This document shows, one piece after another, positions 1 through 64,000 of a stretch of 64,000 bases of DNA. Every line of letters begins with the position of its first letter. Within the stretch, counting starts at the first letter, position 1. Location of the stretch: assembly GCF_901542415.1 (NCBI RefSeq), contig NZ_CABEHV010000004.1, forward strand, positions 992,001 to 1,056,000, given 5' to 3'. Made by a program: the position numbers and the translations under genes. This DNA is from Streptococcus mitis (GTDB taxonomy: Bacteria; Bacillota; Bacilli; Lactobacillales; Streptococcaceae). The notes under the pieces are model-generated. The model had not been told where the DNA came from. It saw only the letters and a program-made list of their open reading frames with translations, and searched no databases.

Positions 1-2131
1 AGAAACCAATTGACCCCAAGAGATAATAGAGGAGAGTTGAGATTTCTAACTCAGACCAACCTTGGCTACTTCCAACTATTTTCACAAAAAGAACGCTGAA
101 CACAACCATGAGAGCACTTGGTAGAGCGCGAAGCATGGATCTTCTGAGGAAGTTTGGCTCGACAGGTTTGATATTTCGCTCAAAAGTCAAAACGAATGGT
201 GGGAAACCTTCCACAAATTGGTCAATCATGGTAATCTGGATTGGAATGAAAGGGAAGATCAAGATCCACTCAGACCGACCTAGTAAAGCACTGGCAATAC
301 AGATAACTGCGAGCAAGAAAGAATAGATGGTCTTTATCAAGAAAATCGGGGCGATATGGGCAATGTTATTGACCACGCGACGACCTTCAAAGAGAATCTC
401 AGGAACATCATTAAAGTCTGAGTTCAAGAGAACCAAATTGGCAATCTGACGAGTCGCAGGATCTCCCTCAGCCATCACAATAGAACAATCCGCCTCACGA
501 AGAGCCAAGATATCATTGACTCCGTCCCCGGTCATAGCCGTTGTATGCCCTGCTTTTTTCAGAGTTTGGATGATGAGTTTCTTTTGATGAGGGGAAACAC
601 GTCCGAAAATAGCTGTCTCCTCAGCCATAGCAACCAATTCCTCATCCGTGATTTTCGAGCAATCTACATAGCTGTGGTAGTCGGCAAAACCAGCCTTTTG
701 GGCAATGCTGGAAACCGTAACTGGATTGTCACCAGATATAATCTTGAGTCCCACTTCCTGAGAACGGAGGTAGTCTAGTGTCTCAGCTGCTCCTTCTCGA
801 ATGGGGTCCAAAATCTCCAGCAAAGCTAGAGCTTGAATATCAGATGGTTTCTGTGGTTTGTGATGGTCTAGCTTTTCCTGACTGAGGGCTAAGACCAAGA
901 CACGTGAACCTCTCTCCAAGGCCTCCCTGGCTTCTGGGACTTCAGAATCCAGCAACATCTCAGGTGCACCTAAGAAAACTGTTCCCAAACCTTCCAATTC
1001 CATGGCTCCCCACTTGCGGTCGCTAGAGAAAGGAAGATTCGAAAGCATAGGATAGGAAACCTCTCCCACAAAACGCTGGCGAATAGCTTGAGCTGTTGGA
1101 TTCTTATCCTCACTATGGGCCATATAGCTAGTCAGGATGCTAGCAATAGCTTCATCACCATAAGTTTCCGTCAGTGGAAGAACAGCCTCCACCTGCATCT
1201 TTCCTTGGGTAATGGTGCCCGTCTTATCCAGACAAAGCATATCCACGCGCGCCAAGGTCTCAACAGAGTACATCTCCTGCACCAAGACTTTTTTCAAGCC
1301 CAGCTTAATAACCGCAGTCAAGAGCGAAGTAATGGTCAAAAGGGCAATTCCCTTAGGCAACATTCCCAGTAGGGCTGTCGACGAATTTACAACGGATGAC
1401 TTGAGAGGCAGGCCTTTTAACATCAAGGCTTCTAGCAAGAGAACCAGACCAAAAGGAATGATAATCTTCCCAGTAAAACCAGCTAACCTGTCCAGCGATT
1501 TCATGATACGTGAGTTGATCGGTTTAACGGTCTTGGCTTCCAGCATGAGTTTAGCAGCATAGTTGTCTGCCCCGACATGGTGAACTTGAGCTAAAACTGC
1601 CCCACTGGCTAAGAAACTTCCTGACAAAAGCAAGGCATCAACTTCCTTTTGCACCAAATCACTTTCCCCCGTCAACATGGCTTCATTGACTTCCGCAAAG
1701 CCTTCCAAAACCAAGGCATCACTGGGAATCTGCTCTCCAGCAGACAAACGAATGACATCTCCTAGAATCAATTCTTCAGGATTCAGAGCCACTTCTTGGC
1801 CATCACGAATAGTCTTGACCTTTTCCTTGCTCATGAGATTGAGCTTGTCCACCATGTGTTTAGCCCGCAGCTCAGTCACAATCCCAGAAAAAGCGTTAAA
1901 GCAGATAACAGCAAAAAAGACCAGATTGCTCCAAGCCTGCACAAAGGCAAGGGCCAAAGCAATGGCAAAGTTCAAAGCGTTAAAAAGGGTAAAGACATTT
2001 CGTTTAACGATTTGCCAAGTGCTAGTACTGGCCGATGCAGTAAAATCATTGACCAAGCCCTTAGCCTGTCTTTCCTTGACTTCTCTTTGGGTTAATCCCA
2101 TAATCTTATTTTTATCCATAAATTCTATCAT
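1..2131 (-). CDS. Cation-transporting P-type ATPase, CtpE-like (3' end outside window)
   Basis: Membrane ATPase that moves a cation, possibly Ca2+ by analogy with mycobacterial CtpE; the substrate is not shown by the sequence. Reading the minus strand gives an open frame of about 710 codons with no stop before the window edge. The actuator motif TGES is near 1663-1674, the phosphorylation motif DKTGT near 1213-1227 and the hinge GDGVND near 512-530. Pairs of hydrophobic segments flank these domains, and there is no N-terminal heavy-metal Cys domain. I chose the start MIEFMDKN at 2131; an in-frame ATG at 2119 is an alternative, and neither has a strong ribosome site. The gene is divergent from the acyltransferase. 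The C-terminal membrane part is cut off by the window. Confidence 0.88.
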   Translation of the reverse strand, partial: MIEFMDKNKIMGLTQREVKERQAKGLVNDFTASASTSTWQIVKRNVFTLFNALNFAIALALAFVQAWSNLVFFAVICFNAFSGIVTELRAKHMVDKLNLMSKEKVKTIRDGQEVALNPEELILGDVIRLSAGEQIPSDALVLEGFAEVNEAMLTGESDLVQKEVDALLLSGSFLASGAVLAQVHHVGADNYAAKLMLEAKTVKPINSRIMKSLDRLAGFTGKIIIPFGLVLLLEALMLKGLPLKSSVVNSSTALLGMLPKGIALLTITSLLTAVIKLGLKKVLVQEMYSVETLARVDMLCLDKTGTITQGKMQVEAVLPLTETYGDEAIASILTSYMAHSEDKNPTAQAIRQRFVGEVSYPMLSNLPFSSDRKWGAMELEGLGTVFLGAPEMLLDSEVPEAREALERGSRVLVLALSQEKLDHHKPQKPSDIQALALLEILDPIREGAAETLDYLRSQEVGLKIISGDNPVTVSSIAQKAGFADYHSYVDCSKITDEELVAMAEETAIFGRVSPHQKKLIIQTLKKAGHTTAMTGDGVNDILALREADCSIVMAEGDPATRQIANLVLLNSDFNDVPEILFEGRRVVNNIAHIAPIFLIKTIYSFLLAVICIASALLGRSEWILIFPFIPIQITMIDQFVEGFPPFVLTFERNIKPVEPNFLRRSMLRALPSALMVVFSVLFVKIVGSSQGWSELEISTLLYYLLGSIGF

Positions 2132-2192
2132 ATCATTTTTTCTAAAAGAATTCTAATCTCACCCCAAATATGCACCTAGTCAAGGGAAAAGT

Positions 2193-2221
2193 TTGCCAGC
2201 CCTCCTTTGATAAGGTATAAT
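2193..2221 (+). promoter_or_regulatory. Sigma-A promoter for the acyltransferase gene
   Basis: A TTGCCA -35 at 2193-2198 and a perfect TATAAT -10 at 2216-2221 are separated by 17 bases. They lie 30 bases upstream of the ATG at 2252, which has an AAGGAG ribosome site. Confidence 0.75.
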
Positions 2222-2251
2222 AATAACAAGAAAATAATCGAAGGAGATCGC

Positions 2252-3001
2252 ATGTTTTATACTTATTTACGTGGATTGGTTGTCTTGCTCCTATGGTCCA
2301 TCAATGGCAATGCCCACTATCATAATACTGATAAAATTCCTAATCAAGATGAAAATTATATTTTGGTTGCGCCTCACCGCACTTGGTGGGATCCAGTTTA
2401 CATGGCCTTTGCGACCAAGCCAAAACAATTTATCTTTATGGCCAAAAAAGAACTCTTTGCCAACCGTATATTTGGTTGGTGGATTCGTATGTGCGGTGCT
2501 TTTCCTATCGACCGTGAAAATCCTAGCGCCTCAGCCATCAAATACCCTATCAACGTCCTTAAAAAAAGTGATCGCTCTCTCATCATGTTTCCAAGTGGGA
2601 GCCGTCACTCAAACGATGTAAAAGGTGGCGTAGCTCTGATTGCCAAAATGGCCAAGGTCCGTATCATGCCGGTTACCTACACAGGTCCCATGACCTTGAA
2701 AGGCTTGGTTAGCCGTGAGCGTGTCGATATGAACTTTGGAAATCCAATCGATATCTCAGATATCAAGAAAATGAATGATGAAGGCATTGAAACAGTCGCC
2801 AATCGCATTCAAGCAGAATTCCAACGTTTGGACCAAGAAACGAAACAATGGCACAATGATAAAAAACCAAACCCACTCTGGTGGTTTATCCGCGTTCCTG
2901 CCCTCATCCTTGCCATTATCCTCGCTATCCTAACCATCATCTTTAGCTTTATCGCAAGCTTCGTATGGAATCCAGATAAGAAAAGAGAAAAACTTAGTTA
3001 A
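2252..3001 (+). CDS. PlsC-like 1-acyl-sn-glycerol-3-phosphate acyltransferase family protein
   Basis: Probable membrane-bound acyltransferase of phospholipid synthesis (249 aa). The catalytic HX4D motif is seen as HRTWWD near residue 45, and FPSGSRH replaces the usual FPEGTR acyl-acceptor motif near residue 112. A hydrophobic N-terminus and a strongly hydrophobic C-terminal segment near residues 215-240 suggest membrane anchoring. The start at 2252 is preferred over upstream in-frame codons because AAGGAG lies at the right distance and the promoter is just upstream. It is a single-gene unit ending in a hairpin shared with the convergent iron operon. Family assignment is firm; the exact acceptor is inference, and it may act on lysophosphatidate or another lysolipid. 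Confidence 0.85.
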   Translation: MFYTYLRGLVVLLLWSINGNAHYHNTDKIPNQDENYILVAPHRTWWDPVYMAFATKPKQFIFMAKKELFANRIFGWWIRMCGAFPIDRENPSASAIKYPINVLKKSDRSLIMFPSGSRHSNDVKGGVALIAKMAKVRIMPVTYTGPMTLKGLVSRERVDMNFGNPIDISDIKKMNDEGIETVANRIQAEFQRLDQETKQWHNDKKPNPLWWFIRVPALILAIILAILTIIFSFIASFVWNPDKKREKLS

Positions 3002-3010
3002 ATACAACAA

Positions 3011-3042
3011 TCCCTTGGCAAAAGCCAAGGGATAAATCTTTT
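3011..3042. terminator. Bidirectional intrinsic terminator between acyltransferase and esterase genes
   Basis: The 9-bp arms TCCCTTGGC and GCCAAGGGA are separated by AAAA. T-rich sequence follows on the plus strand and the structure faces two convergent genes. Confidence 0.8.
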
Positions 3043-3733
3043 ATTCGATTTTCCATTTTTGAGCCAACCAGCTAGAAAAAGCTAGAAATCGTTCAGCTAC
3101 TTGTTCATGGTGCCCATAAGGATCAAAGACAAATTGACCGTTCGGATAGCGTTTCTGAAGACTGGTATGGATCTGCTCAGCATAGACTGGTGCTTGAGCC
3201 AAGCGATTGCTATGATTGATTCCTTCTGTTTGACCGTTCTGTAAATACAGCAAACAGTCCAAATTTTTCACATTTTCTTCCTTGCAGTAAGTCACAAAAT
3301 CAGGATACCAAAAGGAACCGCAGATCGAAAAGACACAGGAAACCTTGTCAAAGCTGAAAAGACTGTAGACTGCCGCCAAACCACCTAGTGAGTAGCCTCC
3401 ATAAGCAAGGCGAGTTTCGTCCAGGCGATAAAGCGACTGCAACTTGTCTAAAAGACCTTCGAACAAATGATCATGATAGACCTTGGCCTGACCTCCAAAA
3501 TCTGGAGCCCCATCTCTCAGAGCAGATGCCTTCCAGGGAGTGTAATCGTCTAAGCGATTTTTAGAGGTCAAGCCCACTAAAATCACAGATTCGGAAAGGG
3601 ACGATAGGAAATCCAAGTTTCCATCATTCAATAAAATAGCCGGATAGGTTTGATTGGGGTCGTAGTTAGAAGGAAGGCTGATTTTGACTTGAATTCCTTC
3701 CCAATCAAACTCATTATTTATTGATAAAGTCAT
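3041..3733 (-). CDS. Alpha/beta-hydrolase esterase, enterochelin-esterase-like
   Basis: Probable cytoplasmic esterase (230 aa from this start) of the Fes/IroE-like family (PF00756). The nucleophile elbow GYSLGG lies near residue 114, a late GHH can supply the catalytic histidine, and there is no signal peptide. It is the last gene of an iron-type ABC operon and overlaps the binding-protein gene by 20 bases, which suggests co-translation. By family knowledge such enzymes open ferric-siderophore esters after import to release iron; that role here is inferred from context. The ATG at 3733 is chosen because a TTGAGA ribosome-like site precedes it; a TTG at 3754 would add seven residues. Confidence 0.78.
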   Translation of the reverse strand: MTLSINNEFDWEGIQVKISLPSNYDPNQTYPAILLNDGNLDFLSSLSESVILVGLTSKNRLDDYTPWKASALRDGAPDFGGQAKVYHDHLFEGLLDKLQSLYRLDETRLAYGGYSLGGLAAVYSLFSFDKVSCVFSICGSFWYPDFVTYCKEENVKNLDCLLYLQNGQTEGINHSNRLAQAPVYAEQIHTSLQKRYPNGQFVFDPYGHHEQVAERFLAFSSWLAQKWKIE

Positions 3734-4724
3734 TGATTTTCTCAAGGGAATCAATCACTGCTGGACCATAGTCCATCAATTCATCGTAAGAGATGGTCAT
3801 GATTTTTTGATTCTTAATAGCAGGAACGCTTTCCAGAACAGCATTTGCCTTCATCAACTCTACTGCTTTTTCATCCAATTTTTTATTGCGGTCGCTGGTT
3901 ACATAGATAATCAATTCAGGATCCATTGACACGAGGTTTTCCAAGGTCAAGCCTGATGTCCCCGTAGCAACGTTTGTATAACCAAGTTGGTTCAGCAAAC
4001 TTTCTTGCAAAGCAGACTTGTAGGCACCGAAGGTTTCATCATTATAAGCAACCATAATCAAAGCCTTTTTCTTTTCACCTTGACTTGCTGGATTTGCTCT
4101 CTTAACAGCGTCAATTTTAGTTTGTAATTGGGCTGCGTATTCATTGGCCTTGTCCTGAACATTAAAAATCATTCCAAGATTTTTGACATCTTCTACGATA
4201 TTCCCCAAATCTTGCTGAATTGTTGAGAGAGAAGCTTTTTGAGTATAAACTGGGATTTTGTTTTCATTCCAAGTGCTAACTGTCCCCAAGGATTTTTCAG
4301 AAAACATCATGTTTCGACCCATCACAGCGTCTGGCTCATAAGAAAGGACTGTCTCTTGTGAGACTGTTTTTTTATCACCAATTTGAGGAATCGTCGCAAT
4401 CGCATCCTTGTATTTGTCCGTCACAGCATTGTCTGGATTGAGCATGCCAACAATTTTATCCTTCAACCCCAACTCCAATAAGATTTCAGTAGTTGAAAGA
4501 TTGTTGGTAATAACTTTTTCAGGTGCCTTGTCAAAAACTTGTTCGACTTCATTCCCTTTCGCGTCATAGGTCTTGACCGTTAACGGATAAGTCGTCTCTG
4601 CATTGGCCTTTTGAATTGTCTCTGTGCTAGACTGTGTGGTAGTTTTTTCTGTAGTAGTATTACCACAAGCTGCCATGGTTAGGGTAGCTACTGTTACCAG
4701 TAAAATGCTTAGTGTTTTTTTCAT
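3714..4724 (-). CDS. Iron/siderophore ABC transporter substrate-binding lipoprotein
   Basis: Extracellular solute-binding lipoprotein (336 aa) of the FepB/FeuA/BtuF-like class (PF01497). The N-terminus is a lipoprotein signal ending in the lipobox TMAAC, followed by a Ser/Thr-rich tether of about 25 residues. The body carries the periplasmic-binding pattern KVITNNLSTTEILLELGL and the central region YEPDAVMGR. It would hand a ferric-siderophore, haem or similar ligand to the permease encoded two genes upstream in the operon. The ligand cannot be read from sequence, although the esterase partner favours a siderophore. There are 19 bases to the ATPase stop and a clear ATG. Confidence 0.85.
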   Translation of the reverse strand: MKKTLSILLVTVATLTMAACGNTTTEKTTTQSSTETIQKANAETTYPLTVKTYDAKGNEVEQVFDKAPEKVITNNLSTTEILLELGLKDKIVGMLNPDNAVTDKYKDAIATIPQIGDKKTVSQETVLSYEPDAVMGRNMMFSEKSLGTVSTWNENKIPVYTQKASLSTIQQDLGNIVEDVKNLGMIFNVQDKANEYAAQLQTKIDAVKRANPASQGEKKKALIMVAYNDETFGAYKSALQESLLNQLGYTNVATGTSGLTLENLVSMDPELIIYVTSDRNKKLDEKAVELMKANAVLESVPAIKNQKIMTISYDELMDYGPAVIDSLEKINDFINK

Positions 4725-4743
4725 CTTGTTTTCCTTTTCATTC

Positions 4744-5499
4744 TTATAAATAGTGAATCATAGCTTGCTGATCCTCGGTCCAAGTAACCTGACTTTGAAC
4801 TCCGTATACAGTTTGCAATGACTCAGAGGTGATGGTCTCCTTTGGAGTCCCTTGGTAAAGGATTTCCCCCTCTTTCATCAGATAGAGATAATCCGAATAG
4901 CGACAAGCAAGTTGAATATCATGTAGGACAGCTAGAACATTGACCTTGAGATTTTTCACAATGGCCAACAAGTCTAGCTGATACCTGATATCCAGGTGAT
5001 TGGTTGGTTCGTCCAGGAGCAAGAGAGTCGGTTCTTGCGCCAAGGCGCGGGCTAGTAAGACTCGCTGTTTCTCTCCCCCTGATAAGGACGAATAGAGACG
5101 AGTTTTCTTCTCAAGCATATCCACCTTAACGAGGGCATCTTGAACGAGGGCATAATCCCTTTCCCTTTCCTTTTGTAGGAAAGAGAGGTGGGGAGTTCTT
5201 CCCAGCAAGACGAGTTCCTCAACTGTACAATCAAACTGCAGCTGGTTAAACTGGGTCACAACTGCCATTTGCTTGGCTGTTTCTTTGAGCGTCCATTGTT
5301 CCAGAGGCTTTCCATCTAGGCTTATCAATCCTTTGTCCGCCTTTTCCTGACGATAGAGGAGTTTAAGTAGACTGGTTTTCCCACTTCCATTTGGTCCTAA
5401 TATCGTGTGAAATTGATTCCCTTCAACCTTAAGAGAGACTCCTTTGAGGATTTTTTTCTCTCCTAGTCCAAAATGGATATCCTGACAAATCAAGTCCAT
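4744..5499 (-). CDS. Iron/siderophore ABC transporter ATP-binding protein
   Basis: Cytoplasmic ATPase (251 aa) of the FepC/FhuC class. Walker A GPNGSGKT is near residue 36, the signature LSGGEKQR near 138, Walker B LLLLDEPTNHLD near 158 and the switch histidine lies in LHDIQLA near 193. It powers the permease whose gene ends one base upstream, so the two are almost certainly co-transcribed and translationally coupled. Length and motif spacing are normal and no key residue is missing. Confidence 0.9.
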   Translation of the reverse strand: MDLICQDIHFGLGEKKILKGVSLKVEGNQFHTILGPNGSGKTSLLKLLYRQEKADKGLISLDGKPLEQWTLKETAKQMAVVTQFNQLQFDCTVEELVLLGRTPHLSFLQKERERDYALVQDALVKVDMLEKKTRLYSSLSGGEKQRVLLARALAQEPTLLLLDEPTNHLDIRYQLDLLAIVKNLKVNVLAVLHDIQLACRYSDYLYLMKEGEILYQGTPKETITSESLQTVYGVQSQVTWTEDQQAMIHYL

Positions 5500-5500
5500 A

Positions 5501-6547
5501 TCAGCCCCTCACCTCCCTTCGCCTACCTCCAACAATGTAGATAAAGAAGGGAGCACCTACTAAGGCTGTAAAAATACCAATAGGCAGCTCAGCGTTTGGG
5601 ATGATGATACGAGAGAATACGTCTGCCCAGACCACAAAGAGGGCACCCAGCAAGGTTGCAACAGGAAAAAGCCTCTTGTAATTCGTTCCTACTAACCCTC
5701 GAGCTAAATGTGGAGTAATCAGACCGACAAATCCAATAATCCCACAGGTTGCCACTAAGACTGCTGTCAGCACAGCCACCATTGTCACATAAAGATACCA
5801 ATAAAAGCGTAAAGGAATTCCCAAAGTTAAAGCAGCCTCATCTCCCATCATCATCGCATTGAAAACACGATACTGGGTAGAGAAAAATAGAAAGGCTATT
5901 CCTACTACTATAGTTGGCAGGACCAAGTCTGCCCAGGAAGTCCCAGCAAGCGAACCCATTGTCCAAAACTTAATGGTCATCACACTATCCGCATTAGCTC
6001 CAACTGAGATAATAAAGTTTGAAAAAGCCAGAAAGAGAGCATTGACCACCGTTCCCGATAAGATTAGACTAGAAGTCGTCATCCTTCCCTGCATAGAGGC
6101 AATGATGAGGACAGCAATTGTTGCCAAGATAGCTCCAAGAAAAGCTCCAAGGCTAATCATCACTTTTAAACCAAGAATGATGCTCAATGTTGCCCCTAGA
6201 GTTGCACCCGCAGATATTCCTAAGACATAAGGCTCTGCGATGGGATTGTTCACTGTAGACTGCATCACGCTACCACACATAGAAAGACCAGCCCCCACTA
6301 TCAAACCTAACAATACTCGGGGGAATCTCATGTTCCATACAATGGCAAGAGTAGACTTGGAAACCTCTCCTATCTCAAGAGGAAATCCCAACCTGCTCAA
6401 AACAATCCGATAGGTATCTCCTAGATCAATCGCAACAGATCCCATTGAAACTGCTAGAAAGAGAGAAATCCCTAAAATACCTAGCAAAACAACTAAAAGT
6501 AACACAAATTGCTGGTCTTGTCGGCTTCCAGAAAATTTGGAAAGCAT
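5501..6547 (-). CDS. FecCD-family iron/siderophore ABC transporter permease
   Basis: Integral membrane permease (348 aa) of the FecCD/BtuC family (PF01032), first gene of the four-gene operon. About nine to ten hydrophobic helices are visible. Family motifs include NPIAEPYVLGISAGA near residue 104 and the cytoplasmic coupling region GEAALTLGIP-like (here GDEAALTLGIP) near 235, plus GIIGFVGLITPHLAR near 265. A single permease gene implies a homodimer. AGGAGG sits just before the ATG. It is transcribed from the promoter at 6597-6625. Confidence 0.9.
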   Translation of the reverse strand: MLSKFSGSRQDQQFVLLLVVLLGILGISLFLAVSMGSVAIDLGDTYRIVLSRLGFPLEIGEVSKSTLAIVWNMRFPRVLLGLIVGAGLSMCGSVMQSTVNNPIAEPYVLGISAGATLGATLSIILGLKVMISLGAFLGAILATIAVLIIASMQGRMTTSSLILSGTVVNALFLAFSNFIISVGANADSVMTIKFWTMGSLAGTSWADLVLPTIVVGIAFLFFSTQYRVFNAMMMGDEAALTLGIPLRFYWYLYVTMVAVLTAVLVATCGIIGFVGLITPHLARGLVGTNYKRLFPVATLLGALFVVWADVFSRIIIPNAELPIGIFTALVGAPFFIYIVGGRRREVRG

Positions 6548-6596
6548 GCAAACCTCCTTTGATAGAATCTTAAAAATTTAGAAAATTCTCATGAAA

Positions 6597-6625
6597 AGTA
6601 TACCATATTTTCAACAATGGAACAA
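6597..6625 (-). promoter_or_regulatory. Promoter of the iron uptake operon
   Basis: On the minus strand TTGTTC (-35, 6620-6625) and TATACT (-10, 6597-6602) are 17 bases apart. AT-rich sequence with a GAGAATTTTC core follows the -10, but I do not see a convincing Fur box. Confidence 0.6.
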
Positions 6626-6652
6626 GATGAGAACAAATGAATATAGTTGGTT

Positions 6653-6775
6653 TTATAGTGCTAGGAACCGTAAGTAAAGATAATACTTGAGTATATCGAG
6701 GTAAGGTGACAACGTAAAAAGCCCTCTGAAAATCAGAGAGCTGATTTGAGCTCGGGATAAAATCCTAGTGAAACA
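6653..6775. repeat. Intergenic repeat copy 1 (partner at 7951-8056)
   Basis: This stretch shares GTGCTAGGAACCGTAA, then GATAATACTTGAGTATA, GGTAAG and a CCCTCTGAAAATCAGAGAG hairpin with 7951-8056, in the same orientation. The middle part resembles the 3' part of BOX elements. The two copies flank cadD. Confidence 0.7.
6716..6741 (-). terminator. cadD terminator
   Basis: On the minus strand GCTCTCTGA, a three-base loop and TCAGAGGGC are followed by TTTTT, forming a strong intrinsic terminator about 40 bases after the cadD stop codon. It sits inside the repeat unit. Confidence 0.8.
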
Positions 6776-6782
6776 AAAAAAT

Positions 6783-7394
6783 CTACACGGTCAGAAAAGT
6801 CTCTATCGTGCCATTTTCATACATGATGTATAGTCCAAGTAGAATGAATACTAAGGGCACAATGATTCGCTCGTATTTTTCAATTGTCTCGAATATTAAC
6901 GGAATAGAGGATAATACCCGACTAATCTCGCATAAGATAATTATGCCGATTACAAACACAAGCAAGGCCACGAGGGTCTGTGACCAATCTAACGAAGCAA
7001 AATAAGGTATATAGATACCTAAATTATCTCCGCCAGACGCAATTGTCAGCAATGTAACTGTCCAAAACAGTTGATTTGCCTTGCTTTGTTCTAATCTTTC
7101 AATAATTTCTTCCTCTTCTTCCTCACCTTCTCCAACAATTGCAAAGCGAATCCCTAAATAGATAGGGATTAAACCAAGCAATCCAACCATCCATTCTTCA
7201 GGCACGAAATTAACGACATAAGCAGCAACTAAACTCGCCCCTACAAGTAAGCCTGTGCCTAGATATTGCCCCGCATAAATATGCCATTTTTGTTTGTTCT
7301 GTGATAGCTGTGCAAATAAAATAATTAAAATAATTAAATAATCGATACTGGTGGAAATATAAACACCAATAGCAGATATGATTGTCTGTGCCAT
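6783..7394 (-). CDS. cadD: CadD-family cadmium/cation resistance transporter
   Basis: Membrane protein of 203 aa matching the CadD family (PF03596), which lowers internal cadmium or related cations in Gram-positive bacteria. Five to six hydrophobic helices are visible. The first has an acidic intramembrane region (STSIDYLIILIILF), and a very acidic cytoplasmic loop (GEGEEEEEEIIERLEQSK, near residue 88) splits the protein. A conserved GGDNLGIY motif lies near residue 121. An AGGAG site precedes the start. It is a one-gene unit behind a 26-bp operator and a 24-codon ORF, with its own terminator and flanking direct repeats, so it looks like a small resistance cassette. The cation is not decided by sequence. 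Confidence 0.85.
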   Translation of the reverse strand: MAQTIISAIGVYISTSIDYLIILIILFAQLSQNKQKWHIYAGQYLGTGLLVGASLVAAYVVNFVPEEWMVGLLGLIPIYLGIRFAIVGEGEEEEEEIIERLEQSKANQLFWTVTLLTIASGGDNLGIYIPYFASLDWSQTLVALLVFVIGIIILCEISRVLSSIPLIFETIEKYERIIVPLVFILLGLYIMYENGTIETFLTV

Positions 7395-7423
7395 AAAAAA
7401 CTCCTGTATTAGTCAGTAATAAA

Positions 7424-7498
7424 TCAGCAGATTTTAGGGAAGCACAGACACATTAATTTAGCTATCGCTAGTGGGTAATGTCGAACGTAGGAAAGCAT
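7424..7498 (-). CDS. Small Cys-rich ORF upstream of cadD (24 aa)
   Basis: An ATG at 7498 follows a very strong GAGGAGGAG ribosome site and opens a 24-codon frame. Its C-terminal part reads MCLCFPKIC and it stops at 7424, 30 bases before the cadD ATG. It lies between the palindromic promoter and cadD on the same strand. I recognise no family. Three cysteines in the last eight residues and the position suggest a leader peptide that senses metal or couples translation to cadD; this is inference. It could also be a chance frame, though the ribosome site argues against that. Confidence 0.5.
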   Translation of the reverse strand: MLSYVRHYPLAIAKLMCLCFPKIC

Positions 7499-7562
7499 TT
7501 TACTCCTCCTCAAAATGTAGTTACATAGTAATTTCTAACTGGAATTCGGTGACTACTTCCAT

Positions 7563-7588
7563 GTAAAGTATAACATACTATACTTTAC
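7563..7588. promoter_or_regulatory. Palindromic operator upstream of cadD
   Basis: Perfect inverted repeat GTAAAGTATA, 6-base spacer, TATACTTTAC. It overlaps the -10 of the promoter for the small ORF and cadD, as expected of a repressor or MerR-type operator. No regulator gene lies next to it. Confidence 0.75.
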
Positions 7589-7596
7589 TTCGTAAA
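7567..7596 (-). promoter_or_regulatory. Promoter for small ORF and cadD
   Basis: On the minus strand TTTACG (-35, 7591-7596) and TATACT (-10, 7567-7572) are 18 bases apart, with TGT before the -10 forming an extended -10. Confidence 0.6.
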
Positions 7597-7696
7597 GTGT
7601 GGGCTCTCCGAGTAGCTACGCACCTTTATGGTGTAATTAGCTGATACCATTTGAGGTTTTTGTAGTCTCCAAAATTGTGACCGATAAAACCTCAAT

Positions 7697-7722
7697 AAAA
7701 AAGCCCTCTGAAATCAGAGAGC
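7697..7722 (-). terminator. Minus-strand terminator (third copy of the CCCTCTGA hairpin)
   Basis: GCTCTCTGA, a two-base loop, TCAGAGGGC and TTTTTT on the minus strand. It is the same hairpin as at 6716-6741 and 8011-8036, and would stop read-through from rpsO before the cadD promoter. Confidence 0.65.
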
Positions 7723-7902
7723 TGATTTGAGCTTGGGATAAAATCCTAGTGAAAAAGATGAAACTCCTTGTGTTCATCGAACACTGTGTCATTTCCCTAT
7801 TTTCATACGGATTTCTTACGCCCTTAGCATCATGATTCTTGCTGGATAAAACGTTTATAGACTAGACGGCGAGGAGAAGAATGTACGAAACTTTCAGTGA
7901 AA
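7723..7902. other. Non-coding stretch, probable diverged duplicate of the rpsO 3' region
   Basis: No credible gene. The segment with AAAAAGATGAAACTCCT and TTTCCCTATTTT (about 7753-7805) resembles AAAAAGATAAAATCTCCT and TTTTCCTATTTT downstream of rpsO (about 8140-8190). This suggests a duplicated and drifted 3' untranslated module. Confidence 0.4.
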
Positions 7903-7928
7903 CAAAAAAATCTCCCCGAAGGGAGATC
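7903..7928 (-). terminator. Strong minus-strand terminator
   Basis: On the minus strand ATCTCCC, the tetraloop TTCG, GGGAGAT and a run of T residues form a textbook stable terminator downstream of rpsO. Confidence 0.75.
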
Positions 7929-7950
7929 ATTCTGGTTTATTTTACCTTAC

Positions 7951-8056
7951 AGTGCTAGGAACCGTAACCGAAGATAATACTTGAGTATACCAAGGTAAGT
8001 TGATAACATAAAAAAGCCCTCTGAAAATCAGAGAGCTAACTTGAGCTCTGTCTAAA
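7951..8056. repeat. Intergenic repeat copy 2 (partner at 6653-6775)
   Basis: Starts with GTGCTAGGAACCGTAA and GATAATACTTGAGTATA and continues into the CCCTCTGAAAATCAGAGAG hairpin, in the same order and orientation as copy 1. The internal hairpin also works as a minus-strand terminator (8011-8036). Confidence 0.7.
8011..8036 (-). terminator. Second rpsO downstream terminator
   Basis: GCTCTCTGA, short loop, TCAGAGGGC and TTTTTT on the minus strand, inside repeat copy 2. Confidence 0.65.
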
Positions 8057-8064
8057 ATCCATAC

Positions 8065-8093
8065 AAAAAAGCTACCCAATTTAGAGTAGCTTC
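8065..8093 (-). terminator. rpsO terminator
   Basis: On the minus strand GAAGCTAC, a loop of ten bases and GTAGCTTTTTT form the first intrinsic terminator after rpsO. Confidence 0.75.
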
Positions 8094-8224
8094 ATTATCA
8101 AGATATGCTCAATTGAACACGGCCTAAGCACTTGGCAAAAAAGATAAAATCTCCTAGAAACTGAAGTTTCTTCGTCAATTTTCCTATTTTTGCTTTGCGC
8201 TTTTGACGGCCTTTGTATCTTGAA

Positions 8225-8494
8225 TTAGCGACGAAGTCCTAGAGAGTTGATTAACTCACGGTAACGGTTAACGTCGTTTTTACGCAAGTATGCAAGCAAG
8301 TTACGACGGCGACCGATTTTTTTCATCAATCCACGGTAAGTAGCGTGGTCTTTTTTGTGTTGTTTGATGTGTTCGTTAAGGTGGTTGATTTCCCAAGTAA
8401 GAACAGCAACTTGAACCTCTACTGAACCTGTATCACCTTCGTGACGTGCATATTGTGCGATGATTTCATTTTTTTTCTCTTTTGAGATTGCCAT
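8225..8494 (-). CDS. rpsO: 30S ribosomal protein S15
   Basis: Primary 16S rRNA-binding protein of the small subunit platform (89 aa, the usual length). It has the typical S15 features: the N-terminal [12 protein letters not shown], the central [19 protein letters not shown] and the C-terminal [18 protein letters not shown] precedes the ATG. It is a single gene with its own promoter and several terminators. Codon choice is strongly biased, as for highly expressed genes. Confidence 0.97.
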
Positions 8495-8575
8495 GATGTT
8501 TCTCCTTTTTATTTGGCTTCATCCGAGTGACAGGTTGGCATGCCTGCAACCAAGAAGAAGTTATTTGTCTTTACG
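8495..8575 (-). promoter_or_regulatory. Structured rpsO leader, candidate S15 autoregulatory site
   Basis: The 5' untranslated RNA contains TTGTC/GACAA and GGTTG/CAACC stems with an inner GGCATGCC. Firmicute S15 is known to repress its own mRNA through leader structures; whether this leader does so is inferred from position. Confidence 0.4.
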
Positions 8576-8584
8576 ACAATCCCT

Positions 8585-8613
8585 ATTCTACCAATAACTA
8601 ACATCTTTGTCAA
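8585..8613 (-). promoter_or_regulatory. rpsO promoter
   Basis: Consensus TTGACA (-35, 8608-8613) and TAGAAT (-10, 8585-8590) on the minus strand with a 17-base spacer. Confidence 0.8.
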
Positions 8614-8736
8614 CAGATTTACTTTCTTTCTCTTTGCTTCACTAACACAATTAAGATTGTCAATTTCTGCTAATATTACCATAGCTGATTACCAACGCCT
8701 TTCCAACAAGGAAATTCAAAAAAATCTACAAATATC

Positions 8737-8764
8737 TTGAAAATTTTCACAATCATGCTATAAT
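8737..8764 (+). promoter_or_regulatory. Promoter of the T-box / MazG-like / thrS unit
   Basis: TTGAAA at 8737-8742 and TATAAT at 8759-8764 with a 16-base spacer, directly before the T-box leader. Confidence 0.75.
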
Positions 8765-8769
8765 AATCC

Positions 8770-8982
8770 ATAGAGACAAGTCACTTAGTTCCTTTCTACT
8801 AGAGAGTGCGTGGTTGCTGGAAACGCATAGGAGGCCTAAACTGATACTACTCGTTAGTTTTTTATGAAAACATAAAACGGTGGCCACGTTAGAGCCAATC
8901 AGAGGTGTCCCTCTTTTTTGAGGAACATAAATGAAGGTGGAACCACGTTGCGACGTCCTTTCGAGGATGTCGCAATTTTTTA
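8770..8982 (+). promoter_or_regulatory. T-box leader (tRNA-Thr-responsive riboswitch)
   Basis: The leader has AGAGAG-type stem I sequence near 8802 and GATACTAC near 8850, where ACT followed by A can be the threonine specifier. The T-box core AAGGTGGAACCACG is at 8933-8946. The terminator TTGCGACGTCC / GGATGTCGCAA plus T run is at 8948-8980. Uncharged tRNA should favour the antiterminator. The threonine call rests on the specifier and on thrS downstream. Confidence 0.88.
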
Positions 8983-8996
8983 TGAGGAGGCTAACT

Positions 8997-9320
8997 ATGG
9001 AGTTGCAAGAATTAGTGGAGCGCTGTGGGACAATCCGACAAGCTTATCACGAACTAGAAGTTAAGCATCATGATTCCAAGTGGACGGTAGAAGAAGACCT
9101 CTTGGCTTTATCTAATGATATTGGAAATTTCCAACGACTGGTGATGACAAAGCAAGGACGCTACTATGATGAAACACCCTACACACTGGAACAAAAACTT
9201 TCAGAAAATATCTGGTGGCTAGTAGAACTTTCTCAACGTTTGGATATAGACATTCTGACGGAAATGGAAAACTTCCTCTCTGATAAAGAAAAGCAATTGA
9301 ACATTAAGACTAGGAAGTAG
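8997..9320 (+). CDS. MazG-like protein between T-box and thrS
   Basis: Small protein of 107 aa resembling MazG-like nucleotide pyrophosphohydrolases. It is largely helical, with acidic helices (VEEDLLALSNDIGN near residue 31, LEQKLSENIWWLVELSQRLD near 67) where the family binds metal. The start is the ATG at 8997 behind GAGGAGG, directly after the T-box terminator; an upstream in-frame ATG at 8931 lies inside the T-box and is rejected. The gene sits between the threonine T-box and thrS (53 bases, no terminator seen), so its expression should follow threonyl-tRNA charging. Enzymatic activity is uncertain because the full EExxE pattern is not clear. Confidence 0.75.
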   Translation: MELQELVERCGTIRQAYHELEVKHHDSKWTVEEDLLALSNDIGNFQRLVMTKQGRYYDETPYTLEQKLSENIWWLVELSQRLDIDILTEMENFLSDKEKQLNIKTRK

Positions 9321-9373
9321 TCTGCAAAAAAGTCAATGCTTAGAAACTATGAAATAATAAAAAGGAGAACATC

Positions 9374-11317
9374 ATGATTAACATTACTTTCCCAGATGGC
9401 GCTGTTCGTGAATTCGAATCTGGCGTAACAACTTTTGAAATTGCCCAATCTATCAGCAATTCCCTAGCTAAAAAAGCCTTAGCTGGTAAATTCAACGGCA
9501 AACTCATCGACACTACTCGTGCGATCACTGAAGATGGAAGCATCGAAATCGTGACACCTGATCACGAAGATGCCCTTCCAATCTTGCGTCACTCAGCTGC
9601 TCACTTGTTCGCCCAAGCAGCTCGTCGCCTTTTCCCAGACATTCACTTAGGAGTTGGTCCAGCTATCGAAGATGGTTTCTACTACGATACTGACAATACT
9701 GCTGGTCAAATCTCTAATGAAGACCTTCCTCGTATCGAAGAAGAAATGCAAAAAATCGTTAAAGAAAACTTCCCATCAATCCGTGAAGAAGTAACTAAAG
9801 ACGAGGCACGTGAAATCTTCAAAAACGACCCTTACAAGTTGGAATTGATTGAAGAACACTCTGAAGACGAAGGTGGTTTGACTATCTACCGTCAAGGCGA
9901 ATATGTAGACCTTTGCCGTGGACCTCACGTCCCTTCAACAGGCCGTATCCAAATCTTCCACCTTCTCCATGTAGCAGGTGCTTACTGGCGTGGAAATAGC
10001 GACAACGCTATGATGCAACGTATCTACGGTACAGCTTGGTTTGATAAGAAAGACTTGAAAAACTACCTTCAAATGCGTGAAGAAGCCAAAGAACGTGACC
10101 ACCGTAAACTTGGTAAAGAGCTTGACCTCTTTATGATTTCTCAAGAGGTTGGTCAAGGGCTTCCATTCTGGTTGCCAAATGGTGCGACTATCCGTCGTGA
10201 ATTGGAACGCTACATCGTTGACAAAGAGTTGGCTTCTGGCTACCAACACGTCTACACTCCACCACTTGCTTCTGTTGAACTTTACAAGACTTCTGGTCAC
10301 TGGGATCATTACCAAGAAGACATGTTCCCAACTATGGACATGGGTGACGGGGAAGAATTTGTCCTTCGTCCAATGAACTGCCCGCACCACATCCAAGTCT
10401 TCAAACACCATGTTCACTCTTACCGTGAGTTGCCAATCCGTATCGCTGAAATCGGTATGATGCACCGTTATGAAAAATCTGGTGCCCTCACTGGTCTTCA
10501 ACGTGTACGTGAAATGTCACTCAACGACGGTCACCTCTTTGTTACTCCAGAACAAATCCAAGAAGAATTCCAACGTGCCCTTCAGTTGATTATCGATGTT
10601 TATGAAGATTTCAACTTGACTGAATACCGCTTCCGTCTCTCTCTTCGCGACCCTCAAGATACTCACAAGTACTTTGATAACGATGAGATGTGGGAAAATG
10701 CCCAAACTATGCTTCGTGCTGCCCTTGATGAAATGGGCGTGGACTACTTTGAAGCCGAAGGTGAAGCAGCCTTCTACGGACCAAAATTGGATATCCAGGT
10801 TAAGACCGCTCTTGGTAAAGAAGAAACACTTTCAACTATCCAACTTGACTTCTTGCTTCCAGAACGTTTCGACCTCAAATACATCGGAGCTGATGGTGAA
10901 GAACACCGTCCAGTCATGATTCACCGTGGAGTTATCTCAACTATGGAACGCTTCACAGCTATCTTGATTGAGAACTACAAGGGAGCCTTCCCAACATGGC
11001 TTGCACCACACCAAGTAACCCTCATCCCAGTTTCTAACGAGAAACACGTGGACTACGCATGGGAAGTAGCGAAGAAACTCCGTGACCGCGGTGTCCGTGC
11101 TGATGTGGATGAACGCAATGAAAAAATGCAGTTTAAGATCCGTGCTTCACAAACAAGCAAGATTCCTTACCAATTAATCGTTGGTGACAAGGAAATGGAA
11201 GACGGAACAGTCAACGTTCGTCGCTACGGCCAAAAAGAAACACAAACTATCTCAGTCGATGACTTTGTTCAAGCTATCCTTGCTGATATCGCCAACAAAT
11301 CACGCGTTGAGAAATAA
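9374..11317 (+). CDS. thrS: Threonine--tRNA ligase
   Basis: Charges tRNA-Thr in the cytoplasm (647 aa, normal length). The order is an N-terminal TGS domain (1-62), an editing domain with HSAAH near residue 74 and a later Cys/His region around CRGPH, a class II catalytic core with motif 2 RPMNCPHH near residue 332, and a C-terminal anticodon-binding domain from about residue 545. AAAGGAG precedes the ATG. It lies downstream of the T-box and the MazG-like gene and ends at a strong terminator. Confidence 0.97.
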
Positions 11318-11353
11318 GATATAAAACCTGGGATAAAATCCTAGCTACCTAAA

Positions 11354-11388
11354 AAGCAACAACTATTTCAGCTGTTGCTTTTTATATT
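11354..11388 (+). terminator. thrS terminator
   Basis: AAGCAACA and TGTTGCTT arms with an 11-base loop, followed by TTTTATATTTT. Confidence 0.8.
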
Positions 11389-11390
11389 TT

Positions 11391-11495
11391 TACTCAATGA
11401 AAATCAAAAAGCAAACTAGGAAGCTAGCCGCAAGCTGTACTTGAGTACGGTAAGGCGACGCTGACGTGGTTTGAATTTGATTTTCGAAGAGTATT
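11391..11495. repeat. BOX element (boxA-boxC type, no boxB)
   Basis: Begins TACTCAATGAAAATCAAAAA, contains AGCTAGCCGCAAGCTG and TACGGTAAGGCGACGCTGAC, and ends CGAAGAGTATTA. This matches the pneumococcal BOX family, and the copy lies at the left edge of the accessory pocket. Confidence 0.9.
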
Positions 11496-11572
11496 ATTTA
11501 ATCCGAGCTAGTAGTGATTGACCAAACCACCACACAAGATTTGCTTTCATGAGTTGGATAAGGTCAATATCC

Positions 11573-12622
11573 TCATTCCTTGTCTGCTTCATTTTCTTTT
11601 ACGAGATCTTTTTGTGAATCTTTTTCAGAGAGTTTTTGATCGATATACTTGTTAATGGTTTCATAAAATTCCTTGGTCATCTCACTATCTAATTTTGTCG
11701 AATTATGAACTTGATTGATTTTCAATTGGACAGATTGAATACCGTAAGAGGCTTGTTTTTGGTGGAGCGTTTCTAATTCTTCTTCTGAAATCGGATCTCC
11801 AACAACCGTCAAGACCAATTCATTGTTCCTTGACTTGTAGACTTGATTAATGACCGTGTGATTGGAGAACTCTTTTCCTACAAACTGTTTGATTCCTTCT
11901 TTTCGCGCTTGATCTATCGTCAGAGTGATTGCTGAATAGCTGGCTGGAAGAATCAATAATACAATCAAGGATAACAACCCAATTCTCATTTTAATATTTA
12001 ACTCTTTAAATGAACTTAAGGGAGATTTTCTCATCATAATTCTTGTTCCAACAATATTGGTTAGCATGATAAAAACACAGTTGATCAAGAAAAGATAGAG
12101 AGCTCCAAATAAAAATCGTACATTTCCATTAGCTAAACCATATCCTGCAGTGCAGATAGGTGGCATCAGAGCTGTTGCGATGGCTACTCCTGGCACGATA
12201 TTGTTTGCTTCTTTTTTCCTTGAACCAATTACACCTGCTATCCCACCAGCAATAGCGATGAGAACATCCCAAATGGTTGGAGAGGTTCGTGCAATCAATT
12301 CGCTACTTTCATAAGATAGGGGAGAAATCCAGAAATACAGAGCCGAGACAAGCAAACTGACCAATACTTGAGTAAATAAAACCTCTAGAGATTGCTTGAT
12401 TAAACGCGTATCAAAAATAGCTAAACCAAACCCCAGTCCAACAATCGGTGTCATAAGAGGGGAAATCAGCATGGCTCCAATAATGACAGCTGTTGAATTC
12501 ATATTTAAACCTATAGAGGCAATAAAAATCGCACACATCAAAATCACTGTATCTCTTAATCGAACATGAAGGTCATCATATAATTTCTCACGGTATTCAC
12601 GTGTTGAATAGTTTCCGTTCAT
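11573..12622 (-). CDS. DUF389 / TIGR00341-type membrane protein
   Basis: Integral membrane protein of 349 aa of the DUF389 family, whose function is not established. After a short hydrophilic N-terminus there are about six hydrophobic helices (residues 25-235) with the motifs MNSTAVIIGAMLISPLMTPI and GVAIATALMPPICTAGYGLA. A soluble alpha/beta C-terminal domain of about 110 residues follows, ending in a charged, Lys/Glu-rich tail. It stands alone, with a BOX element on one side and the ABC exporter on the other, in a stretch that I do not remember between thrS and the two-component system in pneumococci. Identity as a DUF389 protein is fairly sure; the substrate is unknown. Confidence 0.8.
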   Translation of the reverse strand: MNGNYSTREYREKLYDDLHVRLRDTVILMCAIFIASIGLNMNSTAVIIGAMLISPLMTPIVGLGFGLAIFDTRLIKQSLEVLFTQVLVSLLVSALYFWISPLSYESSELIARTSPTIWDVLIAIAGGIAGVIGSRKKEANNIVPGVAIATALMPPICTAGYGLANGNVRFLFGALYLFLINCVFIMLTNIVGTRIMMRKSPLSSFKELNIKMRIGLLSLIVLLILPASYSAITLTIDQARKEGIKQFVGKEFSNHTVINQVYKSRNNELVLTVVGDPISEEELETLHQKQASYGIQSVQLKINQVHNSTKLDSEMTKEFYETINKYIDQKLSEKDSQKDLVKENEADKE

Positions 12623-12912
12623 TGGTTACTCCTTTTATTTCATATAATCTTGTTTCTGCATGGATGATGGTAGATAGACTTCTGTTCAATCTTACATATT
12701 TTTCTTCTCACCTGTTATTCTTTTGAACATTATCTTTTAAGTATCCGTCAGTCCATCCTTAACATTATATCAAAAATTTTACAGTCTTTCTCTGACGAAA
12801 TTTATCAATTGAACAGATAGATGAAGCAAGAAATTTTTGTTTCCTTATCCGAAGAAGGAAAAACGGTATCTCCTGAACCTTAATACTATGCGTTTTATTC
12901 TTTATAATTTAG

Positions 12913-14424
12913 CTATTTCAAAATTACAAGTTCTCCATTCTTAATTTCCCAAACTTGGTCAAACTTACTTAATAATTCGTTTTGGCGATGTAAAGTAACA
13001 ATGACGGCACTTGGTAGTTCCAGAACTCTTTCCAATTCCATTTTAAACTGATTAGTATCCAAGGCAGAGAAAGGTTCGTCTAGGATAAGCAATGGATTTT
13101 TACGATTTTTCTCACGATTTAAATACATTCGTTGTTGCTGACCACCTGACAGGGATTGTGGTGGAATTTTTTCAAAATCTTCTTCTCTGAATTTTTCATT
13201 GAAACTATTGAATAGCGTTACATTATTTTCATAACTTGAAATAAATGTATGTTCTTGTTGCAGAATCATACCGAATCTTCCCCAAAGATGGTCCAAAACA
13301 AGCCCATCTAGCACAATTTGTCCTTCAAAATCTTCATCTGTTCCATTTAAAATGTTGAGAAGACTACTTTTTCCAGACCCATTCTTACCAATAAGCGCAA
13401 TTTTATCCCCTTTTTGAATCGTAGCGGAAGTAATTATCAATTTTGATTCTCCCAGTTGTTTGGAAATGTTTTTCAAAGTAATCGTATCAAAAGAATGTTG
13501 AGGTGCTTGAACTGAAACGGGTCTCCCAACAATGTTTTGAAAACTCTTGATTACAGGCTTTACGGACTCTAACATTTGTAAATCATAAAGGATTTCCTGT
13601 ATTGGTTCAGAAAAAGCATTAATATATCCGAAACTCGCCACCACCTCAGGAATACCGAGTTGCTGGTGAGATAGAGAGTAGGCTAAATAAATAAACAGAA
13701 CAAGACTAATGAATTCAAAAGAAACACCTGTCAATAAGATGCCTGTAATTTTTGTCAAACCATACTTAAAATACTTATCCTGCAAATTCTTTAGAGAGCT
13801 CTTTTGTTGATTCAAAAAATGCGACATAGTTAGTTTATTTACCAAATGATGTCCCATGAGCAAATCCTCCAAAGTTCGATAGTAATCTCCTTGTTTTTTC
13901 AAGTAAACCTGTCTACGATTAGCGGTCAACTTCCCAACGATTTTAGGAATTTGAATACTAATTCCAGTGGAAAAGATTAAAATCAGTGATACAATAGGAT
14001 TAATTGTTCTGCTAATAATGAAAGCGTAAATGATGATACGTAAAATTTGTTTGATAAAACTCATCAATGGAGGAAGGTAATCCTTTTCCAACGAATCTAG
14101 GTCATTAGATTGATAGGAAATATACTCTGCTACTGTTTTCTGCTTGAAATCGTGGTGACTGAGTCCCAGAAGTGAACGAAACCACTCATTTTTCAAAGTA
14201 GTCGAAAAGATAATCCCCTGCTTCCAATCAAGTATCATTTGGATATAGTTACAACTCAAATAGCCTGCCACTGACATAGAGTAACCATATAGAGCTACTT
14301 GATAATCCCCTTTGATTAATGCCTGCGTGAAATACGGTAACAAAGCTGTGCAGATATTCGATACTACACCAAAAAGAAAATTAAAGAAGAGATACCATCT
14401 AATAGTTTTAAGATATGGTAGCAT
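12913..14424 (-). CDS. ABC exporter, fused permease and ATPase (probable peptide exporter)
   Basis: Half-transporter of 503 aa with about six membrane helices (residues 10-290) fused to an ATPase. Walker A GKNGSGKSS is near 345, the signature SLSGGQQQR near 425, and Walker B LLILDEPFSALD near 447. There is no N-terminal C39 peptidase domain. The loop between Walker A and the signature is short, giving a compact ATPase. AAGGAG precedes the ATG, which begins only 15 bases after a decayed SPASM-type maturase remnant. Family and neighbours suggest export of a modified peptide; the frame is intact although its neighbours are broken. A drug or lipid substrate cannot be excluded. Confidence 0.82.
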   Translation of the reverse strand: MLPYLKTIRWYLFFNFLFGVVSNICTALLPYFTQALIKGDYQVALYGYSMSVAGYLSCNYIQMILDWKQGIIFSTTLKNEWFRSLLGLSHHDFKQKTVAEYISYQSNDLDSLEKDYLPPLMSFIKQILRIIIYAFIISRTINPIVSLILIFSTGISIQIPKIVGKLTANRRQVYLKKQGDYYRTLEDLLMGHHLVNKLTMSHFLNQQKSSLKNLQDKYFKYGLTKITGILLTGVSFEFISLVLFIYLAYSLSHQQLGIPEVVASFGYINAFSEPIQEILYDLQMLESVKPVIKSFQNIVGRPVSVQAPQHSFDTITLKNISKQLGESKLIITSATIQKGDKIALIGKNGSGKSSLLNILNGTDEDFEGQIVLDGLVLDHLWGRFGMILQQEHTFISSYENNVTLFNSFNEKFREEDFEKIPPQSLSGGQQQRMYLNREKNRKNPLLILDEPFSALDTNQFKMELERVLELPSAVIVTLHRQNELLSKFDQVWEIKNGELVILK

Positions 14425-14439
14425 ATACGATACTCCTTG

Positions 14440-14672
14440 CTAATGCGTTTTTTTACATATCGCAGAACAATCTCTACTATTCCCTATTTCAGATAGTGCG
14501 ATACTCGGACATTGAGTGCAATAATTGTAAATCACACAAGTACTGCCGTTTTTACTATCATTCAAAATATAATTTGCTATTTTGTAAAATATAGGTCTAT
14601 CCCATGTTTCTTTGATAGATGTAAAATGAATATTTCCAATACTTCTATTGAAAGTAAGCTTTTTCAGTTTTT
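14440..14672 (-). pseudogene. C-terminal remnant of a radical-SAM/SPASM peptide maturase
   Basis: On the minus strand an open stretch with no good start codon ends at a TAG at 14440. It reads GNIHFTSIKETWDRP, as in the SPASM region of radical-SAM maturases (GNI-x-SIKEIW pattern). A Cys cluster follows: CVIYNYCTQC, then DCSAIC just before the end. The whole N-terminal radical-SAM barrel with CX3CX2C is missing, so this is a deletion remnant. It directly follows an Xre remnant and sits 15 bases before the ABC exporter. The family call rests on motif recognition alone and is moderate; the broken state is clear. Confidence 0.55.
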
Positions 14673-14774
14673 CTAACGATTTAGGCTATTTCGTGACACA
14701 CCCACAATCCGTGAAAATTCTGGTTATATCAGATTATGTGATTTTCGTAAGAATTTTATATTGTCTCCAATCAT
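14673..14774 (-). pseudogene. N-terminal remnant of an Xre-type HTH regulator
   Basis: An ATG at 14774 behind AAGGAG opens MIGDNIKFLRKSHNLI and then meets TAA. The same frame continues PEFSRIVGVSRNSLNR and meets TAG. Restoring the stops gives a typical Xre helix-turn-helix (LTQPEFSRIVGVSRNSLNRYE-like). The first stop is one C-to-T change from the CAA glutamine codon normally found there. The remaining gene is absent and sequence passes straight into the maturase remnant, so a deletion joined the two. Confidence 0.7.
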
Positions 14775-15223
14775 GGCAGTCTCCTTTTACTTGATAAAAC
14801 TATTATCAACATTTAGAAATTAAAAATTGGTTCAAAATCAATAGAATGTGTGTATTCGATACATTCAATAAATTCTTGGAAACAGTTCTACACCAGTTAC
14901 ACAAATCTATATACACCTATCTCATTCAAAATAAAAAGAAAGCTGCAGTTCTTTTAATCCTGTATCAACGATTCATTCTGAAATCGAATAGGAGACATTT
15001 CCCAAGTCTACAATTCACTTCATCTCAAATTAATTTTTGTAATTCACCCTTAGATTATAGATTTTATACTCAACAAAAGTATAAAGCATACAAAACTTCA
15101 CTTTGAACCAGTATTTATACTATATTCTGTATTAAAAATTCTATTATTGGTTTTGTAAAAAACAGTCTTCAAATATCCTGAAATATAGCAAAAAGAGATT
15201 GGGTAAAAACTCATTGTCTCTTC
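14775..15223. other. AT-rich non-coding stretch upstream of the decayed regulator
   Basis: I see no credible gene. A plus-strand frame at 14846-15106 has no ribosome site, no family resemblance and the composition of random AT-rich DNA. A short inverted repeat TTTATACT / AGTATAAA at 15063-15085 might be an old operator. Confidence 0.4.
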
Positions 15224-16198
15224 TCACTCAAGGACTAAGTTCACTTGAGCAAACTGAATCCGCACTATCGTTCCTTCTCCAACCTCAGACTCGATGCGAA
15301 TCTGGTGCCCCAGTTCTTCAGAAATTTTCTTAGAGAGATAGAGGCCAAGTCCAGATGACTGCTGGGTTAGGCGTCCATTATATCCTGAGAAACCACGTTC
15401 AAAGACTCGGAGGACATCACTGTTTTTTATCCCGATTCCCGTATCCTTGATACAAAGCTCTTGCCCGTCCATATAAATCTCCAGACCACCTTCCTTGGTG
15501 TACTTGAGACTGTTTGAGATAATTTGTTCAATGACCACTAGTAGCCACTTCTTATCCGTCACGATTTCTTTATCAAGGTCATGTAGATTGACATTTAGTC
15601 CTTTTTGAATAAAGAAAAGAGCATATTTACGAATTATTTCCTTGACCAAGTCCTCAATTTGAACCTGCTTTAAGACCAAATCATCATGAAAACTTTCTAA
15701 ACGCAGGTACTGTAAAACTAGATTGGTATAGGAATCGATTTTGAAAATTTCCTGTTCTAACTGCTGCTTCAGTTGGCGGTCGGCTACTTCTGCAACTAAG
15801 AGTTGACTGGCTGCAATGGGGGTCTTTATCTGATGGACCCACAAGGTATAGTAATCCAGCAAATCCGTCAGTTTTCTTTCTGCGTCTGACCTCTGCTGAT
15901 AGAGTTCCATCTCACGCGCCTCTAATTTTTCTGCTAAAGCTCTTTCCAAAGGAGATTTGGCCTCCCTCTCCCCATAGAGAAGTTCCTGACGATAGACCTG
16001 CATTTCTACCAATATGTCCCAAGTGAAAAATAAGATGGTTACAAAGCAACACAAGAGGAAAAAATAGAGAAAGTAAATTCCCAAACTGGCAAATAAAAAC
16101 TGAAAGAGCAAAACTAGAAATGCTAAAGCAAGAAGATAGACAAACAGACGACTACGGGAGCGCAAATAATCTAGAAAAAATTGTTTCCAATCAAGCAT
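15224..16198 (-). CDS. Sensor histidine kinase, BceS-like intramembrane sensor (TCS01 type)
   Basis: Membrane histidine kinase of 324 aa. Two closely spaced hydrophobic helices (about residues 16-60) with almost no external loop are typical of intramembrane-sensing BceS-type kinases. The phosphoacceptor is in WVHQIKTPIAAS near residue 122, the N box is ISNSLKYT near 232, and the G boxes are IKDTGIGIKN and SSGLGLYLSKK. The start overlaps the response-regulator gene by eight bases, so the two are co-translated. By memory it corresponds to pneumococcal HK01, reported to control a Bce-type exporter encoded elsewhere. No transporter is adjacent here. Confidence 0.88.
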   Translation of the reverse strand: MLDWKQFFLDYLRSRSRLFVYLLALAFLVLLFQFLFASLGIYFLYFFLLCCFVTILFFTWDILVEMQVYRQELLYGEREAKSPLERALAEKLEAREMELYQQRSDAERKLTDLLDYYTLWVHQIKTPIAASQLLVAEVADRQLKQQLEQEIFKIDSYTNLVLQYLRLESFHDDLVLKQVQIEDLVKEIIRKYALFFIQKGLNVNLHDLDKEIVTDKKWLLVVIEQIISNSLKYTKEGGLEIYMDGQELCIKDTGIGIKNSDVLRVFERGFSGYNGRLTQQSSGLGLYLSKKISEELGHQIRIESEVGEGTIVRIQFAQVNLVLE

Positions 16199-16868
16199 GC
16201 TTCAGTCCGTACCCTATCCCTTTCTTGGTCTCGATAAATCCTACCAAGCCCTGCTCTTCCAACTTTTTACGCAATCGAGCTACATTAACAGATAGGGTAT
16301 TGTCATCAATGAAAAAGTCACTGTTCCAAAGCTCCCGCATCAGGTCATCACGCGCTACGATGTTGCCCGCATGCTCAAACAAAACGCGTAAAATCTGGAA
16401 TTCGTTCTTGGTCAAATTCAAGACTTGCCCTTGATAATGTAAGTCCATTGATTTGGTATTGAGGATAACACTAGCATATTCCAGTAAACTCTCGTCACGC
16501 CCAAACTCATAGGAACGACGCAACAAGCCCTGAACCTTAGCTAAAAGAACCTGCTGGTCAAAAGGCTTGGTCACAAAGTCATCCGCCCCCATATTGATTG
16601 CCATGACAATATCCATAGCCTGGTCTCTCGAAGACAGAAACATGATGGGGACCTTGGAAATCTTACGAATCTCCTGACACCAATGATAACCATTAAACAA
16701 AGGCAGTCCAATATCCATGAGAACCAGATGAGGTTCCGACTGAACAAATAGACTCAAAACTTCCATAAAGTCTTCTACCAGGACCACTTCAAATCCCCAT
16801 TCAGAGAGCATTTTTCCGACTTGTTGACGAATAACCTGATCATCTTCTACTAATAAAATCTTGTGCAT
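16191..16868 (-). CDS. OmpR-family response regulator (TCS01 type)
   Basis: DNA-binding response regulator of 225 aa. The receiver domain has the acidic pair in LLVEDD, the phosphorylated Asp in LVLMDIGLP near residue 51, and the conserved Lys in VTKPFD near 101. A winged-helix effector domain occupies the C-terminal half (TKNEFQILRVLFEHAG and RLRKKLEEQG). The start MHKILL at 16868 is chosen because AAAGGAG lies seven bases upstream; the frame is open for 13 more codons but has no better site. It is the first gene of the pair with the kinase. Confidence 0.92.
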   Translation of the reverse strand: MHKILLVEDDQVIRQQVGKMLSEWGFEVVLVEDFMEVLSLFVQSEPHLVLMDIGLPLFNGYHWCQEIRKISKVPIMFLSSRDQAMDIVMAINMGADDFVTKPFDQQVLLAKVQGLLRRSYEFGRDESLLEYASVILNTKSMDLHYQGQVLNLTKNEFQILRVLFEHAGNIVARDDLMRELWNSDFFIDDNTLSVNVARLRKKLEEQGLVGFIETKKGIGYGLKHA

Positions 16869-17023
16869 CTGATTCTCCTTTGCTATTATTATAACAGATT
16901 TTTCCATGCTAGAAGGTCTGAAACTGAATTTGAAAGAGCTTGTTTTTAGCTAGTACAAACAGGCAATGCTACTAGATAATTTGAGGGAAATTTGATAAGA
17001 TAATTAAAAAGAAAGGAGCTCTT

Positions 17024-18097
17024 ATGGCCAATATTTTTGACTATCTGAAAGATGTCGCACATGATTCCTTTTACGACCTACCTTTGAATGAATTAGACAT
17101 TCTATCCTTAACAGAAACCACCTACCTCTCCTTTGATAATCTGGTCTCCACAACTCCTCAGCGACTTTTAGACCTAGCATCTCAGGTTCCAAGAGAATCG
17201 AACATGTTGACCAATAAAAATCGGCTCCAGTTGTTAGATGAATTGGCTCAACACAAACGCTTCAAGAATTGCAAACTCTCCCATTTTATCAACGACATCG
17301 ACACTGAACTGCAAAAGCAATTTGCGGCTATGACCTACCGCCTCACTCTCGACACCTATCTGATTGTCTTTCGTGGGACTGATGACAGTATCATTGGCTG
17401 GAAGGAAGATTTCCACCTGACTTATATGAAGGAAATTCCTGCTCAAAAGCACGCCCTCTCCTATTTAAAGAACTTTTTTGCCCATCATCCTAAGCAAAAG
17501 GTCATTCTGGCTGGGCATTCCAAGGGAGGAAATCTAGCCATCTATGCTGCTAGTCAAATTGAGCAAAGCTTGCAAAATCAGATCACAGCAGTTTATACCT
17601 TTGATGCGCCTGGTCTCCACAAAGAACTGACACAAAGCGAGGGCTATCAAAGAATAATGGATAGAACCAAGGTCTTTATCCCACAAGGTTCTATTATCGG
17701 TATGATGCTAGAAATTCCTGACCGCCAAGTCATCGTTCAAAGTACTGCCTTGGGTGGTATCGCCCAGCACGATACTTTTAGCTGGCAAATTGAGAACAAA
17801 CACTTTGTCCAACTGGATAAGACCAATAGCGATAGCCAGCAAGTCGATACGACCTTCAAAGAATGGGTGTCCACAGTCCCTGATGAGGAACTTCAGCTCT
17901 ACTTCGACCTCTTCTTTGGCACCATTCTTGATGCTGGCATTAGCTCCATCAATGACTTGTCTTCCTTCAAGGCTATTGAACACATTCATCATCTCTTTGT
18001 CCAAGCGCAATCCCTCACTCCAGAAGAAAGGGAAACTATGGGACGCCTTACCCAGTTATTGATTGATACCCGTTACCAAGCCTGGAAAAATAGATAG
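17024..18097 (+). CDS. DUF2974 lipase-like alpha/beta hydrolase
   Basis: Protein of 357 aa with the class 3 lipase/Mbeg1-like fold. The nucleophile elbow GHSKGGN is near residue 165, upstream FRGTDDS is typical of the oxyanion region, and late aspartate and histidine (QHDTFSW near 248) may complete the triad. There is no signal peptide or membrane helix, so it is probably cytoplasmic. A GAAAGGAG ribosome site precedes the ATG. It is monocistronic and divergent from the response regulator. The fold is clear; the substrate is unknown. Confidence 0.8.
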   Translation: MANIFDYLKDVAHDSFYDLPLNELDILSLTETTYLSFDNLVSTTPQRLLDLASQVPRESNMLTNKNRLQLLDELAQHKRFKNCKLSHFINDIDTELQKQFAAMTYRLTLDTYLIVFRGTDDSIIGWKEDFHLTYMKEIPAQKHALSYLKNFFAHHPKQKVILAGHSKGGNLAIYAASQIEQSLQNQITAVYTFDAPGLHKELTQSEGYQRIMDRTKVFIPQGSIIGMMLEIPDRQVIVQSTALGGIAQHDTFSWQIENKHFVQLDKTNSDSQQVDTTFKEWVSTVPDEELQLYFDLFFGTILDAGISSINDLSSFKAIEHIHHLFVQAQSLTPEERETMGRLTQLLIDTRYQAWKNR

Positions 18098-18128
18098 TAC
18101 CTTTCAAAAATCAAATGAATACAAAACA

Positions 18129-18174
18129 AAAGACCTAGAATACATACTTTCATGTGCATTCTAAGTCTTTTTTA
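18129..18174 (+). terminator. Terminator after the DUF2974 gene
   Basis: AAGACCTAGAAT and ATTCTAAGTCTT arms, followed by TTTT. It runs into the BOX remnant. Confidence 0.7.
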
Positions 18175-18211
18175 TACTCAATGAAAATCAAAGAGCAAAC
18201 GAAGAGTATTA
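18175..18211. repeat. Minimal BOX remnant (37 bp)
   Basis: Only the two ends of a BOX remain: TACTCAATGAAAATCAAAGA plus GCAAAC joined directly to GAAGAGTATTA. This suggests an internal deletion. Confidence 0.75.
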
Positions 18212-18222
18212 ATAAAATCTAA

Positions 18223-19242
18223 CTACCAAATAACCCCTTTATAGGCTAGCAAAATGATAGCTAATATCGGAACATAAAAGGCAAGGAAGAGCCATTTCAT
18301 TTTAACACAAAGAGCTACGTACTCCCGAATAAAAGCAGACGGTATGTAGTAGCCTGCTGTCCTACATCCGAGTCCATCTCCCTTCATATTCAACTTACGA
18401 GCATAAGTACTAGTTCTAAAGACATGATAGTCATTTGTAACAAAGAGGAAACACGGATTTTCAACTAATTGTTCTCCAATTTCTTTTGAAAACAATAAAT
18501 TTTCATAGGTTGTTCTGGACTTGTCTTCAAGAAGAACAGATTCCTTGCTGACATCTGTCTCTTCTAAAATATAGTTATAAATGGCCTGCGCTTCAGAAAT
18601 TTTTTCATCTGCTCCTTGACCACCACTGGCAATAATTTTTATGTTAGAATTCTTAGACTTGTGGTAAGCTTCTACTGCCTTATCAATTCTCCTCTTTAGC
18701 AAAGGTGTTACCTTTTCTCCGCCTAATAAACCAGCACCGTGAATGATAATAAAATCATAATGCTTCTTCTTAGGAATAAAGAGATATAAAATAGAGTACA
18801 ACATAAAACCCACGAAAGCAAAACCAAAAATAAAGTAAGAATAAACGATTAATACAAATAAAATGTTTAGAAAGTGATGTGTATAAAATAATTCATTTCG
18901 ATCTCCTAATCGAAATGAAATCAAGGGAAAAAATACCAAAATGACTATTCCAAAAAGCGTTGAGAGATAATTGGCTTTTGAACGTCCCTCTCGCTTCAGC
19001 AGGATAACACCATTATAGATTAGAAAGATACCACTCAAAAAAATCAGAAACGGGAGTAAAACAAAGGCAACTACATAAAAAGCTAACTGAACATTCTCAT
19101 ACCCATTTTTATAAAAAAGGTGGGATAGAGAAATATAACTTGAAATGAGGGATAATAAAAATAATACTGGATTCCACAAACTTCTGTTATCTTTCCAAAA
19201 TGACACTATAAAGGCTAATACAATTCCTATAACGAGATACAT
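18223..19242 (-). CDS. YdcF/SanA-like DUF218 membrane protein
   Basis: Protein of 339 aa. The N-terminal half has about five to six membrane helices (residues 1-170) and the C-terminal half is a DUF218 domain (PF02698). The domain motifs are IIHGAGLLGGEKVTPLLKRR near residue 180, ASGGQGADEKISEAQAI near 225 and LEDKSRTTYENL near 257. Related proteins act at the cell envelope (ElyC, SanA), but the reaction is not settled. A hydrophobic segment ends the protein. AGGAGG precedes the start. It is monocistronic. Confidence 0.82.
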   Translation of the reverse strand: MYLVIGIVLAFIVSFWKDNRSLWNPVLFLLSLISSYISLSHLFYKNGYENVQLAFYVVAFVLLPFLIFLSGIFLIYNGVILLKREGRSKANYLSTLFGIVILVFFPLISFRLGDRNELFYTHHFLNILFVLIVYSYFIFGFAFVGFMLYSILYLFIPKKKHYDFIIIHGAGLLGGEKVTPLLKRRIDKAVEAYHKSKNSNIKIIASGGQGADEKISEAQAIYNYILEETDVSKESVLLEDKSRTTYENLLFSKEIGEQLVENPCFLFVTNDYHVFRTSTYARKLNMKGDGLGCRTAGYYIPSAFIREYVALCVKMKWLFLAFYVPILAIILLAYKGVIW

Positions 19243-19310
19243 TTCTTCCTCCTTTAATAACTACATTTTATCATAATTATCCGGTGTAAAAAAGGGGGCA
19301 TCCATCCCTC

Positions 19311-19748
19311 TTACTCCTTCATTTGACTCTCTGCGTCAGCCACGACTTGCTCTAGACTGGTCTGACCAAGTTCAGCCTCCATCGCCAACTGAATTCTCTC
19401 CAATTTTTGATCCAAAACATCATGAATATGAGCTCCTACAGGGCAATTTGGATTTGGATTGTCATGAAAACTGAAGAGTTGACCAGTCTTTCCAAGACAC
19501 TCAACCGCTTGATAAACATCTAAAAGACTAATGTCCTTGAGATTCTTAACAATCTCTGTCCCACCTGTTCCACGCGCTACTGAAATCAGCTCTGCCTTCT
19601 TCAACTGGGACAAGGTCTTTCTGATAATGACAGGATTGACCCCGACACTAGCAGCCAGAAAATCACTGGTCACCTTGCTTTCCTGCCCCTTGAGAGCAAT
19701 AATTATCAGCATATGAGTCGCAATGGTAAATCTACTTGGAATTTGCAT
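19311..19748 (-). CDS. Rrf2-family transcriptional regulator
   Basis: Winged-helix regulator of 145 aa. The N-terminal HTH is visible (SDFLAASVGVNPVIIRKTLS near residue 23, then the wing with ARGTGGTE). A single cysteine in PNCPVG near residue 97, next to a His-rich patch, stands where Rrf2 proteins of the IscR/NsrR type bind an Fe-S cluster with three Cys. With only one or two cysteines here, a cluster is unlikely and thiol sensing is possible. AAGGAG precedes the ATG. No partner gene is obvious; the phosphoesterase gene is upstream on the same strand. Confidence 0.88.
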   Translation of the reverse strand: MQIPSRFTIATHMLIIIALKGQESKVTSDFLAASVGVNPVIIRKTLSQLKKAELISVARGTGGTEIVKNLKDISLLDVYQAVECLGKTGQLFSFHDNPNPNCPVGAHIHDVLDQKLERIQLAMEAELGQTSLEQVVADAESQMKE

Positions 19749-19823
19749 CCTCTTCTCCTTTTTACGAGGCTCCCCTGCCTCTACTCTTCTTTTTCTTTTA
19801 TTATACCCTTTTTAGTTGTAATG

Positions 19824-20666
19824 TCAATCATTACCACCTTTTAACCAGGCATCTAATTCCCTATCATAGCCCTCTTTCTGGGCCAATTCTCTCAAAAATT
19901 CCTGATGATGAGTATGGTGGATACCATTGACCAGACTTTCATAATAAACCTCAAAATAGGGAAGTTTAAGATCTTTAGCCAGCTGCAATTCAGCTGCCAC
20001 ATCGTAGTCCACCCGTCGGAAGTCCATATCTACCAAACCCTTGTCATCAAACTCCAAAATCATATACTGGGCCCGTAAGTCCTTCCGTAACTGGGCATCT
20101 AGAAAGAAAGGTTGCCCAATCGAACCCGGATTGACAATCAATTGTCCACCAGTCCCATAACGAAGCAACTGCTGGTGAATATGACCATAAACAGCAATAT
20201 CACAAGGCGGATTGGTCACCAAGCGGTCAAAGTCCTCTTGTGCTCCAGTATGAATCAACTCACGCCCCCAATTCTTATCAGGCAAATGGTGGCTAATTCC
20301 CACCGTCAAATCCCCAAACTGACGATGAATCTGGAGCGGTTGATTGTGGAGCAGTTCAATTTCTTCTAGGGAGATTTCCTCTAAAACATACTGGCACTGG
20401 CGCAAGAGATAGCGTTGACTGGGACGAGTACTATCCAATTCCTTGCGGACACCATGCCAAAGACTGTCTTCCCAGTTTCCCAAAACTCTAGCCGTAATCG
20501 GTAATTGAGCCAACAAGTCCAAAATCCTTCTACGCCCTGTCCCTGGCATGAGAATGTCTCCCAAAAGCCAGTATTCATCCACTCCTAGCTGCCGAGCATC
20601 TGCCAAAACAGCCTCCAAGGCGGTGGTATTTCCATGAATATCTGAAAGAAGAGCTATTTTCGTCAT
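19824..20666 (-). CDS. Metallophosphoesterase family protein
   Basis: Calcineurin-like phosphoesterase of 280 aa. The metal ligands are in the order ALLSDIHGN (D-x-H) at the start, LLGDILMPG (GD) near residue 36, GNWED (GNxE in place of GNHD) near 65, HHLP near 125 and YGHIHQQ (GHxH) near 158. There is no signal peptide. A start at 20666 (MTKIALL) is better placed behind GAGGAG than the ATG two codons earlier. It is divergent from psaR. The substrate is unknown; the family includes YfcE-like phosphodiesterases and phosphatases. Confidence 0.86.
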   Translation of the reverse strand: MTKIALLSDIHGNTTALEAVLADARQLGVDEYWLLGDILMPGTGRRRILDLLAQLPITARVLGNWEDSLWHGVRKELDSTRPSQRYLLRQCQYVLEEISLEEIELLHNQPLQIHRQFGDLTVGISHHLPDKNWGRELIHTGAQEDFDRLVTNPPCDIAVYGHIHQQLLRYGTGGQLIVNPGSIGQPFFLDAQLRKDLRAQYMILEFDDKGLVDMDFRRVDYDVAAELQLAKDLKLPYFEVYYESLVNGIHHTHHQEFLRELAQKEGYDRELDAWLKGGND

Positions 20667-20718
20667 ATCCATCTCCTCGTTTTTTCTCTTGCAATAAGTA
20701 TAACATAAAAAGTCACAG

Positions 20719-20736
20719 CTAGAGAAATCTAGCTTT
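20719..20736. promoter_or_regulatory. Inverted repeat upstream of psaR
   Basis: AGCTAGA, GAAA, TCTAGCT followed by a T run, just before a TATACT -10 (20755-20760). There is no upstream plus-strand gene to terminate, so an operator is possible. Confidence 0.4.
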
Positions 20737-20777
20737 TTTTGATATACTAGATAAAGATATTAGACAAGAGGATACGA

Positions 20778-21428
20778 ATGACCCCGAATAAAGAAGATTA
20801 TCTAAAATGTATTTATGAAATCGGCATAGACCTGCATAAAATTACCAACAAGGAAATTGCTGCCCGCATGCAAGTCTCTCCCCCTGCCGTAACTGAAATG
20901 ATTAAACGGATGAAGAGTGAAAATCTCATCCTCAAGGACAAGGAATGCGGTTATCTACTGACTGATCTCGGACTCAAACTGGTCTCTGAGCTCTATCGTA
21001 AGCACCGCTTGATTGAAGTTTTTCTAGTCCATCATTTAGACTATACGAGCGACCAGATTCATGAAGAAGCTGAGGTCTTGGAACATACTGTCTCTGACCT
21101 GTTCGTGGAAAGACTGGATAAACTACTAGGATTTCCCAAAACTTGTCCCCACGGAGGAACTATTCCTGCCAAGGGAGAACTCCTAGTTGAAATCAATAAC
21201 CTGCCACTAGCTGACATCAAGGAAGCTGGCACCTACCGCCTGACTCGTGTGCACGATAGTTTTGACATTCTCAATTATTTGGATAAGCACTCACTTCACA
21301 TCGGTGATTCGCTCCAAGTCAAGCAGTTTGATGGCTTCAGCAACACCTTCACTATCCTCAGTAAAAACGAGGATTTACAAGTAAGTATGGACATTGCCAA
21401 ACAACTCTATGTCGAAAAAATCAACTAA
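20778..21428 (+). CDS. psaR: DtxR/MntR-family manganese-dependent repressor PsaR
   Basis: Metal-dependent repressor of 216 aa. The N-terminal winged helix (MTPNKEDYLKCIYEIG, HTH around ITNKEIAARMQVSPPAVTEM) is followed by a DtxR dimerisation domain with the metal ligands in HRLIEVFLVHHL near residue 76 and in EEAEVLEH near 97. A FeoA/SH3-like C-terminal domain follows. In pneumococci PsaR with Mn2+ represses psaBCA and other genes. psaBCA is present 9.4 kb downstream in this window with a palindromic site at its promoter. The start is the ATG behind GAGG. A terminator follows. Confidence 0.93.
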   Translation: MTPNKEDYLKCIYEIGIDLHKITNKEIAARMQVSPPAVTEMIKRMKSENLILKDKECGYLLTDLGLKLVSELYRKHRLIEVFLVHHLDYTSDQIHEEAEVLEHTVSDLFVERLDKLLGFPKTCPHGGTIPAKGELLVEINNLPLADIKEAGTYRLTRVHDSFDILNYLDKHSLHIGDSLQVKQFDGFSNTFTILSKNEDLQVSMDIAKQLYVEKIN

Positions 21429-21448
21429 TTTCTCAAGTAGCCTACCAA

Positions 21449-21479
21449 CCCTGAAAGTTTTATTTTCAGGGTTTTATTT
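21449..21479 (+). terminator. psaR terminator
   Basis: CCCTGAAA and TTTCAGGG arms with a 7-base loop, followed by TTTTATTT. Confidence 0.8.
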
Positions 21480-21486
21480 CTAACAT

Positions 21487-21515
21487 TTGATTTTACTCTC
21501 ATTTAGTTGTAGAAT
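21487..21515 (+). promoter_or_regulatory. pnuC promoter
   Basis: TTGATT at 21487-21492 and TAGAAT at 21510-21515 with a 17-base spacer. Confidence 0.65.
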
Positions 21516-21547
21516 GTTTGTAAAAAACAAGAAAGATAGTTTAACCT

Positions 21548-22258
21548 ATGAAGAAATCACTAAAAATTTTTGCTACATCCAAATGGTTTGACCTCTTTGG
21601 AGTTGCTCTGGTCGTTGGGATTGCGATTGCATCTGGTTACCTCAACTCCCGTCTTGATAAATTCGTAGACTGGGGACCATGGACAGCTCTTGTTCCCTTT
21701 GGATTGATTTCCGTAACCAACGTTGGGATTTCCATGTTGTCCACTCGTTTCACGGGGAAATTAAGCAAATGGGGAAATTACTTTGGTATTGTTAATACCA
21801 TTTTGTCCGGTGCTATTGATTATATCCTTGGAAATAAGGCGGCCATCATTACCTATCCCGTCACCTTCCTCATTTATACCTTTGCTATTAAGAAATGGGA
21901 AGCTTCGCAAGAAGGCAGACCCAACCAAATGAGCCAAAAACAGGTAAAATTGGCGGCCATCATCATTTCCATCATCGCCTTCCTCTTTGCCTTTGTGACA
22001 AACTTTATCGGCTATGGAGGAAAGATGAATCTCCTTGCCTATGTAACAACCATTGCCTTTGCACTCTCACTCATTGCCAATGCTTTTAACGCATTGAAAC
22101 TAACAACTCAGTGGGGCTTTTGGTTGATTTACAATTTCGTTCAGCTGACAAAAGCTGGTATTCAAGGAAATTTTGCCAATATCGGAAAATATATCTTTTA
22201 TATCCTCAATGCAATCGGAGCTTTATTTGTCTGGAATGATGAAGAGGTGGAACAATAA
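21548..22258 (+). CDS. pnuC: Nicotinamide riboside transporter PnuC
   Basis: Membrane protein of 236 aa of the PnuC family (PF04973), which takes up nicotinamide riboside as an NAD precursor. About seven hydrophobic helices are visible. Family features include the WxxW-type segment KWGNYFGIVNTILSGAIDY near residue 75 and TTQWGFWLIYNFVQL near 190. The positively charged N-terminus fits an inside location. It has its own promoter and no partner kinase gene next to it. Confidence 0.88.
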   Translation: MKKSLKIFATSKWFDLFGVALVVGIAIASGYLNSRLDKFVDWGPWTALVPFGLISVTNVGISMLSTRFTGKLSKWGNYFGIVNTILSGAIDYILGNKAAIITYPVTFLIYTFAIKKWEASQEGRPNQMSQKQVKLAAIIISIIAFLFAFVTNFIGYGGKMNLLAYVTTIAFALSLIANAFNALKLTTQWGFWLIYNFVQLTKAGIQGNFANIGKYIFYILNAIGALFVWNDEEVEQ

Positions 22259-22319
22259 GAAGGAAATCAAATAAAGAAATCTAACAGAATCTCCTTACTA
22301 AAATTTTTTATCATTTTAG

Positions 22320-22348
22320 TTGTAACTCCCATTCTTTTGGAGTAGAAT
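22320..22348 (+). promoter_or_regulatory. Promoter of the paired 137-aa membrane protein genes
   Basis: TTGTAA at 22320-22325 and TAGAAT at 22343-22348 with a 17-base spacer, followed by a GAAGGAGG ribosome site. Confidence 0.65.
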
Positions 22349-22377
22349 GAAAATAGATAAAAGAAGGAGGTCTTGTC

Positions 22378-22791
22378 ATGAAAAAACTCTTTAGAATCCA
22401 TTTTACAGCAATTGCAGTTATCGATTTGCTACTATTCGCATTTTTTAGCAAAAGACCCGAGACATCTTCGGAGTGGCTCTTGCTCTCTGGTTTTATTTTC
22501 CTCCTTGCTCAGAGTCTACTACTATTTCGCTTGGTTGTCCGACTCAAACATCAATTCGCTGAGATTTATCCTCAAATCAATAAAAAGATTCGCTTCTACT
22601 ATTTATGGGTTATCTCCATTGATTTTCTATTTTTTGTCCTTTTAACTTTCGTTAGTTCTCAGCGTTTTTCCTCTCTTATGCCAATCATCACTGCTTGTCA
22701 TTCTACTTTATATTATATGACAGCTAACTACTTAAGAGAAAACTATCAAGACTTTTACGATAAACACATCTCTTTATGGGAGTGTCTCTAA
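22378..22791 (+). CDS. Small membrane protein, unknown function (paralogue A)
   Basis: I recognise no named family. The 137-aa protein has four hydrophobic helices separated by short basic loops, no signal-cleavage site and no cysteine pair. It starts KKLFRIHFTAIAVIDLLLFAFF and ends DKHISLWECL. The next gene encodes a protein of identical length, with the same helix spacing and ending (KSISFWSIL), so the two are tandem duplicates and may form a heterodimer. AGAAGGAGG precedes the ATG; the shared promoter lies just upstream. Confidence 0.75.
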   Translation: MKKLFRIHFTAIAVIDLLLFAFFSKRPETSSEWLLLSGFIFLLAQSLLLFRLVVRLKHQFAEIYPQINKKIRFYYLWVISIDFLFFVLLTFVSSQRFSSLMPIITACHSTLYYMTANYLRENYQDFYDKHISLWECL

Positions 22792-22809
22792 GAAAAAGGA
22801 GGTTTTGGC

Positions 22810-23223
22810 ATGAAAAAAATCATCCATATCAGAACCATTCAACTCCTTATCATCGATGGAATTATGCTGATATTTTTGACATTTAAAGCGGGGCTTACTT
22901 GGGACTGGATTTTGATTTATAGCGGTTGGATCATTTTCTTTCATCCTGTTCTATTGACCTATCTTTCTAACCAACTTTGTGACCACTTTAGTCAACTCTA
23001 TTCCCAGATTAGACCAAGATTCTGGCGTTTTGCCTTACAAATCCTTCTATGGGATATCCTGATGATTCTCTCCTTGATATGTTTGAGTGGTGTGCCACTT
23101 TTCCTTCAGGGAACTCTCCTCATCCTAGGCCACCTCATCCCTTCCTATCGCATGAGTAAAATCCTGAAACAAGGCTTCCCAAAAGCCTATCAGAAATCGA
23201 TTTCATTTTGGAGTATTTTGTAA
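22810..23223 (+). CDS. Small membrane protein, unknown function (paralogue B)
   Basis: Also 137 aa with four hydrophobic helices, beginning MKKIIHIRTIQLLIIDGIML and ending KSISFWSIL. It aligns end to end with the preceding protein (matching length, matching ISxW ending, similar central FAEIYPQI/FSQLYSQI segment). It is 18 bases downstream, behind AAAGGAGG, in one operon, and followed by a terminator. Function unknown. Confidence 0.75.
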   Translation: MKKIIHIRTIQLLIIDGIMLIFLTFKAGLTWDWILIYSGWIIFFHPVLLTYLSNQLCDHFSQLYSQIRPRFWRFALQILLWDILMILSLICLSGVPLFLQGTLLILGHLIPSYRMSKILKQGFPKAYQKSISFWSIL

Positions 23224-23235
23224 TAGATGAGAAAA

Positions 23236-23262
23236 ACCAAGCCGTCTGGGCTTGGTCTTTCT
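23236..23262. terminator. Bidirectional terminator between paralogue B and dtd
   Basis: ACCAAGCC and GGCTTGGT arms with a five-base loop, between convergent genes, flanked by an A run on one side and CTTTC on the other. Confidence 0.75.
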
Positions 23263-23705
23263 TATCTATTTTTAGTATCAAGGATAATAGTGACTGGTCC
23301 GTCATTGACCAGCTCAACCTGCATATCCGCTCCAAAAATGCCTGTCTGAACGGGCACTTCTTGCGCTAATTTTTGATTGAAGGCATCATAGAAGTCTGAT
23401 GCCATATCAGGCTTGGCTGCACCTGTAAAGGCTGGACGATTGCCTTTCTTAGTATCCGCAAAGAGAGTAAACTGAGAAATAGAGAGGATTTCTCCTCCAA
23501 TATCTTTGACAGACAGGTTCATCTTGCCTTCTACGTCTGAAAAAATCCGCATGTTGATAAGCTTTCTCACAGCATAGTCCAAATCTTCCTCTCGGTCCTC
23601 TGGTCCAACACCAACCAGCAATAGGAGCCCCTGATTGATTTTTCCCTGAACCTGACCTTCTATACTCACTTGGGCTTTTGTAACCCTTTGGATAATGATT
23701 TTCAT
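23262..23705 (-). CDS. dtd: D-aminoacyl-tRNA deacylase
   Basis: Removes D-amino acids mischarged onto tRNA (147 aa, the usual length). The family signatures are [17 protein letters not shown] near residue 77 (with the SQFT motif) and NDGPVTI near residue 133, which holds the Gly-cis-Pro chirality filter in the form GP. It lies 29 bases downstream of relA on the same strand, as in many Firmicutes, and is probably co-transcribed with it. Confidence 0.95.
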
Positions 23706-23734
23706 AATAGCCTTTCTAGTAAGAGCTAGGGCAA

Positions 23735-25957
23735 TTAACCGTTAGTCCGTTTGACAGAGTAAACTTCTGGCACACTCTTAATCTTGTCCACGACCGTGGT
23801 CAATGTAGAGAGGTTGGCAATACCGAAGGACACATGGATATTAGCAAACTTCATATCCTTGGTTGGTTGGGCATTGACCGTTGAAATATTCTTGGTTGTG
23901 TTTGAAAGAACTTGCAGTACATCGTTCAATAATCCTGTACGGTTGAGACCATAGATATCGATATGGGCCATATACTCCTTATTTGAGTTTGAGTACTGGT
24001 CTTCCCATTCCACATCAAGGAGACGTTGCTCGTAGTTTTCTTGGGCGCGCAGGTTCATACAGTCCACACGGTGAATAGCCACACCACGGCCCTTGGTAAT
24101 GTAGCCGACAATATCGTCACCAGGTACAGGGTTACAACACTTTGCAATCCGCACTAGGAGACCTGAGGCACCTTCAATGACCACACCACCCTCATGCTTG
24201 ACCTTGAGGGTTTCTTTATTTTCAACCTTGACTTCGCCACCTTTGACAAGCTCTTCTGCTTCAGCCTTGGCCTTGGCACGCTCTTCTTCACGACGTTCCT
24301 TTTCAGTCAGACGGTTAAAGACGGTAATAGCACCGATTTCGCCAAAACCAATAGCCGCAAAGAGGGACTCTTCTGTCTTATAGCTGGTCTTTTGCAGAAC
24401 TTGGTCCATATGGCGCTTGTCCATGAATTTATTGGCCACATAGCCATTTTCTTGGAACTGGGCCATCAACATCTCACGACCCTTGTTGACAGACAATTCC
24501 TTATCTTGGTTTTTAAAAAACTGACGAATCTTATTGCGCGCCTTGCTGGTCTTAACCATGTTGAGCCAGTCACGGCTTGGCCCAAAGGAGTTAGGGTTGG
24601 TGACAATTTCAACCTGATCCCCTGTCTTGAGCTTGGTTGTCAGTGGAACCATACGACCATTGACCTTGGCACCAGTCGCTTTTTCACCAACTTTTGTATG
24701 GATTTCATAGGCAAAGTCAATCGGTCCTGAATCTTTTGGAAGTGAACGGACAGCTCCATCTGGGGTAAAGACGTAAATTTCCTCAGCCAGATAGTTTTCC
24801 TTAACTGAATCGACAAATTCCTTAGCATCATCAGCCTGGTCTTGGAGCTCCATCATCTCCTTGATCCAGTTCATCCCAATAGCTGATTCCTTGCTGTTAA
24901 CCTGCCCCTTAATACCTTTCTTATAAGCCCAGTGAGCCGCAACCCCGTACTCAGCCACCTCATGCATGGCCTTGGTTCGAATCTGGAATTCAATCGGTCC
25001 TTTTGGCCCATAAACAGTCGTATGGATAGACTGGTAACCATTAGCCTTACGATTAGCAATATAGTCTTTAAAGCGACCTGGCATCGGTTTCCAAAGCTCA
25101 TGCACATAACCAAGCATGGCATAAACATCACTTTGGGTATCTAAAATACAGCGAATAGCAATCAGGTCATAGATTTCCTCAAAACGTTTTCTCTTATCCT
25201 GCATTTTGCGGAAAATCGAGTAAATATGCTTGGGACGACCGTAAATCTTTCCATTTAGATGACGATCTGTCGTATATTCCTCTAATTTTGTGACCACCTC
25301 ATCCACCAAGGCTTCACGCTCTCTGCGTTTTTCCTTCATCATATGGGTAATCTTGTAAAACTCCGTTGGATTGAGATAACGGAATGATAGGTCTTCCAAT
25401 TCCCATTTGACACTGGAAATCCCCAAACGATGGGCAAGCGGGGCATAAATTTCCATGGTTTCTTTGGAAATACGCTCCTGCTTGTCTTTTCGAAGATGTT
25501 TCAGGGTCCGCATATTGTGCAAACGGTCAGACAGTTTGACCAAGATAACGCGGATATCCTCAGACATGGCCATGAGCATCTTGCGGTGGTTTTCAGCCAA
25601 TTGCTCTTCGTGAGACTTGTATTTAACTTTACCAAGCTTGGTAACCCCATCTACGATTACCCGCACATCAGGACCAAACTCTCTTTCCAAATCGTCCAAG
25701 GTCGCATCAGTATCTTCCACCACATCATGCAAGAAACCACAAGCTACTGTTACAGCATCCAACTTGAGCTTAGCTAAAATACCTGCCACTTGGATGGGGT
25801 GAATGATATAAGGCTCACCTGATTTGCGATATTGACCACTATGGCATTCAACGGCGTAAACCAAGGCCTTATGGACAAAAGCCACATCTTCTTCCGATAA
25901 ATATTTCTGTGTTAAAGCGACAACTTCATCGCCTGTTAAATTCACTTCTTTTGGCAT
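23735..25957 (-). CDS. relA: Bifunctional (p)ppGpp synthetase/hydrolase RelA/SpoT (Rel)
   Basis: Long RSH protein (740 aa) that makes and degrades (p)ppGpp in the stringent response. The order is the HD hydrolase (HPIQVAGIL near residue 52 and HDVVEDT near 77, metal residues intact), a synthetase domain with [11 protein letters not shown] near residue 308, TGS ([13 protein letters not shown] near 393), a zinc-finger/helical region with [10 protein letters not shown] near 606, and a C-terminal ACT domain. Both catalytic halves look intact, so it should be bifunctional. It is followed by dtd. Confidence 0.96.
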
Positions 25958-26284
25958 CTCTACTCTCCAATTCTTCCTACCATTTTATCACTTTTTTAAG
26001 AATATGAAAACTAGAAAAAGAGGATTCTGAAGCTATTCAATTTGTTGGAACGTATGATAGAATAAGATTCAAACTTAAAAAATAAAATTATCTGATTTTC
26101 ATCTAACTTTTTTGAAATATAGTCTACGCTAAAAGTTAGTGAAATGAAAATACATTCTTCTTTTTTCAACAAGAAAAGGTTTGATATTTTGGTAATTTTC
26201 TAACCTTTTTAGTGTATAATGGTAATATAAACAGTTTTTTTACGATAATTACTGAAATTTCATCTCTCTAGAAAGGCATCTCAT
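25958..26284. promoter_or_regulatory. relA / amidase divergent intergenic region
   Basis: No gene is seen. The region is AT-rich and contains an inverted repeat CTAACTTTT / AAAAGTTAG (26104-26139, 18-base loop). A TATAAT -10 at 26215-26220 for the amidase gene has no good -35. Transcripts for the divergent relA and amidase genes must start here. Confidence 0.45.
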
Positions 26285-27742
26285 ATGAAATCACACAAAG
26301 GACTGACACTTGTAGCTTTGGCTTTTCTTGGACTAACAAACCAAGTCGTTTTGGCTGATGAAACAAGTCACTCTACTACTAACCCTATGACTAGTTCAAC
26401 TAGTAGCTCAATAAATACTTCCACTAGTCATTCTACTAACAGTTCTACAAATACTTCTGATAGTAGTTTTCAAGCTAGTACTGAAACTTCGTTGAGCACA
26501 GCTAGTTCAAGTGAACAAGAAACCAAGCCATCTCTTTCGACAGAAACTAAACCCAATCAACCTATACAAACTGGCTGGGTAAAAGAGGGGAACAAGTGGA
26601 CTTTTTATAGTCAAACTGGGGTCAAATTTACAGATACTCTCTATGATGGTTATTTCTTTGATAGTCATGGCTACTTGCTTGAAAACACTTGGTACCAAAT
26701 GGGAAATAATTGGTACTATATCAATGGTTCAGGTAAATATTTAGCCAACCAATGGAGTCAAATCAATGGTAAGTGGTATGCTTTTGATGACTACGGTAGA
26801 ATGCTGGCCAATGTCTGGAAAGGCGATTACTACCTCAAATCCAGTGGTGCTATGGCAGATAAGGAATGGGTCTACGACCAAAGCTACTCTAGTTGGTTTT
26901 ACCTCAAATCTGGCGGACGCTATGCCCAAAAACAATGGATTGGTTCCTACTACCTCAAATCTGGTGGCTACATGGCCCACAAAGAATGGATCTACGACCC
27001 AGACTATCAAGCTTGGTACTATCTTAAGGACGATGGTGTGTATGTTACAGGTACCTATACCGTGGACGGTAAAAACCAGCTCTTCCAAGGGGATGGAAAA
27101 TGGGTCCGTGAGTTAACACAAGGTTTTCAAAAAGGACACTACTCTAAAACTATCTTTCTCGATCCAGGTCACGGTGGTAAGGACCGCGGGGCTTATTACT
27201 ATGGCATAGCTGAAAAAGAATTGAACCTACAAGTTTATCGTAAGCTACGTAAACGACTAGAAGGACTCGGCTATACCGTTCTCACCTCTCGAGATAGTGA
27301 TATAGACGTTGATTTTATTACCGAGCGTTCTCGTATGGTCAACAAGACCAATGCTGACTTTTTCATCAGCCTTCATTTCAATGCAAAAGGGAATGATACA
27401 ACCGTTAATCTGGGTATCCAGACCTATTCTTACAAGGATGAACCTGGTTTCCCCAGCAAGATTAACAAGGATTGGCACAACAATCCTGAACGGATGAGTG
27501 AAAGTAATCGTCTCGCAGCCGATATCCATTCTTCACTGCTAGCTGAAACTGGAGCTAGAGATGCTGGGCTCTTGCAAGCAACATTTGCTGTTCTCCGTGA
27601 AACAGCTAAACCAGCTGTTTTGCTAGAGATGGGATATATGGATAATCCAGAAGAAAACCAAAAAATCCGCAGCAGTGACTACCAAGATAAACTAGTTGAA
27701 GGGATTATCAAGGGAATCCAAAAATATTATGCTGGAAATTAA
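26285..27742 (+). CDS. Choline-binding-type N-acetylmuramoyl-L-alanine amidase (Amidase_3)
   Basis: Secreted cell-wall hydrolase of 485 aa. A signal peptide (residues 1-24, cut after VLA) is followed by a Ser/Thr-rich linker to about 90. Aromatic/glycine repeats of the choline-binding type follow (about 95-275, with units such as NNWYYINGSGK and SSWFYLKSGG). The C-terminal Amidase_3 domain (PF01520) has the zinc residues FLDPGHGG near 292, EKELNL near 310, SLHFNA near 360, and the catalytic Glu in LLEMGYMDNP near 450. It should cleave the MurNAc-L-Ala bond while bound to choline teichoic acid. The known pneumococcal LytA uses a different amidase family. It is monocistronic and probably accessory at this site. 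Confidence 0.88.
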   Translation: MKSHKGLTLVALAFLGLTNQVVLADETSHSTTNPMTSSTSSSINTSTSHSTNSSTNTSDSSFQASTETSLSTASSSEQETKPSLSTETKPNQPIQTGWVKEGNKWTFYSQTGVKFTDTLYDGYFFDSHGYLLENTWYQMGNNWYYINGSGKYLANQWSQINGKWYAFDDYGRMLANVWKGDYYLKSSGAMADKEWVYDQSYSSWFYLKSGGRYAQKQWIGSYYLKSGGYMAHKEWIYDPDYQAWYYLKDDGVYVTGTYTVDGKNQLFQGDGKWVRELTQGFQKGHYSKTIFLDPGHGGKDRGAYYYGIAEKELNLQVYRKLRKRLEGLGYTVLTSRDSDIDVDFITERSRMVNKTNADFFISLHFNAKGNDTTVNLGIQTYSYKDEPGFPSKINKDWHNNPERMSESNRLAADIHSSLLAETGARDAGLLQATFAVLRETAKPAVLLEMGYMDNPEENQKIRSSDYQDKLVEGIIKGIQKYYAGN

Positions 27743-27750
27743 AGCAGTTT

Positions 27751-27783
27751 AAGCCTCGAACTAACTCGAGGCTTATTTTTTAT
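27751..27783 (+). terminator. Terminator after the amidase gene
   Basis: AAGCCTCGA and TCGAGGCTT arms with a 6-base loop, followed by ATTTTTT. Confidence 0.85.
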
Positions 27784-27854
27784 CCAAACCATCTTCTTTC
27801 TAGATCTATTTCCTTTTCCAGCTTATTCTCCCCAACTGTGCTATACTTAATTTA

Positions 27855-27968
27855 TACTCAATGAAAATCAAAGAGCAAACTAGAAAACTAGCCGCAGACT
27901 GCTCAAAGCACTGCTTTGAGGTTGCAGATAAAGTTGACGCAGTTTGAAGAGATTTTCGAAGAGTATTA
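27855..27968. repeat. BOX element with partial boxB
   Basis: Starts TACTCAATGAAAATCAAAGA, continues CCGCAGACTGCTCAAAGCAC and CTGCTTTGAGGTTGCAGATA (a truncated boxB), and ends CGAAGAGTATTA 26 bases before the MBL gene start. Confidence 0.9.
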
Positions 27969-27994
27969 GTACATTCTTTGAGATTGGAGCTAGT

Positions 27995-28624
27995 ATGAAA
28001 ATCCATAAAACCGTGAATCCTGTTGCCTATGAAAATACCTATTACCTAGAAGGCGAAAAGCACCTCATCGTTGTCGATCCTGGTAGCGATTGGGACGCTA
28101 TTCGTCAGACAATAGAGAACATCAACAAACCGATCTGCGCTATTCTCCTTACCCACGCCCATTATGACCATATCATGAGTCTGGACTTAGTTCGCGAAAC
28201 TTTTGGCAATCCTCCTGTCTATATCGCAGAGAGCGAAGCTAGCTGGCTCTATACTCCTATCGATAACCTCTCTGGTCTCCCTCGTCATGATGATATGACA
28301 GATGTGATCGCAGAACCTGCTGAACACACCTTTGTCTTTCATAAGGAATATCAACTGGAGGAATTTCGTTTCACTGTCTTGCCAACACCAGGGCACTCTA
28401 TCGGCGGTGTTTCTATCGTCTTTCCTGGTGCTCACCTAGTTTTGACAGGAGATGCCCTATTCCGTGAAACTATTGGACGAACCGACCTTCCAACTGGTAG
28501 TACGGAGCAACTCCTCCATAGTATCCAGACCCAACTCTTCACCCTACCAAACTATGATGTCTATCCAGGGCATGGTCCAGCTACGACCATCGCCCATGAA
28601 AAGACCTTTAATCCTTTTTTCTAG
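27995..28624 (+). CDS. MBL-fold hydrolase, glyoxalase II-like
   Basis: Metallo-beta-lactamase-fold protein of 209 aa. The zinc ligands are THAHYDH near residue 53, PTPGHSIGG near 130, LTGDALF near 150 and the final YPGHG near 192, so both metal sites look complete. Such proteins hydrolyse thioesters (glyoxalase II, persulfide dioxygenase) or other esters; the substrate is not evident. The start at 27995 is chosen because upstream in-frame codons lie inside a BOX element and a GGAG site precedes this ATG. No partner gene. Confidence 0.88.
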   Translation: MKIHKTVNPVAYENTYYLEGEKHLIVVDPGSDWDAIRQTIENINKPICAILLTHAHYDHIMSLDLVRETFGNPPVYIAESEASWLYTPIDNLSGLPRHDDMTDVIAEPAEHTFVFHKEYQLEEFRFTVLPTPGHSIGGVSIVFPGAHLVLTGDALFRETIGRTDLPTGSTEQLLHSIQTQLFTLPNYDVYPGHGPATTIAHEKTFNPFF

Positions 28625-28684
28625 TAAAATGATGACAATGTCTATCGCATTTTAAGTACACTATCCAGCAAGTCTTTCCACTAT

Positions 28685-28732
28685 AAAAGGCATCCAGTCA
28701 AGGTTTTCACACCTGATTGGATGCCTTTTTTC
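28685..28732. terminator. Bidirectional terminator between MBL hydrolase and pepO
   Basis: AAAAGGCATCCAGTCA and TGATTGGATGCCTTTT arms (one mismatch) with A and T runs on either side, between convergent genes. Confidence 0.8.
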
Positions 28733-28752
28733 TGATGACTTGATTTTTTGCA

Positions 28753-30645
28753 TTACCAAATAATCACGCGATCCTCTGGCGAACGCCACATACCATCTCC
28801 TTCTTTGACATCATAGGTTGTAAAGAAATCATCGAAGTTTGGTACTTGTACATTGACACGGAGTTTGGCTGGTGCGTGCACATCGACGCTAGCCAAAAGT
28901 TTCATAAATTCTGGACGACCTTTCATGCGCCAGATACGACCGAAGTTGTAGAAGAATTCTTCTGCTGAGAAGTCTGGTTCTCTCTTAGCTGCTTCAAGCG
29001 CTGCAGCGATTCCTCCCAAGTCAGCCACGTTTTCTGATACAGTCAATTTACCGTTGATGGTTGCTCCATAAGAATCCTGTCCATCAAACTGGTCAATGAC
29101 TTTTTGTGTTTTCTCCTTGAAGGCAGCATAGTCGCTCTCTGTCCACCAATCCTTTAGGCTACCATTTTCATCAAAGGAAGCTCCGTTGGTATCAAAGGCG
29201 TGGGAAATTTCATGGGCAATAACCGCCCCAATACCCCCGTAGTTAGCAGAAGATGACTGATGCAAGTCATAGAAAGGTGCTTGTAAAATAGCTGCTGGGA
29301 AGACGATCAGGTTCTTCTGTGGATTGTAGTAAGCATTGACCATATGAGCAGGCATGCCCCATTCCTTGTAGTCTACAGGCTGGTTCCACTTGCTCCAACT
29401 GTGCTTGATTTCCACACGCGCAAAGGCAAGAGCATTATCAAAAAGACTAGCATTTTCATCCACTACCTTGTCCTTGTAGCGTTCTGGCAATTCTTCTGGG
29501 TAACCGATGTAAGGCTTGATAACATTGAGTTTGACAATGGCCTTGTCACGAGTTTCAGGAGTCAGCCAGTCATTCTTAGCCAAGCGTTCCTTATAAACAT
29601 CAATCATAGTCGCTACTTTTTTCTCCACATCTGCTTTAGCTTCTGGAGAGAATTTTTCGTGGGCATACCATAGGCCTAAAGCTTGCTTGAAAGGACCTTG
29701 TGCCAGCTGGTAGGCTGCCTTGACCTTGTCTTTGGCTTCTGGAACTCCTGAAAGCGCACGGCTATAGGCACCTGACAAGACACGAATTTCTTCTGTTAAA
29801 TAGCTGGTTGAGAGATTCACAACACTTAAAATTAAGGTTGCCTTGAGGATAGGCCATGCTTCTTCACTATAGAATTGGTCTGCTGCTTGCCAGAAACGTT
29901 CCTCGTCTACGATAACCTTGTCTGGTACTTGTCCAAGAACGACTTGGAAGAAGTCATCCAAAGGTAGGGCAGGCGCAAATTTCTTGAAATCTTCGTAAGC
30001 ATATGGATGGTAGAGTTTAGCATATTCTGAACTTTCTTCATTAGAAAGCACCACTGCCGCAACTCGGCGGTCTAGTTCTAATCTCTTCTCTAACAAATCT
30101 TCAATTTCTTCATCAGAGAAATCATAAGCCTTGAGAAGATTTGCACTGCTTTCTTTCCAAAGAGTCAAGAGCTCTTCGCGTTGAGGATGGTCTTCTGCAT
30201 AGTAGGTTGTATCTGGCAAGATAGTGCTTGGAGCACTGGCCCATAGAACATTGATTCTGGCATCCATGAAGTCTGGTGATACACCAAAAGGAAGGAAGTT
30301 TGGTTTGCCAGCAAGTTCAAACTCTGCTAATTTAGCAGTGAAATCTGCAAAAGTCTCTAATTCTTGGAATTCTTTAAGAAGAGATAAAACAGGTGTGATA
30401 CCGTCAGCTTCTCTCTTGTCAAAATCACGAACTAGGCGGTGGTATTTGACAAAATTTGCCAAGATAGCATCCTCTGGAACATCTTGACCTGCCAACCACT
30501 TATCTGTAGTCGTAAGCATAAGTTCTTCAATTTCCTGATCTAAATCAACAAAACCTCCTGTTTGAGACTTATCTGCTGGGATTTCAGCTGTCTGTTGCCA
30601 TTCTCCATTGATTGCATCATAAAAATCATCTTGATAACGTGTCAT
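28753..30645 (-). CDS. pepO: M13 family endopeptidase PepO
   Basis: Neprilysin-like zinc endopeptidase of 630 aa (family M13). The zinc motif HEISHAFD is near residue 477 with the third ligand Glu in ENVADLGG near 533. The substrate-binding NAYYNPQ (NAY/F motif) is near 433, and GRIWRMKG-like sequence lies near the end, where M13 enzymes carry their C-terminal motif. No signal peptide is seen, although pneumococcal PepO is reported on the surface and in medium and to bind host plasminogen and complement factors. It is monocistronic and divergent from psaBCA. Confidence 0.94.
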   Translation of the reverse strand: MTRYQDDFYDAINGEWQQTAEIPADKSQTGGFVDLDQEIEELMLTTTDKWLAGQDVPEDAILANFVKYHRLVRDFDKREADGITPVLSLLKEFQELETFADFTAKLAEFELAGKPNFLPFGVSPDFMDARINVLWASAPSTILPDTTYYAEDHPQREELLTLWKESSANLLKAYDFSDEEIEDLLEKRLELDRRVAAVVLSNEESSEYAKLYHPYAYEDFKKFAPALPLDDFFQVVLGQVPDKVIVDEERFWQAADQFYSEEAWPILKATLILSVVNLSTSYLTEEIRVLSGAYSRALSGVPEAKDKVKAAYQLAQGPFKQALGLWYAHEKFSPEAKADVEKKVATMIDVYKERLAKNDWLTPETRDKAIVKLNVIKPYIGYPEELPERYKDKVVDENASLFDNALAFARVEIKHSWSKWNQPVDYKEWGMPAHMVNAYYNPQKNLIVFPAAILQAPFYDLHQSSSANYGGIGAVIAHEISHAFDTNGASFDENGSLKDWWTESDYAAFKEKTQKVIDQFDGQDSYGATINGKLTVSENVADLGGIAAALEAAKREPDFSAEEFFYNFGRIWRMKGRPEFMKLLASVDVHAPAKLRVNVQVPNFDDFFTTYDVKEGDGMWRSPEDRVIIW

Positions 30646-30762
30646 CTTGTTCTCGCTTTCATTTTTTAAGTTATTGCTAGCTTAACAAAAATTGCTTGGG
30701 AATGCAATTAAAAATGGACTTTCCTTTTTCATCATTTTCAGTTATTATTTTAAATTTTTCAA

Positions 30763-30799
30763 AAATTAACTTGACTTAATTTTTTTTTTAAGGTATATT
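30763..30799 (+). promoter_or_regulatory. psaBCA promoter with PsaR-type palindrome
   Basis: TTGACT (30771-30776) and TATATT (30794-30799) are 17 bases apart. The palindrome AAATTAA, six bases, TTAATTT (30763-30782) covers the -35, a position fit for PsaR repression. Confidence 0.72.
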
Positions 30800-30823
30800 A
30801 AGAGTAAGGAGGAATACAAGTTT

Positions 30824-31546
30824 ATGATACGTATCGAAAACCTCAGTGTCTCCTACAAAGAAACGTTGGCACTTAAGGATATTTCACTAGTGCTCCAAGG
30901 ACCAACAATTACCGGAATCATTGGTCCAAACGGCGCCGGAAAATCAACATTATTAAAAGGTATGCTGGGAATTATCCCACATCAAGGTCAGGCATTTCTC
31001 GATGACAAGGAAGTTAAAAAATCCTTACACCGAATTGCCTATGTCGAACAAAAAATCAATATCGACTACAACTTTCCCATCAAGGTCAAGGAATGTGTCT
31101 CGCTAGGACTATTTCCTTCTATTCCTCTCTTTCGCAGTTTAAATGCTAAACATTGGAAAAAAGTAGAGGAAGCCCTTGAAATCGTCGGCCTAGCTGACTA
31201 CGCTGAACGTCAAATCAGTCAACTGTCTGGAGGTCAATTCCAGCGGGTCTTGATTGCCAGATGTTTGGTGCAGGAAGCCGATTATATCCTCTTGGATGAA
31301 CCCTTTGTTGGGATTGACTCTGTCAGTGAGGAAATCATCATGAATACGCTGAGAGATTTGAAAAAAGCTGGTAAGACGGTTCTCATCGTTCACCACGACC
31401 TCAGCAAGGTTTCCCACTACTTCGATCAAGTCTTACTTGTCAATCGAGAAGTGATTGCCTTTGGTCCAACCAAAGAAACCTTTACCGAAGCCAATCTCAA
31501 AGAAGCTTACGGTAATCGACTCTTTTTCAATGGAGGTGACCTATGA
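30824..31546 (+). CDS. psaB: Manganese ABC transporter ATP-binding protein
   Basis: ATPase (240 aa) of the Mn2+ importer PsaBCA. Walker [10 protein letters not shown] is near residue 36, the signature LSGGQFQR near 132, Walker [13 protein letters not shown] near 152 and the switch His in VHHDLS near 187. It is the first gene of the operon; its stop overlaps the psaC start (ATGA). It is placed under the palindromic promoter typical of PsaR control. Confidence 0.95.
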
Positions 31547-32391
31547 TTGCAGAATTTATCGATGGATTGCAAAAATTCCATTTCCTACAAAATGCCTTGA
31601 TAACAGCTATTGTCGTCGGGGTCGTAGCTGGAGCTGTGGGATGTTTCATCATTCTACGTGGGATGTCACTCATGGGAGATGCTATTTCACATGCTGTCTT
31701 ACCAGGTGTAGCCCTCTCCTTCATCTTAGGCGTTGACTTCTTTATCGGAGCCATTGTCTTTGGATTGCTAGCTGCTATCATCATTACCTACATCAAGGGG
31801 AACTCGATTATCAAAAGCGATACCGCCATCGGCATTACCTTTTCTTCTTTCTTAGCCCTCGGTATCATCTTGATTAGTGTCGCTAAAAGTTCAACTGACC
31901 TTTTCCATATCCTTTTTGGTAATATTCTAGCCGTCCAAGATACGGATATGTTTATCACTATGGGCGTAGGGGCGGTCATTCTCTTGTTAATCTGGATTTT
32001 CTTCAAGCAACTCTTGATAACTTCCTTTGATGAACTTCTGGCTAAAGCCATGGGAATGCCTGTCAATTTCTATCACTACCTCCTCATGATACTCCTGACT
32101 CTCGTGTCTGTGACAGCCATGCAAAGTGTTGGAACTATCCTGATTGTAGCCATGCTGATTACCCCAGCTGCAACTGCTTATCTGTATGCTAATAGCCTGA
32201 AAAGTATGATTTTCCTTTCCTCAACCTTTGGAGCTACAGCTTCAGTTTTGGGACTCTTTATTGGCTATAGTTTAAACTTAGCAGCTGGTTCTAGCATCGT
32301 ACTTACAGCTGCTAGCTTCTTCTTAATCAGTTTCTTTATCTCTCCTAAACAACGATATTTGAAACTGAAAAATAAACATTTGTTAAAATAA
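31543..32391 (+). CDS. psaC: Manganese ABC transporter permease
   Basis: Membrane permease (282 aa) of the ABC-3 family (PF00950). Eight to nine hydrophobic helices are visible, with the family segments [23 protein letters not shown] near the N-terminus and [19 protein letters not shown] near residue 193. An Asp and His in DAISH correspond to residues discussed as part of the metal path in this family. It is translationally coupled to psaB and followed 31 bases later by psaA. Confidence 0.95.
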
Positions 32392-32422
32392 GGGGCAAAA
32401 CCCCAATAAATTGGAGGATCTA

Positions 32423-33352
32423 ATGAAAAAATTAGGTACATTACTCGTTCTCTTTCTTTCCGTTATTGCTCTTGTAGCATGTGCTAGCGGAAAAAAAGAT
32501 GCAGCTTCTGGTCAAAAACTAAAAGTTGTTGCTACAAACTCAATCATCGCTGATATTACTAAAAATATTGCTGGTGACAAGATTGATCTTCACAGTATCG
32601 TTCCGATTGGACAAGACCCACACGAATACGAACCACTCCCTGAAGATGTTAAGAAAACTTCTGAGGCTGACCTCATTTTCTATAACGGTATCAACCTTGA
32701 AACAGGTGGCAATGCTTGGTTTAGCAAATTGGTAGAAAATGCTAAGAAAACTGAAAACAAAGACTACTTTGCAGTCAGCGAAGGCGTTGATGTTATCTAC
32801 CTTGAAGGAAAAAATGAAAAAGGTAAAGAAGACCCACACGCTTGGCTTAACCTTGAAAATGGAATTATCTTTGCTAAAAATATCGCCAAACAATTGAGCG
32901 CTAAAGATCCTAACAACAAGGAATTCTATGAAAAAAATCTCAAAGAATATACTGATAAGTTAGACAAACTTGATAAAGAAAGTAAGGATAAATTTAATAA
33001 CATCCCTGCTGAAAAGAAACTCATTGTAACCAGCGAAGGAGCATTCAAATACTTCTCTAAAGCCTATGGTGTCCCAAGTGCCTACATCTGGGAAATCAAT
33101 ACTGAAGAAGAAGGAACACCTGAACAAATCAAGACCTTGGTTGAAAAACTTCGCCAAACAAAAGTTCCATCACTCTTTGTAGAATCAAGTGTAGATGACC
33201 GTCCAATGAAGACTGTCTCACAAGATACAAATATCCCAATCTACGCACAAATCTTTACTGACTCTATCGCAGAACAAGGTAAAGAAGGCGACAGCTACTA
33301 CAACATGATGAAATACAACCTTGACAAGATTGCTGAAGGATTGGCAAAATAA
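32423..33352 (+). CDS. psaA: Manganese-binding lipoprotein adhesin PsaA
   Basis: Surface lipoprotein of 309 aa that binds Mn2+ (and can be blocked by Zn2+) for PsaBC. The lipobox is LVACA with Cys at about 20. The four metal ligands are His in DPHEYEP near 67, His in DPHAWLN near 139, Glu in SEGAF near 205 and Asp in FTDSIA near 280. The ATG at 32423 is chosen behind GGAGG; an upstream in-frame TTG overlaps that site. It differs from the remembered pneumococcal PsaA at about a dozen positions (for example KKDAASG in place of KKDTTSG). This supports a non-pneumoniae mitis-group strain. Confidence 0.96.
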
Positions 33353-33500
33353 TCTAGATATTAGTTTATCTATTACTAGGTTCTTGTCTCTCTTTACATT
33401 ACTTCTAATATTAGCTTTGTTAGTTCTATCTCTAGCTAAAAAAAGCCTTTATAAGAATAAAGATTTCTTAAATCAGTACGAACGAAGTGAGTTTTTACCA

Positions 33501-33639
33501 GATATTTCTCACTGTAGTGGTATCCTAGATAAGAACTTTGATCTTATCTAGGACGGAATTTTTGAGACCTAAGGCTCAAAAATTAGGGATGAAATTCCGA
33601 AGGAAGTTGCTCCCGTCCGCACTACCTTCGAGAAATATC
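33501..33639. repeat. Nested inverted-repeat element between psaA and tpx
   Basis: Terminal inverted repeats GATATTTCTC (33501-33510) and GAGAAATATC (33630-33639) enclose GTAGTG/CACTAC, then a perfect 12-bp pair TCCTAGATAAGA / TCTTATCTAGGA (33523-33553), then AATTTTTGAG / CTCAAAAATT. No coding frame fits. It may be a small mobile repeat or a structured RNA. Confidence 0.65.
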
Positions 33640-33772
33640 AAATAGATAAAAAATCTGAAAAACGTCATTCTCACATGAGCTGGCGTTTTTTCTATGCAAA
33701 CATTTCCGGTCAAATCATTGGAAAATTCCGACTGTTTCAGCTAAAATGGAAGAAAAAAGATTGGAGTATCTT

Positions 33773-34264
33773 ATGGTAACTTTTCTCGGAAATCCTGTGA
33801 GCTTTACAGGTAAACAACTACAAGTCGGCGACAAGGCACTTGATTTTTCACTCACTACAACAGACCTTTCTAAAAAATCTCTGGCTGATTTTGATGGTAA
33901 GAAAAAAGTCTTGAGTGTCGTGCCTTCTATCGATACAGGTATCTGCTCAACTCAAACGCGTCGCTTTAATGAAGAACTGGCTGGACTGGACAACACGGTC
34001 GTCTTGACTGTTTCTATGGACCTACCATTTGCCCAAAAACGTTGGTGTGGTGCTGAAGGTATTGAAAATGCCATCATGCTCTCAGACTATTTCGACCATT
34101 CCTTTGGACGTGATTATGCTCTCTTAATCAATGAGTGGCACCTATTGGCACGCGCAGTCTTTATCCTCGACACTGACAATACGATTCGCTACGTTGAATA
34201 CGTGGATAATATCAACTCTGAACCAAACTTCGAAGCCGCAATTGCAGCTGCTAAAGCCCTATAG
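33773..34264 (+). CDS. tpx: Thiol peroxidase Tpx (PsaD)
   Basis: Peroxiredoxin of the Tpx class (163 aa) that reduces H2O2 and organic peroxides in the cytoplasm. The peroxidatic Cys is in [14 protein letters not shown] near residue 58 and the resolving Cys in KRWCGAEG near 92. The start MVTFLGN at 33773 is preferred over a frame opening nine codons upstream because TTGGAG is well placed. It follows psaBCA after a 420-bp gap that holds an inverted-repeat element, so partial co-transcription or separate control is possible. A terminator shared with the convergent permease ends it. Confidence 0.95.
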
Positions 34265-34317
34265 AAAAAATCCTCTGTCACAAAGAGTTACCTACTCTTT
34301 GAAACGGAGGATTTTTT
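34265..34317. terminator. Bidirectional terminator between tpx and the FtsX-like permease
   Basis: AAAAAATCCTC and GAGGATTTTTT outer arms plus inner CAAAGAGT / ACTCTTTG. Confidence 0.85.
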
Positions 34318-34360
34318 GTTTACGAGTAAATATAAGTTCAATCAGATAAAAACAACTACC

Positions 34361-37069
34361 TTACTCTACAGATTTCAAGGCTTCAAGCATATCAACCTTT
34401 CTCAGATGATGATTGACAAAGAAACCAAGTACGGTCAAAATGGTGCTTACTGCTACCACTGGGATTACATAGACTTCCCAGCCTACCTGCGGATAAAAGA
34501 GAATAGTCGCAGGCGAAATCATTTGAATCAAAAATTGGTGTAAATAGAAACCAGCTGCTAGACCAAGGACAATTCCCACAAGGGACAGCACAATCGTCTC
34601 ACGGTAAATGTAGAGAGTGACTTCATTATTATGAAAACCGAGAACCTTGATAGTGGAGAGTTCACGGATTCTCTCAGCTACGTTGATATTGGTCAGATTG
34701 TAGAGGATCACAATAGCCAACAGAACCGATACGATGACCAAGATAGTCATGGTCTGATTGAGTGAGCTGGCGACGGAGTCAAAGAGTCGAATGGCTGAAG
34801 CATTTTGGACAACGCTGGATACCGCAGATTGATTCATAAGTAAGCCGGCCTGTCTTTCGATACTAGGAGCACTGGTATCCCTTAGACTAACCAGATAAGT
34901 GTTGGCTTGGGGTAGCTGGCCGTAAATTTGCTCATAGCTAGCATGACTCATATAAATAAAGTGACCAACGTAGTTCTCAGTAATAGCAGCGACCTTTAGT
35001 TCCTTACCTTCAATTTCTAGAGTCTGACCAACTTTGACACCGGCCAGCTGGGCGAGTTTAGCTGTAATGACAACTCCATCTTTTAATGTCAACTCTTGCT
35101 GATGATGTTGCAGATGAATAAAGGGAGTCAAATCCTCCTTCTCTGTCATCATAAGGGTAATGGTCTGAAGACCAGCCTTACCTTTGAAATCCTTGTCTAG
35201 CGTTTTAGAATAGATTTTCTGGTAGGCTTTGATGTCCTGCACTTTCAACACTTCTTCTAGATTTGCCTTGTCTTGATTGGTCGCACTCGGGTTTTCAGAG
35301 ACAATCATCTGATACTGTTGGATTTGTTGAAACTGTCTAGACGGAACTCCTGCTACAGAGGATTGGATTCCCAAACCTGCAAAGAGCAGAGCGACTGAAC
35401 CTGCCACACCAAAGATCGTCATCAACATCCGCTGCTTATAACGTAAGATATTGCGAGCAGTTACCTTATGAGTAAAACTGAGACGGCGCCAGATAAAACT
35501 GATGCGCTCTAGTAAGATTTTAGCTCCTTTAACAGGAGGTTTAGGCAGTAAAAGCTGGGCTGCTTCGTCATGAAGTTCTCTACGAGCTACCAAGTAAGCT
35601 GGTAACACACTCGCCAACCAACTCAAGACAAGAGCCAGTAAGCTATAGGTCCAATAGAACTGAATCTGGGTTTCTCCCACCACCATGCCTTTTGTGATAA
35701 CACTTGAAATCACACCGGCTAGTAAATAATGTCCAAGTATGCTACCTAGAGCTGTTCCGACAGTTCCAGCTACTAAACCGTAGAGGAGAAACTTGGCAAT
35801 AATATCCTTGCTACGATAACCCAAGGCCTTAAAAATACCTGCATGTGTTCTCTCTTCATCCACAAAGCGAGTCATGGTTGTAAAGGTCACCATAGCTGCT
35901 ACGGCATAAAGCACTACAGGAAAGATATTGCCCACTGCCCGAATACTGGCTGAAGCATTACTGTACATGAGGTAGCCTTGACCGCCAGGCATGGTCTGAC
36001 GATTATATACTTGATACTTGGGCTCAGCTAAATCATCCAAGACTTGCTGATGTTTTTCTAATTTTTCCTTTTCTTGGGCTAAATTTTGTTCAGCCTGCTT
36101 TAGTTTGTCCTCTTCCTTGCTCAATTCCTGCTTAGCTTGGGTAAGTTGAGCACTAGCCTGCTCTCTCTGAGCTTGTGGAAGCAAGGCTAGTTGACTTTCC
36201 TGAGCCTGTAAACGAGTTTGAGCAGCTGCTAAACGACGCTTGCCTTCTTGCAGATTAGTCTCAGCCTTGTCAAGGGTCTCTTGGCCTTTGTCTAAAGACT
36301 CTTGGCCTTCTTTTTTCAAGAGTTGCAGACGTGACTTGCCATTATCTGACAAAGCTTGTTCAAGGTCTTCCTGATGTTGCTTGGATTTTTCTTCATAAGC
36401 TGATGAAAAGGCATTTAAACCTGACAAATCTTGATATTTCAAACGAGCTATATTATAGACTTTCTGATCAAACTGACTAGGTAAAATCACTCCATAGGCT
36501 GTCAGAGTCCCACTTCCACTTCCTGCGTAGCCCATATCTCGCTGGGAGAGGATTTCAGCCGAATCCACAAAACCAGTAATGGTATACCTATGGTCTTTTA
36601 AAGAGGAATGACTGTTTTCTTTTTCTTTAAAACTAATCTCCTGTCCCACGCTATATTGACTCTGCAGATGACTGGCCAAAGCGATTTCCTGGTCTGACTG
36701 AGGAAGTCGTCCCTCTCTTAGCTGAAAGGTTGAAATTCGCTCTGGTTTGGAGTACAGCCGAATGGCATCCTGCCCATTCTCCATAGTCACATCTGTCAAA
36801 TATCCAAACTCAACCTCTGCGCCCTCTATCTGTTCTAGTTCTTCTTGATCTGTTTGATCCAAACCATAATTAGACATAACTGCCAAATCCAAGGTTTGAG
36901 CAGTTGTTAAATAAGCATTAGCTGTCGCCTCCATGTTGGGGCTAGTCACTTTGAGGCCTACTAGGGCTAGAGACCCTAACATCATCAAGGTTAAGATGGA
37001 TAAAAAACGCCCCTTGGAGCCTGTGAAAGACTGAATTAAGTCCTTCCAATAGGTTTTTCGCTTGATCAT
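34361..37069 (-). CDS. FtsX/MacB-like ABC transporter permease
   Basis: Large permease of 902 aa with two FtsX domains (PF02687). One membrane helix is near the N-terminus, followed by a large external region that includes a long Gln/Glu/Lys-rich coiled coil (about residues 250-360). Three helices lie near 380-510, a second external domain near 580-750, and three helices near the C-terminus. The start MIKRKTYW at 37069 is preferred to an upstream in-frame codon because GGAG precedes it and the ATPase stop is adjacent. The system may extrude or sense envelope molecules by mechanotransmission; the substrate is unknown. Confidence 0.85.
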   Translation of the reverse strand: MIKRKTYWKDLIQSFTGSKGRFLSILTLMMLGSLALVGLKVTSPNMEATANAYLTTAQTLDLAVMSNYGLDQTDQEELEQIEGAEVEFGYLTDVTMENGQDAIRLYSKPERISTFQLREGRLPQSDQEIALASHLQSQYSVGQEISFKEKENSHSSLKDHRYTITGFVDSAEILSQRDMGYAGSGSGTLTAYGVILPSQFDQKVYNIARLKYQDLSGLNAFSSAYEEKSKQHQEDLEQALSDNGKSRLQLLKKEGQESLDKGQETLDKAETNLQEGKRRLAAAQTRLQAQESQLALLPQAQREQASAQLTQAKQELSKEEDKLKQAEQNLAQEKEKLEKHQQVLDDLAEPKYQVYNRQTMPGGQGYLMYSNASASIRAVGNIFPVVLYAVAAMVTFTTMTRFVDEERTHAGIFKALGYRSKDIIAKFLLYGLVAGTVGTALGSILGHYLLAGVISSVITKGMVVGETQIQFYWTYSLLALVLSWLASVLPAYLVARRELHDEAAQLLLPKPPVKGAKILLERISFIWRRLSFTHKVTARNILRYKQRMLMTIFGVAGSVALLFAGLGIQSSVAGVPSRQFQQIQQYQMIVSENPSATNQDKANLEEVLKVQDIKAYQKIYSKTLDKDFKGKAGLQTITLMMTEKEDLTPFIHLQHHQQELTLKDGVVITAKLAQLAGVKVGQTLEIEGKELKVAAITENYVGHFIYMSHASYEQIYGQLPQANTYLVSLRDTSAPSIERQAGLLMNQSAVSSVVQNASAIRLFDSVASSLNQTMTILVIVSVLLAIVILYNLTNINVAERIRELSTIKVLGFHNNEVTLYIYRETIVLSLVGIVLGLAAGFYLHQFLIQMISPATILFYPQVGWEVYVIPVVAVSTILTVLGFFVNHHLRKVDMLEALKSVE

Positions 37070-37070
37070 G

Positions 37071-37772
37071 CTAGTACTCCAATGTATCAATATCCTGAGG
37101 ATGCTGGTTGAGCACCACATCCTTGACACTGGCATCGTGCATATGAATCACACGATCAGCAATGGGCGCCAAAGCTCCATTATGAGTCACGATGATAACA
37201 GTCGCTCCCTTTTGATGAGACATGTCTTGGAGAATCTTCAAGACTTGCTTGCCCGTCTGATAATCCAAGGCTCCTGTTGGTTCATCACAAAGGAGAATTT
37301 TAGGATTTTTGGCTACTGCGCGTGCAATGGAGACTCGCTGTTGCTCCCCTCCAGAAAGCTGGGCTGGAAAGTTATTGAGACGATGAGCCAGACCTACATC
37401 TGTCAAGACCTGTTCAGGATTCAAGGCATCTGTCACGATTTCTGAAGCCAACTCCACATTTTCCTTAGCGGTTAGATTGGAAACTAGATTATAAAACTGA
37501 AAAACAAAGCCTACATCATTGCGGCGGTAATTGGTTCTCTGGTAGGAACTATAATCTGCAATATTGGCACCATCAATCCAGATTTCCCCTTCATCATTGG
37601 TATCCATTCCCCCAAGAAGGTTAAGAACCGTTGACTTACCTGCACCAGATGCACCTAGAATGATAACCAATTCACCCTTTTCAATCTCAAAATTCACATC
37701 ACGATTGGCCACAATCTCCGTGTCCCCAACCTGATAACGCTTGTAACAGTGTTTCATCTTTATATAAGCCAT
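37071..37772 (-). CDS. ABC transporter ATP-binding protein, MacB/LolD-like
   Basis: ATPase of 233 aa pairing with the FtsX-like permease encoded one base downstream. Walker [10 protein letters not shown] is near residue 40, the signature LSGGEQQR near 141, Walker [13 protein letters not shown] near 162 and the switch His in VTHNGAL near 196. The start MAYIKMKH is preferred to a GTG three codons upstream because of the position of GAGGG. Normal length for the class. Confidence 0.9.
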
Positions 37773-37894
37773 CAGACCCACCCTCTCTCAAACAAATTAC
37801 TTCCTATTACCATTATAACGCTTTTTCAACTAGTTGGAAACTGCTTACATTCTCAAATCCTTATTAAAAGGCAGTCTCAACTCCTGCCTTCTAA

Positions 37895-37999
37895 TACTCA
37901 ATGAAAATCAAAGAGCAAACTAGGAAGCTAGCCGCAAGCTGTACTTGAGTACGGTAAGGCGACGCTGACGTGGTTTGAATTTTATTTTAGAAGAGTATA
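37895..37999. repeat. BOX element (boxA-boxC type)
   Basis: Nearly identical to the copy at 11391-11495: AGCTAGCCGCAAGCTGTACT, then TACGGTAAGGCGACGCTGAC, ending GAAGAGTATAG. It ends just before the stop of the fucosidase gene. Confidence 0.9.
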
Positions 38000-38007
38000 G
38001 TATCTTC

Positions 38008-40419
38008 TTAAAAATAAAATTGAACCAGATCACCTTCTGCTGTTGCCACCGAAATACAATCTTTCCCCATGCATTTCGCTTTTATTTTTTCTTGATTCAC
38101 TTCAATCACACTTTTTTCAATACCTGGATAAGAAGCTCGCAATTCTCCCCCACTTCTTGATAAAATGGTCAACTGTAAGAGTTTTTTATCCGCCCACCTC
38201 ATGCTAACTTCAAAATGTCCACGTGCCATTAAGCCTGAAACGGAACCTGTTGACCATGCATCGGGTAGGGCGGCTAGAGGTACCAGATAAGCTGTATGAG
38301 ACTGGAGCAACATTTCTGCCATGCCACCAGTAGCACCAAAATTACCATCTATCTGAAAAGGAGGATGACTACACCAAAGATTTGACAAGGTAGATGACTT
38401 TAACTGCTCTGCTAATAATTTATGGGCTCGATTGCCATCTCCTAGACGCGCCCAAAGATTGATCTTATTGGCCTTAGACCAACCTGTGCCGCCATCTCCA
38501 CGATCATTGAGGCTAGCACGCGCCGCTTCAAGATACTCTTGTCCCTTGTAGCTAAAGAGAGTTCCAGGATAGAGTCCCACTAGATGGGAAGTGTGCCGAT
38601 GCTGAGCCTCCACTTTCTCATTTTGAAAATGCTGCTCTTCCTCCTCATACCACTCCCTGATTCGACTAGATTGAGTGATTTGAAGAGGATTAAGCAAGTC
38701 AAACTTCTCCTTGACCTCAGTCAACAAAGCCTCATCCAGTCCCAATTCCTGAGCAGCCTGAATAAAATCATGAAATAACTGCCAAATTAGAGATTGGTCA
38801 TAGGTATTGCCAATCGAAATCGGCCCATGTTCTGGCGAATAAGACGGAGAAGAGACCCAACGCTGCGCCTGCTGATCCTTATGTAAAAAGGCATTCCAAA
38901 AACGAACTGTTTCCCTCAACATGGGATAAATTTTCTCCCTGAGATAGTCTTGATCCCTATAAAATGAATAGGCTTCATAAACAGTTTGCATCATCCAAGC
39001 ATTGGCAGCTGGTGACCACCCCCAGTAATAATCCCAACCAGGTGCCGTCCAGCCAAAAGGAGTAGCTTGAGTATGAACCAACCAACCGTTCTCCTCACCT
39101 TCCTGAGAGACGATTCCTGCATACCTTGCAACCGCTAGACGACCATAGACACGCAAATCATCGATATAGTTGATGACTGGAAAAGCCGTCTCTAGAAGAT
39201 TAGTAACATAGGCTAGCCAATAATTCATCTGCAGGTTGATATTCAAGTGATAGTCCGAATTCCAAGGAGGATTGTCGACCGCATTCCAGACTCCTTGCAA
39301 GTTAGCTGGTAGGGCATCTGGGCAATCTCTAGAAGAACTAATCAATAAGTACCGTCCATACTGGAAGAACAGCTCCTCCAAAGCCTGCCCCTCTTGTGGC
39401 TTATAATTTCTTAGCAACTTATCTGTAGTGGATGCATCAACATCAGCTCCCAAATCCAATTGAACACGTTGGAATAAGGCTTGGTAATCCTGAATATGCC
39501 TTGATTTCAATTTGGCATGGCCCTTTTCTTTAGCTATCTCCACCAAGTCCTTAACCTGTTTCTCTAAATCTATTTTCTTGCGATAATTGCTAGCAGGATT
39601 TTGGGCAAAGTCTGTCTTAGCAGCCAAGAAAAGATTGGCATAACTGGCTCCTGATATCTGAACCTTATCTACCCAAACTCTAATATCCCCATCTGTTTGC
39701 CAAGCTAAACAGCTAGCAAACTGCAGGCCATTGTCCTTAACCCTCCCCTTCATCAAGATATGAGAATCAGTAATATCCAACTTGCATTCCTTGTAATCAG
39801 ATTTTTCCTGTTCATACTTTCCATCAGAAGCCAAATCACGACTTAGCGACAGTTCTATAGTAAAATCTAGAGTTTCCGCCCCTTCCTTAGTAAAGCGCTG
39901 AACCAAGAGATCATCTGGAAAACTGGCAAAGGATTCACGTTCAAATCTCGTTCCCTTATAGGCATAAGAAGTCGTCGCCAGTGCCTTACTAATATTCAGC
40001 TGTCTATGGTAATCCGTCACCTGAGACAAAGTCGTACCTTGCTGACTAAACTCAATGAAAATATCTCCAAAGGACAGATAGGTCCCATATTGACTCGTTT
40101 GGGGCCCAACTAGGTGCTGTTCAGCCAGTTCCTTAGCCCGATTGTAATCTCTCTTTTCCAAAGCCTGCCGAATCTCAGCTAAAAAACCATACTGGTCCTG
40201 AAGATTTCCACCCTGATAATCGGAACTATCAGGAAGTGGACCTCCAGACCAGAGACTTTTTTCATTAAATTGAATCCGCTCAGCCCCTATAAGCCCAAAG
40301 ACTTTAGCTCCTAAAGAACCATTGCCTATCGGTAAAGCTTCTTCTTCCCAACCCTTATATGTTGTTGACGCTGGTTGCTTATAGGCCAATACATAATCTT
40401 GTTTTTTATTCCTTATCAT
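38008..40419 (-). CDS. Glycoside hydrolase family 95 protein (alpha-L-fucosidase type)
   Basis: Large glycoside hydrolase of 803 aa of the GH95 family, most of whose members release alpha-1,2-linked fucose. An N-terminal beta-sandwich starts WEEEALPIGNGSLGAKVFG. An (alpha/alpha)6 barrel follows with SSRDCPDALPANLQGVWN near residue 355, LQMNYWLAY near 396, SYSPEHGP near 530 and RHTSHLVGLYPGT near 610, then a C-terminal beta domain. There is no signal peptide or LPXTG anchor, so it probably works inside the cell on imported oligosaccharide. No transporter gene is adjacent. Some GH95 enzymes are galactosidases, so substrate is not certain. Confidence 0.88.
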   Translation of the reverse strand: MIRNKKQDYVLAYKQPASTTYKGWEEEALPIGNGSLGAKVFGLIGAERIQFNEKSLWSGGPLPDSSDYQGGNLQDQYGFLAEIRQALEKRDYNRAKELAEQHLVGPQTSQYGTYLSFGDIFIEFSQQGTTLSQVTDYHRQLNISKALATTSYAYKGTRFERESFASFPDDLLVQRFTKEGAETLDFTIELSLSRDLASDGKYEQEKSDYKECKLDITDSHILMKGRVKDNGLQFASCLAWQTDGDIRVWVDKVQISGASYANLFLAAKTDFAQNPASNYRKKIDLEKQVKDLVEIAKEKGHAKLKSRHIQDYQALFQRVQLDLGADVDASTTDKLLRNYKPQEGQALEELFFQYGRYLLISSSRDCPDALPANLQGVWNAVDNPPWNSDYHLNINLQMNYWLAYVTNLLETAFPVINYIDDLRVYGRLAVARYAGIVSQEGEENGWLVHTQATPFGWTAPGWDYYWGWSPAANAWMMQTVYEAYSFYRDQDYLREKIYPMLRETVRFWNAFLHKDQQAQRWVSSPSYSPEHGPISIGNTYDQSLIWQLFHDFIQAAQELGLDEALLTEVKEKFDLLNPLQITQSSRIREWYEEEEQHFQNEKVEAQHRHTSHLVGLYPGTLFSYKGQEYLEAARASLNDRGDGGTGWSKANKINLWARLGDGNRAHKLLAEQLKSSTLSNLWCSHPPFQIDGNFGATGGMAEMLLQSHTAYLVPLAALPDAWSTGSVSGLMARGHFEVSMRWADKKLLQLTILSRSGGELRASYPGIEKSVIEVNQEKIKAKCMGKDCISVATAEGDLVQFYF

Positions 40420-40438
40420 ACTACCATACTAACATAAA

Positions 40439-40463
40439 AAGTCTAGAAATCAATTCTAGACTT
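40439..40463. terminator. gpmA terminator
   Basis: AAGTCTAGAA and TTCTAGACTT arms with a 5-base loop; TTTTTATG follows on the minus strand. Confidence 0.8.
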
Positions 40464-40471
40464 ACAATTTT

Positions 40472-41164
40472 TTATTTTCCAAGGTAATATTCAGAAACTA
40501 CGTTCAATTTTTCGTCAAATTCGAATACCAATGGTGGGAAGTTAGGGATTTCCACGTCCATGATTTCGTCATCTGACAAACCTTTGATGTGTTTTACAAG
40601 AGCACGGATTGAGTTACCGTGAGCTCCTACGAATACGTTTTTACCATCTTTAAGAGCTGGAGCGATTTTATCTTCCCAGAATGGAAGGGCACGTTCCAAA
40701 GTCACTTTCAAGTTTTCAGCATCTGGGATAACTGAGTCGTCAAGTGAAGCGTAACGACGGTCTGTGTGAGCTGAGTGCTCATCATCACGATCCATGTTTG
40801 GAGGCAATACATCGTATGAACGACGCCAGATGTGAACTTGCTCATCACCAAATTGTTCAGCAGCTTCAGCTTTGTTTTTACCAGTTAAACCACCGTAGTG
40901 ACGTTCGTTCAAACGCCATGATTTTTCAACTGGAACCCACAATTGGTCAGAAGCTTCAAGAGCCAAGTTAGTTGTTTTGATCGCACGTTTCAATACTGAA
41001 GTATAAGCTTGGTCAAATTCGATACCAGCTTCTTTGATCAATTTACCAGCGTCAATCGCTTGTTGTGTACCTTTTTCAGACAAATCAACATCAGCCCAAC
41101 CAGTGAAAAGGTTAGCTTTGTTCCATTCAGACTCACCGTGGCGAGCAAAAACCAATTTTACCAT
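40472..41164 (-). CDS. gpmA: 2,3-bisphosphoglycerate-dependent phosphoglycerate mutase
   Basis: Glycolytic enzyme interconverting 3- and 2-phosphoglycerate (230 aa). The phosphohistidine is in [10 protein letters not shown] at residue 8, the second active His in [10 protein letters not shown] near 182, and the family motifs [13 protein letters not shown] near 83 and RRSYDVLPP near 114 are intact. Codon use is strongly biased to common codons, as expected for high expression. It is monocistronic with its own terminator. Confidence 0.97.
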
Positions 41165-41253
41165 TAGATGGATTCTCCTTTAAATTTTCCGAGGTTTTCC
41201 CTCGTTTATCTATTCTATTTTACACAATTTTTCACAAAAAAGCTAGTCAAAAC

Positions 41254-41291
41254 CAAAAAGGAAAGGACTGTTTGACAATCCTTTTCCTTAT
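41254..41291 (-). terminator. ileS terminator
   Basis: On the minus strand AAGGAAAAGGA and TCCTTTCCTTTT arms, with T-rich sequence following, 20 bases after the ileS stop. Confidence 0.65.
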
Positions 41292-41310
41292 TTGTATCAT
41301 ACAACAAACC

Positions 41311-44103
41311 TTATTTCTCTTCAAATCCTTCTGCGACTGCGTCTGCAAAGTTTTCTTCTACGATGCTTGCACAATGGTCACAGATGACTGCGTGGTAGCT
41401 ACGTTCTGCTGTTGTTGGGTCGATACGACGGCAACGGTCACATACATCACCTGCAGCGCGTTCTACTGTGAAGGCTACATCTTCGAAGCTAACGGTAGCT
41501 TCTGGAGCTGGTCCTTCTGCGATGGTCAATTCAGACACAATCAAAAGTTGAGCTACATTGCTGTTTACTGCTTCGAGTAGAGTTTTCACCACTTCATTTG
41601 GGTAAACTGTCAAGTGTGCTTCAAGTGATTTACCGATAACTTTGGCATTACGAGCCTCTTCCAAGGCTTTTTGAGCTTGTCCACGGAAGTCCATGAAGGC
41701 TGCCCATGTATCCAAGATTTCTTCTTGATTAGCAAAAGTTTCCGCTTCTGGCAATTCTGACAATTGAACAAAATCTTCGGCTTCAAATTCAAGATATGAC
41801 CAGATTTCCTCTGCTGTGTGAGGAAGAATTGGTGTCAAGAGTTTGGTGATTTTGACAAGAATGTCATAGAAGACAGTCTGCATTTGACGGCGTTCCAATG
41901 ATTTGGCACCTTCGATGTAAACAACATCTTTAGCAAAATCAAGGTAGAATGCTGACAAGTCAACGTTGATAAAGTTCACCAAGGCCTTGTAGATTGTCAA
42001 GAATTCAAAGTTTGCATAAGCATCACGAATGGTCTTGACAAGCTGATTAAAGCGAATCGTCATGTACTTATCAACTGAACGAAGCTCATCGTAAGCTACT
42101 GAATCTTGAGCTGGGTTAAAATCAGAGGTATTGGCAATCAAGAAACGAAGAGTGTTACGGATCTTACGGTAAGTTTCAGAGACTTGGCTCAAGATATCCA
42201 TAGAGATACGCACGTCGTTGCTTGAGTCTACACTTGTTACCCAAAGACGCAAGATTTCTGCACCAAATTGTTTTTCAACATCACTTGGAGCAATGGTATT
42301 TCCAAGAGATTTAGACATCTTCTCACCTTTACCATCAAGGGCAAAACCTTGTGACAGAATTTGTTTGTAAGGTGCTACGCCATGGTTGGCAACAGATGTG
42401 ATGAGTGATGAGTTGAACCAACCACGGTATTGGTCAGAACCTTCTAGATAAAGGTCTGCTGGGTAAGTCAACTCTGGACGGTTTACTACAACTCCATTCC
42501 ATGATGAACCTGAGTCAAACCAAACGTCCATGATATCAGTTTCTTTTTTGAACTCACCATTTGGTGAACCTGGATGAGTAAATCCTTCTGGCAAGAGGTC
42601 TTTGGCATCACGTTCCCACCAAATGCTTGAACCATGTTCTTCAAAGAGTTGAGCTACATGCTCAATCGTTTCAGCAGTCATGATTGCTGTACCATCTTCA
42701 GCATAGAAGATAGGAAGTGGAACACCCCAGGCACGTTGACGAGAGATAACCCAGTCGCCACGGTCACGAATCATATTGTAAAGACGGACTTTACCCCATT
42801 CTGAATGGAATTTCACTTTTTCAATTTCATCCAAGATTTCTTGGCGGAATTTAGAAACTGAGGCAAACCATTGTGGAACTGCACGCCAGATGATTGGTTT
42901 CTTGGTACGCCAGTCAAATGGGTAGGAGTGAGAGATTTCTTCTTGGGCAAGAAGGAGGCTACCGAGTTTTTCAATAACTGTTGGAACCACCTTGTCATAG
43001 AATTGACCTTCAAACTCAGCGCCAGCATTAGCCATCATGATACCACGTTCGTCAACAGTAACTGCGACTTCAAGACCATTAGCAATACCAACATTGTAGT
43101 CATCCTCACCGAAACCTGGAGCTGTATGGACAATACCTGTACCAGAGTCAGTTGTAACGTGGTCACCAAGGATAACCAATTCATCTACAGCTGTATCCCA
43201 TGGGTGTTCTGTTACGATGTGGTTCAATTCTTGACCACGGTAAGTTACCAAAACTTGAACATCAGCCCAACCAAATTTCTCAGACAAGCTAGTCAATAAT
43301 TCTGCAGCAACGACAAACTTACGAGCTTCACCAGCAGGTTGAACCAAAACGTAATCAATATCTGCACCAACAGTTAAACCACGAGAAGCTGTGATGGTGA
43401 ATGGAGTAGTTGTCCAGACAACGATGTAAGTATCTGTATCTAGAACACCTTTGCCATCTTTTACCTTATTGGCATAGTAAAGGGAAGTTGAAACTAAATC
43501 ATGGTATTCAATCTCCGCTTCAGCAAGGGCTGACTCAGATGACCAAGACCAGTAAACTGGTTTTGCACCACGGTAGATATAACCTTTATTAGCCATCTCA
43601 CCAAATACACGGATTTGGGCTGCTTCATAATCAGGAGTCAAAGTCACATATGGATTTTCCCAGTCACCAGAAACACCCAAACGTTTGAAGTCTTCACGTT
43701 GTTTATCTACTTGAGAAAGAGCGTATTCACGGCAAAGTTTCAAGTACTCAACCAAGTCCATTTCTTTGCGTTTGATACCTTGTTTTGCCAAAACTTGCTC
43801 GATTGGCAGACCATGTGTATCCCAACCTGGAATATAAGGAGCATAAAATCCTGACATAGACTTAGAACGAACAATGATATCTTTTGAAATCTTGTTCATA
43901 GCGTGTCCAACGTGAATATTTCCGTTCGCGTATGGAGGACCATCATGCAAGGTGAAATGAGGTTTTCCTTGGTTCAATTCTTGACGACGTTGGTAAAGTT
44001 TTGCATCTTCCCATTCCTTTTGCCAAACTGGCTCTTTGGTAGGAAGGCCTGCACGCATTGGGAAAGCTGTTTTCCCAAGGTTAAGGGTATCTTTGAGTTT
44101 CAT
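41311..44103 (-). CDS. ileS: Isoleucine--tRNA ligase
   Basis: Class I aminoacyl-tRNA synthetase of 930 aa. The HIGH motif appears as [10 protein letters not shown] near residue 58, the CP1 editing domain includes [12 protein letters not shown] near 230, the KMSKS motif [10 protein letters not shown] is near 593, and a C-terminal zinc ribbon has CDRC and CDHC (residues near 886 and 910). Length is normal for Firmicutes. It lies downstream of the divIVA gene and is controlled by its own T-box leader. Confidence 0.97.
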
Positions 44104-44132
44104 GGTATCTCCTTTATAAATAATAACAAATT

Positions 44133-44345
44133 AAAAACCACGACTGCCAAAAAGGACGAAAATCGTGGTACCACCTTTATTCGGAAAAAGATTTAGTCTT
44201 TCTCCCTCTTATCCCGTAACGTGGGAAACGTCAAATCTTACTAGCTTCAGACTTGAGTTTTTGAGAGGATAATCTTATCAATAGGGATTACAGGACTCAC
44301 ACCATCTCCTGCTCGCTGGAAATATAAGGATAAGATATTGTTCTC
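44133..44345 (-). promoter_or_regulatory. T-box leader of ileS (tRNA-Ile-responsive)
   Basis: On the minus strand the T-box core AAAGGTGGTACCACGA lies at 44163-44178. The terminator CCACGA / TCGTGG followed by TTTTT is at 44133-44169, and a specifier region around GATAAGATTATCC lies near 44270-44285, compatible with an Ile codon. A TATAAT -10 lies just upstream, in the last codons of divIVA. Confidence 0.88.
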
Positions 44346-44355
44346 AGATTATATC

Positions 44356-45231
44356 TTATAAAATTGTAACAGATTCTTGCGGTGCCGCAAAACCTGGTTC
44401 TGAGTTTACAGCTTCAGTAGCTGGTGTTGGTCCTGAATAATGGCTTGGAGCTACTTCTGGCTCTTCATACATTGGACCAACTGGATGAGCTGGACTTTCT
44501 TCAACAACCGGAGCTGGTGAAACCACTTGTTCCTGCTCAGCTCTTGCTTCGACTTCTGCAAGTTCCTTATTAGCCGCTTCGATGCGCGCTTGCAACTCTG
44601 CCATTTCCTCGGGAGAAAACTGGCGAGTAATATCAATTGGTTCTTCCTCTGGATGTTGTTGCAAGACAGAGTCACCTAAGACTTCGCTAACCACTTCTTT
44701 GAAGGCCTCATCACTTGTCTGAAGATAAGTCGCTGTTGGGCGAAGAATATCTTCCCAATCTGAAGATTCAACAATTGCTAACTGGCTCTCAATTGTAGAT
44801 TTAAGACGTTGGTGGAAGACACGGCTCTTGTTCTTCAATTCTTCTGTTTCAACAGCAACCTTCTTAGCATTGTCAGTTGCTTGACGAAGAATTTCATTTG
44901 CCTTATACTTAGCTTCTTCCAACAAACGTTGGGCATCTTGCTCTGCTTGTTGGATAATATTGTTTGAACGCTCCGTTGCAGCTTGTTTTACTCGCTCTGC
45001 TGTATCTTGTGCAATCAATACAGATTGACTCAATGAATCTTTCATCTCATCAAAGTAAGACAAACGCTCTTCCAAACTCTTAATATGTAAATCCTTATCG
45101 TGATTAGCACGAACTAAATCTTCATAATCACGGACTACAATATCTAAAAATTCATCTACTTCTTCTGGGTCAAAACCTCTAAAGCGTGTGCTAAAGGTTT
45201 TATCTTTGATTTCTAACGATGTAATTGACAT
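44356..45231 (-). CDS. divIVA: Cell division protein DivIVA
   Basis: Coiled-coil scaffold of 291 aa that gathers at septa and poles and organises division and peripheral wall growth. The N-terminal lipid-binding domain has SLEIKDKTFSTRFRGFDPEE, followed by long coiled coil (about residues 30-160 and 205-240) and a Pro/Glu-rich tail. Pneumococcal DivIVA is phosphorylated by StkP. I use ATG 45231 behind TGAGG; an in-frame GTG at 45243 is less likely. The C-terminal tail is somewhat longer than I remember for pneumococcus. It is the last division gene before ileS. Confidence 0.93.
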   Translation of the reverse strand: MSITSLEIKDKTFSTRFRGFDPEEVDEFLDIVVRDYEDLVRANHDKDLHIKSLEERLSYFDEMKDSLSQSVLIAQDTAERVKQAATERSNNIIQQAEQDAQRLLEEAKYKANEILRQATDNAKKVAVETEELKNKSRVFHQRLKSTIESQLAIVESSDWEDILRPTATYLQTSDEAFKEVVSEVLGDSVLQQHPEEEPIDITRQFSPEEMAELQARIEAANKELAEVEARAEQEQVVSPAPVVEESPAHPVGPMYEEPEVAPSHYSGPTPATEAVNSEPGFAAPQESVTIL

Positions 45232-45239
45232 ATTTTTCC

Positions 45240-46025
45240 TCACTTACTTAATAACAATTGGACCGTTAATTTCTTTTTATCTTTTTTTGTTTTCCCATTA
45301 TCTCTAACGAGTTTCAATCGACCAAATTTCCTCACACTAATCAAATCACCAACTTGAACTGCATAATCTGATTTTTCAACTAAATGGTAATTCACTTGGA
45401 CTGCCTGTTTTTCAATTAACTGACTTGCCTGATTTCTAGACAGCTTGAAGACACCTGCTAGAAAAACATCTAATCTAGAACTAGCGATACAAATATCTAA
45501 TTCTTGATAATCTTCTACTGTAGCAATTTTCTCAGTAAAATTCCGTTCTTCTAGACGAACCGGTAAACGAGCAATTTTCGTAATACCGTCTTGAAAAAGG
45601 AGCATAAACTGTCGATTAATGATAATCTGTGCTCTCTCTTCGTTGACTAAGATATCACCAAATAGCTTCCTATCAATTCCCAGCTGATTTAAAACAGTCC
45701 CTAATATTTTTGCATGCGTTAGGCGTTCAAACTTATTAGGATAGACTATCTCTTGCAAGGATAGTTCAAAATCAGAGAATTCTGGCTCAAAATAATCAGG
45801 ATACAGAAGAACCCGTACATATTCAGTTTCAAGAAACTGCCGACTGCTCATGTAGGAGATGCCGTTGGTTGATGCTAGAACCTTTAAAATCTTTTCTTGA
45901 TGGGGATTTACAAAGGGTGTTAAAAAAGGAGAATAAGAATCTTCTACCTTTTTTATCCATTCTAAACCCTTATCAATAAAAGACGAATCATTCTTAGAAA
46001 AGTGTTGATAAATCATCTTGTTCAT
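45240..46025 (-). CDS. ylmH: RNA-binding S4-domain protein YlmH
   Basis: Protein of 261 aa with a C-terminal S4 RNA-binding domain (SSRLDVFLAGVFKLSRNQASQ near residue 180, VQVGDLISVRKFGRLK near 228) and an N-terminal domain typical of YlmH. Recent work on related YlmH/RqcP proteins links the family to ribosome rescue and quality control; its role in division clusters remains unclear. The start overlaps ylmG by four bases (ATGA), and divIVA follows nine bases later. Confidence 0.92.
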   Translation of the reverse strand: MNKMIYQHFSKNDSSFIDKGLEWIKKVEDSYSPFLTPFVNPHQEKILKVLASTNGISYMSSRQFLETEYVRVLLYPDYFEPEFSDFELSLQEIVYPNKFERLTHAKILGTVLNQLGIDRKLFGDILVNEERAQIIINRQFMLLFQDGITKIARLPVRLEERNFTEKIATVEDYQELDICIASSRLDVFLAGVFKLSRNQASQLIEKQAVQVNYHLVEKSDYAVQVGDLISVRKFGRLKLVRDNGKTKKDKKKLTVQLLLSK

Positions 46026-46285
46026 AGAAAGATCACTAAAAGTCGAATCAACTGTTCCCCTAGGAAGTGAACTAGTAATACCGCAATCCAGACAGACAAG
46101 TCAAGACCTGCAATCTGGAGGGGTAAACGTTGCAAGGGAGCTACTATTGGTTTCACTAAACTAATAATCAAGCGTCCAAGACGTGATTCATAAGCATTAG
46201 GAAACCAAGACATCAGAGCAAACACGATTAAAATCAGTGAATAGATATCCACTGCATTTTGAACAAAACGAATGAGAAAGATCAT
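46022..46285 (-). CDS. ylmG: YggT-family membrane protein YlmG
   Basis: Small membrane protein of 87 aa with two hydrophobic segments and the conserved YggT pattern SWFPNAYESRLGRLIISLVKPI. It is found in division clusters of Gram-positive bacteria; its exact job is unknown, but it is thought to affect septal protein distribution. It overlaps sepF by one base and ylmH by four, so it is part of a tightly packed operon. Confidence 0.92.
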   Translation of the reverse strand: MIFLIRFVQNAVDIYSLILIVFALMSWFPNAYESRLGRLIISLVKPIVAPLQRLPLQIAGLDLSVWIAVLLVHFLGEQLIRLLVIFL

Positions 46286-46818
46286 TATCTCACTCTCGTA
46301 CGTTTCATATCAAAGCCAAATTCACCATTTTGTGATTCATCTGGAATTTTGATGTCTTCAATATTGACGACAACATCAACTGGTGTCAGCAGGTACATAG
46401 TAGATGCTACCTTTTTCATGTTACCAGCTAAAACGTGACGCGCCCCATCCAGATAATCCAAACAACGACGTGCTTGAACTTCTGTCATATATTGGAAATC
46501 AATCAAAATACTTTCGTTACCAGCTAATAAATCAACAATATCTGTGGCATCTTCGTATTTACGTGGATAACGAACATCAATTGTCACCTTATCAGTAGAA
46601 CGTTGACTTTGCATAGCCAATTCTTGTTGACGGGCATGAAGACGAGTAATGTTTTTTTCTTTAGATTGAGTAGTCGCAGCTTGTTGAGGTAACTCTTTTA
46701 CGGAAGGAACTGGAGTCACAATCGGCTCTTCAGCTTTAGGCTGATATTCAGTACCAACATCTTCTCCATCTTCTGTAAAATAATCTATAAATTTATCAAA
46801 TCTATCTTTTAAAGACAT
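46285..46818 (-). CDS. sepF: Cell division protein SepF
   Basis: SepF (YlmF, 177 aa) tethers FtsZ filaments to the membrane and shapes the ring. A short amphipathic N-terminus ([13 protein letters not shown]) is followed by an acidic, Pro/Thr-rich linker and the DUF552 core ([19 protein letters not shown] near residue 82, then [12 protein letters not shown] near 122). It lies between ylmE and ylmG. Confidence 0.95.
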
Positions 46819-46827
46819 ATTTCTTTC

Positions 46828-47499
46828 CTATTTTAAAAATGCTGTACCAATTCTGACAAATGTTGAGCCAAATTCAATCGCTTCCTTGTAATCACGACTC
46901 ATACCCATACTCAAATCCGTCATTGGCATATTGGGAATTTGTTTTTCTCTAATTTCTAGTTGCAAATCCTGCGTAGCTTTAAAAATTTCTTTCAACTCAT
47001 CACTACTAGCTTCAAAAGGAGCCATGGTCATCAAGCCGACATATTCAATTTTATCTAAGGTGGCCAATTCTGGCAAGAGCTCTAATAGTTCTTCCCTTGA
47101 AAAACCATGTTTGCTCTCTTCCCTTGAAATATTTACTTGTAAGAAACACTTAACAACTCGGTCACTTCTTTTTTGAATTTCCTCTGCTAGCTTTAATGAA
47201 TCCAAAGCGTGGAAATAATCAACATACTGAATGACATCTTTGACCTTGCGTCTTTGCAAGGTTCCAATCAAATGCCAGGTAATATTTCTATCTTTTAAAG
47301 CTTCATATTTCTCAAGAAATTTATCCACACGATTTTCACCAATATGATGCACACCTAGCGGAAGCAAAGCCTCCGCTGTCGGTACGTCTACATATTTTGT
47401 AACAGCAACAACCGAAACAGAATTGGCTTCTCTTCCTGACTGCTGAATTGCATCTTTTATTTGTTGAAAAACACGTTCTGTATTTTCTTTCAAATTCAT
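46828..47499 (-). CDS. ylmE: YggS-family PLP-binding protein YlmE
   Basis: PLP homeostasis protein of 223 aa. It has a single-domain TIM barrel with the PLP lysine in VAVTKYVDVPTA near residue 34, GENRVDKFLEK near 53 and the phosphate-binding LSMGMSRDYKEAIEFGSTFVRIG near the C-terminus. The family balances pyridoxal phosphate pools, which affects amino-acid and wall-precursor enzymes. It is placed between ftsZ and sepF with spacing below ten bases. Confidence 0.93.
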   Translation of the reverse strand: MNLKENTERVFQQIKDAIQQSGREANSVSVVAVTKYVDVPTAEALLPLGVHHIGENRVDKFLEKYEALKDRNITWHLIGTLQRRKVKDVIQYVDYFHALDSLKLAEEIQKRSDRVVKCFLQVNISREESKHGFSREELLELLPELATLDKIEYVGLMTMAPFEASSDELKEIFKATQDLQLEIREKQIPNMPMTDLSMGMSRDYKEAIEFGSTFVRIGTAFLK

Positions 47500-47503
47500 T
47501 TAC

Positions 47504-48763
<1,260 letters not shown>

Positions 48764-48777
48764 TTATTTTTCCTCTT

Positions 48778-50157
48778 TTATTCATCAAACATGCTTCCGA
48801 TTAAGCCACGGAAACGATCTGCGATTTTTGGTTTATTTTGAGAAGATACTTTATCTTCTTTCGGAGCAACTACGTTCGTAGAAGCTGATTGCTCTACCTC
48901 AGTATTTTGAACTGGTTGAATAGGGGTAGGTTGTGCTACTTGCGTAACGCGTTGAATCATCCCACCAAAATTAATTGGTTGGTGACGCAAAGTATCCTCA
49001 CCCTTGACTGCTCTTTGTGCTAATAAATGCACCTCAGTCAATTGACCAGCAAATTCAGACAAGCTAATCACATGAGCGAAGGCAGGATTACGGATTCCAA
49101 CTTGATTTGGAACGTAAAGTTTGACACCAACGCCAAAGACTTCCTGTGCAAGTTCTACAACACCTGGTAAAATAGCATTTCCACCAATCAGAACAATCCC
49201 ACCTGGAAGATCCAACAAATGTCTTCTTTCCAACTCTTGTTTGATTTGTTCAAAAATGTGCTTAATGCGGGCTGAAATAATCTCTGCTAGGTAGCTTTCT
49301 GTAACTTCTACAGGCTCTACTTCACCAATTACTTCAACTTGGAAGGTTTCATTGCTTGCAAGTGAAGGGTAGGCTTCACCATAGTTTAATTTCAATCCTT
49401 CAGCTAATTTCTGTGAAGTCTTCAAGACTTTAGAGATATCTTTTGTGACATAATCTCCACCTTCTTGAAGAATATTTGTAAACTGGAGTTCTTGGTTACG
49501 GATTGTAGCAACAGTTGTTTGACCTGCTCCCATATCAATCACAGTAGCTCCAAATTCACGCTCTCCTTCGTTCAAGACTGAACGAACCAAAGCCAATGGT
49601 GAAATAATAATATTTTCAACTTGAACACCTGAGCGCTCAACTGTCTTGCGTAAATTGTGAAGAATAGTACGTGGACCTGTGTAAAGCAAACCACGCATTT
49701 CAAGACGAACCCCCATCATACCACGTGGGTCACGAATACCTTGGAAACCATCTACGATAAATTCTTCTGGAATAAAAGTAATGACTTCACGATCTGGTGT
49801 CATACTCTTTGTCAAGGCTGATTTAACAACATTTTCAACATCTTGATCTGTAATTTCTTTTGTATCAGATGTAACTGGAATCATACCTTGAGTTGGTTCT
49901 ACTTGCAAAAGATTTCCAGGCAAACCAACATTCACTGATTTGATTGAAATGCCAGCTTTCTCTTCTGCTTGGGAAATAGCTGACTTGATAGCAGTTGCTG
50001 CTGCTTCAATATCAACGATAATCCCATCCTTTACACCTTTACTCTTGGCATTACTTACACCAATTACATTAAGTTCACCATTTCTATGCTCGGCAACCAA
50101 CACTTTAATCGAATTAGTTCCGATATCTAAGCCTGTAAAAAAACCATCTCTAGCCAT
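48778..50157 (-). CDS. ftsA: Cell division protein FtsA
   Basis: Actin-like membrane anchor for FtsZ (459 aa). The actin ATPase phosphate-1 motif is GLDIGTNSIKV near residue 8, phosphate-2 is VIDMGAGQTTV near 208, the adenosine motif is GGIVLIGGNAILPG near 335, and the C-terminal amphipathic helix is KIADRFRGLIGSMF. The ATG at 50157 (MARDGFF) is chosen; the frame extends eight codons upstream but the ribosome site GAGAGG fits the internal ATG. From memory, pneumococcal FtsA reads GTSSVKV here. Confidence 0.97.
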   Translation of the reverse strand: MARDGFFTGLDIGTNSIKVLVAEHRNGELNVIGVSNAKSKGVKDGIIVDIEAAATAIKSAISQAEEKAGISIKSVNVGLPGNLLQVEPTQGMIPVTSDTKEITDQDVENVVKSALTKSMTPDREVITFIPEEFIVDGFQGIRDPRGMMGVRLEMRGLLYTGPRTILHNLRKTVERSGVQVENIIISPLALVRSVLNEGEREFGATVIDMGAGQTTVATIRNQELQFTNILQEGGDYVTKDISKVLKTSQKLAEGLKLNYGEAYPSLASNETFQVEVIGEVEPVEVTESYLAEIISARIKHIFEQIKQELERRHLLDLPGGIVLIGGNAILPGVVELAQEVFGVGVKLYVPNQVGIRNPAFAHVISLSEFAGQLTEVHLLAQRAVKGEDTLRHQPINFGGMIQRVTQVAQPTPIQPVQNTEVEQSASTNVVAPKEDKVSSQNKPKIADRFRGLIGSMFDE

Positions 50158-50371
50158 TACATCGCATCCTCTCTCTTCCAAGTTTCAAACTTCTATTCAA
50201 TATAGCTAAAATAGGGCATAGCTATTCACAGAATATTATAACACAAAAAATCCAATCGTGCTTAGTTTTTCCTAAATTTACTTACCATTTTTTCACATTC
50301 TTTCCTTAGCTTTTTTTATTTTCCAAACAAGTTATAAAAAATCAGATTTATGAAAAAAAGAAAGCTCATTT

Positions 50372-51076
50372 CTAAGCTTTCTTTGCAATCATTTTTTCTG
50401 CTTCTTGTTCTAAAAATAGTTCCAAGATTTTCTTTGTTAACGTAATCGCTGCTGATAAGGCCAGGGAAACGATTAAATAATTAGCTACTAAGCCATGGTC
50501 TCCAACCAATGGTGGTTTTGTCAAGAATCCGTAATCTCCACCTGTTACTAAATTGACCACAAAAATCAAGGCATTTAGTGCAAAGGTCATGAGAAAAATT
50601 CCCTTCACATCCAGCAATCGCGCGTTATACTGTCTCAAGAGATAAACCAGTGAGTTCCCCAAGAGAGCTAAGTGCCCAAAGATAAAGGACAAAATGGCAA
50701 TATGTGGGAAAGGATAGGGATCTGGCACTGGATAAACAAAGGCAGCTAATGTCCCAAATGTTCCTAGTAATGCAAAATACTGCCTATATTTAGACTGACC
50801 AGGAAGCAAGAGCACCACAAACATAGCCATACGGCAATGGTAAAAGGGTAAACTTTCTGACAGTGGCATATGATTGACCCCATACCAACCATAAAGAAGG
50901 ATTAACTGAACGGCCTGCAAGATTTGGAAAAATCGTTGGTAAACCTTCTTTTCACGATAACGATAGGCTGTATAAAAGGTCAAGGCCAAGAGTGTAAATA
51001 TACTGACATACCAATAAAGATCAAACTTGGGTGGCTCTGTTGCTTGGGTCGTAAAGAAAATATCCCATAAATTCAT
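50372..51076 (-). CDS. YwaF/TIGR02206-type integral membrane protein
   Basis: Membrane protein of 234 aa with about seven hydrophobic helices and the conserved segment HMPLSESLPFYHCRMAMF near residue 70, typical of the TIGR02206 (YwaF) family, whose function is not known. It also has a PDPYPFPH loop near residue 117 and a charged C-terminal end. It lies between the murF and ftsA blocks on the same strand, with about 190 bases of AT-rich DNA before ftsA. Confidence 0.83.
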   Translation of the reverse strand: MNLWDIFFTTQATEPPKFDLYWYVSIFTLLALTFYTAYRYREKKVYQRFFQILQAVQLILLYGWYGVNHMPLSESLPFYHCRMAMFVVLLLPGQSKYRQYFALLGTFGTLAAFVYPVPDPYPFPHIAILSFIFGHLALLGNSLVYLLRQYNARLLDVKGIFLMTFALNALIFVVNLVTGGDYGFLTKPPLVGDHGLVANYLIVSLALSAAITLTKKILELFLEQEAEKMIAKKA

Positions 51077-51170
51077 CTAGTATTCCTCATGATTCAAAAT
51101 TTTCCTGCATTTTATTATACCATGCTATTTGTCAAAAATGAATTTAGAAATACGTAAATGTTTGACAAAA

Positions 51171-52544
51171 TCACTTGGCTTCATTTTCTAAACTTTCTAC
51201 TAATTTGGCTAGATTCATGGAGTTAGAGCCTTTGAGCAAAATTTGGTCATTGGCACTGAATCTTTCTTTAACCTGCTTAACTAGGGCTTCAAATTGGTCC
51301 TCGTTAGCTGTTTTCTTGAAGTAGTAAACGTGGCCGATTGGGAACATTTGACTAGCCAATTGGGCTAATTCAGCAATGTCTTCTCCATAGAAAATAACGG
51401 TATCAAGCACATCTGGCGAAAGGCTCAAAATCATCTGGTTATGGAGTTGAATAGACTGGTCACCAAGTTCCTTCATGTCCGCCAAGACAGCGATTTTCTT
51501 GCCACCTTCGTTGGCTGGAATGGCAGAGAAAGTCTCTAAAATCAGCTTCATAGCAGTTGGATTGGCATTGTAAACATCTGATAAGATATCTGCTCCATTG
51601 GCTGCTTTCTTCCATTCGGTACGGTTACGCGTCAATTCAAGATTTTGGAAAGCCTTATGAATTTGCTCCTCTGAAACCCCTTCTTGTAGGGCAACATAAG
51701 ACGCAATCATAGCATTGGTGGCATTGTACTTACCAGTCACTGGCAAATCAAGGGCTTGCTCCAAGAAATTGGCCTTAAAGGTCAAGCTATCCTTACGCTC
51801 AACCAAGTCGGTAATTTCCAACTCTGCTCCTTGGCCAAAACGAACTACCTTTTTATCAGTTGGCAAGTAGTCCTCTACAATAGTGTCAGCTGGCGCTAAA
51901 AGCAAGGAATTCGAAGACATCCCGTCTGCAATTTGCATTTTTCCTTTAGCAATTTCAGAACGGTCTTTGAAAAAAGCCAAATGGGCTTCTCCAACCAAGG
52001 TCACGATGGCTGTTTTTGGACGAGCCAATTCAGACAAGAGATGAATATCTCCTAAGTGATCCTGCCCCATCTCCAAGACCAACTTTTCTGTTCCTTCAGG
52101 CATATGGAGAACTGTGTAGGGAAGACCAATCTCATTATTGTAGTTGCCTTGTGTCTTATAGGTTTTGTAGGTTGTTGATAGCAAGTGAGCTAACATATCC
52201 TTGGTCGTTGTTTTACCATTTGAACCTGTGACCGCAAAGACATCAACAGTCGTTTTTTCAAGATAGTAGGCTGCTAGTTTTTGAAAGGCAGTCAACACGT
52301 TGTCTACTAGAATGTAGGGATGATTTGCGATTTCTTTCTCAGACAGGGTTACAGCAGCACCATTTTCAAAGGCTGTTTCGATAAAGTCATGGCCATCACG
52401 CGCACCTTTGAGGGGCACAAACAAGTCCCCTTCCTCAATCAAACGACTATCAAACTCAGCCTTTTCTAAATGGATGTCCTCAAAGATGCTGACATCATTT
52501 TTCGCTCCAACAGCTTGGGCAACTTCATGGATAGTTAATTTCAT
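51171..52544 (-). CDS. murF: UDP-MurNAc-tripeptide--D-alanyl-D-alanine ligase
   Basis: Adds D-Ala-D-Ala to the UDP-MurNAc-tripeptide in the last cytoplasmic step of peptidoglycan precursor synthesis (457 aa). The ATP loop GSNGKTTTKDML is near residue 107, the Mur ligase pattern YNNEIGLPYTVL near 140 and NAMIASYVAL near 278. A C-terminal Rossmann-like domain includes DVYNANPTAMKL near 325. It acts just after Ddl, which is encoded next to it on the same strand. Confidence 0.97.
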   Translation of the reverse strand: MKLTIHEVAQAVGAKNDVSIFEDIHLEKAEFDSRLIEEGDLFVPLKGARDGHDFIETAFENGAAVTLSEKEIANHPYILVDNVLTAFQKLAAYYLEKTTVDVFAVTGSNGKTTTKDMLAHLLSTTYKTYKTQGNYNNEIGLPYTVLHMPEGTEKLVLEMGQDHLGDIHLLSELARPKTAIVTLVGEAHLAFFKDRSEIAKGKMQIADGMSSNSLLLAPADTIVEDYLPTDKKVVRFGQGAELEITDLVERKDSLTFKANFLEQALDLPVTGKYNATNAMIASYVALQEGVSEEQIHKAFQNLELTRNRTEWKKAANGADILSDVYNANPTAMKLILETFSAIPANEGGKKIAVLADMKELGDQSIQLHNQMILSLSPDVLDTVIFYGEDIAELAQLASQMFPIGHVYYFKKTANEDQFEALVKQVKERFSANDQILLKGSNSMNLAKLVESLENEAK

Positions 52545-52557
52545 TTCTACTCCTTTA

Positions 52558-52622
52558 AAAAGGGTCGAAGCCCGAGAACTCTAGTCACCTAGCAGTGATG
52601 GTTCTGGCTCCTACCCCTTCTT
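52558..52622 (-). terminator. Imperfect hairpin between ddl and murF
   Basis: On the minus strand the outer pair GGGT/ACCCT and inner stretches AGCCAGAAC/GTTCTCGGGCT and TCAC/GTGA form a long hairpin, followed by TTTTT. It could attenuate transcription from ddl into murF. Confidence 0.5.
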
Positions 52623-52628
52623 TCATTT

Positions 52629-53672
52629 TTATAGCAAATGCGCTTCGCGCTTGTCAAAACTTTCCTTGGCAAGGTCAACCAAACGCTCGATTAGTTCTGG
52701 GTAGCTGATTCCCATATTGTCCCAAAGAAGTGGATACATTGACCACTGGGTGAAACCTGGCATGGTATTGAGCTCGTTGAGGAAAATCTCTCCCTTATCT
52801 GTATAGAAGAAATCGCAACGAGATAGACCGAGGCCACCAATCGCACGGAAGGCTGTTTCTGCATTCTGACGCATGACAGCTACCACATCATCACTGATTT
52901 TGGCTGGGATATCCATGGTAATCTTGTTGTCAATATACTTGGCGTCATAGTCGTAAAAGGCAACATCCTTGACAACTTCTCCTGGCAGCGTGCTCTTAAC
53001 ATCGTAGTTACCCAAGAGACCAACCTCGATTTCACGGGCATTCACTCCTTGCTCAACCAAGACACGGCTGTCATATCGGAAGGCAAGTTCCAAAGCTTGG
53101 CGGAGTTCTTCTTGATTTTCAGATTTAGAAATACCGACACTAGAACCCATGTTTGACGGTTTTGTGAAGACTGGATAAGTCAATTTTTCTTCAACTTCGG
53201 CAATTTTAGCAGTCACATCATCACCTTCGACAATGGCCACATAAGGAACTTGGGCAATCCCGACAGATTCTAACACACGTTTGGTCGTGATTTTGTCCAT
53301 GGCAAGGCTAGATGACAAGATATTACATCCGACATACGGCATTTTCAAAACTTCGAGGAAGCCTTGAACAGAGCCATCCTCTCCCATCGGACCATGAAGG
53401 ACTGGAAAGACCACTGCACCTTCTTCGTAGATAGCACTTGGTGCAACTTTCTTATCCCAATCAATGGTTTCATTGGTCATAAGACGATACTCTTGACCTG
53501 GAGTCTGGCTAAATTCTTGCGTTTTAATAAAGTCACCTGACTGGCTGATGAAGAAAGTCTTGACTGTGAAACGGTCGTAGTTGACCGCACGCATCACACT
53601 CTCAGCTGAAAGAACAGAGACTTCACGCTCTGCACTACGTCCACCGTATAAAAGAATAATCGTTTGTTTCAT
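52629..53672 (-). CDS. ddl: D-alanine--D-alanine ligase
   Basis: Makes the D-Ala-D-Ala dipeptide used by MurF (347 aa). The ATP-grasp fold has [18 protein letters not shown] at the start, the [12 protein letters not shown] motif near residue 99, [13 protein letters not shown] near 174 and [18 protein letters not shown] near 305. The Tyr-type active site loop (rather than Phe) is expected for vancomycin-sensitive organisms, but I did not resolve that residue. The start at 53672 is chosen because it gives the canonical [11 protein letters not shown] beginning; the frame runs 30 codons further upstream without family similarity. Confidence 0.96.
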
Positions 53673-53774
53673 ATTATTTGTTCCAATTCTAATAGAATAC
53701 TCGTTCTTTAGTATATCATATTTGCTTCTTTTTTGAAACTTGAACCTGATGCTGGTGCTCAAGAAATCTAAAAA

Positions 53775-53801
53775 GAGACCGATAAAACAACTGTCGGTCT
53801 C
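53775..53801 (-). terminator. recR terminator
   Basis: On the minus strand GAGACCGA and TCGGTCTC arms with an 11-base loop, followed by TTTTTAG, between recR and ddl. Confidence 0.75.
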
Positions 53802-53846
53802 CGTGATTTTTATATAAATGAATTGAGTTTGTTAATTTGTCTAGAC

Positions 53847-54443
53847 TTACAGCTCTGTCCGATTTTCAATGGCTCGTAAGAGTGTCACTTCGTCCGCATA
53901 CTCAATGTCCGCTCCCACAGCAAGACCTCGTGCTAGACGCGTAATCTTGATCCCAGCTGGCTTGAGCAAGCGTGAAAGATACATGGATGTCGCTTCACCA
54001 TCTGCTGTAGCATTTGTTGCTACGATTACTTCTGAAACTTCACTATCCATCAGACGAGTCATAAGACTCTTGAGATTGATATCGTCCGGACTGATACCAT
54101 TCATGGGAGAAATGAGTCCATGCAAGACATGATAGAGTCCATGGTATTCTTGGATATTCTCCATGGCTGCCACATCGCGACTATCTTCGAGAACTAAAAT
54201 CGTCGTCTGATCACGAGTCGGATCGGTACAGATAGAGCAAGGATCGTCATCAGTCAGGCGACCGCAGATGGAACAGTAGGTCAGCTCTCTCTTAGCAGAA
54301 AGGAGATTTTTAGCAAATTCATTGACATCGTCATCAGACATTCCAATAGTATAGAAGGCCAGACGGGTAGCCGTCTTAATCCCGATACCCGGTAACTTAG
54401 AATAACTGTCAATCAGCTTGGCAATAGGTGTTGGATAAAGCAT
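53847..54443 (-). CDS. recR: Recombination protein RecR
   Basis: RecFOR pathway protein of 198 aa that helps load RecA at gaps. An N-terminal helix-hairpin-helix ([17 protein letters not shown]) is followed by a C4 zinc finger ([18 protein letters not shown] near residue 57) and a Toprim domain ([13 protein letters not shown] near 82, [18 protein letters not shown] near 138). It lies between pbp2b and ddl, ten bases from the pbp2b stop. Confidence 0.97.
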
Positions 54444-54453
54444 AAGTTCCTTT

Positions 54454-56511
54454 CTAATTCATTGGATGATGTTGGTTATAGAGGTTGATAATATCGCGCG
54501 CAATGGAAGGTCCGACACCATTTGTAAGGTTGGTGTTATGAGGGAAGACAACAGCTACAGCGATTTGAGGATTATCTGATGGTGCATAGGCCACAGCATT
54601 GGTATTGTTAGCTTTTTGACCACCCTCAACATAACTTTCGGCAGTACCTGTTTTTCCACTAATGGATACCGCTGCGCCATTTGAAAAGGCACGACCGGTT
54701 GTCAAAGCACTACCACCATGTGACACTTGATAAAAGCCTTGTTGGAGGATGGAAACATCAGACTCAGAAATATTAATTTTATTCATTTCCTTGGTTTCAA
54801 CAGATTGGATTAAGTTCCCTAAACCACCTTGTTCATTGTTTCCATAAATCCCCTCAACAATGTGAGGTGCAATCCGAACACCGTTGTTGGCAATAGTTCC
54901 AACGTACTGGGCCAATTGCATTGGGGTGTAGTTATCAAACTGACCAAATGCATTGGTAATGTAATTAGCAAAATTATACTCTTTTGGTATAAAACCAGTT
55001 GACTCATCTGGAAGGTCAATGCCTGTTGAGGCTCCAAGACCATATTCCGCAAATGTCGCACGAAGTTTCCCCATAGCGGATTCCAAATTGCTGGTTCCAA
55101 CAAACATATTAGGTTGATAAGTTTGACCCATGATGCCCAAAGCCGTTTGGACCATATAGGTATTAGAAGAATACTCCAAGGCTTCCACCGCTGTAATCGG
55201 GAATGAACCGTAAGCTTGAGTATACCAAGAATTAATCGGAGCTGAACCTTGGAAGACAATCGGTTGGTCTGTCAAGGTCTGGTTCCCTGACAAGACTCCA
55301 TTCTCCCAACCAGAGCTGATGGTCGCCGCCTTGACAACAGAACCCGGGACAAAGACATTGGTTACTGTTCCCAAGGAATCAGGTGTTAAATCTCCCGTTT
55401 TCAAGTCATGTTTTAGCCCTGACATAGACAAAACCGCACCTGTTTTTGGGTTAAGGGCGACTGCATACACACCTTCTGAATACTTGGCTCCTCCATTTCC
55501 CAGTTCGGAATTGAAGTAACTCTTAAGCAGATTGTCTACGCTATCTTGAAAGGCCAAATCAATAGTCAGTTTAATATTATTCCCTTTGGTACCATCTTCG
55601 ATATTTTCGACACTTTCCATATTGCCATACTTGTCTAGATGGATTTCTTTCACCGAGCGTTTTCCTTGCAAGGTTTCTTCATATTGTTTTTCTAGATAAG
55701 AAGTCCCAACACGGTCGTTTAGAGAATAACCCTTTTTGATATAAGCATCTGCTTCTTCAGCTGGTAGACCAGCTTTTTCACTGGATACACTTCCTACTAT
55801 AGACGAAAGAGAAGTCTCTAGAACCTTTCGATCCCACGAAGTTGAAATACTGATACCAGGTAAATTCTTAGAGGCCGAAGCAATCAAGGCAATCTGTGTA
55901 TCTGACAAGGAATCTGTCGCAATGGTCCCTGTCGCAAAATTTCCAACTGCATTGAGTTGGCTAAAGAGATAAATTTCTTTCTTTTCGTCATCCGAGTAGG
56001 TCAATTGACCTGGATCGATACTTTCAACAGTATTATTGTAAAGCTCTGATTCAGATAATTGATTGCCATCAGAATCAAGTCGCTTCTCACGTGGTAAACT
56101 TTCCACTGCTTTCTTATAGACATCTTGATCTGCTAGATAATAGTCCGCCAACTGTCGATCAGTCAATGTTGGAGAAGTAACTCCCACATAAGCCAGCAAC
56201 TTCTTGGCTGTTTCTTTTAAATCTGCAGCCGTCATTTTGTTGTTTCGAGTAAAGGAAACAACTTGTTTCACAGTATTTTCAACCAAAGGCTTGCCGCTGG
56301 CATCATAAATTTCGCCCCGAGCCGAACTAGTGGTCACCTTTGTTTTACTAGCAGATGCTAATTTTGTCTCATAAAAATCCTTGTTCAAAACCTGCATATA
56401 AAGCAGGCGACCTATAATGGCCATAAAGAGCAAAATGACAATCGAAAACAATAAATTAAGCCGAATCGGAATCGAATGGCTGTCAAATTTTCTCATACAA
56501 ATCAGTCTCAT
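54454..56511 (-). CDS. pbp2B: Penicillin-binding protein 2B (class B transpeptidase)
   Basis: Class B transpeptidase for peripheral wall growth (685 aa), an essential beta-lactam target. One N-terminal membrane helix is near residues 20-40, followed by a PBP dimerisation domain and the transpeptidase. SVVK has its Ser at residue 391 (386 in the shorter 680-aa numbering), then SSNT and KTG. In the shorter numbering T446 is retained, but residue 476 is Gly and 438 is Glu. I chose MRLICMRKF at 56511 because it reproduces the usual length; MRKF five codons later is the other usual start, and the ribosome sites are weak. It begins the pbp2b-recR pair. Confidence 0.95.
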
Positions 56512-56634
56512 TTCTATTTTAAGTCTTACTCTTAATTGTACCATAATTTGAGAAGAAAATTATGGAAAAGGAAAAAGCTTTTTTCCTTTTTACGGGAAAA
56601 TACGATTTTATTTATCTATCCCTATATTATATGA

Positions 56635-56640
56635 TATAAT
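56635..56640 (+). promoter_or_regulatory. -10 of the RpiR regulator promoter
   Basis: TATAAT 62 bases before the ATG, without a strong -35. It lies in the divergent region shared with pbp2b. Confidence 0.4.
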
Positions 56641-56701
56641 AAATGTAAAAGTTCGATGACCCAGTCTTTTTCCAATACGACTCATTTAAAGGAGCCTTTC
56701 T

Positions 56702-57553
56702 ATGGACAAACCAGATATAGCAACCATCATTGATTCTCACTTCGAAGAAATGACAGATCTAGAGCAAGAAATCGCTCGCTATTTTTTACAATCTGAAACC
56801 ATTGCAGATAATTTATCTTCTCAGCAGGTCACTCAAAAATTACATATCTCTCAAGCAGCTCTGACCCGCTTTGCTAAAAAGTGTGGCTTTACAGGTTATC
56901 GAGAATTTATTTTCCAATACCAACACCAAGCAGAGAAACAAGACACCCATTCTCACAAACACAGTCCACTGACAAAACGAGTCCTTAGAAGTTATAGCAA
57001 TATGCAGGAGCAAACACAGGACTTAATTGACGAAGTCCAACTAGAACGAATTGCCCAGTTAATCGAAGATGCTGAGCGTGTCTACTTCTTCGGAACAGGG
57101 AGTTCTGGCCTCGTAGCTCGTGAAATGAAATTACGCTTCATGCGTCTAGGTGTGGTCTGCGAGGCCTTGACTGACCAAGATGGCTTTGCTTGGACAACCA
57201 GTATTATGGATGAGAATTGTCTCGTACTCGGTTTCTCTCTTTCTGGCACAACCCCTTCTATTTTAGATAGTCTATTAGACGCTAAGGAGATGGGAGCAAA
57301 GACTGTACTTTTTACAAGTGTTCCCAATAAAGATAGTCAGACCTATACGGAGACTGTTCTTGTAGCCACCCACAGCCAGTCTTCTTACATCCAACGTATA
57401 TCCGCTCAACTTCCTATGCTCTTCTTTATCGATTTGATTTATGCCTACTTTTTAGAAATCAATCGTGAAAGCAAGGAGAAAATCTTTAACAGCTATTGGG
57501 AAAATAAAAAACTCAATGGCTATCGTAGACAAAAACGTATAAGAAAATCCTAG
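56702..57553 (+). CDS. RpiR-family transcriptional regulator of the sialic-acid cluster
   Basis: Regulator of 283 aa with an N-terminal RpiR helix-turn-helix (SSQQVTQKLHISQAALTRFAKK near residue 40) and a C-terminal SIS sugar-phosphate-binding domain (VYFFGTGSSGLVAREMK near 123, VLGFSLSGTTPSIL near 175). It is convergent with the ROK kinase gene and shares a palindromic terminator. In pneumococci an RpiR protein (NanR) controls the sialic-acid regulon, and this gene stands in the same place. Its ligand is probably ManNAc-6-P or a related compound; that is inference. Confidence 0.88.
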   Translation: MDKPDIATIIDSHFEEMTDLEQEIARYFLQSETIADNLSSQQVTQKLHISQAALTRFAKKCGFTGYREFIFQYQHQAEKQDTHSHKHSPLTKRVLRSYSNMQEQTQDLIDEVQLERIAQLIEDAERVYFFGTGSSGLVAREMKLRFMRLGVVCEALTDQDGFAWTTSIMDENCLVLGFSLSGTTPSILDSLLDAKEMGAKTVLFTSVPNKDSQTYTETVLVATHSQSSYIQRISAQLPMLFFIDLIYAYFLEINRESKEKIFNSYWENKKLNGYRRQKRIRKS

Positions 57554-57576
57554 TTTGGTTGAACCAAACTAGGATT
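57546..57576. terminator. Perfect 31-bp palindromic bidirectional terminator
   Basis: Arms AATCCTAGTTTGGTT and AACCAAACTAGGATT around a single G. It overlaps the last codons of both convergent genes and T-rich sequence follows on the plus strand. Confidence 0.85.
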
Positions 57577-58453
57577 GTTTTGTTTTAAAGTGATAATAAG
57601 CACCCAACATACCTGCTGTATTTTGATGATGGGCAAATTCTAATCGTGTTTTTTCAGCAAGGCTTGGCACCAAAGCCTCTTTCAAGGCTTTGCGGATCTT
57701 GGGTTTGAGAATCGCCTCCTGTCCCATGATACCGCCACCGAGAATGACTACTTCTGGATTGGCCACATAACAAATATTAGCTAGACCTTTTCCTAGATAG
57801 TCAACCATGCGGTCAATACCATCCATGCAGAGTTTGTTCCCTTCAGTAGCTTCTTTAAAGATTCTACGACCATTCCACTGTTCGACTGGATCACCATGAC
57901 CTGCTGCTACATACTCCACCAAGGCTGTTGTAGAGGCCAAGTCTTGGAAATCTCCATCCTGCATATGCATATAACCGACTTCACAGGCTGAATTGCTAAA
58001 ACCATGGAAGACTTTACCATCCATAATCAAGCAACCACCGATACCTGTTCCAATAGTCAAGCAAAGGGTGACACTCGCTCCCTTGCCTGAACCAGATACC
58101 GCTTCAGCAAGACCTGCACAGTTGACATCATTTTCAATCTCACAAGGAATCGCAAAGCTAGTCTCAATTTCCTTTTTGAACTGGGTGCCTGCGTAGTTAG
58201 GAATCTGAGGGCCAGCATAGAAAATTTCCCCCTTATCTGGATCCACCATCCCAGCAGAAGAAATAGCAACTCCTGCTACTGGGCCTTTTTCTAAATAGCT
58301 GGCTACGATATCTTTGGTCTTTTGTAAGATATGAGGTCCACCTTTATGCGCCTCTGTTGGCATTTCATGCGATTCAACAAGTTGGCCTTCTTGGTCGATC
58401 AAACCATATTTGATATTTGTTCCACCGATATCAATTGCAACGTAGTGTGTCAT
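57569..58453 (-). CDS. ROK-family kinase, probable N-acetylmannosamine kinase
   Basis: Sugar kinase of 294 aa that probably phosphorylates ManNAc to ManNAc-6-P in sialic-acid breakdown. The phosphate-binding loop AIDIGGTNIKYGL is at residue 6, EIENDVNCAG (catalytic Asp) is near 101, and GTGIGGCL near 130. The usual ROK zinc motif with three cysteines is replaced by SACEVGYMHMQDGDFQDLAS, as in some streptococcal members. It lies 17 bases downstream of the lyase gene in the same operon. Glucokinase activity is not excluded. Confidence 0.88.
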   Translation of the reverse strand: MTHYVAIDIGGTNIKYGLIDQEGQLVESHEMPTEAHKGGPHILQKTKDIVASYLEKGPVAGVAISSAGMVDPDKGEIFYAGPQIPNYAGTQFKKEIETSFAIPCEIENDVNCAGLAEAVSGSGKGASVTLCLTIGTGIGGCLIMDGKVFHGFSNSACEVGYMHMQDGDFQDLASTTALVEYVAAGHGDPVEQWNGRRIFKEATEGNKLCMDGIDRMVDYLGKGLANICYVANPEVVILGGGIMGQEAILKPKIRKALKEALVPSLAEKTRLEFAHHQNTAGMLGAYYHFKTKQS

Positions 58454-58470
58454 AAATACCTCCTTATGGA

Positions 58471-59388
58471 TTAGAGGAAGCGCTCCTTGGTTTCACGAAT
58501 CAAGGCTGCAGCTGCTTCTACAACTGGACGATCTTCTTCAGTCACTGGTGTCAATGGTGAACGAACAGAGCCAATGTTCAGTCCTTCATTGATCTTCAAG
58601 ACCTCTTTGATGACACCGTACATATTTCCATGTGCAGAAGTGAGTTTACCAATGATAGCGTTGATAGCGTATTGTAATTTACGTGCTGTTTCCAAGTCTT
58701 TATCAGCAATTAATTTGTTGAGTTTCAAGAAGAGTTCTGGCATCGCACCATATGTACCACCGATACCAGCTTTAGCTCCCATGAGACGACCACCTAAGAA
58801 CTGTTCATCTGGACCGTTGAAGACGATATGGTCTTCGCCACCAAGGCTCACAAAGGTTTGGATATCTTGAACTGGCATAGAAGAGTTCTTAACACCAATA
58901 ACACGTGGATTCTTCAACATTTCAGTGTAGAGACTTGGTGTCAAAGCAACACCAGCTAATTGAGGAATGTTGTAAATCACGTAGTCTGTATTTGGAGCTG
59001 CAGAACTGATATCGTTCCAGTATTTAGCAACTGAGTATTCTGGCAAGCGGAAATAAATCGGCGGAATCGTTGCAATAGCATCTACTCCTAAGCTTTCTGC
59101 GTGGCGAGCAAGTTCCATACTATCTTTAGTATTATTGCAAGCTACGTGAGCAATAATAGTCAACTTACCTTTGGCAACTGCCATGACTTCTTCTAAGATT
59201 AATTTACGGTCTTCAACGCTTTGGTAGATACATTCACCAGAAGAACCATTAACATAAAGACCTTGAACACCTTTATCAATGAAGTATTCCACCAAGGCAC
59301 GCGTACGCTCTGGACTTACTTCTCCTTGATCATCATAACATGCGTAGAAAGCTGGAATGACACCTTCGTATTTTTTTAAATCTGACAT
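58471..59388 (-). CDS. nanA: N-acetylneuraminate lyase (pneumococcal nanA usually means the sialidase)
   Basis: Class I aldolase of 305 aa that splits sialic acid into ManNAc and pyruvate. The DHDPS family is shown by YVNGSSGECIYQ near residue 43, YVIYNIPQLAG (catalytic Tyr) near 137 and GVKNSS (Schiff-base Lys) near 166. AGGAG precedes the ATG. It is first in a unit with the ROK kinase gene, behind a promoter carrying a cre-like site. Dihydrodipicolinate synthase is the main alternative, but the sialic-acid context argues for the lyase. Confidence 0.92.
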   Translation of the reverse strand: MSDLKKYEGVIPAFYACYDDQGEVSPERTRALVEYFIDKGVQGLYVNGSSGECIYQSVEDRKLILEEVMAVAKGKLTIIAHVACNNTKDSMELARHAESLGVDAIATIPPIYFRLPEYSVAKYWNDISSAAPNTDYVIYNIPQLAGVALTPSLYTEMLKNPRVIGVKNSSMPVQDIQTFVSLGGEDHIVFNGPDEQFLGGRLMGAKAGIGGTYGAMPELFLKLNKLIADKDLETARKLQYAINAIIGKLTSAHGNMYGVIKEVLKINEGLNIGSVRSPLTPVTEEDRPVVEAAAALIRETKERFL

Positions 59389-59448
59389 AGATTTTCTCCT
59401 AAGATTTCTTTTTTTCTGCTAAAAGCAGGATTTATTCTTTACGTTTTT

Positions 59449-59477
59449 AGTATACACTTTATGAAAAACGCTTTCAA
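59449..59477 (-). promoter_or_regulatory. Promoter of the lyase-kinase unit with cre-like site
   Basis: On the minus strand TTGAAA (-35, 59472-59477) and TATACT (-10, 59449-59454) are 17 bases apart. The sequence TGAAAGCGTTTTTCA (59462-59476) overlaps the -35 and resembles a CcpA cre box with one extra T, which fits glucose repression. Confidence 0.62.
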
Positions 59478-59560
59478 TATCTTGTGTACACTTAGATTTT
59501 AGTTTCGATATGAATTTTGAAATGTTTATGGCTTGAAAGTAGTTTCATAGACAAGCCATC

Positions 59561-60205
59561 CTATTGGTATTTTGCGAAAATTTTCTCCATCAATCCAGTC
59601 TGGAGAAAGACCAAGAGCCCAAACCCAAAAAGCAGGAAGGCTGAGCCACCTAAAAGTAAACTGAAGGCGGACAGATAAAGAACCATCACAATAAGAAAGA
59701 GAATAGCTAACATGAGGAAGAACCAAGGAAAGTTAAAACTTGCCAAGATAAGTCCTTTTTGCAGCACTTCTTTCCAAGTCAAATCATAGCGTGCAGCGAT
59801 GGGATAGCTAGCCAACATCACGATAGTGAGGAAGATAAGAACGCCTAGACAAATAGCTTTCACCATTTGGAAAGGCATAGCTGTCTGACCCCAGAAGAGA
59901 TAGAGATCTAGAAGGCTTAATGAAACAATGCCTAACTCCAGCAAACCTAACTGAAGACCTAGCTTCAGATTTTGCTTGAAAGCTCTTAGATAGATTTTAA
60001 AGACAGGCACACGTCTGCTCTTCTTAATCTCAAACATAGTCTCGTAGAGGCTAATTTTAGCCACTCCAATCGTCACGATGGGCAAACAAGAGACGACAAA
60101 AAGAAGATTAGCTGTGACGATATCCAAGACCTTCTCACTAAAACGCATGAGAAAGTTATCTGTATCAAATGCTGCCTTGATAAGGCTTACTCCTTTTTGT
60201 GCCAT
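59561..60205 (-). CDS. DUF624 / YesL-family membrane protein
   Basis: Membrane protein of 214 aa with about five hydrophobic helices (one near residue 25, then paired helices in the second half) and the DUF624 start pattern (FLMRFSEKVLDIVTANLLFVV). YesL-like proteins often sit in carbohydrate uptake clusters and their role is unknown. The start at 60205 is preferred because AGGAGGAG lies just upstream; a frame nine codons longer overlaps nanQ. It lies between the lyase unit and nanQ on the same strand. Confidence 0.78.
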   Translation of the reverse strand: MAQKGVSLIKAAFDTDNFLMRFSEKVLDIVTANLLFVVSCLPIVTIGVAKISLYETMFEIKKSRRVPVFKIYLRAFKQNLKLGLQLGLLELGIVSLSLLDLYLFWGQTAMPFQMVKAICLGVLIFLTIVMLASYPIAARYDLTWKEVLQKGLILASFNFPWFFLMLAILFLIVMVLYLSAFSLLLGGSAFLLFGFGLLVFLQTGLMEKIFAKYQ

Positions 60206-60224
60206 GTTTGCTCCTCCTGATTTT

Positions 60225-60677
60225 TTAATCAATCAAAATTTTAAAGAGATATTTGCGAACCTTCTCTTCCATACCTGCATAGCCATTTGGCTGGTGAGGT
60301 TCTCCTGGGAAGAAAATCGCAAAATTGTGATAACCCAACAAGAGTGGGTAATGTTCATGACAATGAACAAAGCCAATGTCACTTGCTTCGTCGAATGCTA
60401 CTGCCTCGTCTTTGATACGTGAACCGTAGCTCGAATATTCATGTCCTTCTACCAGCAAATGCAAATCTGCATAGTTTTTATGATGCTCAAATTGATCATT
60501 TTCAGCTTGATTGAGGACATTTTCCTGAACAACTAGAAAGACCTTGTCCCCGTCAATCTCATACTTACCTAATTCGAAATAATCCTTACGGTGCTGGTAG
60601 AGATAGTCGATAGCCTTGTCTAGATTGGGATGAATTCCTTTGTAAAAGGTGATGTTTTTCAAATCGTCAAAAATCAT
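60225..60677 (-). CDS. nanQ: YhcH/YjgK/YiaL-family protein (NanQ-like anomerase)
   Basis: Cupin-fold protein of 150 aa (DUF386, PF04074). Metal-ligand candidates are in NYADLHLLVEGHEYSSYG near residue 68 and HYPLLLGYHNFAIFFPGEPHQPN near 108. E. coli NanQ (YhcH) speeds conversion of sialic-acid anomers before the lyase, so a role in the same pathway is likely. It lies directly upstream of the DUF624 gene and downstream of the Sat transporter genes. Confidence 0.85.
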   Translation of the reverse strand: MIFDDLKNITFYKGIHPNLDKAIDYLYQHRKDYFELGKYEIDGDKVFLVVQENVLNQAENDQFEHHKNYADLHLLVEGHEYSSYGSRIKDEAVAFDEASDIGFVHCHEHYPLLLGYHNFAIFFPGEPHQPNGYAGMEEKVRKYLFKILID

Positions 60678-60722
60678 ACTCTTTCCTTCGTTTCTGATAG
60701 TTAACTAAAATCATTCTTAAGT

Positions 60723-60785
60723 TTATAAGTGTCTAACAAAATCTCCAAGGTAAGAAAATACCCAACATTTTGTAGACACTTATAA
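60723..60785. repeat. Long inverted repeat upstream of nanQ
   Basis: Arms TTATAAGTGTCTAACAAAAT (60723-60742) and ATTTTGTAGACACTTATAA (60767-60785) differ by one bulged base around a 24-base spacer. No coding frame fits. It may be a terminator-like RNA hairpin or a regulator site. Confidence 0.6.
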
Positions 60786-60845
60786 CCTCTATATTCTCTA
60801 AATCTATAAAATATATTTCTGTATCTTGATAGATTTATTTTCCTA

Positions 60846-60951
60846 TACTCAATGAAAATTGAAGAACAAACTAGGAAGCTAACCGCAGGCAATACTTAAG
60901 TATGGCAAGGTGACGCTGACGTAGTTTGAATTCAATTTTCGCAGAGTATTA
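60846..60951. repeat. BOX element, diverged copy
   Basis: Starts TACTCAATGAAAATTGAAGA, has AGCTAACCGCAGGCAATACT and TATGGCAAGGTGACGCTGAC, and ends GCAGAGTATTA. Its end overlaps the stop of the permease gene by three bases. Confidence 0.85.
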
Positions 60952-61788
60952 ACCTTTGACCGCTCCCATAGTAATACCCTGAGTGAAGGATTTTTGGAAG
61001 ACTAGGAAGACTGTTACGATTGGAACTGCTGCAAGAGCGGCACCTGCCATGATCAAACCATAGTTGGTTGCCATTTCAGCTTGCATAGTTGCAACCCCGA
61101 GTGAGATGGTCAAGTTTTGACGTGAAGTCAACATAACCAACTGCATGAAGTAGTCGTTCCATGTATTGATGAAGGTAAAGATTGCAAGGGCTGCAAATCC
61201 TGGTTTCACAATCGGGAAGGCTACGCTCCAGAAAGTACGAATCTCACCACAACCGTCGATTTTAGCTGACTCAAGCAACTCTGTTGGGATATTTTCACTA
61301 AATTGTTTCATGAGGAAGACCCCGAATGGCCATCCAATCAAAGGCAAGATAACTGCCCAAAGTGTATCATGGATTCCCATGAAGTTGACGATACGTACCA
61401 ATGGTACAAGGACAACTTGTTTTGGAAGAGCCATGGCTGCAATAAAGATTGCAAAAAGAATGCGTTGACCATAGAAACGCTTTTTAGCCAATACATAACC
61501 TGCTAGAGAAGAGGTCGCACAGACCAAAAACATGGTTACCAATGAGATAAACACAGAGTTCCACATCCACTGCATAGCAGGGTTTTGCACCATAAGTTGT
61601 TGGAAGTTTTCCATGGTTGGCATTTTAGGGAACCACTGAGGAGGAATAACGATTGTATCAGGTTGTGATTTGAATGCCCCTGTCAAAATCCAGTAGAATG
61701 GAAAGATAAACAGCACGGTCAACAAGAGCAAAATAATAGTTGAAATAACAGTGAAAGCTGTTAAAGGTTTCTTTTGTGTAGATTGCAT
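60949..61788 (-). CDS. satC: Sialic-acid ABC transporter permease (MalG type)
   Basis: Permease of 279 aa of the carbohydrate (CUT1) class with six hydrophobic helices. The cytoplasmic EAA loop is LLESAKIDGCGEIRTFWSVAFPIVKP near residue 188. It is the last of three SatABC-type genes (binding protein, permease, permease) next to sialic-acid catabolism genes. In pneumococci SatABC is the main sialic-acid importer. The stop codon lies at the edge of a BOX element. Confidence 0.9.
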   Translation of the reverse strand: MQSTQKKPLTAFTVISTIILLLLTVLFIFPFYWILTGAFKSQPDTIVIPPQWFPKMPTMENFQQLMVQNPAMQWMWNSVFISLVTMFLVCATSSLAGYVLAKKRFYGQRILFAIFIAAMALPKQVVLVPLVRIVNFMGIHDTLWAVILPLIGWPFGVFLMKQFSENIPTELLESAKIDGCGEIRTFWSVAFPIVKPGFAALAIFTFINTWNDYFMQLVMLTSRQNLTISLGVATMQAEMATNYGLIMAGAALAAVPIVTVFLVFQKSFTQGITMGAVKG

Positions 61789-61803
61789 AGCCGTCTCCTT
61801 TCT

Positions 61804-62700
61804 TTAATATTCTACGTCGTTTCCGAGTGCTTTAAATTGAACAAAACTTACGATCGCAATCATGACTGCCAAGAAGACACCAATTGTGTTGGCATAGCCG
61901 TATTCTGTCAATTGGAAGGCTTTTTCGTACAGGTAGTACATCAAGGTACTTGTTGAGTAGTTTGGCCCACCAGATGTTAATAGTTGAATCAAGGCGAAAA
62001 CTTGAAATGAGTTAATTGTTGTGATGATTGCGATGTAGAGAGTTGTTGGAAGAAGGCTTGGCCATTTAATCTTCCAGAAAACTTGAAATTCAGTTGCACC
62101 GTCTACACGAGCCGCTTCAACCAGTGAATTGTCAATATTCCCCATAGCAGCTATGTAGAGGATGATTGGTTGACCAACTGAAGTTGTCAAGAGGATAATC
62201 ATAATTGCCAGTAATGCCCAGTGTTTATCTCCCAACCAAGAAATATTCTGGCTGATGATATGGCTTGACTTAAGGACAAAGTTTAGAATCCCTGATAATG
62301 GGTCATAAATCCATTTCCAAACAACTGTTACGGCAACACTACCTGTTACAACAGGAAGGAAGAAGACGAAACGGTAGAAAGATCTGGCAATAGCATTTTG
62401 ATGGTAGGTTTGCGACGCCACAAAGAGCGAAAAGAGAACAACAATCGGTACAGATCCAACAACCAAAATAACTGTGTTAATCAAAGACTTCATAAAGACA
62501 GGGTCTTTAAACATACGAATGTAGTTGTCCAATCCCACAAACTCAAATTTAGTCATTGAATAGTTAAAGAAACTTGTAATGAATCCCATAATCATAGGAA
62601 CCAATACAAAGATGACAAAGAAGAATAATACTGGTGCTAAGAAAGCGTAGGAAATCACTGTTTCCCGCATACGAATTTTATTGACTTTCACAGTCGGCAC
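61804..62700 (-). CDS. satB: Sialic-acid ABC transporter permease (MalF type)
   Basis: Permease of 298 aa of the CUT1 class with six hydrophobic helices and the EAA loop LVEAARVDGATEFQVFWKIKWP near residue 197. It pairs with the downstream permease, whose start lies 15 bases after this stop. No dedicated ATPase is encoded in the window; pneumococcal CUT1 importers share the ATPase MsmK. A hairpin separates it from the binding-protein gene. Confidence 0.9.
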   Translation of the reverse strand: MPTVKVNKIRMRETVISYAFLAPVLFFFVIFVLVPMIMGFITSFFNYSMTKFEFVGLDNYIRMFKDPVFMKSLINTVILVVGSVPIVVLFSLFVASQTYHQNAIARSFYRFVFFLPVVTGSVAVTVVWKWIYDPLSGILNFVLKSSHIISQNISWLGDKHWALLAIMIILLTTSVGQPIILYIAAMGNIDNSLVEAARVDGATEFQVFWKIKWPSLLPTTLYIAIITTINSFQVFALIQLLTSGGPNYSTSTLMYYLYEKAFQLTEYGYANTIGVFLAVMIAIVSFVQFKALGNDVEY

Positions 62701-62830
62701 CTCTCTTTCACAAATAGAATATTTTGGATTTTCTTGAACAGTTTTAAAATCAAAATGAAATTTTTTAAGATTCGCTTATGTAAGAACTTCATTTTAATTT
62801 CGTGACAGTTTCTGATATTTCAAATAAAAT

Positions 62831-62872
62831 CCTCCCTTTTCTTACATAGATTATGCACAGGGAAAAGGGAGG
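62831..62872 (-). terminator. Hairpin between satA and satB (probable partial terminator)
   Basis: Arms CCTCCCTTTTC and GAAAAGGGAGG with a 20-base loop. On the minus strand ATTTTATTTG follows. It is likely to stop or stabilise part of the satA transcript so that binding protein exceeds permease. Confidence 0.7.
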
Positions 62873-62891
62873 AGTCAATCTGATTCAGTGC

Positions 62892-64000
<1,109 letters not shown>

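Follow-up and report, generated by a model that had tools for sequence, protein, structure and literature searches.

A probable relic of an SSH-type RaS-RiPP cluster beside an intact ABC exporter in Streptococcus mitis and related streptococci

The locus lies in a window of 64,000 nucleotides from a Streptococcus mitis contig (NZ_CABEHV010000004.1, positions 992,001 to 1,056,000) and reads on the minus strand in the order broken Xre start, Cys-rich open frame, exporter (Table 1). From the ATG at 14774 the translation runs MIGDNIKFLRKSHNLI, stop, PEFSRIVGVSRNSLNR, stop, KN, stop. The sequence-only reading had described this piece as an ATG-opened Xre-type helix-turn-helix broken by TAA and TAG, which we could confirm, a TGA being in frame as well. 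The second frame, open from about 14649, contains GNIHFTSIKETW, CVIYNYCTQC and DCSAIC and ends at 14440, 15 bases before the exporter ATG at 14424; an open stretch with a Cys cluster at this distance from an intact exporter had also been noted and was found again on the minus strand. Walker A, LSGGQ, Walker B and H-loop motifs are all present in the exporter. The 60 solved-structure matches listed, of 137, were general ABC proteins, and the best NCBIfam match was the streptosactin exporter GggC (NF050039), likewise a RaS-RiPP exporter, of which family the window protein is not a member (91 bits against a cut-off of 750). A promoter scan of the window upstream of the exporter gave sites no more numerous than in shuffles.

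Table 1. Features of the exporter locus in window coordinates
Feature	Position	Strand	Basis
Intact ABC exporter of the SSH-cluster type, 503 aa, orphan here	12913..14424	-	PF00664 + PF00005
Relic, C-terminal tail of rSAM2 (residues 264-329) with part of the SPASM Cys cluster	14440..14649	-	tblastn
Broken start of an unrelated Xre helix-turn-helix gene, adjoining the relic	14650..14774	-	frame stops; 158-aa regulator matches
Non-coding stretch from histidine kinase to Xre piece; may contain the exporter promoter	14775..15223	-	
Whole stretch missing from 14 related genomes and from the second copy in the own genome (limits approximate)	12873..15215	-	

The 78-aa open stretch had no Pfam match at E<=1 and its best NCBIfam score was only 13.8 bits (cut-off 370). 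Since Pfam and NCBIfam alone gave nothing usable, the relic was identified only via comparison with complete loci. By tblastn the stretch aligned, with 70% identity (E 2e-22), to rSAM2, the intact radical-SAM/SPASM protein of a complete cluster, over its residues 264-329; this match bears out the earlier proposal of a SPASM-maturase remnant beside the exporter. In the complete cluster the intact rSAM2 tail occupies the same place, just before the homologous exporter. One Cys that is conserved in the intact rSAM2 copies is Gly in the window relic.

Other strains had been expected to carry the complete system, and six loci with precursor, two radical-SAM genes and exporter were indeed detected among 284 Streptococcus genomes. 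According to the record labels they belong to Streptococcus gordonii DD07 (G055), S. rubneri DSM 26920 (G186), S. mitis DD26 (G144), S. pseudopneumoniae 163_SPSE (G088), Streptococcus sp. DD10 (G089) and Streptococcus sp. M334 (G258, locus C1). The gene order is Rgg, PqqD-like protein (PF05402), rSAM1, 41-aa precursor, rSAM2 and exporter, with 3.66-3.68 kb from the start of Rgg to the exporter; in G089 only Rgg residues 117-290 were matched, the upstream sequence being masked. In the proteins of G186, on which this was tested, both rSAM1 and rSAM2 have PF04055 and PF13186. The precursor of the same genome, MAKVFKKPQLVVKTPTVVVSSTKSALCSGGSSHIVVDTSSN, reached 95 bits with the NF050043 model ('SSH motif RaS-RiPP peptide', cut-off 45), which substantiates the idea of a decayed RiPP locus. 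Scores above this cut-off were obtained in 6 of the 284 genomes, the same ones that have complete synthesis loci, and two further genomes gave a sub-threshold score of 21 bits. With the SSH RaS-RiPPs (NF050043; PMC13361665) the complete relatives share the SSH precursor, radical-SAM maturases, Rgg and a homologous exporter, whereas of this set the window retains just the exporter and one maturase tail.

About 0.2 kb of rSAM2 and the intact exporter are retained in the window, and precursor, working maturase and Rgg are missing. A deletion of more than 1 kb with the exporter left intact had been proposed; the large deletion stands, its extent does not, as nearly the whole cluster was lost. Two radical-SAM genes and the PqqD-like protein of the complete clusters go beyond the gene set considered in that proposal. 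Searches of the own genome gave no match to the SSH precursor (NF050043, >45 bits), to a SPASM maturase (a search positive in 8 of 14 control genomes) or to rSAM1 (a search run without a positive control), and by tblastn no Rgg match was obtained in the 17 kb surrounding the window exporter. That the own genome holds a further cluster copy elsewhere was rejected, as neither rSAM1, SSH precursor nor SPASM matches were obtained. Because the own genome has no precursor, the window locus is classed as a relic and not as a member of the SSH RaS-RiPP clusters; judged by sequence comparison, it is almost certainly derived from such a cluster.

The Xre fragment had been taken for the regulator of the system. 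This was ruled out. The regulator of the complete clusters is an Rgg (PF21259, TIGR01716), and in relatives the counterpart of the Xre piece is a 158-aa regulator gene of its own (73-79% DNA identity over 120-185 bases), encoded several kilobases away from cluster or exporter. We therefore regard the Xre piece as a neighbour brought into contact with the relic rather than as a cluster member.

Two genomes carrying the window-type exporter, G162 and G107, look like an earlier or alternative stage of decay. Both keep an open 291-aa Rgg, followed before relic and exporter by the Rgg-downstream element AGTGCA-AT-TGGGAC and a promoter-like sequence, as in complete loci, and their rSAM2 tail is longer, starting from residue 225. 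They also have a fragment that resembles, by eye, another part of the 158-aa Xre regulator gene. Between the two Rgg genes 5 synonymous and 4 non-synonymous codon differences were counted, too few for any constraint to be read from them.

Exporter homologues at E <= 1e-60 were present in 43 of the 284 genomes. Group A comprises 27 genomes with 99.6-100% protein identity to the window exporter, the own genome included; group B comprises nine genomes with 78-79%, among them G096, where the gene is split over contigs (pieces with 76-82%); group C comprises five further genomes with a 75% copy, a sixth such copy being present in the group A genome G258. The remaining two genomes had exporter fragments only. 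The window exporter, directly after the rSAM2 tail, is 75-79% identical to the exporters of complete SSH clusters. A full-length exporter without adjacent synthesis genes was found in 35 of the 284 genomes: 27 of group A, seven of group B (G093, G085, G261, G248, G251, G249, G025) and one of group C (G078). Neither these 35 orphans nor the five complete loci with a full-length exporter include the split gene of G096, the truncated exporter of G258 C1, or the fragments in G169, in G243 and of the second G261 copy. One of the orphan-exporter genomes, G258, has complete synthesis genes elsewhere.

Nineteen records matched at 100%; by their own labels 12 of them are S. mitis, and the other labels include S. 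pseudopneumoniae, S. hohhotensis, S. shenyangsis and S. thalassemiae. The group B orphans are labelled S. parasanguinis (G085, G093, G249) and S. peroris ATCC 700780 (G025), G261 is a near match to Streptococcus sp. HSISM1, and the group C orphan G078 is labelled Streptococcus sp. SK643. The group B exporter of S. peroris (locus L052) sits among other genes; about 4.4 kb upstream of it there is an Rgg-like regulator (26% identity), and the interval holds several unidentified ORFs. On the exporter tree, which has weak support for 18 of its 27 inner branches, three changes are required to place the complete and orphan labels, two of them forced by well-supported branches. A phage origin was rejected, as phage records gave no exporter match at E<=1e-60.

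The histidine kinase adjacent to the locus was found at >=94% identity in 41 of the 284 genomes (in one over 284 of 324 residues). The exporter was present in 27 of these and absent from 14, where the kinase is followed by the gene of a 349-aa membrane protein (5 genomes) or directly by the 647-aa ORF that we take to be thrS (9 genomes). The exporter is not essential in this group, since 14 of the 41 genomes live without it.

The relic served as an internal control for selection on the exporter. Among the 27 group A copies, 47 synonymous and 18 non-synonymous variants were observed (18/65, p < 1e-11; expected non-synonymous fraction 0.70-0.78 for transition weights 1-5), superseding an earlier count on 15 copies (27 synonymous, 10 non-synonymous). 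The junction type of the window recurs in 22 genomes, six of them with small indels near the junction, and this strictest set gave 43 synonymous and 17 non-synonymous variants (28% against 72% expected, p 3e-12). Depletion was likewise found in five group B orphans that have no relic (31 synonymous, 16 non-synonymous; 16/47, p 1e-7); the latter two tests used transition weight 3. All these tests assume that variants arose independently, an approximation in view of recombination and shared descent. Across 195 alignment columns from 24 genomes the relic had 28 segregating sites and a nucleotide diversity of 0.021, close to the exporter piS of 0.0206, and the exporter piN was 0.0014 in the same genomes; G073, G233 and G228, with shorter relics, were dropped for both, and the last 20 alignment columns were omitted. 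Pairwise ratios were 0.03-0.08 within the group A orphans and 0.10-0.28 within those of group B, compared with 0.12 between the producers G186 and G089. The depletion of non-synonymous variants, the relic changing at the synonymous rate and the lack of a SPASM match in the own genome together argue that the exporter is selected without its partners, and on these sequence data the orphan exporter is very probably functional and under selection. This kind of system, the SSH RaS-RiPP, is already known; the repeated keeping of its exporter under selection is the new part.

As to the present role of the orphan exporter, we lean with moderate confidence, and by analogy, towards resistance to an SSH-type peptide released by neighbours. 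Self-protection had been one of the suggested reasons for keeping the exporter, and it gains indirect support from the signs of selection and from the conserved membrane half. Complete clusters would make a modified peptide harmful to related streptococci, and their exporter would both secrete the peptide and clear the cell of it, as McjD does for microcin J25; loss of the synthesis genes with the pump kept would leave a resistant non-producer, whose orphan exporter would expel SSH product entering the cell. We counted in favour of this role the complete clusters and the identity of their precursor, the 35 orphans against 6 synthesis loci, the depletion of non-synonymous variants, the drift of the relic, the few SPASM matches, the conserved membrane half, the Rgg of G162 and G107, the McjD precedent and the occurrence of producers in the same oral species group, strains of which include carriers of complete clusters. 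Counted against it were the 14 of 41 genomes without exporter, the promoter scan that did not exceed shuffles, and a result on tryglysin: induction of the tryglysin operon, predicted transporter included, left S. mutans unprotected (PMC8092268). The same study found no immunity factor for tryglysin in S. mutans. According to PMC13361665, several streptococcal RaS-RiPPs inhibit producers or relatives, and for SSH peptides the entry reads 'Function not characterized'. More tentatively, the exporter might be the immunity factor so far lacking for the SSH RaS-RiPPs, with oral streptococci repeatedly dropping synthesis and keeping the pump, and with SSH peptides acting as antagonists.

The main rival to resistance is recruitment of the exporter to another substrate (peptide, lipid or drug) after the peptide genes were lost, with selection acting on the new role. 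The substrate cannot be read from purifying selection alone. SPASM matches were absent in 30 of the 35 orphan genomes, which speaks against such recruitment, with the proviso that proteins too divergent for the model could escape; the other five were the relic in G162, the relic and a 153-aa frame in G107, a 455-aa frame in G228, a 461-aa frame in G092 and the complete cluster in G258. The large frames of G228 and G092, both of group A, could make a different peptide. With the exporter halves set at residues 1-300 and 310-503, the membrane half, where the substrate site is expected, is 78.1-81.0% identical between the window exporter and those of the producers G055, G186 and G089, and the ATPase half 70.1-75.8%. 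The membrane half is likewise the more conserved one between the producers G055 and G186 (81.5% and 72.2%). As the membrane half is not much faster-changing, these sequences fit an unchanged substrate in the orphans, and we consider a new substrate rather unlikely.

The exporter could also be a recent leftover on its way to decay, too young to have broken. The near identity of the group A copies would agree with this, as would the fragments and truncations seen elsewhere (G169, G243, second G261 copy, G258 C1). Against it, the relic has drifted at the synonymous rate while non-synonymous sites of the exporter vary about 15-fold less, the depletion persists in the 22 junction-sharing genomes when singletons are counted by themselves (28 synonymous, 15 non-synonymous; 15/43, p 5e-7, transition weight 3), and none of the 35 orphan exporters has a premature stop, full length having been a classification criterion; this explanation is already disfavoured and appears improbable. 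That the Cys-rich frame is a functional small protein working with the exporter is very improbable. In favour of it, the matched stretch is free of stops in 26 of 27 group A loci (tblastn, one match split in two); against it, the relic varies like synonymous sites, differs in length among genomes (tails of about 38-40 residues in G073, G233 and G228, the last with a frame-shifted end), has indels in its 3' A-run and in the window copy lacks a Cys.

The likeness to McjD concerns the proposed resistance role only, that of an ABC exporter of a RiPP which would also protect the cell; McjD exports microcin J25 and gives self-immunity (PMC5641919). The window exporter has the complete membrane and ATPase domains that such a role requires, the class of peptide differs, and McjD is not named among the 60 listed of the 137 solved-structure matches. 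Orphan immunity is known for other bacteriocins, and at bacteriocin cheater loci such as blp in pneumococcus protection is kept after production is lost. Those are class II bacteriocins with dedicated immunity proteins, whereas here a RaS-RiPP exporter would protect. We found no report of orphan immunity for RaS-RiPPs in the literature covered, which leaves out most subscription journals and the original SSH description. Selection for a pump in strains that have stopped making its peptide is evidence from nature that something it exports is met and is costly. If resistance is its role, the orphan exporters would map who is attacked by SSH peptides. Their repeated retention under selection makes the question of how streptococci are protected from RaS-RiPPs directly testable via one gene.

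In Streptococcus sp. M334 (G258; loci L092 and L093), which has complete synthesis genes, only 77 aligned codons of the cluster exporter precede a stop, and another contig carries an orphan exporter of group A that is intact. This combination is suggestive, as a single case in a draft genome where the truncation could be a sequence error.

A complete SSH-type RaS-RiPP cluster was also seen on a Macrococcoides bohemicum plasmid (NZ_CP079985.1, 72099-87556; L143). The annotation gives a PqqD family protein, a radical SAM protein, a 40-aa peptide that scores 86 bits against NF050043, a second radical SAM protein and an ABC transporter with 56% identity to the window exporter; no Rgg is annotated in this stretch, for which the gene table is incomplete. 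For SSH, the table in PMC13361665 names streptococci only, and literature matches for Macrococc- with RiPP and radical SAM concern other peptides.

Near C4:2092000-2104000 the own genome carries kinase, membrane protein and thrS once more, there without the exporter. They are part of a second, rearranged copy of much of the left half of the window: segments 8708-12821, 15218-16922 and parts of 19297-34256 recur with 92-99% identity between G000:C4:2066043 and 2104000, near the end of the same contig. A merged second strain and a real duplication are both possible, with 4.11% contamination reported. At about 27852-27968 the window has a repeat of about 118 bases, which underlies most of the 66 own-genome matches of that region and resembles a BOX-type element.
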